Assembly: GCA_020055645.1 (NCBI GenBank)
Contig: CM034547.1
Span: forward strand, 30,566,513-30,630,512
Source of the DNA: Tomocerus qinae
Lineage: Eukaryota > Arthropoda > Collembola > Entomobryomorpha > Tomoceridae
DNA: 64,000 nucleotides
Direction: 5' to 3'
Numbering within the stretch: the stretch's first letter is position 1; every line of letters starts with the position of its first letter. This document shows, one piece after another, positions 1-64,000 of the stretch. The translations under genes and the position numbers were made by a program. The notes under the pieces are model-generated. The model searched no databases. It was given only the letters and a program-made list of their open reading frames with translations, and had not been told where the DNA came from.

Positions 1-1331
1 ATGCATTATAGTGAGATGACTGTTGTCCGGCTATTGTATTATTTAATACTGAATTTTATATTACCTAACATAGCTTAAGGTTGCATTACCTTACGCTTAC
101 CTTCATGAACAATATTGAGGGAGTTTTTTGTGCACTACTACCTACTTTAGATTAGTAATGTACTGCAATAGATAGGATAAACAGCCGCATTCACTCTTAG
201 CTGGAGATTTACTACTAAACACAAAACCAAAACTCTACACAACTACTTTATGGGCCGTCGTCGTCCTTTTCCTCTTTAGAGACTTAACTTAAACGGTTCA
301 CTAATCTTGAATTCAAGGTTCATTTCCTTTGTGAAGTAGGTACTTAACTAACTACATGTAACTACCCGCTTTCCTTTGCTTCATTATAATCTCTCATTAA
401 ACATACAAACAGCAGACAATCATAACTCACAACAAAGAGGATTTCATTCATTTCATCTTCATCTCATTCTAATATTGACTTGACTCATGTATCTGTATCG
501 CGAACGCGTACGAACTGTCACTAAAAATTTAGGAAATATAGATAACTAATGTTCCTCTGATTGTGAGATGAAAGAAGGGCCTTGTTTTTCTCTGGGTTAA
601 GATAAAATCCTGGAGAGGGCTAAAACTATGTTATACCATAACGTCGCTGTCTAACCCATTGGTTAACAGAAAACGGGAGGACTCACAGGTCTGTATGATA
701 TTAACTACTTAACAACATGTAAGACAAAAATATTGACATACAATATCTGCTATTATTACAATTATTTCTCAAACTAATTATCAAAATCTATTATTCCCTA
801 CACAATACAGCTATTATTATCTGTTGTCAATAATTCAAAAAAATGATTTCTTATGCTATGTTTTTAGTGTTCATTTAAAAGCTGATCTACTAAAGTTTTC
901 TCCCTACTGTTACAATGTGCAAGCATAATATAAAGCAGTAAATATTATTATAGGATATAAGAACTGGTCTACTTCCATATCATATTTGTTTCGACCCCCT
1001 CTTTCCCAAAGTCCACATAATCATAATGTATTATCATTATCAGTAAACAGGGTTGTACACTTCATAATATAACTTACAAATGCCCCTTTTGTTATCATTA
1101 ACGGGCAAGTAAATGGAAGGCCCTATATTATAAGATAGGAACCCATGAACCCACACCACCTAACAATTTATGCTCACTTCTAGGATGACTTGGACGTTGT
1201 GTAGGTGAAGCGATACCAAATGAAGTGTAAATCTTAAGTACGTACACCCTGACTCGACCCAACATAAGTACAATGCTATTTCCCATTGCCCATTTCCCAA
1301 CCATAAAGAGACGTGAATCAGTATAGGCCCT

Positions 1332-1559
1332 TTAAAATGACCTAGCCCTTCTGGCTTTCTCAAATTGCCTTGCCCTACAAATGCAACAATAAGCTTTGAC
1401 AACATGATATTTAAGTCTAGCCAAGCTAGACCCAGACTTTTTATTTTTGGTAGCCTTATAAGGGTCTTCAGCCTCGCTCGCAGCTAAAAGCCAGTCTTTC
1501 ATTCTCATCTCTTCCCATAGCTCATGCATAGATGTACTTGCATCTTGCATTGCATCCAT
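1332..1559 (-). CDS. Candidate small ORF or exon, unrecognised
   Basis: An ATG-to-stop ORF of 75 codons on the minus strand (ATG at 1559-1557, TAA at 1334-1332). Its composition is not that of a chance ORF in AT-rich DNA: it is rich in Glu, Lys, Arg and Ala. It begins with an acidic, Met-rich segment (MDAMQDASTSMHELWEEMRM) and ends with a strongly basic one containing CICRARQFEKARRAR. About 40 nt upstream of the ATG on the same strand a good 3' splice site (pyrimidine run then CACAG) would place the ATG early in an exon. I recognise no family. It may be a real small gene, an exon of an unseen gene, or chance; the splice context is the only support beyond composition. Confidence 0.3.
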   Translation of the reverse strand: MDAMQDASTSMHELWEEMRMKDWLLAASEAEDPYKATKNKKSGSSLARLKYHVVKAYCCICRARQFEKARRARSF

Positions 1560-2295
1560 AGAATATTTACGTTATTTACTTATCCAGTGTGATGCCTGTG
1601 AAATAGTAATAACCAATGCATACATACAATAGAAAGCGACGTAAAGTTTACCAGTTCTCATGAGTTGCTCATGGCACTTTGCTTTGTACTACTAAAGCAT
1701 AGTACAACAATGTATAATGTATACATCACATCCGATTCAATTTTTTATACTCCAGACTCTACAGACTACAACGGCGAAGGAACCAGAACCGAATGAAACA
1801 GACGGCAAGAGCCTCGGCATGGCCATGAGTATTTAAGTCGTGGCTTGTCTGGGCGAGTAAGGGAAACGAAAATGCAGAAAGGAACCCTCTTGCCGGCTGA
1901 TTCAAGAGTTCGAGTTATGTCATAGCTATGAGTCTAACAAGTTCTCTACACTTTCCAGTATATAGGTAATAGGTATATGTACCTACAACACTAAAATGGT
2001 ATACCTCAAAAGTAATACTTGGTAAGCATCAGAGACCTAACTTGCATTACACATACATTTATTTCGTTACTAGTATGTACGTTATGTAAAATATAGGTAT
2101 GAGTAAGAACAAGGTCCACGTATAGAGAGAGAAGGGAGACATTACATTTAGTAGTGGTAGTAGTCGCAGAGCTGCATCGAGTCAAAGGAAACCCACCCAG
2201 TAAAATTCCATTCCAATTCTATCTGTATTTTCAACTCCAGTCAGACAGCCTAGCAAACTTATAAGCGTAGTGTGTCTGGAGAGCCAGCGAGAGAG

Positions 2296-2325
2296 TATAA
2301 AAGCGTGTTCCCCAACAACGCAGTC
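2296..2325 (+). promoter_or_regulatory. Candidate TATA/Inr core promoter
   Basis: TATAAAAG at 2296-2303 is followed by CAGTCA at 2321-2326, which matches an arthropod-type initiator with its A at 2322, so the TATA box starts 26 bp upstream, slightly closer than usual. The local sequence is less AT-rich than its surroundings. No recognisable coding exon follows on the plus strand within several kb; the first ATG (about 2353) opens only a very short ORF. If real, it would drive a non-coding transcript or a gene with distant exons. Confidence 0.3.
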
Positions 2326-5151
2326 ATATCATCGTCATCACATCACCAACACATGTACTTTTATTACTACCTATATAACCTAAGACTATTATTTTTCTTT
2401 CTCTATTAATGTGCATGCACATATGTACACAAAATACCCAACCATCATGACACGACGGCTATGACAAAAAGCAGAGTAAACGAACAAATGGACGTTGACG
2501 TTCAATATCCATACGTATCTCACATTTTAGGTAGCGTTGAGTTGGATGGAACCATATGCATAACATACCAATTCTGCCCGAGTCTTTATTCAAGTTGACT
2601 GTACAGTACACCTTTTAGGAGCTGCAGAGCGAAAGACATAACCTCTCTAAGCCTGTAGCCTATAGCTAACCAAATTTCTGAAATCGCCAAAGGGATTATG
2701 ACGTACTAACTAGAGCACAAGAAATGTTAAGTGTTGGTTACTGGTTACATACCAACGAATATCCTGTAAAACACACATTATTGGGTTACAAATTTAAAAT
2801 TACACTAAAACAGGAACAAAGCAGGTAGGGAAACAGAAAAGACAGACACCTTGAACTATACAAGGACATATGAGATTTGGTATGGACTTCGCGGTCAAAC
2901 AAGTAGTACTTTATGTACATCTCTACTCTATACAATGCATAGTGATAAAATAAATCAATTTTTAGCTTAAACTATTCAATGGTCGGTACTCCAAAGAAAA
3001 TTCCAGTCAACTATTATTTTCCAGTTCACTAAAAGACAAGACACATCATCACATCTATATAGGAGCATCTAAAAACTAAAAGTAGTTTTACCGATTGATT
3101 GTATATGCATATAAAATACTCTGTATAATCACGATTTATCATCACTTATGAGAAACATAAAAACTTGATGTTATGCCGCTGAGCTGTTACTACTATATTA
3201 TACGAATACGATTTACTATAAATATCAAGTAATGATGAACAAAAGGATATTAAATATATAGTAGAAATAGAAACCAGGGAAAATATCAGAGTACATTTAC
3301 TATCTATAACATGCTTTCCTCCACATAAAATGAGGTAGACAAAGTTAAGGTGTAACATCTATATAGATACCTACGATTATTGCACTGACTGATTGTACGT
3401 TACATAACATCACGACATTAATACTCCAAAGCTGAAATGTACCTCAACAACACATGGCATCCAATTCCCTAGTATCTCTTTGTTACTTTCGTAGGTTCCA
3501 ACTTTTTCCACAAACAATTGATGCAGAGCAGTGGGCATTGGATTACCTACTTACTTTGCATTATCATCAATATATCTAATACCTGCACATCCAGGTAGAA
3601 TAGCTTAGCTTGCTGGAGTAAGTAAACCAGCTAGAGAGATACCTAACTACCTGCAATATAATGCCACGCTATTGTCCTGCAACCTTAATAAGACATGGCA
3701 CAGTTCTCTTTTTCTTTTTTTCCTTTCTCAAGTTTAGTTGGTAACTGGTATGCACGGTGGTAGAATTGGAAGGAAGGAGCTCAAGAAAAGAGCCAAGAAA
3801 GAACGAACAAATGAAACCAAAATGAACTGTAAGCTGAGCCCTTGAACTCATCCTGTAATGTAATTGTAACTTGTAGTAACTAAACAAGAGCCACACAACA
3901 GCTCAGCCAACAGCTCCAGCTAAGCTTGCTTAGATTGCCCATGGAAAAGAAAAAAGAAGTTCAAAGAAAGGCATGGTAAATGTGCACGGTACCTACGCAT
4001 AGTGTTTTAGTGTATTATATTATTATGTATTATAAGCATAATATTACACACATAAATAGTTACTACTTCAAAGAAACTATGCACTGTGTGTGTGTAGGTA
4101 TAGGTATATGTGTATTCTTATGTTCTTTGCTGTTGTTTGTATGTCTCTAGTGTTGTATGTTAACAAAACCACATCTTTCATCTTCATCTCATTCAACTAC
4201 ATCCTTTACATCTCATCTCTTCATACAGAATAATGGTCGACTTGACGAAACTCCTAACTCCAGCCGCATCACTCTCTCTCTCTCCCAGTATACACTTTAC
4301 GGAAAAAATATCCTTTGTTCTCAACTCAAAGTTAAGTTGAGTTGCATTCGGTTACATTATCTGTGCATTATTACATAAACGCTCTGTAATATGTAAGTTA
4401 TGCTTTAGAAGAAGGTACCTACCACTCACAAAGGTGTACATGTACCATTATATGTATACTGTGTGTGTATGTCATGAACAATACGAAAATACGAATTTTT
4501 ATGTATTTTATGTGGCTATAAAGGATGCAGATGGACTCGACTCGAGACAAGACACCCATTATGCTATTATCCTCATCCTCTCACTTACTTTTCTTATTCT
4601 TTCGTTTACTTTATACGTATAATTTAGAATATATGTAATATAATAATATAGACCAACAAAGACAGCAGACAGCACAAGTACAAAGTACATAACATCCAAT
4701 TAGACAATATGCAAGTTGTAAGTCCATACTCACAACTCTAAATATTTTTACATGTGAGATTTATTCTAGAAAAACTTCTAGGTATACACGTTCTCCAACT
4801 CTTGTCAAATATAGTCAGACAGACCAGAAACAAGAATTTGATTATATAAAAGAAACAGAACAGACAGTCATAATATAAAGCTGAGCTTGCCCACGCACAG
4901 TATTATATAGGAGACGTTTTCTCAAGTTAATTTGACTTTGCCTAATATGTCTTGAGTCTGTCTTTAGCTTTTCCGAATTATTTAGACGTACATAAACATT
5001 AATTTACTTATTGTTTAGATGGAAATAATTCTATTGACTGTATATACTGGTTGATTTAAAATGAGATGGGAGATGATCTAGACAATAATAACTAAGCCCA
5101 ACCGGTGTACCACTAATAAGTATAATATTGACAATGAGAACATTAGCTAAC

Positions 5152-5452
5152 CTTGACGTCCAACGATTTCAGCCACATGTTCTGAACTTGGTACTGGAAC
5201 ACACTCAGTCATGTTTTGGCTCTTTTTCGGGAGCAAATTACGGATGTCGTCGGCGGAAGTGAAGAATGGTGATTCATTGGGTACACCAGCATCCGAAGGA
5301 ATTCCAGGGTTTAATGGTTCATTAGCAGCAAGTCCAAGCATGGACAACTCCAAAGCCAACTGCAGTGCCCGTTGATCTTCAAGTCCGACACTTCCTCCAG
5401 TGTGAGCCGAATGATGATGATGGTCCATATCTCCAAATAGACTAGCAGGCAT
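5152..5452 (-). CDS. MEX3: MEX3-type KH RNA-binding protein, first coding exon
   Basis: First coding exon of a MEX-3 family RNA-binding protein: cytoplasmic regulators with two KH domains that bind mRNA 3'UTRs and control translation and cell fate. ATG at 5452-5450 begins [10 protein letters not shown], which resembles the vertebrate MEX3 start. Then come a His run, an acidic/aliphatic helix ([18 protein letters not shown]) also seen in MEX3 proteins, and the start of KH1 ([20 protein letters not shown], then IVGRQ). The exon ends at 5152 in phase 1 at a GTTAGC donor, just before the expected Gly-Cys-Lys-Ile-Lys of the GXXG region. A TAA lies upstream in frame without another ATG, so this start is secure. 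The rest of KH1, all of KH2 and any RING domain lie beyond the left edge, so intron 1 exceeds 5.1 kb. The gene is partial in this window only. Confidence 0.9.
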
Positions 5453-8400
5453 CACAGAATTCTCACTATTCACGTTCAAATTAATGTCAAATGTCAGTTT
5501 TATTTACCTCCCCAAAAACGTTTCTTCTTTGTTTGTATTAGTGTAATAAAACCGATTGGTATTCGTGCCGGTAGTGGCAATCTTGAGAAACATGAACAAC
5601 GAACAGTGAGTACAGTTTAAAGTAGAACTAATAAATATTCTCGTTCGAGTTTTGAAATGTTAAAATTCTCTGGAAATACTCTGTAATTATGGACAATAAT
5701 AATAATAATATAGGTATGAATATTGATCTGTGTTACGTAAGTATAATAATAAAAGTCGAGCACACTGGATTGTACGACAACCAATTCCAACTCCTGAATG
5801 GATGACACACGCGAACAACCTACACCTTCGACGTGCAAAACTGTAGTGACTCTCGAAACTCACTGAAAGACAGAACTAACTAACGAAAGCGCCCAACTAT
5901 TCACGGAACACGTCCATGGAATGGAACTTGCTCGCTTAGCTTCCTTCGCTCTGTGCTGTGCTCTTGCATTGAGTAGAAGCCCGCCGTCGTCGTCGCTTCG
6001 CTTGCTTTACTTACAAAGCAACCTTTTCCCTCTTTTCCTCCCCCTAAACTCTAAACTCTATCTATGTCTTTAGTCCTTCTTCTATCCTGCAACTGCAGCT
6101 CTCATCTCCCTATGCAGCGTGTCCAAAATATTCCACACACTCAAATCATACCAACTTGAAACTATTTTTATTATAACCATCATAATCATAACCAGGTATT
6201 ACGTACTACTGCTTATTATGTCCATTATCATGCACACAAAACATTTCATATGTACTAATTATTATAATTTTTGTATTTTTAACTCAAGTTCCAGTATGTA
6301 ATGATGATGATGGAATTGCTAAAGATTTGCTGAATTAAAATCTATGCCTGCTTAGATCCTAATCGTGTTTATGCAAGATTTACATAATTACACGACAAGA
6401 AGCAACTGCATAATAATGACTAATGGCACCATAGAATGATATGGAATACACGTTACCTCATGTATTATTGTATCACTTAATTGTGCGAAACAGGAAGATA
6501 TGAAAAGTAAAATTATGCGATTTATTAAACTTTCAAGCTCGTTATGATCGTAGTACTGTAATTCTCAATTTGAGAGTAGATCAAGATACTCCACGGGGGG
6601 TTGATACATGTCAGAACATTGAAAATATAAAAATCTGCGTATACATAGTTGGAAACAAACCTTTAATGAGCGAGCATTACAATTTTGAAATAAACTACGA
6701 ACGCAATTACTGTGAAGTGTGAAATAAATGCTAAACCAGATATGTGCATGTGTAAGATTAGGAACGATTGATTCACTTACTAAATAACTACATTGTGTTT
6801 ATGTGGCTCATTAAATGGTTATACAAAACTTCTTGTTCTTGTACAATAAAATCGTAATCATTTTCATTTTTATCACAACATTTTTAAATTACAGTATTAT
6901 ATTGCTCGCACAATGCATTTTTCTCTGTGACTCTTAATAAAGTTAATAAAGAAGAACATTACAAAACTCATTTATTATTGGGAATATGATCAATGAGATT
7001 GTCACTAAAAGATATATAGTTCACTTATTAATCAAAAATTCCATTGCAATGCAATAGTGTCCAAAATCTGATCTGTTAAAATAAAGAATCAATTTACAAA
7101 TAATATGAATTGAAGAGATGATGAGACTAGCCAGCTGAGCTTATTAAACCAAACATAGATAACTACACGCACTGCGTAGCTAGCTACAGAGAAATTAATA
7201 TAGTAATACAAATTAAATTGCACTTAAGTACATGCTTACACAAACTACCCTTACTTCTACTACAAACAATCGCTCAATATTGAATGTATCATAAGTACCC
7301 ACAGACATATACATTGTATTTACTTACAACCTTACAAGTTACGACTTACAAAAAGTACATCTCTAAAACTAGGAAGAAACGAAAGAAAGAATCGTGTTAG
7401 TGAGGAAAATAGAGACAGTGAGACAGACCAGGAAACAGGAACACCACTGCCATATAACGGACACAATTTCAATCACTCAAAACAGACAAAGGATTAGGCT
7501 AAAACGCTTATGAAAGTTAACAAAGTAAAATTTTGTTCTTTTTTATCTATTAAACAGATTGGAATAGATTTCTAAACATAGAATTAAAGCTAATGAATAA
7601 ACACATGATTAATAGTGATTAAACTTACATGAACCTCATTAACCACACAGTTATAAAATTCTAGAATGTAACTGCCTTCACAATAGTGTTACTGTTTTTC
7701 ATTGTCTTCTTGCATTCGTATTTTCAATTACTGTTACAGTTCATTAAGCATCAATTTATGATCAAGTGATGCTATCAAGTTTACAAATCTATTGCATGAC
7801 TGTAAATGACACATGCGTCACAATATTTATTACTGCAAATCTGTCCCTAGTACATTTATCTTTCTTTTGCCTAATATTAATTGATGTTAATATTAATACT
7901 CATTTAAACCTTCAATAACGTCTGGTTATGATTTGGGTTGCGTAAATCATAAATTCGTTTACGTAAGAACAGTTTTATTAATGATCTGTTCCACGCAATG
8001 TAATTGATGCTAATAAATAACTAAGATGGTTTGTAATAAGACGATTTGTATATTGTAGACTAAAAATTCATCTTTTGACGAAATATTCGGTCCTGTTTTA
8101 AAACGTTTGTGCGAAGCTATTTTTGAAGAGCTCATTTTAGAATATACTATCATCATTAATTCATTAAAATCAGAGCATGAAAATAATTGTCGATAGCATA
8201 TGAGAGGATGAGAGGACCAGCTATGGCCAAACAGATTTTGCTTTTAGGCTCACTAGCCTGGACATTTAACTCATGCACATCATACCTTAAGCATGTTTTA
8301 ATACCTTTGCCTAACGAGATGTCAAAGGCAATAATTTATGAGTGTGGGGGTGGACTACTTCATAGTCATAGCCAACACAGTTAATTATTAGCTTAAAATA

Positions 8401-9832
8401 TCCAGCAGTTAACCAACTAATAGAAACAAATGATAACTATCCAATCAATCTAATTGGTAGAATCAATCCAATTTCCTACTTCTTCCGTACAGTTATATAT
8501 ATTTTATAAAGGTATAGCTGGCTTCAAATAAGTACTAAATAATGCATCTTCAACAGCGCCTCATGGTTGCATACTTTTGTATAAATTATAGCCATAGTAC
8601 AAAGGGCAAATAAACTGTAGTGCGACAACTCTAATTTGCAAATGGTGATAATAATAACAATAGTTGCAAAATTCTTTATAAGTGATCATGACTAATGCCT
8701 CCAGTTGCAATGAGTTCATTCACTAAAGGAGATCAATGGCTTGGGATTTAACGTGTACTGTAGTTGGTAATGAGATAAAGTAAAGATACGTGCATCCGTA
8801 AAAGTTTCTGGAAGCTTCTTCCAGAGTACCTATATGTATATTAGCATTTGTACTATGTAGTATATAAATGTGACTCTGATGAAACTCTGGGATTGATGAG
8901 AGGCATATGTAAACACAAACTATAATGTCACTATAGGTCACAATAAGCAAACACATTATGTTCATTTGTAGTAGCAAGTTAATGACTGTGACAATTCCTT
9001 ATTACTCCGTGATAACAAGTAATCGTAACTACAACGTTGTTTTCAGGAGCACTAATAGTCGTAGGAGTATAAGAAAGTGGGAAGTTGAGATTGGATTGGA
9101 GATTCTTACAGCTTAATATACTGCAATGCTCTCCTGTACCTGTTACCTGTGGTATACAATCTACTTTATGTCTGCTGAAATGCATTGAGGATATAATTAG
9201 TTAATGAATTCGGACAAGGTAACCAGCACAAAAAAGCAATGACTAATGAATGACTTCCTAACTTCCTATTTCTGATGTGTATATAGTTGTTAACTCAACT
9301 TTGACACATTGCTTAAGTATTACTTACACGAACATCCACATCATTTTGAGAAAAAATGACACGATATTGTGGAATCAATGATTCGCTCTAAATGAACAGC
9401 ATGTACCCAGGTAATTAAAAATGATTGAACTTGTGCTAATTCTTTATCTTTCAATTTGTGTCAGGTCAAAATAAGAATGTAAATATCATTATTGGGTTAT
9501 ATGCGTGTTAATAAAGGTAAACGTTCATTCTTGAAAACAAATTAACATCCCCAATTCCTACTTAACAAACAATAATTAGGTAAAATTAACAAATTGCATA
9601 CATCTGGAAATAGAAAACGTAGGACAAAATAGTGTCATAAGAGAATAGTATACCACTTTCAGATGTCATCGTCATCACTGTCCTACTTACAAAGTATAAA
9701 AATGCCCCGAAGCTTGAAAATTTTATTCTGTTCAGTATAACTAGAAGAAATTGCTTACTTGAGCACAAGTATTGTCAGAGTTTTCGGATTAAACCTAAAA
9801 GAATTGTTTTTAAAAGTTTTAAAACACTCAAC
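5453..9832. other. MEX3 5' region and intergenic DNA
   Basis: Sequence just upstream of the MEX3 start (to about 6,100) should hold its 5'UTR and promoter. A less AT-rich patch at about 5,925-6,080 with repeated CGTCGTCGTCG stands out and is the likeliest promoter-proximal region. From about 6,100 to 9,832 I see AT-rich intergenic sequence with no supported gene; the short ORFs here carry no recognisable motif or splice context. Confidence 0.5.
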
Positions 9833-10645
9833 ATGAAACTGAACGCTGATTTGGTAAGATATTCAATTATCTATTTCATAGTTAGATGTACTTACACACA
9901 AAACGTATTGCACTTCGTTGTTTAATTTTTTAGCTAAGCTACAAAAGCTTATTTATTTCTAAAATATTGACTTTGCAGATTTTTGGAATTCTGCTTATTG
10001 CCGGAACAGTCCTTTCCACAAGTTTGGCCGATGACACCTCATACGATACGGATGACGAAAAGCGCCTTTCTGAGCATGTCTACGGAGCATTGAAAATTAA
10101 TCCAAGGTATTTTATGCAGTTGGTTTAATGGTTTTCATTTATTGCTGAGATGAATATTCTCATTTTTCAATGACAATTTTCATTTCAGTTCTAATGGAAT
10201 GTTTATATTTCAGGGAAGGAAGACTGTGGGCACCGTGGTCTTATGCTAGTCCGTCTACAAGGGGACGATGGAATGTCGGTAATGGAGGATCTGGTAATGG
10301 TCCTAATGTTGCTTGGGATAGCACAATGAGTCGCCATCGCAGAAACACAAGGTATTTTATTTAGATTGCTTTATTATGGTTTTCTATTATTTCCGAGATG
10401 AATACTCTCTTTTTGGATTTTAGAAGTGACATTTTCATTTCAGTGCTAATACATAAAATATATTTATCAGGGAAGGTAGACTGTGGGCACCATGGTCATA
10501 TGCCAGTTCATCCACAAGGGGACGATGGAATGTCGGTAGTAGAGGATCTAGGTATGGTCCTAATGTTGCTTGGGATAGCACAATGAGTCGCAGAAGACCA
10601 CATAGACGTTTCAACAGACGTTACAACTATAACAGATACTATTAA
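9833..10645 (+). CDS. Secreted Trp/Gly/Arg-rich peptide, duplicated exon
   Basis: Four coding exons join in frame: 9833-9853, 9979-10106, 10214-10351 and 10471-10645 (153 aa, stop TAA). Residues 1-24 form a signal peptide (MKLNADLIFGILLIAGTVLS, then TSLA). An acidic propeptide-like stretch follows (DDTSYDTDDEKR) ending in a dibasic Lys-Arg site. Exons 3 and 4 each encode one copy of a module of about 40 residues with the conserved blocks REGRLWAPWSYAS, STRGRWNVG and GPNVAWDSTMSR. The protein ends in a strongly basic Arg/Tyr tail. There are no cysteines in the modules. Exon 3 is 138 nt and phase 2 on both sides, so it can be duplicated or skipped without a frameshift. It lies convergent to Amt. 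I do not recognise the family. A secreted precursor is well supported; antimicrobial peptide, peptide hormone or matrix/cuticle peptide are all possible. Confidence 0.75.
10107..10600 (+). repeat. Tandem duplication of an intron-plus-exon unit
   Basis: The unit 10107-10351 (intron 2 plus exon 3) recurs as 10352 to about 10600 (intron 3 plus the first part of exon 4). Both introns begin GTATTTTAT, both contain ATGGTTTTC, GAGATGAATA and ATTTTCATTTCAG in the same order, and both end in a TCAG acceptor. Exon copies are about 90% identical by eye over the first ~120 nt. After the shared Met-Ser-Arg the copies diverge: exon 3 splices on, exon 4 runs into the basic tail and stop. Confidence 0.9.
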
Positions 10646-11098
10646 TAGATCCACATTTTGCTCGTTGTATTTGGCTTTAATGATTTAACAATTCAAATAA
10701 TAGCTACAACTGTTTGATTGACTTCATTTTGTACGATTAAAATATGTTATTTTTCATTTACTGATAAAATACTTGTTGACTATTTTGTTATCACTATTCA
10801 TGTCGGTTACTGGAGCACATGAATGTTTCATGCATGTATTATCGCATATAGCTCCTCTCTCCTCTGAACTTTCTTATTTACCTTAATGTATTTTATTTTC
10901 GGCTAAAGTAGGTAATTCCATACATACCTATAGATAGCACAGATACGCACGCAAGTTAGCACAAATAGTACAAGCAAGGTAAGATCAACAGAAAATGGAC
11001 TATCAAATGGTGAAGTAGTAACAATAACCTAATTTACATCATGTGACCGTACAGCATCTTTCCTTTATCGTATGATGACATAATAAATATAGAATCAA
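10646..11098. other. Convergent intergenic spacer
   Basis: This spacer separates the 3' end of the secreted-peptide gene (+) from the 3' end of Amt (-). It should hold both 3'UTRs. A minus-strand AATAAA-type poly(A) hexamer is readable near 10,890 and could serve Amt. I see no gene in it. Confidence 0.5.
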
Positions 11099-14000
11099 TT
11101 AGTCCATTACTCTAAAGTTGTTATTATCATAGACATTTCTACCGTTATATATTTGATATGGATATTTTTCATCATGATTGTTCTTTTGGATGTAATTCAT
11201 TGTTGCAATATTGTTAAGAGGTTGCTTATGATAAAATTCCTCGTAGTCAACGTGAGGATAATCAGTTCTATTCCAAATATTCTGATTTTGTTGAACATAT
11301 ATAGGCGCTGGTACATTAAAACCAGTATCATGAGATCTCAAGCTAGAGATACTATTGTTGTTTCTTTTACTAAGCTTGCTACACAATTTTTCACTTCCCT
11401 GTCCCTTGGCAGACTTCTTCCATCTCCGGTAAAAATCTAGCACTTGCATTTTTACTCCTCTTTGCCGTTTTCTGTCTTCCCGGATTGGACCTTGACGATA
11501 CTCTTTTAAGGCCATCAGAATAGCGTCATGTTCTAGAAAATGTTGAGGTTTTTACAGCCATAAAAATAATAACAAAAGACACATAATCTATTTTTAATCT
11601 CTAAAGTCTACCGAAGAGAAAATGCAATAATAAATACATACAACTGTCTGAAATGCTAGTAATTATATTCTGTTTCAATTTACTTGAATTGGAAGCTCCA
11701 ACATATGAAGCTTTTTTAATAGTTTCACGCACGTCAGAGCGAGAACAGTAAAACGAAATTGCTGGTGTGACTCCTACATTACGACGACGTAAGTAGTGTT
11801 CCATAAAATCAGCTCCAATTAATTGTTCATGGTCCTCCATTCGAATGTGAACAAATAGCTTTATAATCTACGTAACATTTAAAAATTTACGATTAGGCAT
11901 TTCTCAATTTGATTTGCAGCTGAGAAACCTTTTCTTGCCTTTGCTTTTACTTCGATTTAATACTTACGGAAAATATAATGAATGTTGTAGCAGAAGACCA
12001 CGCAATAATACAAAGACAAGCTAGTGCTTGCACTCCAAGCAAGTAAGCTGAACCACCTTAAAGAAAAGTAAGCATGAAAAAATGTCTTAAATTGTAAGAA
12101 ATTGCTTGATAGTTTAAGTCTTAAGGCAAATGAAAATACATACCATGGAATAGTCCCACGGAGTTTTTAACAAAGCCGGCTCCACCATCATCGGCAGTAA
12201 AGAGTCCAACAGCTAACATCCCCCATATTCCTCCAAATCCTTTCATATACGGAAATATAAAAATAGTACAAATCATTTATAAGTTGGTGCTTCTATACAT
12301 TCATATAACAGGGCTAGATGAACCTTGGACTGATGCATAAGCGATATTCACTATTAAAATGTAATGGTAAGTAATGCATTTTTCAATCATTAGTAGGGGA
12401 AGGAAATAAAGTTAAATGTAATATAAGAAGTATCGTACTTTATATAGTTTCTGTGTATGTAACTAAATGTACAAATAGACTACATATAAAACATACCATG
12501 AACTGATGTAGCTCCAACCTGCCATGAAAAAAGTGTTAAGCAAACATCGTATATGGACTCATTTAATTTGATTGAAAGTAAACAATTTGTGCAAATGTGT
12601 TTCAAAGTTAAATTACTTACAGCGTCATCGATTCCTAAACGATCCGTAATGGACGAAGTTAATATAATGATTATGCCAGAAATAACGCCTATTGCAAAAG
12701 CTTCCCAGGTGGAGACCAGAGCACAACTTGCGGTTATGCCCACTAATGCCCCCAAAACAGGATTTACAATGTCAAGAACCAACATTGCCCTCAATTTTAT
12801 AAAAGCGTAGACAGTTCCAACAAGTCCACCACCGATCGCTGATATCATAGTCGTCACTGCTGCTCTAGCAGCAAACTTCCACTTTTGACCGGTAACACCG
12901 TAAGTACTGTGTTATAAACAAGCAAAAATTATAGAGAATATTGAATTAAACAATTTCTCGAATGTCTTCATTGCCCTACATTATTAGTTGGATTTCAAAG
13001 AAAGCAAACGAACCTTCCGGCATTAAAAGCCAACCATCCCCACCACAAGTTAAGCAAACCATATATACAGCTGCTGGGATTTCCTATAGGAAGAGGGTCA
13101 ATTCCTTTATCATATCTTCCGAGTCTAGCCCCTAACATCCAAGAAGCCACGAACGCTGTTGATATGAAAAACAGTATCTTCTAAGGTATAGTACAGATAT
13201 ATAAATTGTTTTTACAGAATTGTTTTAATGTTTCATGAACATTTTTATTCGTCATTATTACTCCTAGTCAACAATTTTGTAAAAAGCATGGTGTAGGCCA
13301 GAAGAGCTAGGGAAAACTTGATTGTAAAATCGTAAACTTAAAGACTCCTATATGGAGATATGTTAGTCTTGCATGGCACTGTCCATGTGAATTGTGAAAA
13401 ATTGTCTTCAAATTAAACTAAGTCACAGAAAACTTCACTTGAAGAAGTGAAATGTAGAGAAAAATTCCAAGTTTAATTTAAGAAGATTGAATTAAAAACA
13501 CGAGATTTATATAGATTTATATAGTACCATATAGCACTAAGCGTATTACAAATAGTTCATGAAAATAAAAATGGAATTAAAGGTATTTGTATTATGTGAT
13601 CCTAACATGAAACTTGATTTATAGATACTCCTGGTGGATATCTATGTGGCCAAATTGAACTTTTTTCAGATTTGGATGTAAATTAAGTTTCTAAGTGGTG
13701 ATTTTAGCCATTCTATAAGCAAGATTTTTGCCTACTTTATGCTGAATTTTACTTTATTTTATGCTGACTTATATACGTATATATTTTCTGTTTTTGGAGC
13801 CCTACTAGGTACAAGTAAAAACAGGAATTTTTAACAAAAAAAGTTTATAATATAATTTAGAAACAATAAATTGTCACAAAAGTCACAGATTTTGAAAAGT
13901 CAATTTCGACAGCTATAAAACTCATTACTTTGCTTGCAACAACAATAAAGTTATTAAGAAATACCTGAGGCTGCTCCAAGTAAATGCACTGCTCCGGATC

Positions 14001-15013
14001 CAGCTATGTCTATGACTCCCATTTCCCCTAGAAAGCCTCCAGGACCCTAAGGTGAACATCATATGTATGTTATAAAACTTCACAATACGCAGTGACCCAA
14101 CGAAAGTATAAAAGATAAATTGTAATAAGATATATGCATTATGATTTGGAAACACTAATTAATTTTGTGCTAGTAAATTCGTACCCAAATCCAGTGAGCA
14201 GGGAAAACATAGGTGACTGTATTCAATAACGAGAAAAGACAGTAAGCTGCAAAGTTGCACCTAAATTAGTAATTTAAATTTTTATCGTTTGACGCAAGTT
14301 AGATGAAGTGGGAGCACAATACTTTAAAAAGTAAGGTATGAGAGAAAGTAATTTTCTTTTAATCGCAGCAATACGGTATTGAAACTTTCACTAAAGGAGA
14401 AAAAAGCTGTCTCTACGAATTACATAATCGCGTTGTCATAAAACTTATATCACACTTAAGTTATTGGGTAAATATCATATAAATTAGCTTTATAGATGGA
14501 TTACCTTTCTGCCACGGCTCCAGAAACTATGGTAGTTGCTGTCGTTGCAAAAGATAGTTGAAATACGAAAGATGTAAAAACGTCCCCCATTTCTTCTAAA
14601 TTAGCGTTAACAGCGTATAAGCCAACCCCATTGAAAGGGTTAGATCCTGGATCTGTACCATACGATATACTGTAACCAAATATCCAATAGCTAAAGCCAC
14701 CTAGGATGATATCAACAACATTTTTCATTAAAATGTTTGCTTCATTTTTTGGAGAAACTATTCCAACTTCCAAAAGCCCAAAACCTAAAATGTTAAAGAA
14801 AAGTTACAAAGAACTTTGAAAACACAGTACGAAATGCCAATCATAACCAAAATATTTTTAAATTATATCGCAGCTTACCTGTTTGCATGGTAAAAATAGC
14901 AAATGAACAAAGCAGTATCCAAGTGGCATCATCTGAAGTAAGTTCATCAGAAGAAGGTTTTTCGGTAGTTGTGTATTTGGAAGACATGGTGGTAGCTTTC
15001 GAAACGGTACTTG
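11099..15013 (-). CDS. Amt: Ammonium transporter (Amt/MEP family)
   Basis: Membrane channel for NH3/NH4+ of the Amt/MEP/Rh superfamily. Coding exons in order: 14987-14879, 14784-14505, 14260-14185, 14046-13965, 13155-13014, 12906-12621, 12518-12497, 12239-12144, 12056-11968, 11867-11645, 11532-11099. Total 1,839 nt, 612 aa. The start ATG (14987) has a strong context (ACCACCATG) just after a 3' splice site at 15014, so positions 15013-14988 are 5'UTR. Diagnostic motifs: MQTGFGLLEVG in the first membrane segment, then the Asp168 and His176 region (GVIDIAGSGAVH) and His332 (GATSVHGFGGIWG); the last two supply the conserved pore twin-His pair. The channel core is complete. The C-terminal cytoplasmic tail (from about residue 400) is long, basic, then Asn/Tyr-rich. 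Exon 7 is only 22 nt. The junction of exons 10 and 11 is ambiguous (see findings). Confidence 0.95.
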
Positions 15014-17904
15014 CTGTAATATGTAAAAAAGGGTTTGGTGTGAAATTAAATGCTAGCGTTGCATTGGTTTTGTTTTTTAAAAAGTTCAAATCTCCGGGGA
15101 AAATGAACGTAGCCACTTTTACTGTCTATCTCCAAATAATATTAGTTTTAACTATATATGCACATTTTTATCTATATTTCCACATGTAAGCACAAGTTAC
15201 AGTTACAGTCGTCCTGTCTGTGTCAGAGAAGGTATTGAGGTAGAGGTTAGTGTCTACCTGCTGAAGAAATGGGGGAAAATTCATTTGGAGTGACAAGTAG
15301 AACTCTTCCACGCATTGCGTATGTGAATAATTTCATAGACGAGTAAACAAGTCATCGTCTTTTCTCTCAGGATTAATTTATTTTACTAAACCTAAAAACA
15401 TCAATCATTACATAAAGGTTGCTTAAATACATTTGACGACAATATACTCAAGTGAACCGTGATGAAAAACTTACCGAATCTAAAATAAAATGAGCTCAAA
15501 CTAAAAAAAATAGATTATCAATCTTAACAGAATTTTTCCACAATTTCATTCTGTTGTTTCATTTTAATTTTTTTTCGCATTGGGGTTGGCAGCCCTGCTT
15601 TATGAAATAAACAAAGAACTTTTATAATAAATGATTAGATCCTTTATAAATAATTCCTACTTTTCACAAAGTATTTTCTGAAAAATATTCATGACAGGAG
15701 CAATCCAAGCAAATAATTTTTGCACATCTACTTACATATTTACTTGTACCTACATTTATTTTTAATTCTATCTGTAATGCAAAAGAAAGTAAGGAAATTT
15801 TTATTTTTTATATTTCCCAACTTTAATTGGTATTCCTATAATCGAGTTCTTTCCTATGCCGTGTGCGTGCTATGATTATAACAGGGTCTTTTTTTAGCTT
15901 TGTCGACACTCTGACATAATCGGGTTAAATTGGCTTACTAATGGTTAATAATCCAAATGTTTACAAACATTTTTAAGGCAAAGGTCGTTATGACGTACTC
16001 CACGCAAGAAAGTTTAGATTTGTAGAGCATTGAATTGAATAGCAGGTGAAAAAGATATATTATATGTTAGCTTATAGTATGTCCCATGAAGTCTTTTATA
16101 CCATATCTTTATAGAGTGTATTCAGACAAGATGAGAAAATGAAAAATTTATTCAGGTCAGCTAGGCTTCAGCATTCGCACTAATGCAAGGATGAACTCTG
16201 CGTTATAATCTTTTTTCGGCGAATGGTAAACTGAGAAAAACAAAGCTGTGTCTAAGCAAAAGGTTACTCCTCACTTAGATAATAATGTTCCTCAATTGTC
16301 AATTAGAAAGTAATAATTTAGTAGGAGTGGTGGTAGGCCAATCTAAGGTATAAAATTAAAAGCTAGATTTCCCCAACTCTCAACTCTTAGTGTTTGTCCC
16401 AAAATTTTTCACCTGCTAAAGAAGTCATATTTGGAACTATAAGAACTTGAGTGAAAATTTAATATTATGGACAGTTGTAGATGAGTGTGAATATTAGAAT
16501 ATGGTTGTGATGGAACATGATTATGGACTTATGATAAATACAGATCACTTATTTAGAATAATAATATTGAGTTACATTAAGTATTCATAAAATTCATTAT
16601 TTAAGTTGCAGGACTCACTACCCTGTAAATCCAAATTTTGATTGGATTGTGTATCAAATTCTACTGCTTTGTAGGTCGAATCGTCTAATAAGTTTAACAT
16701 GCATATAACATGTATATAAGTTTAAAATGTACGTCAGAATTAGTAATAGTAGCATAGCAGTACATGTATTGCAAGATTGCAAGTGCATGTGACGATGAGT
16801 CATTTGACTCATTTGCCACTGACAAATTACTACGTACGTGAAGTGCAATTGCAAGATTGAAGCTACAGAGAACGAGACAGAAAAAGACATATTACTAGTC
16901 TCACAAATTATACTGTTTAACTTATGCTACGTCTTTGTTTAGATTAAAGTGATTCATTAGATTTGTGTTATAATCTTGGGTTACGTCAAAACATTAGCAG
17001 GCTAAACGCTATTTCATTAAAGTCTGAAAATTCGATTTCTATTATTGTTTTGTGCTTTGGATTGTATACATAAATGCACAAAAAGACAAAAAAATACTAA
17101 AAAAGCTGTACATTTTGATTACAGAGCATGGGTTAATTTTTTCCAAAACATTTTCTGTAAGTAGAGAAACGATACAGGTACAACAAGGCAGGGTATACAT
17201 ATATATACGACTTTTTTACTAATTTACGTATGTATGTATAAAGGTATTCTATAATTCTATATTGCATTAAATTAATAATATTGCTACATTTACTCTACAA
17301 AGGCATGACTTAATAAAACATTATTATGTAATGTATGGTACACAATTATACAAGAAACAGACACTGAATAGAACAACTTCCTTCAAATCCCCTTATCCCT
17401 TCGTATACGTTACCTACACATACAAATGCACACAAGAGGATGGGATATTAAAAGTAAATTGTTAGTTATGAATAGTAAGCAATGAGCTCACATGCAGCGT
17501 GTGGACTTGTCGACCTGTAGAGTCATAGAGAGTATATGATGATATAGTTGACTATTATGTGCATACAGTGAATAATATTATGTTCGTATAGACGTACTTA
17601 CTATAACAAGTATAGTAGGTACATGTAGTAGTAGAAAAGTTGTGATCTACGTAGTACAACACAATCGAAGAATCAAGCCACCGCTACCGTGTTGACCAGA
17701 TTAAGTTCATTGCTAAACGATTAAACGATCATGCACTTACAGCTTGCCAATTTTTTCGTATTGTACATTGACACTTCAGCATTTAAATTTCCATCATCGG
17801 TTTAAAGGTATTGTACTTTGGTGTTAGTAGTTTCTAGGACTTTTTGAATATTTATATGCTATTCAATTGAATATACAGAATGTAGGAAAAAAGGCAGCTT
17901 GTGT

Positions 17905-17948
17905 CCAAGATATTAGATCAGCTTGGTACAGCTGATCTAATGCCTTGG
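17905..17948. repeat. Short hairpin, 18-bp stem
   Basis: CCAAGATATTAGATCAGC and its near-complement GCTGATCTAATGCCTTGG flank the 8-nt loop TTGGTACA. Two of 18 pairs mismatch. The stem is shorter than a typical pre-miRNA, and there is no gene nearby. Confidence 0.6.
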
Positions 17949-18049
17949 CTTATGTCATTATTCATTATGTACATAATGAATTAGCAAACATATGTAACAA
18001 ATAGGTATTAAAATCATTTATACAGAAAACCGAGTTTTGGAGAGGATTG

Positions 18050-18210
18050 AAACTCCATATGGAGATTTTTATCATACTTTTTTGTCTATTTTGACGAAAA
18101 TGAGTCAAAAATAGCATAAAATGGAATTTAATCGGAGGATCGAAAATTAGCATTTTGGAAAAAAACCTTTTTCTTGGATTTTGGAGGTGGACAGGTGGAC
18201 TTCAGCTCGC
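18050..18210. repeat. Diverged dispersed repeat, copy 1
   Basis: Shares an ordered set of short blocks with 33885-34005 in the same orientation: AAAATGAGTCA then ATAGCATAAA/ACAGCCTAAA, and a TTTTGGAAAA...TTTTCTTGGATTT block followed by a G-rich end. The two copies differ by indels and many substitutions, so they look like old copies of one interspersed element. I cannot assign a class. Confidence 0.4.
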
Positions 18211-20803
18211 CCCCAAATAGGAAATTCAATTGATTGGGCAATTGTGTATGCCTAATGCCTTTCTAAAAGGGTTTTTAGATTTCAGTTATGTGTATTACTT
18301 ACAATGAATGGGACTTTTCAATCTTCGAAATGATATACTATTCATGACACTTGAAGTTAAATGTTTTTAAAAAAAAATTATTATATCAAATTTCTCAAAT
18401 GTATCAAGTCTTCTTCAGAACAGAAAACGAATAATGGTGTATTACTGTTTCTTAGAATTTAATGACTTCTGTTTTTTATGTATGTACATGAAGGGCAATA
18501 AACGAAGTGGAACTTGTAGTGGCATATACATAATATACATACACTGTTCTACGATATCGTATTGTAGTAGTATGTAAGCCCTATATTGAGAAATACGGCA
18601 AAGGATTTGTTTATTACAAGTAGTGGTTTTATTTGCGCCTACCGTGCCTAAGTGGAAGATTAAGTATTGCCCAAGTAAAATATTAAGAAATAAAGGGATT
18701 TAAAAATTCTTGGGACAGTGGGTGGGTCGATTACGATATTATTGTAATTTGTTGGTTGATGTAACAATTATAATATAGTTGCATTCATATCCAAAGCGAG
18801 CCACCTAAAACATCTATTGTAAATTCGAAAAGAAGACTGAAGTTTGCTGACTTTTTGGTAAACGAAAATGAGACTGTAAGTTCGACATTTTACATGGACA
18901 TAGTATTATTGCCAATGTTTATATCTAATAGGCTTAACTTGTTTATACACTGATTAGGTTAAAGCTATATGAATAAATCTATATATGAGTCAGAATTTCA
19001 TTGACATGGAAAAGTGACTAAGGAAGATAAGTATAAATATACACGAATTGTAAAGTTGGTAAAAGATGTGACAAAATGTTTTCGTCATGCTGTTAGTAAA
19101 AACAAAATAAAACGTATCAGTCTGTAGGTACATAAGAAAATCAAAGTTAACACTTTCTAAAAATGTAAATTGTGATTTGAACAGAATGTTAAGATAGTCA
19201 ATAAAATTGTACTCATAATCTGCTTACAATTTAAAATCATTTTTATTTTAACAAAATCGATTTTATGTGTATTATACTGTATTTATTATACCCACATTTG
19301 AGTATTTCTTAATTAAAATCTGCATTATACAGTGTGTTAAGATAAAAGTGGAAATTATTCGGCAAGACTAAAAGTTGAGGTAATGGTTGTGCAATTTTGA
19401 GTTTTTGAAGATCATATCATACTTATATCATTCATAGGCTTCTAGGCTTTATATAACTGTTTTTTTATGTTTTACAGATGTCTGATTTTCATTTAACGAG
19501 GAGATGAATGCAGAACCAAAATACAAAACCCTAACTAGAAACATCTGAAAATTCAGTTCAGGTACCTATCTATATACTGAAAAAGCTATAAAGTTGTTAC
19601 TTCGGGAGAATATCACATGAAATGTCAAATAGTAATACATACATGTTAATACCAATAAGCAGTAATCCATTATATACCGACAGAATTTCAGCTCCCATTT
19701 CCAGGAAGTATGCACATGAGATTAGATAATTTTGTAGTCGATATCTGAAATCTGTGACGTCAAGTCCAAATTCCAAAGGAATCGGAGAGAACACCTCCAA
19801 ATAACATTGCGCATTGGAAAAGATATATTTATTTATGTGAATGAATTTTTGTCACCTAAAGCCTAAAGGTAGACTTGCGCGTGTAAGTAGGCAATTTTGA
19901 CAATGTGAATAACTGCGTACATTTCATTCAATACATATACACAGTTTGTATTTGTCATTTATGTGGTTAATAAGCGGTTGTTTTATGCTCTTTAAAGTGT
20001 ATTCTGTTGCAATGAAATTAATACGCAGCATGAGTAAATTAACGTTTTCACGTATGTACCCCTACTCATACATTTATGTACTAAATTTTACTCACGAAGG
20101 TATGCTTTAGGGTACATAACTGAAAGCAATAATTTAATGTAGGATTAAAACAGCAATAGTCGTTACACAGGCGGATGCATCAATAATATTTTATAAGCCT
20201 GGCAAAATTTTCAGGTTGATTTTGCTGAAGAACTCGCGGCATACGATTACGATACGACACTAACACACTACATGCATTGATATATTTGAAAGTCCGTTTT
20301 GCTTATATCCATGTGAGTATACTGTGGTGTGAACTTAGTACAAATTCCTTCTTCAATTAAAGTGGTTTCCAAAATAAATTATTTTGCAACTGATTATATT
20401 GTACATGAAATTGAGACAAATAAGTATACAATACGAAACTATAACTATTTATTGATCAATACACTTAATTGCTTGAGGGCTGTGGGAACTACTATACGAA
20501 AAAATTTGCTAATTATTTTGTATCCTAAACCTAGAGCTTTACCGCTTACTTACAAACACATCCTAATTTTTGGCATATACGTTTTTTGAAATTAACTTTA
20601 CTTTGCGTTTGCACTATAAATGAATATTTTTTAACATATAATTATTTATTTATTATGTTACAGTTTGCCTCTTAAGCGGACAGTTAACTTACTGGAAGAA
20701 GGAGTAGCAAATTAACGATTCACAACTACAAGCCACAACAATCACAACTACAGTTAAGATAAAAAAAATAGTAATTACCCAATCGTGTAAGCACTAAGCA
20801 GTA

Positions 20804-23800
20804 ATGGAAAACAGTGGAAGTTACACACATTTGGAAATGGAAGATGATAACAAAACGGAAGTAAGATTGCAGTTCTTTATACATGATTTTGAGTTTGTTA
20901 ATAACTACCAATACGACCAACAGTATACCAACCAAATACGGTTACTTTTATGCTTTAACCTGGTCTTGTTAAACTGTATAAAAATTTTATTTTTTAGCTA
21001 ATTTTTGAACAGTCTGGTGTCTCACAGAGATTTACCACCAACATTAAGCATCGGAAGAATGTATTGATACCTGGAAAGTTGTCTATAACGTCCAATGTAA
21101 GTACAATAATTAATTAATTAATAAGTTAAGCCTGTAATTCTTAATCTAAACTAATATATATAAGCGTATTGAACCCTATAAATACTGTAATCAATGTAGA
21201 ATCATTATTGTTTTCAAAACCTATAGAAATATGGGAAGTACATAGAGTGGAAACCGAGTGAAAGTAGATCGACATCTCCAAGTCGATTTCAATCGGATCA
21301 AATACCATTAGTGCATGGAGCGTCGGGAGGTATAGGATTCAAAGTTGGGAAAGAAGGTATTACTTGCATTTGCATTACATCACCATCCATCCATTGTGTC
21401 TACTTTGTACAATATTTTCTAGTTTTATGATTGTTAATGTAAGAAATAAAAAACATTTCTGGAAACAAGTATATCTTCTATAATATTACGTTTTTTGGAA
21501 TGTATAGATGCGATAGAATTTTTACCTGATTTTCGAGATGCCCATGAGTATCGCCGTCCTATTCAAATAGAGTTACCTGAAATACGTTCTTACGTTTACC
21601 CCTTAAAAACCGTCCCGAAAGAGCTGACATTTATAGCATGTGACGGAACTACTTATAATCCATTTGTTTTTGAACGTGGCTCCCCAGAGAATATCCTAAG
21701 AGTTCTTGAAAATTATGTGAACTTTGAAAGGTAAAATGTTTATCAGTTTGTGAAAAAATTTTAATGATAGATCATGCATCATATATACACATTTATTATG
21801 CTAGTTGCTAAACGAAATTATATTGATTAACAGATCAAGGCAAGACAAGTCTTTACATACAGTTAAGCCAAAAATTGAAAGAGAGCCTGTACGGAACCAA
21901 ATTACAGTTGCAGAATTATTCACGGACCCTATTCAACAATACAACAATTTTCGGGGTTTTGTTAATGAGTTTAAAAACGACCCTTATACAACGGGTTTGA
22001 CAGTTTGCAGCAAAATACGTTAGTTTCCTGATTTGTTGCGAATGTATTAATGTATTGTATAGAAATTGTCTAATTCCTGTTTCCTAAACATTTGTATATT
22101 CTTTATTAGTGAATGGAGATCCAATACGAATGTTTAAGCCTACGGTTGATATTGGTGCTATAAACAGAAGTGAAAGTCAAAACTCCGAATTAGATAAAGC
22201 GCTAAGAAATGGACGAAACGGCGATGATTCCAATGGACATCGTCATGAGGGAATGGATGCAGATTGCACAACTAATGAAGAAGGTTATGAAGTTGTTTTT
22301 AAGCCGCAGACTTTAGGTATTGAATTAGGTCCTAGGCCGAAGACCTACAGAGGCCAACCTCTTAGCCAAGAACAATGGCTCAATTATATGGATCATGAAG
22401 GGCGTCTAATAAAGTTTGATGAGCTTCAGCAGATAGTGTTTCGTGGTGTAAGTAAAATTTTCGTAATTTTTAATGACTGTCTAAATAAATAATGACAATG
22501 TGCAATGAATAAATAATAATATTCAGACTTTTACGTGAATAAATGATAAACTTTTAAACTATGAATTTATACAGGGAGTGGATGGGATGATTCGAAAACA
22601 TGTTTGGCCATTTTTGCTTGGTGTTTATGACTGTGACTCAACGTATGAACAAAGAAAACATCAAATAATCGAAAAAACATGCTCGTACAACCGTATGAAA
22701 TTACAATGGGCCACAATCAGTGAAGACCAAGAAGAAAGGTTTCACGCATTCAGAGATTTCAAATCTCTCATAGGTAAAAATCATGTACTTCGTTTTATGG
22801 TGCATTAACTTTAACTTCATGGCACTGAGATTATATGTGTATAACTTTTTAACAAAAAAACACCGATTTAGTTGGATTAATAGCAACATAACTCAATAAG
22901 TAAAATTGTAATATTTGGATTGGTTATAGATAAGGACGTTGCACGGACAGATCGTACTCTGGAATATTTTAAAGGGGATGACAACCGGGCTAGCGAAATT
23001 CTAAGAAATATATTGATGACTTACATAATGTACAACTTTAACCTTGGTTATGTGCAAGGCATGAGCGATATTCTAAGTCCAATCCTGATGGAAATTCAAG
23101 ATGAAATTATGTCATTTTGGATTTTTGTTAAATTTATGGACAGAATTGTGAGAAAAACTATGAATTTCTTTTAAAAACATTTTAAATGTTAAAGGTTAAG
23201 CTAAGTTTTCAAAAAATATTTTTAAAATTATAGAACACCAATTTTGAAATGAGTCAAGAAGGCATGCAGAGACAACTTAGAGACAGTTATACTTTACTGC
23301 AATTGGTGGACCCTATGTTTAGTGCATACCTAGGGGCGTGTGATGCTTCAAATATGTATTTCCAATTTAGATGGCTTCTAATATTGTTTAAAGTAAGTTG
23401 AGCAGTTAATATTTTATTATCTTGTGTATATTTTGGTTACATTAATTAATAATGTTCTTGTCTAATAAAATATTTAAATGATAAACTATTTTTAGCGAGA
23501 ATTTACTACTGGAGATACGATGACTTTATGGGAAGCACTTTGGACTCAGCTGCCAGGAATTAACTTCCAGCTTTTTATTGGACTAGCTATACTGGTGCAG
23601 CATCGTACAACTATAATGGAAAATAAATTTGGACTCAGCGAGATTCTACGAGTGAGTTATAGTGTATTCTTTAAATTGAAACAAAATTCCTGTGGCATTT
23701 GACAATAATTGATACGATGCATTTTAGTAACGCAATCAAGGAAAAAGGAAACAGTATAGTTATGGTTTTTAATTCTATGTATTGCAGCATGTAAACGATC

Positions 23801-24105
23801 TGTCTATGAAAATCAACCTGGAACATACGATGTCTTTGGCTGAGGGTATGTATCTCCAAGTTCTGGAAGCAGAAGATAAATTACCTAACAATATTCGAGT
23901 TATTGTTGGACTGCCAGAAAAAGAAGAACCAATTCCTGACACTGCGGTAGAAATTGTTGATGGCAGTGGTGATTCGGTATCAAATTCGAGAAGTTCCCCA
24001 AATTTTTCAAACGGTAATGTTAGTTTTGTTTCCGGAGACGGACAGAGTAATGACGAAGTTGGTCTCGAATCCCAGTATGAAATGGGAGTTAGCCAGTTTA
24101 TGTAA
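20804..24105 (+). CDS. TBC1D15: TBC1D15/17-type Rab GTPase-activating protein
   Basis: GTPase-activating protein for Rabs; the TBC1D15/17 family acts on Rab7 at late endosomes and mitochondria during autophagy. Exons: 20804-20860, 20998-21096, 21227-21356, 21508-21730, 21834-22018, 22110-22447, 22575-22773, 22930-23147, 23234-23392, 23496-23651, 23788-24105. Total 2,082 nt, 693 aa, close to human TBC1D15 (about 690). The N-terminal ~270 residues match the family's Rab-binding region (LIFEQSGV at the start). The TBC domain covers about 343-600 and keeps both catalytic fingers: Ile410-x-x-Asp413-x-x-Arg416 and the YVQGMSD motif with Gln453. Other family blocks are present (RMKLQW, LMTYIMYNF, FRWLLI). 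The C-tail is Ser/Glu-rich and divergent. A poly(A) signal follows at 24887. The gene appears intact. Confidence 0.95.
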
Positions 24106-27100
24106 ACAGAACGTATAATTTGTATCTACCATGTGTAAGCTATCTATAAATCTGTATTTCACAAATTACGAAGTGTATAAAAGTTACATTGCTGTGCATA
24201 TGTGATAATTTTTATTTGTGTAACCGCAAAATAGTATTCTATATTAGATTTTTTTTTATTTTCCTGGGAGGACCTACTGATCTAATTAAGAATAGATTAA
24301 CGTGCTATATTGCATATAATCACAAAAAGGAAATATTACTATCTTTAGAAAACCTATTTTATCCAAGCAATCACTGGAAGTGTTATAGTAAAGAAAGAAA
24401 TCCTAAACTGTATTTCCTCTTGAGATAATATTACCGTCATTATATATCGAAACACAAAAAGCTATTGTACATGAATTGTGAATATATAATATATTTGTAT
24501 CTCTAGTGTACATAGTAATATACGTTATCGCAGTTCCCTTTTCAGAGCCGGAATTATATCGTCTCACAAAGTGGCTCTATTGTCTATTCTGAGATTTTCG
24601 AAGCATTTATTGTATGTAAAAGTAATATGCGTACTGTATGTTCCGTTGAATAATTTTCAACTTCAAATAATCTTGTACATATTAACGTTGAAAATAACTT
24701 TCTCATGCCCCACTACTCCACTATTGTAGTGCCTCTTAATTGTCTACGTCTACATTTACATATATTACACAAATCTTTGTTTATGTTTTTTCTACGTCTG
24801 CTTTAATGTAAGATTAAGTGAGAATAAGTGGCAAGTATGAGAAATGTGTACTCACAAATTCTTTAATATTTTAACTGAATGTAAATAATAAAATGGAGAA
24901 ATCAATAAGCAATTTATTGATTGTCGAGCATTAGTTTTTCCTTCATTTCATTATTTTACCACATTGCATTATTGCATATTGAATCGATGATATAAAGGGT
25001 AAAGACGACAAAAGAACATTTTCTATTTACATGGTATGCCGAATGACTAACCACTGACTAATACTTTCATATTGCAGTTCATGTACAAAATAATGCACTA
25101 TATTGATCATCTTTATCGCACCGATCGACTTCATTAAAAAGTGTATTACTGGACGCGTCCATACGCGCGACCATACTAAACATTGAAATTTATTAAAAAT
25201 AACATTTTATTTCTCACCACTTTCCACACAATTTCCTCTACTAATGGGATCTCACCATAGGGGGCTGACTCTTTTGCGAACTGTTGAACCTTTGTAGATA
25301 AGATAGGCCAAACCCTGTCATTTTCCTTTTGACATAATCATATGATAAAACATTGAAATTAAGGTGTTAATAGTATTTAAGCTGAAAATGAAATGGAAAT
25401 TGGGAAAGGAATGACATTAAAAAGGACAGTACACTTGGTATACCATATACTAATGCGATGATTATGAGTAGTCCCACACTACACTGCATTATTATTATTA
25501 TAGAATATAGATAGCATTCAACACAATTCGAATGGTTAACCAGTATTTTGCCTTCGCATTGCTAAATAAACATTTTACTCATAATTTTGTCACAATGGAG
25601 TCAAAGAATCTGTACTACCGATGTAAACTGATTAACTTAAAAAGCGAAAAGAATAACAAACTTGAAATAGGTGTTAACACTTATTTTTCTAGTATAATTT
25701 GTTATTATTTTATGCCATTACAATACTATCAACTATTATACTTTGGTGGATGGATGCGGATGAAGTAATAGTAATGTTAAAACGCTACTACATTATCTAA
25801 ATAAATACAACAGCCACAGAAAGCATTCAATATTTGGTATCAACCAAATAATTCAACTTATACACAGACACACAGCTCTAATAGGTTATATAGTTTAGTT
25901 TGGGTTTGACTAAATGACACTATTACTGTTATAGTCACATAGTATATAGTACGAGTCAAATATTCATTTTACATTGAATGCTGTTATAAGAAATTATAAC
26001 TACCTTTTTATGGATTCCGCAGTGATATATAAATTATAGTTATTTTTAGATATCCATTTATCCTGAGTAACATTTATCCATCTATACACCTGCGCTATGT
26101 GGTTGAGCAGGAAGGAAGAAAGAAGGTTTATTGCTTAATGCTTAGTAGGCGTATGGGCGTTTCATATACATACTAAGCTAAATGAAACCATAAGAAAAAT
26201 TAAATGACTATTAACATAGTTATTTAATTTAATAACAATAGCTATTTATGATTTGCTTTCATGTGATGTAAGATGTAATCGAAGGATATTTAAGTAAAGT
26301 TAGTTCCCTATTTATATGAATTACGAATGCGTCACTTTAAATCCTCAATATACCATTTTTAAGAACAATAATTTGATTTTTGATAATATATAGTTTGGCT
26401 TTAGCTTTAAAACGCTTGATAAAAGAAATTTATTGTAATCTTGTACTAATAACTATATAGGTACTTATTTAGTTTTAAGTAGAACTTTTATACAATAGCT
26501 ATGTGTATACAATTATTGGTATGCATTTATGCACAGGTTTCAAAAAATTTGTATTTTTCATTTCACCTCAGGTGGTGAATTTTACTTTAGGCATTGTATC
26601 TAAAATGGAATCATCTTTTACTTATATCGACTATGTTTATTAAAAATAAAGATTAACTATATAAAATGCATAACTTCTAATATATAAGTATTATAATTTG
26701 TCGATACTCACTGAAATAAGAATCTTGTTTAATAAGAAATAAATATTTCTACTTTTATAAATTCATGCAAACGAAACAAACGGTAGTATTCATTGCTTAT
26801 AGGTATCTATTATCTATGTATTTCTACATAACATATTATATTGATATATATATTATATACCTAATAAATATCTAAATTATTATTATGTAAATTTTGGTTT
26901 CATTTTAGCGTTCATTCAAATAAAAGCTCTATGAATAAATGAACAGTAAATAGAACAAATAAAATAAAGGCATTTTAAAACTACAAGATTTTTTTTTCAC
27001 TGGTAAATAACACGAAATGTAATTTACATAATAATTTGGTTGGTTTTGTAGTTGATTTTAAGCAAGTACGGTATGATTATTGATTATGAATGTTATAATA

Positions 27101-27409
27101 TTGTTTTAGAATAGGTTATTTGACAATCCATACTCATACGCGTAGTAAAAGAATCGCAGAACGATAACAAGAAACAGTTTTATGGAAAGGAAGTCATCCT
27201 GGCAAATTCGCCTTTGTTGTTTAGAAACAGATTTTTCAATTTGTAGATTCCTAACTCTCCAGTCAAGAAATATGGAAATTATGAACTCGCCCTGCAACAC
27301 AAAAATCACCTAATTAAATCTTCAAATTACTGAAGACAATACATATGCATGCCGTAATAAGTAAAAAGACTGTAAAGATATTTACCAAAAAATCGATTTA
27401 AAATATAGT
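24106..27409. other. Convergent intergenic region
   Basis: Lies between the 3' ends of the TBC gene (+) and the PP2C gene (-) and includes the 3'UTRs. Otherwise AT-rich sequence with no supported gene. A minus-strand ORF at 27309-27106 has a plausible 3' splice site near its start but no recognisable motif. Confidence 0.5.
24887..24892 (+). terminator. Poly(A) signal for the TBC1D15/17 gene
   Basis: A canonical AATAAA lies 782 nt after the stop codon. It is the clearest plus-strand hexamer downstream of the gene. Confidence 0.5.
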
Positions 27410-28474
27410 TCACTTTAAGTCGATTTCTGGACTAGGAGGCGAATCATCCTCAGAGTCTTCATGGTTCCTGTTTGTTATGCTTTCATCTTCATCATCTTCT
27501 TCAGAATTGTGATCACCGTCTTCATAATCGCCATTAATTCCTACAGTTGGAGGTACAGTAGGTGCTAAGCTATCGGATATTTTACTACACAAGTCAGCAA
27601 ACGGCTTTCCATGCAAAAAGCAAACAAGTATTACAGTCATATTGTCGCAGCCCAAGCCCCCCATTTGACAATCTGGAGCTAAACAGCTGGTCATGAGTTC
27701 CTCACAAATTGTTTCTGGTTCTTGACCCATCGCTAATCGACGACGAACAAATTGGACGGCTTCCTCGTTTGTAAGTACGTCCCATATTCCATCACAGGCC
27801 AATAAAATAAATTCCCAGTCCTCATTGACATTTCTATGCTCGACGTCCGGCAGTGCAATAACCATTTGCTCTTCAGGCTTCATACTAGTATTGCGTTTGA
27901 AAACAAAATCCCCAAGAGCCCTGGATAACGCCAAATTCCCATTAACACGGTTGTACTCTACCCATCCTCCAGCCCGAGTTATTCTTGCTGATTCATCAGG
28001 GTTGTTAGGCTTATGATCAGAAGACAATGGTTCACATTCACCTTTGACACAAGCTACTGCACGAGAGTCTCCCACATTTCCACAGAAAAGCTTATTGTCT
28101 TTAATAAGAACTGTTACGGCAGTTGTCCCGGCCAATTCATCCCTCATTTGTTCGTCTTTAAGCATGGCATTGTCAAATTCAAGAAATCCTTGTTTAATAG
28201 CAGTAATATAATCACCGTCATGATACTCTTTCCTCTGCAATAGATATTTATGTAAATGGTTGCCGGCGTGTTGAGCAACTTTTGGACCGCCATGGCCGTC
28301 ATAAACTGCGAAATATGCGGCTGTTTGATCGTCTGGCAGAGCTAAAATATGAGTATGAGCGTCTTCCATAGTCACCCGCCAGCCTTGCATGCAACTAGAT
28401 CCTACTTTATACATGGTGTTTTGAACCATTGAAGTCTCTTTTGCTGTCACTGGTTCTGATAGCGTCTGACCCAT
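27410..28474 (-). CDS. PPM-type protein phosphatase 2C
   Basis: Metal-dependent Ser/Thr phosphatase of the PP2C/PPM1 family, closest in style to the invertebrate T23F11.1/CG17746 group. A single uninterrupted 354-codon CDS (ATG 28474, TGA 27412-27410). Metal-binding residues are all present: Glu37-Asp38 (RVTMEDAH), Asp59-Gly60 (VYDGHGG), the ACDGIWD motif and the CDNMT motif. The sequence begins MGQTLS, fitting N-myristoylation (Gly2, Ser6), as in PPM1A/B, which would place it at membranes. The last ~60 residues are acidic and low-complexity (EDGDHNSEEDDEDES), absent from many homologues. A 3' splice site 60 nt upstream of the ATG (TTTTTTGCAG) shows at least one 5'UTR intron, so the gene is spliced although its CDS is not. 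Confidence 0.97.
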   Translation of the reverse strand: MGQTLSEPVTAKETSMVQNTMYKVGSSCMQGWRVTMEDAHTHILALPDDQTAAYFAVYDGHGGPKVAQHAGNHLHKYLLQRKEYHDGDYITAIKQGFLEFDNAMLKDEQMRDELAGTTAVTVLIKDNKLFCGNVGDSRAVACVKGECEPLSSDHKPNNPDESARITRAGGWVEYNRVNGNLALSRALGDFVFKRNTSMKPEEQMVIALPDVEHRNVNEDWEFILLACDGIWDVLTNEEAVQFVRRRLAMGQEPETICEELMTSCLAPDCQMGGLGCDNMTVILVCFLHGKPFADLCSKISDSLAPTVPPTVGINGDYEDGDHNSEEDDEDESITNRNHEDSEDDSPPSPEIDLK

Positions 28475-28534
28475 TTTGGAAGTTGGATATTGACTTGAAC
28501 TTCACTATTTGAGCATGAATTGTACTAGAAACTG

Positions 28535-31154
28535 CAAAAAATAAGGGTCTTTAGTTACTTAAATTTTATCCAGCCTTAAATTGCATTCTACACTTTCTGT
28601 GTCCTTTAGCCAATATATGGCTGGATTTAGGTAGCAGTACCTCGTAAGTCGTAACGGTCGTAACCTCATCCTCCATAATCGCCGGTGTTACCTTATTCAT
28701 ACCTTAACTCTAACCTCCGTAACCTCCACTTATAAAAGGAAGTAAATCGGGTTACCGAGGTTTTGCTTGGAGGTGGCTGAATTTTGAATAACCGGTAAGG
28801 TCATAAAAGACGCCAAAAAATAAATACTGAACGACTACATAGGTAACGGCAACACCGGCAACGAGGTACTGCCTAAATAGTCCCCCTACCTAACGGATTT
28901 TTCAGACTTTTGACGCTTAACCATAGGAATTTAAACAGTGTGCGATGGAGTTGATCGCGCACTATTTAAATTTTCGTTGTATTAGGCCTCAAAAGTCCGA
29001 AAAGTCCGCTAGGTATTCACGATCACGACGACTATTCAGCCTTATAGATTACGTACGTAATGGCGGTTATGGAGTTTACAAGTTAAGGTATTAAAAATGC
29101 AACACCCACCGGAGGTTACGCACACGGATCATGAGGTTACGGAGGTTACGAGGTACCGCGGCCTAAATCTAGCCACCGATAGCAAATGCTAATGTTTGGA
29201 CATAAACGGCAAGGTTGTAAAAATAAAAAATTATTGTCACATCGCAATACAGAATACAGCAGTAAGCTAAACACAGAAGGCAACCGAAACGAAAACCTGT
29301 GTACTATAAAACTATATCAGCATATCTTGTACACTATACATTTATTTACATGAATAAATGACATTCCAGAAAAAAGTTGTTAAAAGTCTAAAAATAAAGG
29401 AAATTGAAAATTACAATTTTGAATTTTTACCTTCCTTTCCTTCTTAAATTGACACTAATCTGTTGATCTTAGGTTCTATGCGTTGAATGTTTTGATTAAG
29501 GTATAATAATATTATATGGAATAAGGAATTTTTCTTGCCGATGCGATCAGCGATGCAACTACTTACAACTTTGGCTTTGATTTCTATTGAAATAGTTCAG
29601 CTATCCTTTATCGTTCAATGTTTAAGTCAAATAAAATCCGGCTGAACACTGGAAAGTAGGACATTTACAGAGTTTCGAATGTTTCAATAGTGAATAGAGT
29701 AGTCAAAATCAGATTGAGCAAAAAACATCAGTGATAACTGATAACACGAAGGCGGATAACGGATAACATTTATTTCGACATTCGATAAGAGCCGATAATG
29801 CCTCACCAGCACAAAAAGACTATGGATGGACAAAAGGCAGTCGTTGAAAAGTGTCGTATTACCTAGTCTCTAGTCGGATAATGAAGTCGATTGAAGGGAA
29901 ATGAAAATGTTACTGACAACTGTGTATAGTGTTATGTGAATGTGAACCTACGAGGCGAGGTATATTAATAAAATTATTTCTGTTTAAAAATTAGTGAAAA
30001 TATGAAGGCATGGGTTATCAGATAGATAAAGTATAACAACTTAATTACAGTAGTTTACACTACACTGATTAGACATAAGTTATCTAAATTAAAGTGGTTG
30101 GTGGTACGAAAATGAACTAGCTGGAGAGAGACCAAAAAACTTGTATAAATTGTGGATCTTTACCTTTTGTTTTATTGTTTGATTGATTATTATAATAGCC
30201 ACTTCTTTCTATCTTGCTCACGCTTGGATTTTTTGAATTTACGACCCGCGATTATTCTACGTACTCTATATACGTTCTCCCTTACTCCCTTCCTTCTAAA
30301 CTCCAGCAAGTCTGGGTGTTTTGTTGTAGTCCAAAATCCAAAATATTCGGAGAAAGTCCAACGTCCAGCTTTGTGTGGAAGATTTTCGTTTTCTTCTCCC
30401 AGACGTTTTTAAAATATGCACTGACAAAACCGAAGATCGTCTATGAGTCCAACACCTGCAAATTATATCAACAAAGTTGTGTCTTATCTATGTCTTATCC
30501 AAGGCAAACTAAATAAAAGATTGGTAATGTCAAATGTATTGAACTTTCCTTTTGACATTCGAGATTTGTTTACGGGAATTTCCACAGTTGGGTGTTATTG
30601 GGATGGGAATAAAATCAAAATGATCCAACTGTCAAATTCTAAATAAAATGAATTGGCAACTGATTGACTACTTACAAGCTAGTTGAGAAATTCAATTTCC
30701 ATGGCTGTTACCTTGCCTCCGGTATAGATGAGTTTCTTGAGGTCCTATACCGCATACATCATGCAATCATGTACTAAATTAACTATAGCCCAAGTCAAAT
30801 AAACTGTTTCCTTGCCTCCTAGGGGGAGGGGGGGAATCAGTCTATTTGCCTTGCTATAGCCTTAAAATTAACCAAATTAACACCGTTGGAGGACCTTAAG
30901 AAACTCGCCTATTGGAGAAACAGAATGGAGAAAAGCGGAAAGCCGCGGTGTACTCTATTATTCTGAAGTAAATTCATATAAGGTTACCTTCTATTCAAAG
31001 ATGTTCATTATTCATTTATAATAATATTTTTTTGTCCTTTGTATTGCAAATTGCACTCTACAGAGCAGGCTAGACGAGATTCAGCAGAGAACGAGGATCA
31101 AAGGATACGACTGCTAAGCCACTGTACTAAAAGTCATAAGTGTTAACTTCCTCA
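28535..31154. other. PP2C/LYRM9 divergent intergenic region with a foldback element
   Basis: Contains the 5'UTR intron and promoter of the PP2C gene (-) and the promoter of LYRM9 (+). The 556-bp foldback element at 28619-29174 sits inside. Near 29,730-29,800 several GATAAC repeats cluster. ORFs at 30,150-30,650 overlap in two frames without motifs. No gene seen. Confidence 0.5.
28619..29174. mobile_element. Foldback (MITE-like) element, about 556 bp
   Basis: Terminal inverted repeats: GGCTGGATTTAGG at the left pairs with CCTAAATCTAGCC at the right, and both continue inward to a shared TACCTCGTA. Further inward, ACGGATTTTTCAGACTTTTGA pairs with TCAAAAGTCCGAAAAGTCCG, and near the centre AATTTAAACAGTGTGCG pairs with CGCGCACTATTTAAATT. 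Many internal copies of a GGAGGTTACG-type decamer occur, in opposite orientation in the two halves. No ORF, so a non-autonomous foldback element. Target-site duplication is not clear. Confidence 0.75.
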
Positions 31155-32242
31155 ATGGTGGCTTTGGGGATAGCTGCCTTAAATAGCTTAAAAGGTGACC
31201 CTGCTCTACTGTCACCAAAATCATTGTTTAAATTTTTATACCGTCGTTGTGAGATGCTGCCTACCAAAGACATTCAAAATCATTACAAGCATTCAATCCG
31301 CCAAGTAAGGCAAACCATTCTATATAGACAGATTCGTCCACTTTCTACCAGCCTTGGTCAGCTGTCAGGGACCGATTCATACGATGGAATTACTCCTAAA
31401 AGACTTTACTCCTAAAGTATTCCTAAAAAGTACTTCTTCCTCCAATGCAATATATTAACTGATTGTTTTTAATTATTTTAGAGTTTCCCTTTATACCACA
31501 TCTAATCGTGACTATTCGATTGGTTTAATTTTCAGTATCTTTATTGTTAGTCAACTATTAAGACAATCTTAAGCTATTATTGCATGTTGAAGCTGCACTG
31601 AACATTAGTTGACTTTAGGAGTCCTTTAGGAGTAAAGTCTTTTAGGACGCGGAGGAGTCGTTCCATGTTCCCCTTTATGATTCAATTTGTTCCCAGTTTT
31701 GGGACTAATAGCGTTTTTGGTTGCATGGCATTTAACTTTATTTAATTTGTAACTACAATATTGATTGTTGTTCATTTCTAATTATAATAGGCTTATGGAC
31801 AACATGCAGATGAAACAGATACTGAACGTGTAAGGCAAATAATTGTACAGGCTGTGAGAGACTCTGATTGGATTTTAAAAAAGGTAAAGAAATTCGAAGA
31901 AAATTCATAAGTCACAATAAACTTAAATTGAGAAAACATTGCTATTTCCTTTGAGATACACACAACTTTCCCTGAAGGAAAACTTGTGCTCTTGTTTAAA
32001 AGTTCTACATTTTTTTGAAGCAGCTGTATTGATACTATAGGCATTGTGTTTTATGATAATATAATAATTAACTAAAGTATAACTCCATTCCTTTATCCAT
32101 TCTATTATAAATCCATGGATTGTTTCTTACTGGAGCTAAAGATGATTTACTATTCTATTTTATTTTCTTATTTCAGTACAACGTAAATGATGTCAGTAAG
32201 CAGCCATCTACTCAAACTAGTCAAACTCAAAGAAGAGATTGA
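31155..32242 (+). CDS. LYRM9: LYR motif-containing protein 9 homologue
   Basis: Small LYR-family protein; members dock on the mitochondrial acyl carrier protein and help Fe-S or respiratory-complex assembly, but the exact job of LYRM9 is unsettled. Exons 31155-31304, 31791-31883 and 32177-32242 give 309 nt, 102 aa, with all junctions in phase 0. The LYR motif is in LFKFLYRRC, followed by the LPTKDIQNHYKHSIRQ block typical of LYRM9. Then come an acidic turn and the IIVQAVRDSDWILKKY block. The protein is longer than human LYRM9 (78 aa) by an N-terminal extension of about 20 residues and a polar C-tail. The start is the first ATG in frame. Intron 1 carries a MITE-like element. Confidence 0.87.
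31381..31668. mobile_element. MITE-like inverted repeat in LYRM9 intron 1
   Basis: Left arm (about 31383-31430) contains CCTAAAAGACTTTACTCCTAAAG. The right arm (about 31611-31668) contains its complement, CTTTAGGAGTAAAGTCTTTTAGG. Short copies of CTCCTAAA recur within each arm. About 290 bp, no ORF. It lies wholly inside intron 1 and leaves both splice sites intact. Confidence 0.7.
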
Positions 32243-32590
32243 TTTTAGATGTAATGAGCCAATCAAGAAACAACCCAAGACTGGACAGACCAGGCATAGT
32301 ATTTCCCCACATAGTAATAGTAATGTAGATTGTCATTACTAACTTTAGCTTTAGCAGAAATAGCGGAATTTTATACTGATTATGGTATTGAAATCGTTTT
32401 ACTCATGCCAAAGTTTAGTAGTTATTTTCTTCATTCTGAAACTACGCAAAAAGAATGTATAGGAGCATTATGTTGCAGAATGGAGTTTCTGTTCTGGGAG
32501 CAAAATATCATATTAAGCATTATTTTAGCTATCCTGATGATAGTTTACATTGCGCTGGTCTCAATGGTCAATGCTGGGGTCCGATGACTT

Positions 32591-32596
32591 AATAAA
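32591..32596 (+). terminator. Poly(A) signal for LYRM9
   Basis: AATAAA 349 nt after the LYRM9 stop codon, the first clear hexamer downstream. Confidence 0.45.
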
Positions 32597-32994
32597 GTAT
32601 ATATTAGTTTCTGCCGTATAACAGTTACCAGTTATCAAACAACTTTGTCATTTTAATTATTGCTAGTAGTAAGTATACAGAACATATTATACTGTTCATA
32701 AGTGCATCGAGCGTCACAAAACTCGCAGGCCATTTTTTCTGGATTTCTGCATGGCCCCTTTGACTGCAAGGAGAACTTCCATCACCACCTACCCTGTGAC
32801 TATTTTAAATTGACTGATTATTAGAGTTTTTCCTTGCATTTCATAAAGATGACGAAGACGCCGGGCGGACCCTCTCTCCCCAGAAGACTTTCATGAGGAC
32901 ATTGGTGTTTCTTCTTGCCGTACGGGGTACGGACTCATTTCACCGAAGGGATGGACGCGTGATGGACACACGGTTACGATAATACATCAACAGT

Positions 32995-33235
32995 TAAGGA
33001 TAATGCAGTTGACAGTTTACTTACGACATTGCATCGACAGTTTAGGATAATGCAATTGACAGTTTAGGATAATGCAATTGACAGTTTAGGATAATGCAAT
33101 TGACAGTTTAGGATAATGCAATTGGCAGTTTTAGTATTATAAATAAAGCATTGACAGTGGAACATAATGCAATTGAGTTTAGTATTATAAAGCATTGACA
33201 GTTGAGCATAATGCAACTGACGAAAGACTACAGTG
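32995..33235. repeat. 22-bp minisatellite
   Basis: Tandem copies of a 22-nt unit (GACAGTTTAGGATAATGCAATT). About four near-perfect units run from about 33035 to 33125, flanked on both sides by degenerate units in which GACAG and ATAATGCAA still alternate, with some units lengthened by TTAGTATTATAAA. Confidence 0.85.
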
Positions 33236-33504
33236 ACAACAATTTGATGAAATTAGGAATGAAAGGCACAAAACAAAGATTTGTGACTGGATGAGAAACA
33301 AAATGCCTAAGAGACTGCGATTTCTAGTTTTTCCCGTGCTTATGTTACCTGTTTTTACCAGATTTTTATTTTCTTACTTATCTTACGTAGTCCAAGTTTG
33401 CATCGTACTTTGTCCACTTTGTACTTAGTGTACATAAACGGCATAATATTTCATAACAAAACAAATACAAGTTGGCACAAGCTTTTTCAAATGGGAAAAT
33501 AGGG

Positions 33505-33585
33505 ATAAGCCCCTTTCTTTAATCCTAGCTCAACTCCTAGTACATAGGAGTTGGGCTAGGATCAGGAATAAAGAAAGGGGCTTAT
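33505..33585. repeat. Long palindromic hairpin
   Basis: Left arm begins ATAAGCCCCTTTCTTTAATC and the right arm ends with its complement. The two meet at a loop of only a few bases around GTACA between CTCCTA and TAGGAG. Arms are about 36-41 nt with one small indel. The tiny loop is characteristic of a foldback or collapsed MITE. Confidence 0.85.
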
Positions 33586-33884
33586 TTGTATGGCATACAT
33601 GACCTTTGAATGGTTGACTTGTTAACAAACATTATTATTTTGTATGGTGTGTACAGTTGTATAACTATACAATGTACACACCGGAAGTCTGATTATGACA
33701 GTTTCTAGTTGGGTCTATTATGTTACTTTACAAGGACGAAATATTTACATCCTTTTGCTGATTTAAATACATATTTACATATAACTGCCAATCAGTACCG
33801 TATTTAGAAGCCGATTTCGGAGGGGGCAATGACGTCATACACTCATACACTCATAATATGTATTAGGCATAATCGCGCGGAAAT

Positions 33885-34005
33885 TTTTGGCTTATTTCGT
33901 CTAAAATGAGTCATAAACAGCCTAAACATCACAAAATCTCGCGAAATGTTTTGGTATTTTGAAAAAACAAATTTCCCTTTTCTTGGATTTCGGGGAATGC
34001 CCCAC
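33885..34005. repeat. Diverged dispersed repeat, copy 2
   Basis: Second copy of the repeat seen at 18050-18210, same strand: CTAAAATGAGTCA, ACAGCCTAAA, then TTTTGAAAAAAC and CTTTTCTTGGATTT followed by a G-rich end. Assignment rests on block order only. Confidence 0.4.
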
Positions 34006-34180
34006 CCCCCACCCTCAATACAGCCTATCTGCCAATCCTGTCATACACATTCATTCATATTATAGTCGGTCAGATAGAACCCGCCTTACAAAGTAATACT
34101 ATTTGTTGAAAAGCGCATCATACAAAAGTCATGCATTTGCCATACGCGTTAATATGAAGCCTTTTCAGATCGTCTCTAAG

Positions 34181-34346
34181 CCGGCCTTAAGCCCAAACTA
34201 TACTTCCCGTTTCATCGTCACGTTCACGTTTGGTGACGTCATATCACATTTCAAATTTTTTAAAAATTATTGTAGTGACGTCATTTTGACGTCACCAAAC
34301 GTGAACGTGACGATGAAACGGGAAGTATAGTTGGGCTTTAGCCGGG
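34181..34346. mobile_element. MITE-like element carrying TGACGTCA sites
   Basis: Inverted repeats of about 60 nt: the left arm contains GCCCAAACTATACTTCCCG and CGTCACGTTCACGTTTGG. The right arm (34287-34346) carries their complements almost unchanged. The outermost ends (CCGGCCTTAAGCCC and GGGCTTTAGCCGGG) also pair. Each arm ends inward in GGTGACGTCA or its complement. The loop is about 45 nt and AT-rich. No ORF. Confidence 0.8.
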
Positions 34347-37300
34347 TAAGCTAGTATATTATTATAGTTTAAGCATGCCACATAATACATAAGCCCAATA
34401 AATAATTAACTTTCATGTATCATGTGGGTGATTTTTTCATAGTCAACTTTGAAAGATCTTATGCATTATTCAGCCCTTTATATATACCATACGCCAAAAT
34501 TATCACATCGATGCTGCAATGCCTCTCTGGGTAAATACAATTATATATATAAAAACTTAAATGTAGGTCTAACAATTTCAGTCTACTTCTTTGAGAAATG
34601 GTACTTCTGTAGATGTCTATTACATATAGAGGCTGACGGCTGAAGCATGTATTTAAAAAGTTCTGGCTGATATTTGTGTCAATCTATTGAAATGAAGCGT
34701 GAATAGAACGAAGAGAAACGAAAAAGTTTATGGCGAACCTGCATGTTTGCTTTACATAGTAATAACATTCCTATAATATTTGCACAGATTCGAATAACCA
34801 ATACGATAAGTCCGGGATCTTCCATATAACTTGTCTCCAAGTCTATGTTTACTTTGTTTATTATAGTCAACCATGGCTATAATTATGTTCCGGGCAGCTA
34901 CAGTACACATATGCAGGTATACACACCTGAAAACTGAAAAGAAAGAGTCTGATTTAGTTACGAAACAGTTTTAGCATGGTCTGTCTCAGTGTGGCATTAC
35001 ATATACGTGGAGAGAATGTATGCGCTTTTGTAACTTCAGTATTAAATTGCAGACAATCCGGTAAAATCGATTTTTTAGCAATTTATTCGGCTTACTGTGT
35101 ATTGCCAGTAACAGGTTTAGCACGTATATGTCTATTTTGTAGTTTGTATTGGATTTGGATGTAAGGATGCCTCACTCGTATGGAATGGAGGACACATAAT
35201 AATATCATTGGGTTTCGTAATACTAAGGTTTTAAGAATGTAAGGAATATTGACAAAGTTTTGTGGACGTGCTTCGTATTTCGTGTGCTGTGTTTATTTAC
35301 TAAATTACTCTCCAGCATTGCTACTTACAGTCTAGATAAGTTTGTTCAATTAAATACTTTACGACATAAAGGTTCCATCTGCTGCCTGGACAGAAACGGC
35401 AGAAACAATAAGTCACTGTTCTCTTGTTTTTGCGTTTTCCCTGCTGACTTCAGCTATTCTATAAGGTAAGATTTTATTTTCACCCAAGCAGCTCAGTATG
35501 TGTATATTTGTATACACATACTGAGAGAGTAATAACAGAGAGAGCTTGTTTCGAAATTCAAACTAATTTACACTGTCAATTACAATTCTCAAAAATATGA
35601 ATTCTCTTTCATTGTCACATTTTCTTAAATAAAACCCTTGAAATTCTCTATAATTCTTTTGATCTTCTAAATATAAATTATTACAACTTCAGCACATTTT
35701 TGTAGTTTCTGAAATACTAACCATAAAAATACATTAGAGCTGTCGTTTCTCATACTTTGTAATTTTTTATGCGTATCACGGGGCTAAAAGCAATAAAAAT
35801 GCTTTTCAAATGTAGATAACCACCCACAGTATACTATTATACTGCACTTACCTTAGGAATAATATCATGTATTTGCCTGCATTGACATATACGTAATCAT
35901 AATAACAAGCAAGTATGGTGCTTATATTATTTATGTCAATGAACGATTATCTTTTGCATTATCAAACTACTTGCATGCATAAATATTCTTAGGCTGTAAT
36001 GATTATGAACTTCGGTTCCGGTATTGAGTATGAAGAAAGTACAGAACAAAGCAATTGTTTGTAGAAAGGTTTTTAGTGCCATAGTCCATAGTATGTTTTA
36101 TGTTAGTTAATCAACAATCAAATATCTATACTAAGAATTTTTGGGGTATTATGACTATGAAAAATTTCTTACCTATACCATACCATTACCATGTATAGAG
36201 TATTTACTTCTTTAGACATCCCTATCTTAATAGATCCTCTTTCCCCATACTCAGTACCAGGTACATAGATTTACATTTTAGTGCCACTATTCGTTGATAG
36301 CGTTTGGATTTGGTTACGATTTACACAGCTATTAGATTTTGTAGTTCAGCAACATGGTAAAACAAAGGTTATCTATTTTGTACCTTGCAAATGACCAAAA
36401 TAATGTTAGAAGACAATGCCCGTTCAGAAGTGGACGAATACAAAGCGTACAAATTCCTCTTTCCATGACGTTTCATGATTATGACTTATGATGACCATGA
36501 CTATACGACTATGACAAATACACATTTTTACTTTGCATTCAAAACTCCATTGCATAAACCTTTTAAAGTAATGTATAGTAGGTAATCGTATAAAACTATT
36601 GCATTGCAATTGACAGAGTCAAACATTCATACACGTATTTGATATTTTTCTATAAAATTTTGTGTAGGTATGTCGTCGATTTTCTAGCTAGTTTCTAGCT
36701 GTAGTGCATCCGTCGTGCATGCACCAAAGGCAGATTATACGTAATGTTAGTAAAAATGATATCTACCTACTACAGATAGTAATCTTATTAGTACAGTAAG
36801 ACAAATAGTACAACGTGGAGTATCGTATATGCATAAGGTATGTATTTTCATATTTAAAAACTCGATAAGCATAGCTTCGTCCTGACCTTTACTGAGTCAC
36901 GGTCATAATATTTTGACGATTTTGTTCGCAGTAGTTTTAATGTTTATAGTCAGTCTAATAGTTTCTGAGCCATTATTTAAATTGGGTTATTACCGTCACT
37001 GTTTAGGAAAACTATAATCCTTTCCTTTGTACTTATTTACTAACTGATTACGCATTAGAACAATATTACTGGACAATAATTATTAAGGACAAGTAATCAT
37101 TAACGGCTATCAATGACGTAGTACTGCCTACTAGCTACCACTCTTGCCTATCGATATGTTTTATATAATATTGATGCATTTTAATGGTTTAGTGCTTGGA
37201 AAATGTGCTATTTTGTGGAGGTGATGTGTAAGTTTAGTTGTAAAATCTTTGCCATTATAAAAAATAATATCTTTATGAAACCCTGTGAAAAGTCAGGTCT

Positions 37301-37808
37301 TCAAGAATAAATGGATTTTTTTTTAATTTTTCGAAACGCGTGCACTCAATAAAATAACTGCAAAGCTGCAACTTTGGGGTTTGGCAAAAAGATATATTAT
37401 TTTAGATTTTTTAACTTGAGTTTGTGTCTTCATCCATTTTGTTTACAATACACTTAAGGAACAAAGGTGGAATGATTTACTCAAAATTTATTTCACTTCG
37501 CTAAAGACAAGAGTATATTAGCATGGGAAGTTATATCAGGTATATAATTTAAATGTAGGTGTTAAATGCATTCATTAAATCCCCTATTTAAGTTGTTTAC
37601 ATTCAGGTAAGTATCTAGGGGGCACAGGCACCCCTAAATCGGAGAAAATGAGAATTTAAAAAAAGCAGTGTTCAGGACAATATTGTTTGTCGCGCCCCCT
37701 TAAATTTCTGGATGTTCCAGTTTACATTTCTGGATAAACGAGTTATTTTTGCAGATCTACCGATTGAGATCCGGTTTTTGGCAATTTAAGAAAGTATATA
37801 CCTATAAT

Positions 37809-38109
37809 CAAAGCTGGTGTAGTCATAGTGAGATGGTTTACATAATAAAGTTGGCCGTTCCGGGCATATTGAAAATGGAATTTCACTTTTTTTCATCGTG
37901 GATCTAAATTGAACGATTTAGATCCACGGCTATTAGTACCTCAGATATGTGATGACGTCACGTTCCTATGAGCAACCAAATTTTGACCATGGCTTGGTCA
38001 TAAGCCGTGGATCTAAATCGTTCAATTTAGATCCACGATGAAAAAAAGTGAAATTCCATTTTCAATATGCCCGGAACGACCAACTTTACCATGCCTACAC
38101 CAGCTTTGA
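37809..38109. mobile_element. Foldback element with arms of about 115-120 bp
   Basis: Left arm 37809-37930 and right arm 38004-38109 are almost perfect complements: AAAGCTGGTGTAG at the left end pairs with CTACACCAGCTTT at the right, then GTTCCGGGCATATTG, GGAATTTCACTTTTTTTCATC and so on inward. The left arm has a ~14-nt insertion relative to the right. The inner part of each arm is itself a palindrome (GATCTAAATTGAACGATTTAGATC). The loop contains GATGACGTCACG. No ORF; non-autonomous element. Confidence 0.85.
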
Positions 38110-41100
38110 CCTATAATATATACTAAGTTTCACACAAAGTCACACAAAGTAATGCAATTTTCACAGATATACATACAGTAATAACAATATATATAATGTG
38201 TAATGAATGTATGCTCGAGAAGCGCAATAAAGACAAAGACCTACTAATTATAATCAAATAGTTATTCACTCAGTCTAGTCGGATTAAAAAATCGTGACCT
38301 ATAATTTGTAAAATGTGAAGTAGTGCCATCATATCTGTTTACGTTTAAAAATTACTATTTTTGATAGTTTGTTTTAGCTGTTGCAACATTTTAAAATCGA
38401 AACAGGGGAACCAATGTATGTGAACACGTGAACTATGTGTACATATCTATAATATATAGAATTTAGCATAGAGAGTGATTATTTAGCATGACTATATTTA
38501 ACCAAGTCACCAAAAATGTGTATAATTTGCTGCACTGCCACCAAAATTGTGGTCTGTATTCTAAGCCAGAGTGGGGTCCCTATGTTTGCGTTTTGCAATT
38601 GTATGGTTAGTAAAGTATGTCGCATGTTTGAGATGTTTAGCAAATAGTATTATGAAAGCGAACCTTTATCTATATAAATGTTAAGAATTAAGAATCGTTA
38701 AGGGTTGTATGTTAACCGTTTTGGTCGTTTGGTTTCGAGATGTCTCGAGAACATTTCGTGGGTGTGTGGGAGTGTTGTTGATTAAAGTTGTAAGCAGATA
38801 TACTTTAGCTAGAACCATTGTATAGCTATGGTGTTAATAATATATCACTGGCAGGAATGGTACAGTGGCACTTGTAGATTACTTAGTAAAATAATTCTTT
38901 GCAGAGAACTTCCAGTTCTGTAGAAAAACAAAGATATGCAGGTTTCAGCTTGTAGCCAACACATATTTAATTAACAATATCCTTCACTACTATTTATTTA
39001 CGTAAAATGGGTTTACTCAGTTTACGAAGTTGGGTTGTGGATATTTTGATAAATATTTGTATAGTATACTTTGTACATTATACATATCAAATGTAGACAA
39101 CAACAACACAAGTATGCTTTTGATTGGGCAATGGTCCAACTCAAATAAAAAATGGGTAAACTATTTACAATTCAAGAAATGCATACTATCTGTTCTCCTT
39201 TAGGAAATGTTTAATATTTCAGAAATTAATAAGAATTAAAACATGCATCTACACTAGTAAGAGTTGAATAATATTTTATTATTCAAATGTCAAGAATAAA
39301 AACACAAAATCCAAATGTAGGGCAGTTTAATTATTTCTCGTGCCATTTACTCTCATGCAAAGGAAATTATTGTCATGTATTAAACTAGCTCTTATTCATA
39401 TGGATAATGATGTTATTATGTGAGAACTATCTTATTTTACTTATTCATTATATACGGGATATGTGCATGTATGGTATTATTTGCTTAAATAAGTTCCTAA
39501 GGTAAGAATATACTTTGCTCAAGCAGTGAACGTCTAGTACTTCACATGATGTGTGCTGTGACATGACTGGTGACTGTAACTCGTTTGAGTGTATTATGTT
39601 TATGTGTAATCTAAAGTGAATAGTAGGTAGTTTGACAAAGTGTTAGAATACTGTTTATATCATTTACAAGTATACGGTAGATGGATGTATATTTCACTTT
39701 AATTTCACTACCAATATTGGCTGGCTTTCTGCATGCAAACATTTTGCATGGTATTATTCTTGTTGTCGAACTTTTCTATACATAAAGTAAGTATATTTGA
39801 AAATGTATGTACAAAGTAGAATAATTCACAGTCAATTTATTGTGGTCACATAGTCAGGTACTATTCTAAAACCTTGTATTCTAACTGATAGCACGCGTTA
39901 GCATATTCTAACTGAATGCTGTAGACACACTGTACTAGCTTTGTATGACATAATAATATGACATCAAACTACTTGAACTGTTATCCGTCAATGATCTCTA
40001 TACAGTGAATTACATACGCTAGCCATTTGCAAGGACTGGTGAAGTAGGTAGAGGTACTGATAGAAGTGTCATATAATATTGAGCAAATGTCAAGTCCTTC
40101 GTGCGAGGAAGTAATTTTTTGAAGTGTTACTACAGAAAAAATATAAAATATATAAAAGTAAATTCTGCATGGACAACATGTCCATAACGGAAGATCCAAT
40201 AAGCAAAAGTTCAGACCTGCATGCTACGTTTTTAGTCGTATTATGGATGGCGAGTGAAGTTCTCGGCTGTCAGTATAAACAGAAGGGCCTTGAATCAGAC
40301 ACATAAGCTTTTACATTATTTCATTACATTTTGGTCTGCTGAAGGTTAAGCCATATGATATTCAAATTGCTTTTGGTTAGGTGGTTATTAGAAATAGTGT
40401 AAAGGAGTTTTTGCGTTAGTTCAGATGTAGTCTTAGTTTGCTTTGTGTTCCATTTCCTAATGAAAATGGAATTATTTTACTGGGAGGAGATCATGTTAAA
40501 TCTTTAACAATTTCCACGAACAGGGAATGTATCATGGGAGTAAAATAATCATCAACTACTTTTCCCTCTCATTATTATGAAGACAAAAGAATACAGCAGC
40601 TTAATAAACAAAATAATAATATAGCCAGACATAATATGTATTTAGTCAAGGACCCTGCAAAGTATCATTATATTCGAACCTAGTAACCTAGTAGCTGGTT
40701 GTGGGCTTCTACCAACGATGATATATTAATTGTGGCACCTGGGACCTGTATGTAAGGTACGTTAAATAACGGATAAGGTAGCATGCATTAGGAAAGCAGA
40801 ATATTTCCTTTCAGACTTACACATATCAGTAAATGTACATTAACCACGCAATGAAAAGAAATGAGAAAGTCAGTCAGAGTACGAGAGGCGATTACACTTA
40901 ATAATTAATTACCCTAATGGACTATACTGGTATACTCGATAGGAAAAATTGTTTATGAGAATATCCAATCGTGATAAGTGTTTATATAAATAAGCAGCAT
41001 TGCTACGGAACGGTAGTTACTTTTGTACTTTATGTGGCATATACTCATAATATACTTCAACTACTTACAATATGGGTATGTACTAAATACTGTAGAATAA

Positions 41101-42415
41101 AATTTGTTCTTTGCATTTCTGCCTTTCCCTTTCAGGAATTGATATAGAAATAGCAAACCTTCTTTCTGTTCTTCTACATTTCAATTTACATATACATCAA
41201 TATTGAAACAATAATTTTTTGCTAGCAATTTAAACATTATTCGCATTTATGACTTATGTAGTTTCAATACTATAATTTTATTCTGTGCTCTATGGAACTT
41301 TAGCAGAGGTTAAGAAGTAAGGCTATGTTTGGATATTCTTGTTCTTGTGAAATTGGACTAAGTATTTCATTCTGCTTATCATGAAAACACGATAGGATTC
41401 AAGGATGTATAAAGAAAGCATTATGCCTTAACCGTTTGTTAAATGTCTAAGGTAGCTATATATTAACGTCCATTGCGCTGTGGAAAGTCATCCATACCTA
41501 TACTTACAATTACAACTACACGTACAGTGCATAGTAAATTGAACACGATATTACCATCACCCAATGCTTTATGCTTGTGTCAATTTCATTCCTTTATTGC
41601 CTTCAGGTTGAAGCCAAGCAAATGACGTTTTTTTTTCTTTTGCCTTGTACACACAGTGAGTGAAAGCATAGAAAAGCTAGTAAGAATTGATACAAGCTCA
41701 CTATCTCACTATAAGTATAACATCCTATCTTACCGAAAACTATATTCCCAATACATTGAAGTCAATATGTTTTACTCTTACTATGTATAATGATCTGTAT
41801 TATACATGCAATAGTTAGTTTTAATAGTGTATAGGTGTAAACAGTGTAAAGTTTTGGATATACGTAGAGAGCAGTAGGTACATTCCTTCTTACTTATAGA
41901 GCTGGTTGACGTTCTGTTTTGTCTGTCTTGTCTCAATCTCACGTTAACCTCAAGCTCATCTGACAGTGAGCTAGCTCGCTCCCAAAACAAACACATTCGT
42001 TTAAGTTATACTATAAACAGAAAAGAAACTATATGTGCACAGTGAGAGGTGTCGGCAATAAAATACTCATAGCTCAAGTAATTATGCCAGGCTTTAATTA
42101 ATCTTTAGATTTTTACATTGACACATTGACAGTTGACTAGATGGACAATATTTGTATTGCATAACAGCTGTACTATACAATAGAGATTACTAAGAACTCT
42201 TCGATTTCTCTTAGGGTAAATTGAAAAGTTTTTATTGAGGGAATTCCTTTGTCTGTTTCATGTGTACTAGACTACTTAAATCACTTCAGTAAAAGTGAAG
42301 AGAAAACAAAGTGCAATAATGCGAGAATAAGTACCATTAATATAAACTCTCGTGTAATTACCAATAAGTATCAGTCTTATTTATCACCACCGGTAAATAA
42401 GTCTATATTCGAACG

Positions 42416-45400
42416 ATGGGTCGTGTTAGACTGAGATTAGTACCTCGGGGATTTACAAAACCTCTTAAGCCTGCCTTTGACTATGTAGATTGGCAAAGTC
42501 TTTCTTTAGCTGGAAGAAAAGAATTGGGAATGACTTGGGACGGAAGTGCAGCCAAACTTTTGCAGACTTTGTCACTACATTCTAGCGATATCAATGGTGT
42601 TGCATTTGGAAGAAACTTCACTCTGGCCACTGGCTCTAGGTAATTTTTCATACATCAATTGATTAATTGAGAATTTTACCATGTACAGGAATATGTTTGA
42701 TTTTACATTTTTCAGTGACAAGAAAGTACAAATTTGTAATTGGGAGAAAGAGTCTGGATTTTCGCCTTTACCGTTTTCACCCCTTCAGGAGCATAAATAT
42801 GGGGTGAGTAATTTATTAGGAAGCTATGAATAGCATACCATAGAAATTGCACGAATATTCATTCTTATATTTACGTGGGTATTATGCTAAATTAAATAAT
42901 GCAGGAAGACTTAGAGAGAGTGAGGAAGTGAGCTTTGCTTACGTAAATGTGAAATTTAGGGCTACAGTCGTGCAGTCTACTGCACCTCTTAATCTACATT
43001 TATATCTTTTATTTGCATGATGAATAGATAACATGTGTCAACTTTTCTCCTTTTGGAACTATACTTGCAACTTGTTCTGTGGACGGCAGCACAATCCTGT
43101 GGGATGTTACTGTAAGAATTTAAAACTCGTTATTGATGGTGATAGGTTAGTATCTCTGAAATATTAATACACTTGCATTTTGTCCTTGCTTATTTTGCGA
43201 TGAGTACAGACCGGAGATAAACTAACAAGCTTCATAGCACCAGGAAATGCTGCTGTGCGAATTTGCAAGTTTTCCCCTAACTCAGCATTATTATTCACGG
43301 CAGGGGATGATGGAGCTGTCAACATTTTTAACGTTTCCACAAGTAGCCTTCAAAAGTAATCATATAATACACATGCATACACAGTTAACTATACCTGAGG
43401 AAAATTTTAAATTGACGTGTTTTAAATGCAACAACGTAATCTTTCAGAACGCTGTTAGCACATGAAGAAGCTGTTTACGCCGGCAGTTTCTTACCCGATG
43501 ACAACTACTTGGTCAGTGGTTGCAGCGCTGGTCTACTCTATCTTTGGTCCATAAATCAAGATAAGCCTGTAGCAGCTAAAGATAACGCTCATGGTACTTA
43601 ATTAATAGCAGTTTTTAAAATAAGTGAAAATCAATACAACTTCTATTCATTGAAATCCACTTTTATATGATTACAGATCTCGGAATAACTTCGTTGGAGT
43701 TTTCAAAATTGCTCATTGACTGTAAGTTTCAAAAGAGAAGGTCATGATACTTCTAGCCAGATTAACTATTAGTTTCTTATATTTTAATTTGGGTCGGTCA
43801 TTTAAGAGTAGTAGTAGCAGTAAGCAGTAACTGCTATATAGAAAATAGCGGTCAATAAGAAGGGCATAAATCAATTTCTTGTTAATTATTCATAGGTGAC
43901 GGAAGCTTAGGAAAGTTGTGTTTAATGGTGACAGGCGGTCATGGTATGTTTAAAAATTCAAATCATTTTAATCTATGTATAAGATTCATGCGCTCATGTA
44001 ATGAACTGGAGAACATTGTGTCGTACAATAGCCATTCGCACGAGTCAATAATTATTTATTTCAGACCATAGTGTTAAGATGTGGAATGTAAAACTGGGAA
44101 TGGAATTCTCCATCCAATTAATACGCACCATTTCTGGGCACTCTGAATCCGTGATGTCCGTTGCAATAAGCGATGCTGGAGGCCTTATCGCTTCTACTTC
44201 TGGTGACAAGACTCTCCGAATTTGGAATGTATGCCGAAAAGATGATTTTAATGGAAATACGGCTTTTTTAGTGTTACATAACCTATCTTATGATATATTT
44301 TTCTGAATAATTAATTGTTTACTGTTTCTTAGTTAAGTGGAACTTGCACGAAAGTTCTAGAAGGTCACTCAAGATATGTCACATGCTGTAAATTTAGCCA
44401 CGACGGCAAGCTGGTTGCTACAGGTTGAGAAATGTCCTAAACTTCCATTAACTATGATTAGTATTTTAGTCTCAATTTTTGTCAGAAAACAATTTGATTT
44501 ACAAAAGAATGCAACTATTTAGGTTCCAATGACAAAAGCTGTATAATTTGGGATTTGAGTGGAACCCTTAGCATTGATGAAGATCTACGTGGGGATGAGT
44601 ATAGTCTTTCGACGGGAGAGGTATGGTATCAATACGAAAAGCTGTGTCGTTCAAGAATGCTCCAAGAAGAAAATGGGGTCTCACTCACCGCTACTTTTCA
44701 AGTGCCTAAAGTAGACTTCAACTCTTGCACTTTCATTGGGTCATCAATTGTTGTCGCTGCCGCCAGGTCCGTTTTAGTTTAATTAATACTTATACCATCG
44801 ATTAAAATTTTTTTAACAAATGGGAAAGCTTTTATCTAAACGCCTGTAAAGTCGAGTTACATATTACGTACTAATAGTAATTACGTTGTGTATTACCTAA
44901 TGTCATGTTTCGAATTGAAATACTAAATGCTTGACTTTAGTACTAATTTTATCATAAATATTACTTTGTAACGTAAATTGTATTATTATAAACTAATCTA
45001 TCAGTATTTACTAACTAAACTTGCAATTAGTTTGTTGACTAACGCTTCGAAGACGTAAGTTTGGGAACCGTACTAGTAATTTCTGCCCTCAGCTCAGCTC
45101 GTCATATTAATTATTAGCCTTTATTTGACTTGGATTGATTGATTGGCAATTCTGCATCGTGTTCTTCGCCCTGCTATCATCATGTTATTAAAATTGGGTA
45201 ATATGAGTTGCTTGCATGTGCTTGAATTGGATCTTTGTTGATTGCTTTCGATACAACAGCAGTTCCAAGTGTGTCTTTGCCTGGGATTTGACCACCAGCG
45301 AAGAAATAGACATCTCATCAATTTGTAATCACAAATATGCTGTAAACTGTGTCGCTTACTCTTCACAACTGGATATGGTTGCTTCTGCCAGTACGGACGG

Positions 45401-47235
45401 CACAGTTAATCTATTCAACACCACAGTAAGGATATGCTTTAAATATTTACGTTCCTCAAAGAAAACCAAAATCCTTTCAATTATTTCGTCAATGTCAATT
45501 TATTTTCTAAAATGTCTAGGAGAAGAAAGGTGGGATTTATCATCCATCTGGAGGAGCCCTTCGCGTTGTCTGCTTTTCACCGGATAGTTCTATGCTCCTA
45601 GCAGCTGGGGATGATGAAAAGGCATCATTATGGCTAATGGAAACCATATCATTAATAAAGTACTTAATCCAATATTTCGGACGAATCGTACTTGGATTTG
45701 GCATACGTATTTTTAATTCTTCAACCAATTTCTTTAGGCAATTTGAGGAACATGAAGCTGCAATTTATGCAGCGGCTTTCTCCCCAGACTCCCGTTATGT
45801 TGTTACAGGGTGCGTTAATGGGTTATTAAAGCTATGGGATTGCTTGGGTGATCAATGTACTGCATCCATTGCCACACAAGAAGCTCATGAGCTCGGAGTG
45901 ACATGTTGTGATTTTTCTCCAAAAGGAATGGGAGGATCTCATGGCCTTCATCGATTTCTTTTAGCTACTGGAGGAAATGATTCCTTGATAAAGGTTTTAC
46001 TCATGGCAAAATAGAAACCCATGGCTTGGCATTTATTTTCAGTAAATATAACATTAAAATCTATTAAACAGATATGGGAAGTTACAGTTGGCTCAGATTC
46101 TGCAGGTATTGCGTTGTGGCAAACCTTCACCGACCATGGGACAGCAAATGTTATGTGTGTTCGATTTTCTTCTTCGGGGAAAATCCTTGCATCATCCGCA
46201 GGGGATAAGACTGTGCGAATGTTTGACATGGTAAGTTAATTACATGGGAGGAATAAAGTTAATTTAGTAAATTACAAATGCGTGATTATATACACGAGAG
46301 AAGTATCTATTTTAATGATCAATATTTGAGGGTTTGGGTTGCTGCGTACAAGTGATCGAAGCTCACGATCGATATGTCACAAGTTGCGCTTTTACATCAT
46401 CGGAAACAGATGGATCGTTTTTAGCTTCATGTAAGTGGAACAGGGTATTATTAATAATTTTCTATGACAGTAGAATATTGATACATAAGAGTAATTGTAT
46501 AGGTTCCGGAGATCACAAAGTATTAGTTCACAAACTACATGGATCTCTGGCATGCGAAACAGCAGCTGTGGAAAATATGGCTGTAGAAGTGTTGATATCA
46601 AAATGGACTTGTGAAGATGTGGTCAACTGGTTGGCAGAAATAGGACTGGGGGATCTAGGACATGTGTTTGAATCAAACGAAATCGAAGGAGAAAAGTTAG
46701 TCAACATAAACGACTCGACTTTATCTTCCGATCTGGGGATTGGTTAGATATTCATAAATTCATTAACTATAAACAACATTTATGACCTATTAGTTAATAC
46801 TATTCAATTTGTATGTTTAGAGGATGAAACTGTCAGGAAGCAAGTTTTGACAGAACTTCAGTGGTTAAAATCACTTGGAATGAGTTCTGTAAAAAACCGA
46901 GCTAGTAAAGGGGCTTCTGTAACAATTGCAGCTCCTGTGGAATATTTCTGCCCTATAACACATGATATTATGGTAGAACCAGTTAGCACTAGTGGTAAGA
47001 TCTTAACACTCAGGTAGACATGCCATCATCTTCGGGGACAACTATTTAATGAGCTTATATTTCCTTTTCGCTAGACGGCCACACTTATGAAAGATCAGCT
47101 ATAACAGAATGGTTTTTGACTGGAAAAACTACGAGTCCATTGACAAACATGGAACTTGATAGCATGAACTTAACACCCAATTTTGACCTACAAAATCAGA
47201 TCTCTGAATTTCTTGCTCAACGCCTACGCTCATAA
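42416..47235 (+). CDS. WDSUB1: WD40-SAM-U-box protein with two propellers
   Basis: Putative E3 ubiquitin ligase of the WDSUB1 family. Exons: 42416-42639, 42716-42803, 43028-43111, 43210-43355, 43448-43593, 43677-43721, 43896-43943, 44065-44228, 44333-44423, 44523-44766, 45263-45425, 45520-45659, 45738-45993, 46072-46230, 46331-46430, 46503-46742, 46821-46994, 47075-47235. Total 2,673 nt, 890 aa; human WDSUB1 is 476 aa. Domains: a 45-residue N-terminal extension; propeller A, seven WD40 blades (about 46-365); a polar linker with an acidic start; propeller B, seven blades (about 405-715); SAM (about 730-790, KWTCEDVVNWLAEIGLGDLG); U-box (about 820-890, EYFCPITHDIMVEPVS then DGHTYERSAITEWF). Both propellers match the single WDSUB1 propeller, so the increase is internal duplication. 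It is convergent with SDHAF3. Confidence 0.92.
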
Positions 47236-47752
47236 TGCCAACTAAAAATAAAGCAATAATAATAATTGAAGTATGCAAACAATTCGATGGTATCCATAAT
47301 GAACGTTTTCATTAACAATCACTATACCATTCTTTGGATTTATCAAATTATCAACCCTGCAATAAAACTACGATATCTGTGATTTCTTCTGCCTGCCTGC
47401 ACCACGTAATGGTACAAGCTTTTCGCTAAACAGTTCTTTGTGTATGCATTAGTACATATAAATGTTCTAGCGACAACACTACAAAAAACACGTCCATATT
47501 TGCAAACCAAAAGTATTCTTTCAATAAAATACACTACCGGTAAAACTGTCACTAATTAAAATGTTTTTACAATGTATACAATCGAAAAGCAAAAAGTGTC
47601 TTAAAACGCCTTTTTATTTTGTCCTATCCAGTAAATTAATACGTTCAATGTAAATACGCAGTAAATAAATTGTTTGCACATTTGCACAAAAGTTATTAAA
47701 CATTATTTACTGTCTTTTAAAATAACTATATTCGTATAGAATAATGGCGAAG
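47236..47752. other. Convergent spacer between WDSUB1 and SDHAF3
   Basis: Holds the two 3'UTRs. A minus-strand poly(A) hexamer (TTTATT on the plus strand) near 47613 could serve SDHAF3. Nothing else seen. Confidence 0.5.
47247..47252 (+). terminator. Poly(A) signal for WDSUB1
   Basis: AATAAA begins 12 nt after the WDSUB1 stop codon, implying a very short 3'UTR if used. Further AATAAA copies near 47361 and 47524 are alternatives. Confidence 0.45.
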
Positions 47753-48736
47753 TTAGCTTTTACTAGTAGTTGATTTATCAGATTGACTAGTACTACCTTT
47801 TAATACCTCCTTGTCTTCTATTGGACTTATACTTTGTCTTAATTCATACAACTGATAAATTTGTTGGCCTTCAAATAGTTCCAGCTCATCAGGATCGAGT
47901 GCTCTTCCAACGGGTTTGGCTGTAGTTGGCCCCTTCAATCCAACTTGTTTTGCCAGCAATCCGCAATAATTCTAAAACATGAATATACATGCATGAAGTG
48001 TTACTTATTGATTTAAGTAAAGATACCTATATAAATACCTACCATACATATATGGACAAATGTATGTCAAAATGGTACTAATGTATATTAGATATAAGAA
48101 AAACACTTCTAAAAAGAAATTCTTTCCGTAACTTCCAATTTAACAGAATAAATGTGTGATGGGATGGAAAAAGCAATAGAGGTTTCCCACAATTGGTGGC
48201 CGGTCACTAAATTAACATGAATAGGTATTGAAATGACGCCAATACTTGTCTGTGTTATCCAGGGATTGTGGGAAACGTCTATTTATTAAAATTCGGTAGG
48301 ACAATGATATACTTACTATAACTATTATGGAAAGACTACGAGGAAGCGTACTGTGGACATTTGCATGTGTACGTATACGTATGTAATTTTGTCTCAAAAA
48401 TGGAAATGTTACCGTCCATTCAACCATGAAGGGTCCAATGTGTTCTTTTTCTGCAGATTTATGCCGTCTAAATTCATCTTTAACATACTGATCTCCCAGT
48501 TGTTGCAATTCACACGGAAGTGCTCTGTGTAATCTGGTTAAATACAGCCATAAAAATAATTAATTATTTGCAATTAGAATATAATACATTAAATGCTGGT
48601 ATTCTTAATAAAATTCTGAAATTGTTCAGAATGCGATTACAATAGTTCACATTCAATAGATTTACTATACTCATAATCTACAAACTCACCGAAGAATGGT
48701 TTTGTACAAGAATCTAACTTGTTGTGTATGATTCAT
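47753..48736 (-). CDS. SDHAF3: Succinate dehydrogenase assembly factor 3
   Basis: Mitochondrial matrix LYR-family factor (ACN9 family) that helps mature the Fe-S subunit of succinate dehydrogenase (complex II). Exons 48736-48690, 48533-48413 and 47971-47753 give 387 nt, 128 aa, against about 125 in human. The LYR-type tripeptide near the N terminus reads LYK (VRFLYKTILRLHRALP). The family signature LGDQYVKDEFRRHK follows, then EHIGPFMVEWT. The C-terminal exon carries the conserved region around LFEGQQIYQLYELRQSI. The first exon (15 codons) is set by its ATG, the LYK motif and a GTGAGT donor, and its phase fits exon 2. The gene is intact and divergent from EXOC8, with 687 bp between start codons. 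Confidence 0.92.
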
Positions 48737-49423
48737 TTTTATTTAACAGAAATATTTTGTGCACATTATTTTTTCTCACTTTTCACTTTCAATTACACAA
48801 CGATTATTTAAGAAACCAGAAAATAAAATGCGGCAGCTGCATGATTAACTAAAACTGCAACTTTCTCTGACTTTCACAACATTTCACCTGGCTTTCTCCA
48901 TCCTTGTTTTGCCGCTTTTTGGTTGTAACAGAATTCAGCTTTCCAAAGCAGGATCACTTTCAATTTGATACTTGATTAGAGAAAGAACTACATTCAGCTC
49001 TTGTGGCACCAAATACGAATTCCATATACAGAAGCTGTATAAAAGTCATAAGCAAAAGTAGGTGTTTCTAAAAATTTACTTCATAAGGGGGGCTGGGACA
49101 GGGGAATAAAGATACATCGACTTTGTAATCTTTGTCCAGACTGGATCTTCTTCGTTAAACAGTTACTCGTCTTAGTCTTAGCTATAAATTATTTAACGTC
49201 CTCGACTACAGTTCTCTGGGGTGGATATTAAATAAAGGTAACATTTACTTAAGATTGGCACAATTAAGTGTAATTGAACATAATTAATTGTATTATCTAA
49301 ATGTGTTAATATCGTGATAAATTGAAATTCTAAATGTAGAGTTCACAACTTAAAATACTATTTTGTTTAATTTGTTCCAGTAAGGTGGTCACTGGCACTA
49401 AACCTCAAGGGTGAAGGCGAAAA
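48737..49423. promoter_or_regulatory. Divergent promoter of SDHAF3 and EXOC8
   Basis: The two genes are head-to-head and only 687 bp separate the start codons, so 5'UTRs and both promoters must fit here. A possible 3' splice site just before the EXOC8 start (TTTGTTCCAG at 49371-49380) suggests a 5'UTR exon for EXOC8. No clear TATA box; the region is AT-rich. Confidence 0.55.
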
Positions 49424-52400
49424 ATGAGTCTAGGAGAACTTTTTGCTTCAAATGAGTTTGTCCCTGAAAAATGTAAACTAAATGTTTTTATAAGTCTGTT
49501 TCATTATGTTTGTTGACTCTATACTTATAGATGACGTTTAGTTGTTAATGGCCAATGGGAAGATCTTTTTACATTAGCGTTTGCTTACAAGTGGAATTCG
49601 CGATCTTAGAGATTCTATAGCGTAAACTTGTAGTTAGCAGACGGTTTTGATTGTTCTTTCATTGACTGTCAACTTTAATAATAATTAGCATAAGAGTCAA
49701 GTGTGTAATGAATAATAATACATAATATAACACTGTTCTGGGGCATTGTTTCTTCTACAGATGTAAATGAAATCAGTTCACAATGTGTGGGAGGAACAGA
49801 ATTGTTGAACCACAAAGCTAAATTGCAGACGGTTTCTGATGAGACGCATTCCGCCTTAAAGAAAAATGTTTATCAGCACTATGAACAATTTATCGATACA
49901 GCCAAAGATATATCTTGTAAGAGAAAAATCATTTATTATGGCAAGCTTTAATGCAAAAGCAAATAAATCTAGGAGAGCGTCAATATTGTGTTTAATTTGT
50001 AGACTTGGCGGGGGAAATGTACCAAATATCACAAATGCTAAGAGATCAAAGGAATCTAATCCAGAGCCTTCAAGACGTTTCTATTCTCGGAACAAGGAAA
50101 CCACCTACACAAGTAGCTGTCACACCAACCGAACCGGAACCAAAAACTAAGATTACCGAAGATGAATCTCGGAAGAAAATCCTAAGTGTATTAGAAAAGG
50201 TTGAAGGAGCAGCGGTAAGTTAAACAGTCAGATACAATATTAACAAGCATCTTGCCATCTCACTTTCTTAACTATCTGCAACCTTAATTTCTTTGAAGGA
50301 GGTTATTGAGGATGAAAGCAGAAATTTAATATTTGAAGGAGATTTGTTGGAAATCGATCCTGATAATTATTCAGCAGTTCAACGAAAACGGGGTTATTTA
50401 TTCAATGATGGAATCATGTTGGCAGTTTGGGTTCCTAATAGGTATAGAACAAAATTAAAATAAAATACGAGTTTATCAATATATGTTTAGTTGTAAAGGT
50501 TTTACTAATATAACGTAATAATGTAACTATTTTTGAAAATAGACGGGGCCCTCAAAGATATAAGTTTCAAGCATTTTATGAGCTAGGGTCAATCGGTTTA
50601 GTTGTCAACATTAGGGATCCGGAGTGCCCCAAACATACATTTAAGCTGCTAATTTTTCCTAGTGTTCATCTATTGCAATGTCCAAATCAGCAAGAGAAGG
50701 TAATGTTCAATGATATCGTCGAAGTAATGAAGTAATGTTTCAATCAATGAAAGAAGTTTTATCATTTTTAATTGAAATAATTTAGGACTCTTGGGTAAAC
50801 CAAGTTGAATCTATGCAGAAAATTTTAAGAAACCCTCAAAAAGCAGGAGGGTTAACAAAAGCTTTATCAATTGAAAGTCCTGTGCATGAAGCTCATGTCT
50901 CTTTGGATTCCGAAAGGGCTAAAAGCCCTGAAGACTCCATGGGCATGGTTTCATTTCAACCACCTTTACCTGAGTGGGTCATTGACATTCCAGAAGACTT
51001 AGATGTATGGATTGCTCAAAGAAATTTTGTTGAAGCTGTTAATCATTATGAATCATTTCAAGAATTCCTGGAGTCGCAACCAGTGACAATGAATTTGAAG
51101 GATATTAAGTAAGAAAAATACAATCTTGTTGAAATGTTATGTTGTGGCTACGGAATTGTTATTTCATTTCGATAATATTTTTTTACCCTTAGGCTTAAAG
51201 TTGAAATGCGTATAAAAACGCTCATAGACATCCTTGTAAGTGATTTGGAAATAATGACCCCCGAAAAAATTTTGCAAGGAGGTCCTCGTTCTATACGCAA
51301 ATCTGTAGATTTGCTTGTACGCTTGGGAAGAGAAAATCAAGCCTCGCAACTTTTCTTGTCCCACCGTTCTGCTTTTATAAAACAAAGGTTAAAAAATTCA
51401 TCATATATAATACCTATATATGTCATCGTGACTCATTTTTTGTGAATGTAAATTGTAATATTATAATCTTAATCGTTTAACTAATTGGACATTTAATCAA
51501 TTAGCTAATTAAATTACCAGGTTAAAGCGACTGAAAACAGAGGGTCGAAGTCAGTTGTACTTGGACCACATGGCAGTTATATTTTTTTCCAATATTGTTG
51601 AGACCATGAGAGAATATAAACGGTCATTTTCTGATAAGACGGCTGAAACTGCTTGTATGTTTTTATTATGTTACATGTGTCTTACATTTATGACATAAGT
51701 CGTGTGCTTATTAGGGTGGAATTGGTTGTGTTTTAAAGGTCTGGTAGTCTGGATTAATAACGAGGTAGTTAATTTCATCAACTCGTATTGCAGACAATTA
51801 TTTAGTCCACAAGCTCATCTTTCGTCTGTGTCACAGTCAGTGGCAAAGCTCAGATCTGAAAGCCAACAGGTCTGAAAACTTTTTTGAAAATACCTTTGAT
51901 TTATTGTGTTCATGTTAAACTCATCCTGTTGCAACTTAAAACGAACGTTTCATTGGTTTTTCAATACAATAATATTGTGTTGCTTACAGCTCATGGATTT
52001 AGGGATGGATGTGTCATGTACAGTGGATTCTCTTCTGCTGCCCCAAATCGAAAGAACAGTCCTGGATGCTAAGGACAAGTTAATTGAAGCTGTGCGACAC
52101 CGCTATCGATCTACAGATGAAATTGGAGTCCCCATGAAGTTTGCTGACAAAGCGCTGTTGAGTAGAGCGGTTGCTGAAATGACCGAATTGGGTGTGGAAG
52201 ACTTAAAAAATTATCTAGAAGGTAAAATAACGTTGAAGCAAATAGTACGTAGTACTACGTAGTACTACGTAGTTTTATTTTACAGCGTTCATGAGACCTG
52301 GGATTTCCTAAATAAATGTATTCAATCTTTTTTACTCACAGGAGAGACTTCATTCCGAATCAGCAGTAACACAATTTCCTTCACGAAATCCTGGTTGCAC

Positions 52401-52760
52401 TTTTGTAAAGATGTAATGCTTCTTATTGCTCCAGAATGGCAAAATTTGATTGAAACAGCGATTTGTGAAGTTATACTAGTGGAATTGAAGCATCTAGAAC
52501 GAGCAAAGAAAAAGATTTCGAATCTCAAAGTGTTGGAAATTATTGATCGGGACGTGATCTTTGTTTTAGATTCTGTTTGTAAGGCAGCAAATCAAGCATA
52601 CAAAAAAGGAATGGGTCAAGAGTTACCAGAATTGTCAATTATTGTTACTGAATACGCAGGCCTTAAAGTTTCATCAAGTCCAACGAGAAAACCTCCAGTG
52701 CCTATCCCCAGGACACAGTTACCTACACGTTCCAAATACACAACGCCGGAGTACGTTTAA
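49424..52760 (+). CDS. EXOC8: Exocyst complex component 8 (Exo84)
   Basis: Subunit of the octameric exocyst, which tethers secretory vesicles to the plasma membrane; Exo84 also binds Ral GTPases through its PH domain. Exons: 49424-49472, 49761-49916, 50003-50214, 50299-50441, 50543-50699, 50786-51108, 51193-51387, 51521-51654, 51739-51869, 51990-52221, 52342-52760. Total 2,151 nt, 716 aa; human EXOC8 is 725. The N-terminal helical region (about 20-135) forms coiled coil in the family. The PH domain covers about 150-250 (FEGDLLEID, KRGYLFNDGIMLAVWVP). The C-terminal helical-bundle part has the conserved IPEDLDVWIAQRNFVEAV and GGPRSIRKSVDLLVRLG blocks. All junctions keep frame. Intron 10 contains a small TAGTACTACG tandem. 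The gene appears intact. Confidence 0.94.
52243..52273. repeat. Short TAGTACTACG tandem in EXOC8 intron 10
   Basis: Roughly three head-to-tail copies of the self-complementary-rich decamer TAGTACTACG, immediately after the donor of exon 10. Too short to be a known element. Confidence 0.7.
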
Positions 52761-53139
52761 TATTCGAAAGTTTGTTTTTCTTTTTCTATTTACACACATC
52801 TAACACAATGTATTAGCCCCAACTAATTGCCTTAGATGAGGTAGCTACTATGAAAAATAATTTTATGGCTGTTGGAGAACAATAATTTATTTATTTCGAA
52901 AGTTGAAAGGGAGTTGTTATTTATTGTATGATTTATAGTGTAGTTATAAGCTGATATTTTTTAAATATCATCTTTATGTATTTACTTTATCAAGTAAATT
53001 GATCGACCGAAGGAATGTATTCAATTATCGACTTTATTGACCCAAGCTTTGAAAGATATCCATAAAGCAAAAAGCTTGTTTAGCAGACCGGTATTAGAAT
53101 ATATAATATGGTCTACTCAACTCTATACTACTCAAATCC

Positions 53140-53145
53140 AATAAA
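53140..53145 (+). terminator. Poly(A) signal for EXOC8
   Basis: AATAAA 380 nt downstream of the EXOC8 stop codon. Confidence 0.4.
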
Positions 53146-55668
53146 TCCTTCTGAAACTTCCAAATCCAAATTGCAGATCAAGGCTTTGCTGATGATCATA
53201 ATCACAACATAGTTACTTGCTAGTCCTCATTACAAATAAGCAAAGTCATAAGTGTGATGTATCTAAAAGTATGACCATGATGTTATCTTGGACACAATTT
53301 TACAACAAATGGTTTTTGCTAACGTAGCTTGTACCTATTCATATATTTGTATTAAGTTACTAATTGATGTAGTGCTTGTTATGAATATGGAATAGCAAAG
53401 TTATATTTGTAACTGATTTTCATCACAAATGCATAGGCCAAGAGAATATAGTTTTCCGAAACATAGCTAAAGTACATATAAAAATTCACATAATATAATT
53501 AAAATGTGAAAATCATTCCTTTATTGTAATACCTATAAATCTTTTATATGGAACCTTGTGAATATTTTACAAAACTTATTTGTAGATAGTAGAATGACAA
53601 TAAAAGATTCAAAGCACGATTCTGTGAGAAACTGTACCCTATTTGTCGCCAAAGTTAACTTTGTCTTTGTGGTTGGGGCAGAGCAGTGGCAAGCTTTGTA
53701 CGCTTCTTTTCTCATCTCGAAGGAGTGAGTAGTACCAAAATAGCTGCAAATAATGGTAAACATTAAATGGGAAAGGGAAGGTTAAGAGAAGAGATATAGT
53801 GGGAGCAATAGAAATAGAAGAAGGGGAGCATTTGCCTACTCCACTCACTCTGTCTGCTCACTCACTCAAACCGCTCGAATGTTTTATGCAGCAAAAAAGA
53901 CGTAATTGCAGTTTAGGTAGAGACCGGTACCCTGTACATGGAACGTGCACAATGTCTATCTATACATGATACTATTCCAATATAGAACTGCATGTACTTA
54001 TTTTAGTTATATCGTACTAGGAGATACATTGCACATTTCAACTGGAACTTGGATAATGATAGTATTATATTATAGTCAATTCGCTGCTAAAGCACTATCC
54101 TATGTCGATGTCGATTCTTACATGATCCAGCAGACAAGACATAAGTAATGATAGCATTTCCAGAGTTGGTAGCATTGCAAGTTTTAGTATTTGTGCAGCA
54201 GTGCAGTTGTTGCTGTAATTTGTTTGTGTGGGATGAATGTGAACAATTTTAATTTCTCCCCATGACGAATTCGATGCGTGTCCTACCACTGCACTGTTTC
54301 ACTGATTCTTCTGTCTCTGCAGTCGAGTCGACACTGCACTCTACGTACGAGTTAAATACCCTTCGATGTGAAGCCTATTAATAGATTGTGACAAGAAATG
54401 ACAGGGATGCAAGTTAGTTAACTAGACAGAGTTGAGACTTGTTTAAACCCAGTTCAGACTCAGACTATGATTCAATGTTTATTCAAAGGTTCACATTCAC
54501 TTATTAGTAAGTTAACAATACTTTGCTTCAATTAAGACTTAAGACAGTTCTGATCCGACATGCAAGACAAGAGTCAATGTCAGTATTGCATTACAGCTGC
54601 ACTCATGCTAATCTATCCCTAGTGGCGTTGATTACGTTACATGTATGCATGCAGTATATCTTTGGCAGTGCAGGTTGGATTTTTATTTTGGATACAAAAA
54701 AGCAATGTTTTAGAATATGCAGTGTAGTAAGGGGCAAGGTGTGTCCGACCTTTTTTAATGGTGGGTACATGTGATTAACGTAATCAATAAGCGAGACTGC
54801 GGTTGTTTTTCGGTCTTTGCTTCATGTAATTTCACAGTGATGGAAGGAGCAGGAGCTATACTAGTTTCAGTTGGATTGACTCATTGGGCTTATTATTTTG
54901 GACCGATATACAAAATAAAATTTTATTACCTCGTTTACACAGAGCATTGTAGGCAATTTCATTTTATTCGAAAAGAAATAGTTTGAGTTGTATGATATTA
55001 TGATAAAGGTTCTTTATATATTATTTAGGTAATTCTTGCCCTGGTGAAAGGATTTCATAGCAGAAAAGATAGATTCAATAAAGGGCCTTTTGAACTCATT
55101 ACATTTTTGCAATAACCATCTGGCCAAATGAGTTTTCGTTTTAGTAGGAGAGTTGTCATAAGATGACACAGCATTTTCTACATAGTTACGTTCCCTCTGA
55201 CTGAGCTTCCTGCCACAAGTTGCGTCATTCTTAACGAAAAAAGAAGTGTAAAAAATCGTGAGCCGGAGCTGTACTAGGATATTTGTGTAGGGCACCCGGC
55301 AGAAAAACTAGACATAGTCTGCTTGTCACATGACGATCTGTTTACAAGAGATTCGTTAAAGGAAGTCGAGAAAACGTGAACGTGCTCGGTTTTTTCGTGT
55401 GGTAGGTATCGTAGTCCATCTCCACTGTACGGGTTGGTTGGCTGTCGGATCGGATGAGATCGGTCGTCAGACCCGATCCCATCTCAACGAACTTTTCCAC
55501 ATTTTTTACCTTTTCTTGCGCTTGCCTCCTTCCACAACAGACTATTCTACGTTACACAGAAACATTGAAATACACTTATCCGGTAGGTATCTACCGAACA
55601 CCATTCCCCGACAGACTCTGCAAATTTTTGACTAAATTTCGCCTAATTTACTATCCGATTTCATAAAG

Positions 55669-55765
55669 ATGTCTTGTTCCGTAACGGGAAACGATGAAAT
55701 CCTCTTACTACCAAATAAACTTAAAGTTGGCGTTTACAGTAAAGTTGTTATTCAGCCAAATGAAT
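55669..55765 (+). CDS. Candidate first coding exon, unrecognised
   Basis: ATG at 55669 opens MSCSVTGNDEILLLPNKLKV followed by GVYSKVVIQPNE, ending at a strong GTATGT donor (phase 1) at 55766. The sequence before it is less AT-rich and promoter-like. The residue composition looks like real protein rather than translated AT-rich DNA, but I found no partner exon and recognise no family. It could be the first exon of a gene with long introns, possibly overlapping the futsch locus. Confidence 0.3.
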
Positions 55766-58567
55766 GTATGTTTATAATACCTCTACATGTCTACAGTCTA
55801 CATCGTACGAGTCAGTCCGACTAGTATACTATCATTGCACAATGCGGTATTAAAATATATCTATGTCGTACCTACATTTGCAATTATAGGCGAACATTTC
55901 TCAGATTATTTAGCGTAATAAAATGTCAAATAAATATCCCACATACATCGATGCATTATCAGTTTCCTGAGCCAAAAGTGTTACAAAATAAATTAACTGC
56001 TGATGCAGAACCTGATTCGTGCTGAAATTGTTTCTCAGTCAATCAGTCATTAGTTTAGTTTTAGTCATTAGTCATTACCTAATTACTATTAGCTTTATGG
56101 GGTAATGTAAGCATGTGTTTACTGCATACAAACTTGATACCAAATCTATACTTTTTTCTCCTCGCTGCTGCTAGTGTGCTAGTGCACCATTTCTAGCTAT
56201 AGAGCTAATACATATTGCACAGTAGTAGTATAATTTCTGTTTGTAAATGTAAATACTTGAATACACATATTGCTTATTGGTTCGCTAAATATTTAATAAC
56301 CCATACAATAAGCAGAGTAATTTATTTAACTCGATTTAACAGTTATTATGCATTATGGCTTCTGCATAAACCTATGCATAAAATATGTACTTGATATTTT
56401 ATTTAGGGAATCAATGTATGAAAAGTAAAGGTACAACAAAGTACTTAACACTAATGCAAATAAGCAGTTATTCCATTTAACTACTGTATGTAAAGACACT
56501 TAAGTTCAGTTAGGAGCATAATACATATAAAATTGGTAAATTGATATTACGAACGTGAATATGTATGATATCCTACACTGGTTATTATGTTAACATATTA
56601 AAAAGCTTTATTATGTAGCAAAAAGATAAACAAGCACATTAGTTCTATCGTAATTAGTTTTATTTAAGGGCTGAGCAATTTTAGCCGTGTGCCACAACGT
56701 GTGTTTGTTTGAATACTGTAGTAATTAGTAAACGAGTTATGCCAAGAATGTCTAAGACAGATTTAGTTGAGTAGATCTTGTAGCAGCATTATGTTAGAAG
56801 GGATTTGAAAAAAATGTCGATTGGGCAATTTAGAGCTTGGGATGGGGAAATCTTGGAATTCAATTTAAAAATTCCATGAAAAATGTTTTATTAAAGAAGT
56901 ATGAGTTTGTACATAGTTATATTATGGGCAGAGTCAGTTGTGTATATCCGTTATATATATTTGAGTCATAATTTTGTGTTGGCCTGTGTTTTACTGAATG
57001 TGTCTTTAGTGTATGAAGGAAAAGAAGTAAGGCAAGTGAAGGAGTACCTAATACAGCAAAATTTACGGTTGACTGCAAGAAGTCTAGCAGGCTTGGCTAA
57101 CTTAGATTTTTGGCTATCTGGTGCTAGTAGAGTATAAGTAGTTTGTATAGGAGTAGAGGAGTACAGCGTATGTACACTGAAGTTTAGTAGCTAATCGTAA
57201 GTTGGCTGTTTAAATAGAGTAGTGGCAATAGGAGAGTAGTGGATGGAGTTGTATTTGTAGTAGTAGTAGAGTTGGTGGAGTGAGTATGAATGTTCGTTTT
57301 TGTGCTATACCTGCAATGCAATGCACTACTGTGATCTCTTCGTCGTCGTCTCATGCTAGTATATCTGACATTAGAGTCGCCAGACGATATAGTAAAACTT
57401 GGCCATGCTCTCTGAAGCTTTAAGACGGTTCTGGTGGCGAAAGAGTGGTAGGAGCCCCAAAGTGTTCAGTCGGTTGTCGGCAGCTCTTGCGAGCACACCC
57501 ACCTCTGCGTCTCTTGTCACACAATAATATAAATAAGACATACACATTAATATAGTTCGTAAGTAGTAGCATATAATATTAAATACTATATACTAATACT
57601 CTGCCATCACCAACGAAAACACCGTTACATTACAATTAATATAATCCCCTCCCACAATATACAAGAACAGATTAGCCAATTCACAGTGACTGGACTGAAC
57701 TCGACTTTACTTCAACTAATAAGACTTTTAACTAATTAATAGTCAAATTTAGCTTATAAATATTAATTGTTCGTAACTGATACTACTAACAGATCAACTG
57801 CCACTGAAATAAATATCGAAGATAAATAAGCCAAGGTAAAGGCCAACTAATTACATAAATTGATTGATTGTTGCCTTTACGCTTCACTTCTCCATGCTAC
57901 CCAATTAATTAAATATTAACATAAATACGACTCCACTACTTACAGTACATTATTTATTTAATTAATGCGTGCTGTTCTCCCAAGAAATACTACAACGACT
58001 GCTGCTACGACGTCTTCTCATACATAAAAGTACATAATATTATTATAGATTGTTCGATATACTTGTACTGAATCTGCTGCTGCACTGCTCCTGTTTCTGC
58101 ATAAATACTGCAACATCTGCATCTGCATTACTCCTTTACATTACAGTACATATAGAATATTATCTATTATTATTATTACTTCTACTACTGTCACTCGTTA
58201 CATATTACACTGTTATTCATTCTACACTCCTACATTACATCTCGATCGACTACTCTGCTGAAGTTTCCAAATTCCTGTGATTTTCCATTCTATTTATTCC
58301 ATAATTGGACTTACAGTTACTATTGAGTATCTACAGTTCTTTTTGTTGTTTCTTCTTTGTTGAATTTTGTGTCCTTGTGACTCGACGTGATTCTTCTATT
58401 TGAACGATATTCATGAGTTCGATACTGATACCGAAGGAAATTCGTCGAAGACACATCATCGCTCTTACGTAACTCCCACTTCTTCCTATTTTCAAATCCC
58501 GGAGTATTTTGTCCACAACCAGAAATTGTTCAAACTGACTGTGACGTGACATCAAAAGAGTTTCGTA

Positions 58568-58808
58568 ATGGAAGGAGGCACGGCAGAGGCAGAGGCCAAT
58601 GCCGGAGCCAACTCGAAGGTTGCGGCTGCCGCCGATATTTCGGATTCCGTAGGAGCTATCGGCGGTGCGACAGCCTTACCTCCAGACTGTAGTGAAGTTA
58701 TGGAAAAGGGATCATTGTCACCCTTGACCGGCTCATATTTACTCATTGTTCTGGCCGAACCCCATTCCGATGAAGATCGTGAGATCATTATTCAGAGACT
58801 GACGAAAG
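58568..58808 (+). CDS. futsch: futsch/MAP1 family, first coding exon
   Basis: First coding exon of the arthropod MAP1 homologue, a very large microtubule-associated protein of neurons and axons. It reads 80 codons plus one base and ends at a GTAAGA donor. An Ala/Glu-rich leader is followed by the diagnostic N-terminal MAP1/futsch block (SPLTGSYLLIVLAEPHSDED, then REIIIQRLTKG). Known family members continue with a Gly-Phe-Leu-Ser-Trp segment, which I do not find before the right edge, so the following intron is longer than 5.1 kb. Codon use is clearly less AT-rich than the surroundings. Family assignment rests on one block of about 27 residues; the position of that block near the N terminus fits. 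Confidence 0.8.
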
Positions 58809-61800
58809 GTAAGAAATATTTCTATTCATTTTTTCAGCATACACAATATACTGTATAGTAATACATGGAAACAGGTAACATCCTTTGTCATTTCATAACT
58901 GTATTACCAAATTGAGTAAATCAATTACAGATAATAGGGATATCTATTTACATGTCGTCTCCTTTCACTCCGGTTTAAGACCAAAGATGATATAAACCAT
59001 CTATCTTAAAAAAAGCAAGGAATATTAGACATAACGCTTTTTCTTACAGTCTGCAGAAACTTTTCTGATTCCTTTTTCATGCACCAAAACTCTACTTGAC
59101 TGACTACGTCTCATTTTTCATTTCAGTGTCTGTGTAGATACACAGATATACATTCGTGTTATTACCTTTGAGGTTTGCCTACAGTAAAAGTTCAGAACTA
59201 TCTACACACGGAACGAAAAAGGGTGCATATAAAACACGCTACACAACTACAGTTACACAACGTATCCAAGTTTTACATATTCATCCATTTATTAGATCAA
59301 GTTGCACTACATTACATCCTTCCTTTTTCATTTCATCGAGGACATCGTCTCATCTATGCTATCTATGTAAAACTACTTATTCATGTACATATTTATATGT
59401 TGGTATATGTTTGTATCCGATTCCACAGACAATAGACATCCTATCCAAAATCGAACACAAAACCATCACGTAGAAACTCATTAATTCACAGGGTAAAAAT
59501 CTTGGTCATTGAAATTGGAAGAAGACTTACAAAAAAAGTACAAACTACCTTACTACATTAGACAAGTATGACGATCATCGGCTGGTTAGTGAAGCTAATA
59601 CATCCATTTGGTTTAATCAAATAATGAAATCCGTCTCATCATTAGCAGGCGTGTTGTAGTTTTTTCTTGCTATTAAAGTTTCCATAAAAACTACTATAAT
59701 AAGAATAACTCAGTGCTGGAAAACGTTTTCCTGCTGAAGGAAACTGTTTTAAGCCAAAAGGTAATAGTTGTGTGATACATATAGAGTATAATGTAAAGTG
59801 TATGTACTTAGAACAGGAAAGTATTCATGACTGAAAGTCGAATCGATAGAATTACGGAAAAATGTGGATTTCTGGAATAAAAATCAATTTGAGTCTATCG
59901 TAGCCGACAGTTGGTAGCTGTAAGGTGGTAGGTGACTGAATTTCATATCTGCAGAACACAAGTTAGTGAAATATCATTAAGTATGTACCTCTAGTAGTAC
60001 TCAGACTAAAGAAAGCTCGTAGCCTAATACAATTTGACGAGGGTAGTAATAATAAAGAAATGGAAACGAGAAGAGTTTGCTCAACATCAACTGTACTGTT
60101 ATCATTAATTATGATTTAGTATAATGGTAGTTAGTTGAGTGTAGTGAAGGGGAATATAGGTCGGGTGGCTAGATCGACTGGTTTTCCAGTCCAATTTTAG
60201 GTATGAGTATTAGCTATTATTATAGTGGTTTTACTACACCAATGAACATTTTAAGCAGTCTATGCAGCTACTTAGGTATGTAAACCTGGTAGTTCTGTCT
60301 TTTAATTCTAATGAAATGTTCGACCGGTTTCCGGTCTCCCATTATTTATAGGGAAGCACTACCCAACCAAAACTCCATTATATTTCTATGCTCTTAGATA
60401 CAAATGCAGACACATGCAGGATTCTGCTCTGAGAACTTAGTGAGCACAATTCAATCTTTTTATTACCATTACATTATTGTTATCCTTACGTAGATATGAA
60501 TGAATAGTTCTCTTGGAAAGCTCCTTGAACTGAAATGCTCACAGCACGCATTGACAGACAACACATCCTTCATACTTATATTGTTATTATCATATATTTA
60601 ATAGTACATCAAGCTAATAGAGTAGTAGAGGAATGTAACAAAAGAATAGAAAATCCCTTGAATCCATGATCAACTTTCTTTGCCTTTGCCTGACTTCTGC
60701 TGTATTCTATTGATTTCCCATCTTCTTGCCTTCTTGGCTTTTCCCTTGTGTCTGTAAAGAATACAATGTGCCTAGTACAGTATAATACTTCCATTGCACT
60801 CCCACTGATATCGGCTGAAGCAGAGAAAGCAGAGACCGGACTGGAACTTGGAAACAGCTGAATGTAGGTTATCTTTAGGTACTACTTTTACATTTCTTGA
60901 CACACAACTCCATTATATTGTTCAAGGGACTAACACCCAAAGGCAACCACGCTAAGTTTACTACATATTTACATTTATTGTGATTACACTCAATGCTTTC
61001 TTTCTTACCTGTTCTAAAACATTATTCAAATTGAAAACTATGCATTATAGTGACATTTTATACATTACATGCTTATTGTACTTATTTATACACTACTTAC
61101 TCTACTGCACTCGTCTATACCTAATATTCAATGCCTTAAACCAACCTAAAAGGTTCTTATGCCTTAGTCACTCTAATTCGTTCACTCTAAGGCATTACAT
61201 TGTAAATGAAGCACTGCATGTAGAATTATTTACATACAAAATATTATTTTGCGCTTGAATGCTTAAGATGTATTTTATCAAGGCATGTTTCAACAACATA
61301 ACCCTCTGCCTGCTGAACTATAGGTAATAGTACACATTACATATGCACAGCAAGTACTGTCAGAACGTCTTACTAAGATTGCAGTATTAATTACTTTATA
61401 ATGTACGTGCGCTTAGATTGGTGATACAGACATTACCAAGATTCCAGTGCCAGTCTGACTTCTTGAAACTGAATGACAATTTGAGTAATTTATGATTTGC
61501 TTACTTTTAAACGTCCTTACAATTTCTAGATTTTAAACTACTAGATATTACCATGCATACATACATACAATCTTTCCCAGACAGTTTCACAACATCTTAA
61601 AAATAGTCATTGATGTTTACTAATAATATACATTTGTACAACTCTGTGTATCATACCTATTTGTAGTTATTTATAGCAGTGTGTATTATGTAACACTTTC
61701 ATTTCAATTTCATGTATTCATACTTATTTATATCTTTTGTTTCTTGTGACATATTTACAAATACTGTCATTTATAAATAGTTTGAAATTTTCATTTCACT

Positions 61801-64000
61801 TTAGTAAGCAGGTCGGAACAGTATTTTATTTACTTTATTTTTATGGTCAGAGTGTTTGTAAGGAGACTCAAGGTGAACTACTTATATGTATACAATGGAA
61901 TACATAGAATATATGGGTTGAAACAAATGGAATTGAATGAAGCACACAATGTGCAGGTTTGTATGGGCTGCGTGTGTTTAATCGTGAATGGGACTGGAAT
62001 AAACTAAAGGTGCAGTCTCGCACACAGTCGTCTTAGTTCTGGTATTCAGTTCACCCAGACCGTTCTAATAGCATAGCATCTGATCTATAGCCTATTGTGT
62101 GATGTCTGTTATAAATGTGTTTATCCTATCCTAACCTAGCATTAAGTACCGCGCTGTTATTTCCTTTCATTTCTTTGCGCTTTCTTCCCATTCAATTTGT
62201 TTGGGCTGAGCTGTGTATTCGATTCGAGTGACGAAGTGAAAGGTGGCTTTCACCACACCACAAGAGTAATACTTTAGCACACCACACCACGTCCTATTAA
62301 GTTATACCACACAAGCCCATATTTATCTCTAATACTATAATATTACAAAACCTTGCATATTTCAGGTACAGACCTATTTTTAGTATGTAAAATATATAAT
62401 ATGTTTTATTTGTGTCTCACTAACTACAGACGTTTACATAATGTGTGGGTGCATTTTTGGAATAAATAGAATGTTACCGCATAATATGTCTTAGGTTTCA
62501 ATGCTAATACACTCAATATATTTAGCCAACATTTATGTAAAATTACAACGTTATAGTGCATGGGGATTGCAGCATGACCCTTTTATTAAAATAATGCTGC
62601 ATCAGCTTTTACCTACTTACATTACATCGATATAATGTCCTGGATGGTGCTCTAGAATATTTTGAGATCCATGATATTTTGGTACCCTACAGTAGTGGGT
62701 TCTTACAAGACGTTAAAGTCATGTGTCATCAGCCATAAGATACTGCAGTGACGTCTTATCTCTGTGAACTATAGATCTGTAAAATATGTAAATATGAACC
62801 GCCCAGAAAATGCAGTGTATTTCCTTTAGTAGCTATGGTCTCTATAAAATAGTACTCCAACATTTTCTATGAGAAATTGCATACGACGTGGCTGATAACT
62901 TTTATTTACTAGTATTCAATACCTTTCAAACGTCTAGTCGACACAATTGGGAAGAAAGGCTATTTAACTCGGAACGTGCCGACTAGAAATGAATGCCATA
63001 ATCCTTGACTCATTATTGACTTTGTTTCAGTAAGCTAAAGAAAGTTTTACTCTTTCATCTTCTAAACCGCTGAAGGCTAGTAAAACTTATATTCTACAAG
63101 CTATGCCACATTAAAGTACTGCAATGCAACGGGTTTCAATTTTAATGATCTTATGCATTCCCATTAAGAACCATTGCCTTTATTGCTTGGTAATAATATG
63201 CATGCGTCAAAGAATGTCAGTATATTAAGATGAAATTCTCTGTAAAATACATAAACTTTAAAAACTTCTTGGAAATCAAAAACTCTTTGATGATATGTAG
63301 TACATCGAACAATGTCGGCTTTTCTTAAGATGTAGTAATTTGGATAGTAACATCGTTGATCTTCACTTTGACGTTACACTATATAGTGGACGTTATCAAG
63401 CTAATTTCCAAAAAACAAGTTGGGGTTAAATTTCTTTATGGTCCATGAGTATTTCGCGAGTATTTTGAAACTAACTTTATGTATAGATAGTAATTTGATT
63501 CAGTAGATTTATGACACAGTATGAAGTATACTTGAGTCGCCAAGATAAGTATGATAATCTTATTACATCAAGTCTTGTTTAGAAGGAGATCTGTCCCAGT
63601 TACATTTAATAACATTTAATATTTCCCCAAGACATCCATGGTCGGACATTTAAGTACTTGTAGTAATGAAGGAATGACAACATACGGGCAGCGCGGTTTC
63701 ACGGATCTATTTCTGTAAGATTGAGCTGAGCGCATTAAATTCATTACTATAAGTAATGGTAGGTCCATTTAAAGCGGTAATGTTGATGCATAGACATCAT
63801 TGGAGCATATGTGTGTATAATTGTGTTTCTGGTTAGTTTGAGTATATAATAGAGTTAAGAATGTAGTAAGACAGAGAAGAAAAGAGGATCGGACAGAGCC
63901 GGCAGTGTAAGGCTGGGCGAGTAGTAAAAGTACAAGTCATGCGACTCTATTATGCCTACAAACAAGGAGCACATATGATAAAAGTATTTGAAGAAGTACA
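58809..64000. other. futsch intron 1 (to window edge)
   Basis: Downstream of the futsch exon 1 donor; presumed intron. AT-rich with scattered TACCTA-type words. The ORF on the minus strand at 60609-60794 has a basic segment but no family match or splice support. I see no repeat or gene I can support. Confidence 0.5.

Follow-up and report, generated by a model that had tools for sequence, protein, structure and literature searches.

The 64,000-nucleotide stretch of Tomocerus qinae DNA analysed here (the window) probably holds one gene whose product is a U-box E3 ligase of the WDSUB1 type carrying two WD40 propellers. Propeller A, a linker, propeller B, and then one SAM and one U-box domain follow each other in a single frame. 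From the sequence, we regard the locus with great confidence as one gene of two-propeller architecture. Its parts were assigned as follows (window positions).

42416-47235, forward strand: coding part of the WDSUB1-type gene; 18 exons, GT-AG introns, 2676-nt open frame, 891 aa
42416-42639, 42716-42803, 43028-43111, 43210-43355, 43448-43593, 43677-43721, forward strand: exons 1-6
43896-43943, 44065-44228, 44333-44423, 44523-44766, 45260-45425, 45520-45659, forward strand: exons 7-12
45738-45993, 46072-46230, 46331-46430, 46503-46742, 46821-46994, 47075-47235, forward strand: exons 13-18
42416-42556, forward strand: N-terminal extension, residues 1-47, without a PF00400 match
42557-44569, forward strand: propeller A, residues 48-361, seven WD40 blades; A1-A7 each match PF00400 alone
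44570-44680, forward strand: linker, residues 362-398, within exon 10; open frame without a Pfam match
44523-44766, forward strand: exon 10, which runs from A7 through the linker into the first half of B1 in a single frame; 0 stops in frame
44767-45259, forward strand: intron 10, 493 bp; stops in all three frames
44681-46546, forward strand: propeller B, residues 399-715, seven blades, of which B1 is weak; B2-B7 match PF00400 alone
46598-46867, forward strand: SAM domain, about residues 733-796; PF00536
46934-47223, forward strand: U-box domain, about residues 819-888; PF04564

Stop codons in the same frame lie upstream of the ATG, and an AATAAA signal is found at 47247, 3' of the stop codon. 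Reconstruction of the gene model from sequence reproduced all ten donor positions and phases given in a preliminary description of this DNA. The length of 890 aa given there holds for an intron 10 acceptor at 45263; the acceptor sequence is CAGCAG, and with position 45260 the protein has 891 aa.

The C-terminal U-box was recognised by PF04564 (E 2.6e-19; 69.6 bits, cut-off 21.4), and the solved chains that best matched the C-terminal part were U-box proteins. The SAM domain, which separates the WD40 part from the U-box, was matched by PF00536 (E 6.4e-12) and PF07647 (SAM_2; E 2.8e-10), both above cut-off; a single SAM and a single U-box after both propellers had already been described. When the blades were searched singly, 13 of the 14 matched PF00400 (E 1.6e-13 to 3.7e-4), with values of 1.6e-13 to 2.6e-4 for A1-A7 and 1.1e-9 to 3.7e-4 for B2-B7. 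Five of these 13 (A1, A3, A4, A5 and B3) lay below Pfam's 27-bit cut-off, and A7 and A6 gave the top WD40 scores among the fourteen blades. Blade B1 (residues 399-440, at the join) gave no PF00400 match on its own at a limit of E 1, in single-blade searches in which the HMMER filters discard most matches above about E 0.1; the linker together with B1 gave no Pfam match at E ≤ 0.1. Aligned with A1, B1 scored 28.5, a value equalled by 2 of 5000 shuffles. The earlier wording of two complete seven-blade propellers goes a little too far: PF00400 bears it out for 13 blades, but B1 goes unmatched by that model and resembles A1 beyond shuffles. The WD40 propeller ahead of the SAM domain is propeller B, with B2-B7 recognised by the model and B1 through comparison with A1 only. 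A search of the protein against NCBIfam returned 0 families.

The case for one gene turns on exon 10 and intron 10. Coding scores were based on codon usage in the remaining exons of the gene and in a PP2C frame elsewhere in the window, with the gene's other introns as background. Exon 10 has 0 stops in its own frame, versus 3 and 7 in the two alternative frames. Its score of 0.361 bits per codon is among the lower values for exons of this gene (0.172-0.741); within the exon, the linker part (44588-44695) scored 0.254 and the B1 part 0.395 bits per codon. Intron 10, read in windows of 30 codons, scored -1.38 to 0.06 and has stops in three frames. The terminal part of exon 10 is similar to that of exon 1, the site of the matching intron in propeller A, with a score reached by 9 of 5000 shuffles; intron 10 has the phase of intron 1 and lies within one alignment column of its position. 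Exon 10 is coding-like along its whole length, from A7 through the linker into B1, and intron 10 has the look of non-coding sequence. Both points argue against two genes and sustain the earlier reading of one continuous gene.

Two adjacent genes or transcripts are unlikely. Propeller A would then form a WD40-only protein by itself, next to a WDSUB1 of ~479 aa started from an ATG at 45216 in intron 10, and some features agree with such an arrangement: this ATG is in frame with exon 11, the product would be close to the 476 aa reported for human WDSUB1 (PMC3087547), and an ATTAAA motif lies within intron 10 at 44801. The intron 10 donor, GTCCGT, is weak by eye, and leaving the intron unspliced would yield a propeller-A-only protein with a stop five codons later. 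A start at 45216, however, would exchange half of B1 for a non-coding-like stretch (-0.006 bits per codon). Exon 10, by contrast, supplies the matching first half of B1 in frame and ends at a splice site in the phase, and within one column of the place, of the A1 intron. A hidden intron in exon 10 with a strong-looking donor at 44621 was considered and rejected: the AGs listed between 44600 and 44766 all lie at frame-breaking distances from it bar one, which is 21 nt away. Some weaker exon 10 donors do have an acceptor in frame (such as 44604 to 44702, 99 nt); splicing there would give a shorter linker without loss of either propeller.

Within the single gene, propellers A and B are, by sequence comparison, diverged copies of each other that were made together with their introns. 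Propeller A was taken as residues 48-361 and propeller B was cut as 398-712; their alignment spans 304 residues at 36.8% identity (BLASTP E 1e-57). Pairing blade by blade gave a score of 486.5, against at most 190 for the other six cyclic shifts (maximum 189.5), and the straight blade order ranked first of 5040 orders (runner-up 457.5, mean 216, standard deviation 55). Taken singly, 10 of the 14 blades had their counterpart as best match, the exceptions being A1, A2, A6 and B1. Nine introns interrupt A and six interrupt B; introns 2, 5, 6 and 7 are found in A only and intron 13 in B only. Five of the six B introns match A introns in phase and within two codons or columns. Two of the five fall in the identical alignment column and three are shifted by 1-2 columns beside indels, so that the shared positions and phases described earlier hold for phase in all five and for the exact column in two. 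At least two exact-column matches arose in 187 of 200,000 random draws; at a tolerance of two columns, set only after the alignment had been inspected, five matches arose in 0 of 300,000 draws and four in 24. The blade pairing and the matched introns together indicate that the propeller was copied whole, as a genomic unit.

Either of two routes may have led to this: an intragenic duplication of the segment, or a tandem copying of the entire gene with loss of the first SAM and U-box. No relic of a SAM or U-box between the propellers was found by tblastn at E ≤ 10 inside 42416-46546; such a relic could have decayed past detection. The earlier proposal of an intragenic duplication of a segment with its introns is upheld as far as the copying of a propeller with introns is concerned, with the intragenic and tandem-gene routes left side by side.

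The duplication is old and, judged from codon comparison, both propellers have been retained under constraint. Differences between A and B amounted to 0.526, 0.385 and 0.697 at the first, second and third codon positions (expectation for unrelated sequence 0.73-0.75); where the residues are identical, 29 of the 43 fourfold sites differ. With third positions almost saturated and second positions conserved, the pattern points to an old event with constraint on both copies and agrees with the age proposed beforehand. That propeller A is a decaying relic carried as a functionless passenger is very improbable, because it has no stops or frameshifts, all seven of its blades match the WD40 model, with A7 and A6 the best of the fourteen, and its second codon positions are conserved relative to B.

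The 334-Mb assembly (115 contigs) was searched for further copies. The whole protein gave at least 33 matches, of which at least 16 were exons of this gene; at least 17 weaker ones elsewhere (E 2.8e-10 or worse) covered WD40 stretches only, all counts being lower bounds as 51 of 88 candidates were scored. U-box matches occur at 5 places in the genome and SAM_1 matches at 26, side by side only in the WDSUB1-type gene. Whole-protein, U-box and SAM_1 searches of the assembly revealed no second WDSUB1, and the gene is apparently the sole copy within the limits of these searches. An unrelated WD40 gene fused upstream of WDSUB1 is largely refuted and scarcely credible: WD40 repeats are common and A1, A2, A6 and B1 (4 of 14 blades) lack their counterpart as best match, but the unshifted register scores 486.5 against ≤ 189.5 for the six other cyclic shifts, five introns are common to A and B, and the remaining WD40 matches in the genome are far weaker.

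WDSUB1 is described in PMC3087547 as seven WD40 repeats, SAM and U-box (human protein 476 aa), which agrees with the earlier statement that known WDSUB1 proteins have one seven-blade propeller. The gene described here has the same order of WD40 propeller, SAM and U-box but two propellers, in contrast to the seven WD40 repeats given in the available text of PMC3087547 and PMC10238197. According to the available part of the former, a survey of 2010, WDSUB1 is an animal-only gene that Drosophila and nematodes lack, is lost more readily than any other animal U-box gene, and had roles that were then totally unknown. None of six arthropod genus names occurs in the text of PMC3087547. The relatives of unusual build that it describes (Monosiga with 2 SAM and no WD40, Amphimedon with 6 WD40 and no SAM, and two further sponges with SAM and U-box only) indicate that the domain set around the WDSUB1 U-box varies; none of the exceptions named in the available text has a doubled propeller, unlike the gene here. 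A doubled propeller could have been missed in that survey, because its WDSUB1 comparison, as given in the available text, covered human residues 271-472 only. The available text of PMC5172248 names WDSUB1 once, in a table.

Tandem propellers in one chain are also found in other two-propeller WD40 proteins (Pfam names WDR3, WDR36/Utp21, MABP1/WDR62 and EML), which are families distinct from the WDSUB1-type gene; the matches to their Pfam models are due to shared WD40 repeats only. Proteins of these families are not known to carry SAM plus U-box. Against a provisional human WDSUB1 sequence, a three-sequence search gave E 4.6e-56 for A, 2.4e-45 for B and 2.1e-31 for residues 701-891. With the same provisional sequence, identities were 36.4% between the human propeller and A, 34.7% between human and B, and 37.0% between A and B; 44 columns were common to A and B alone, 41 to A and human and 36 to B and human, values too similar to single out a closest pair. 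The three propellers, the human one being provisional, are about equidistant, which allows a duplication near the age of the lineage split. Rather tentatively, and with the odds against it, the two-propeller form may be an ancient, clade-wide WDSUB1 in which the second propeller took on a distinct partner (scaffold and substrate rings).

Among the literature matches listed, which came largely from outside subscription journals, no paper on a two-propeller WDSUB1 was found. Annotated orthologues may well be present in sequence databases. When the SAM-U-box part (180 aa) was searched in two non-animal collections, viral_contigs gave 1 pattern match, which was not confirmed, and genome_contigs gave 37, of which 0 were confirmed; both results are uninformative on spread.

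The predicted protein is highly likely to have E3 activity. The U-box would recruit a ubiquitin-loaded E2, the propellers would dock substrate, adaptor or both, and the SAM domain may add self-association or a further contact. Most likely, a doubled propeller would provide two docking surfaces, by which the enzyme could hold a substrate together with an adaptor, or grip one partner at two sites; the chance that the two propellers bind two different partners appears to be about even. Mammalian WDSUB1 is reported to bind the WHRN scaffold and to promote ubiquitination of USH2A (PMC10238197), and since USH2A is reached through WHRN there, an additional docking surface could plausibly be of advantage. 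An apparently sole-copy WDSUB1 with a doubled, long-constrained propeller offers a natural experiment on propeller binding, in which partners common to A and B can be contrasted with partners of one propeller. The locus is moreover a whole-propeller duplication with its intron record intact and differs from the amplification of single blades that is stressed in the propeller literature, as represented by the available text of PMC6805158 and PMC9218822.

Other features of the window and genome were recorded in passing. A small gene on the opposite strand at 47765-48740 ends ~500 bp from the stop codon of the WDSUB1-type gene; by eye it resembles SDHAF3, and the one fragment searched gave no Pfam match. 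The PP2C phosphatase at 27410-28501 (reverse strand) is an uninterrupted stop-to-stop frame of 363 aa (PF00481, E 8.2e-80) without an intron, in contrast to the many-exon WDSUB1-type gene. Exon-like frames of an ammonium transporter lie at 12154-14785 (reverse strand), with 12621-12899 matching PF00909 (E 4.9e-16). Exon-like frames at 50065-52760 (forward strand) resemble the exocyst subunit EXOC8/Exo84; the fragment 50786-51103 matched PF16528 (E 5.3e-5, under the curated cut-off) and 52263-52760 gave no match. Exon-like stretches at 5150-5464 (reverse strand) and 22115-24093 (forward strand) resemble, by eye, a MEX3-type KH protein and a TBC1D15-like protein, respectively, and one fragment of each gave no Pfam match. 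A tandem repeat with a 22-bp unit (6.3 copies) occupies 32974-33131. In the genome, (TTAGG)6 gave 400 overlapping matches, versus 0 for the reversed pattern. TTAGG is the usual arthropod telomere unit; the matches listed lay mostly in the interior of large contigs, not at contig ends.
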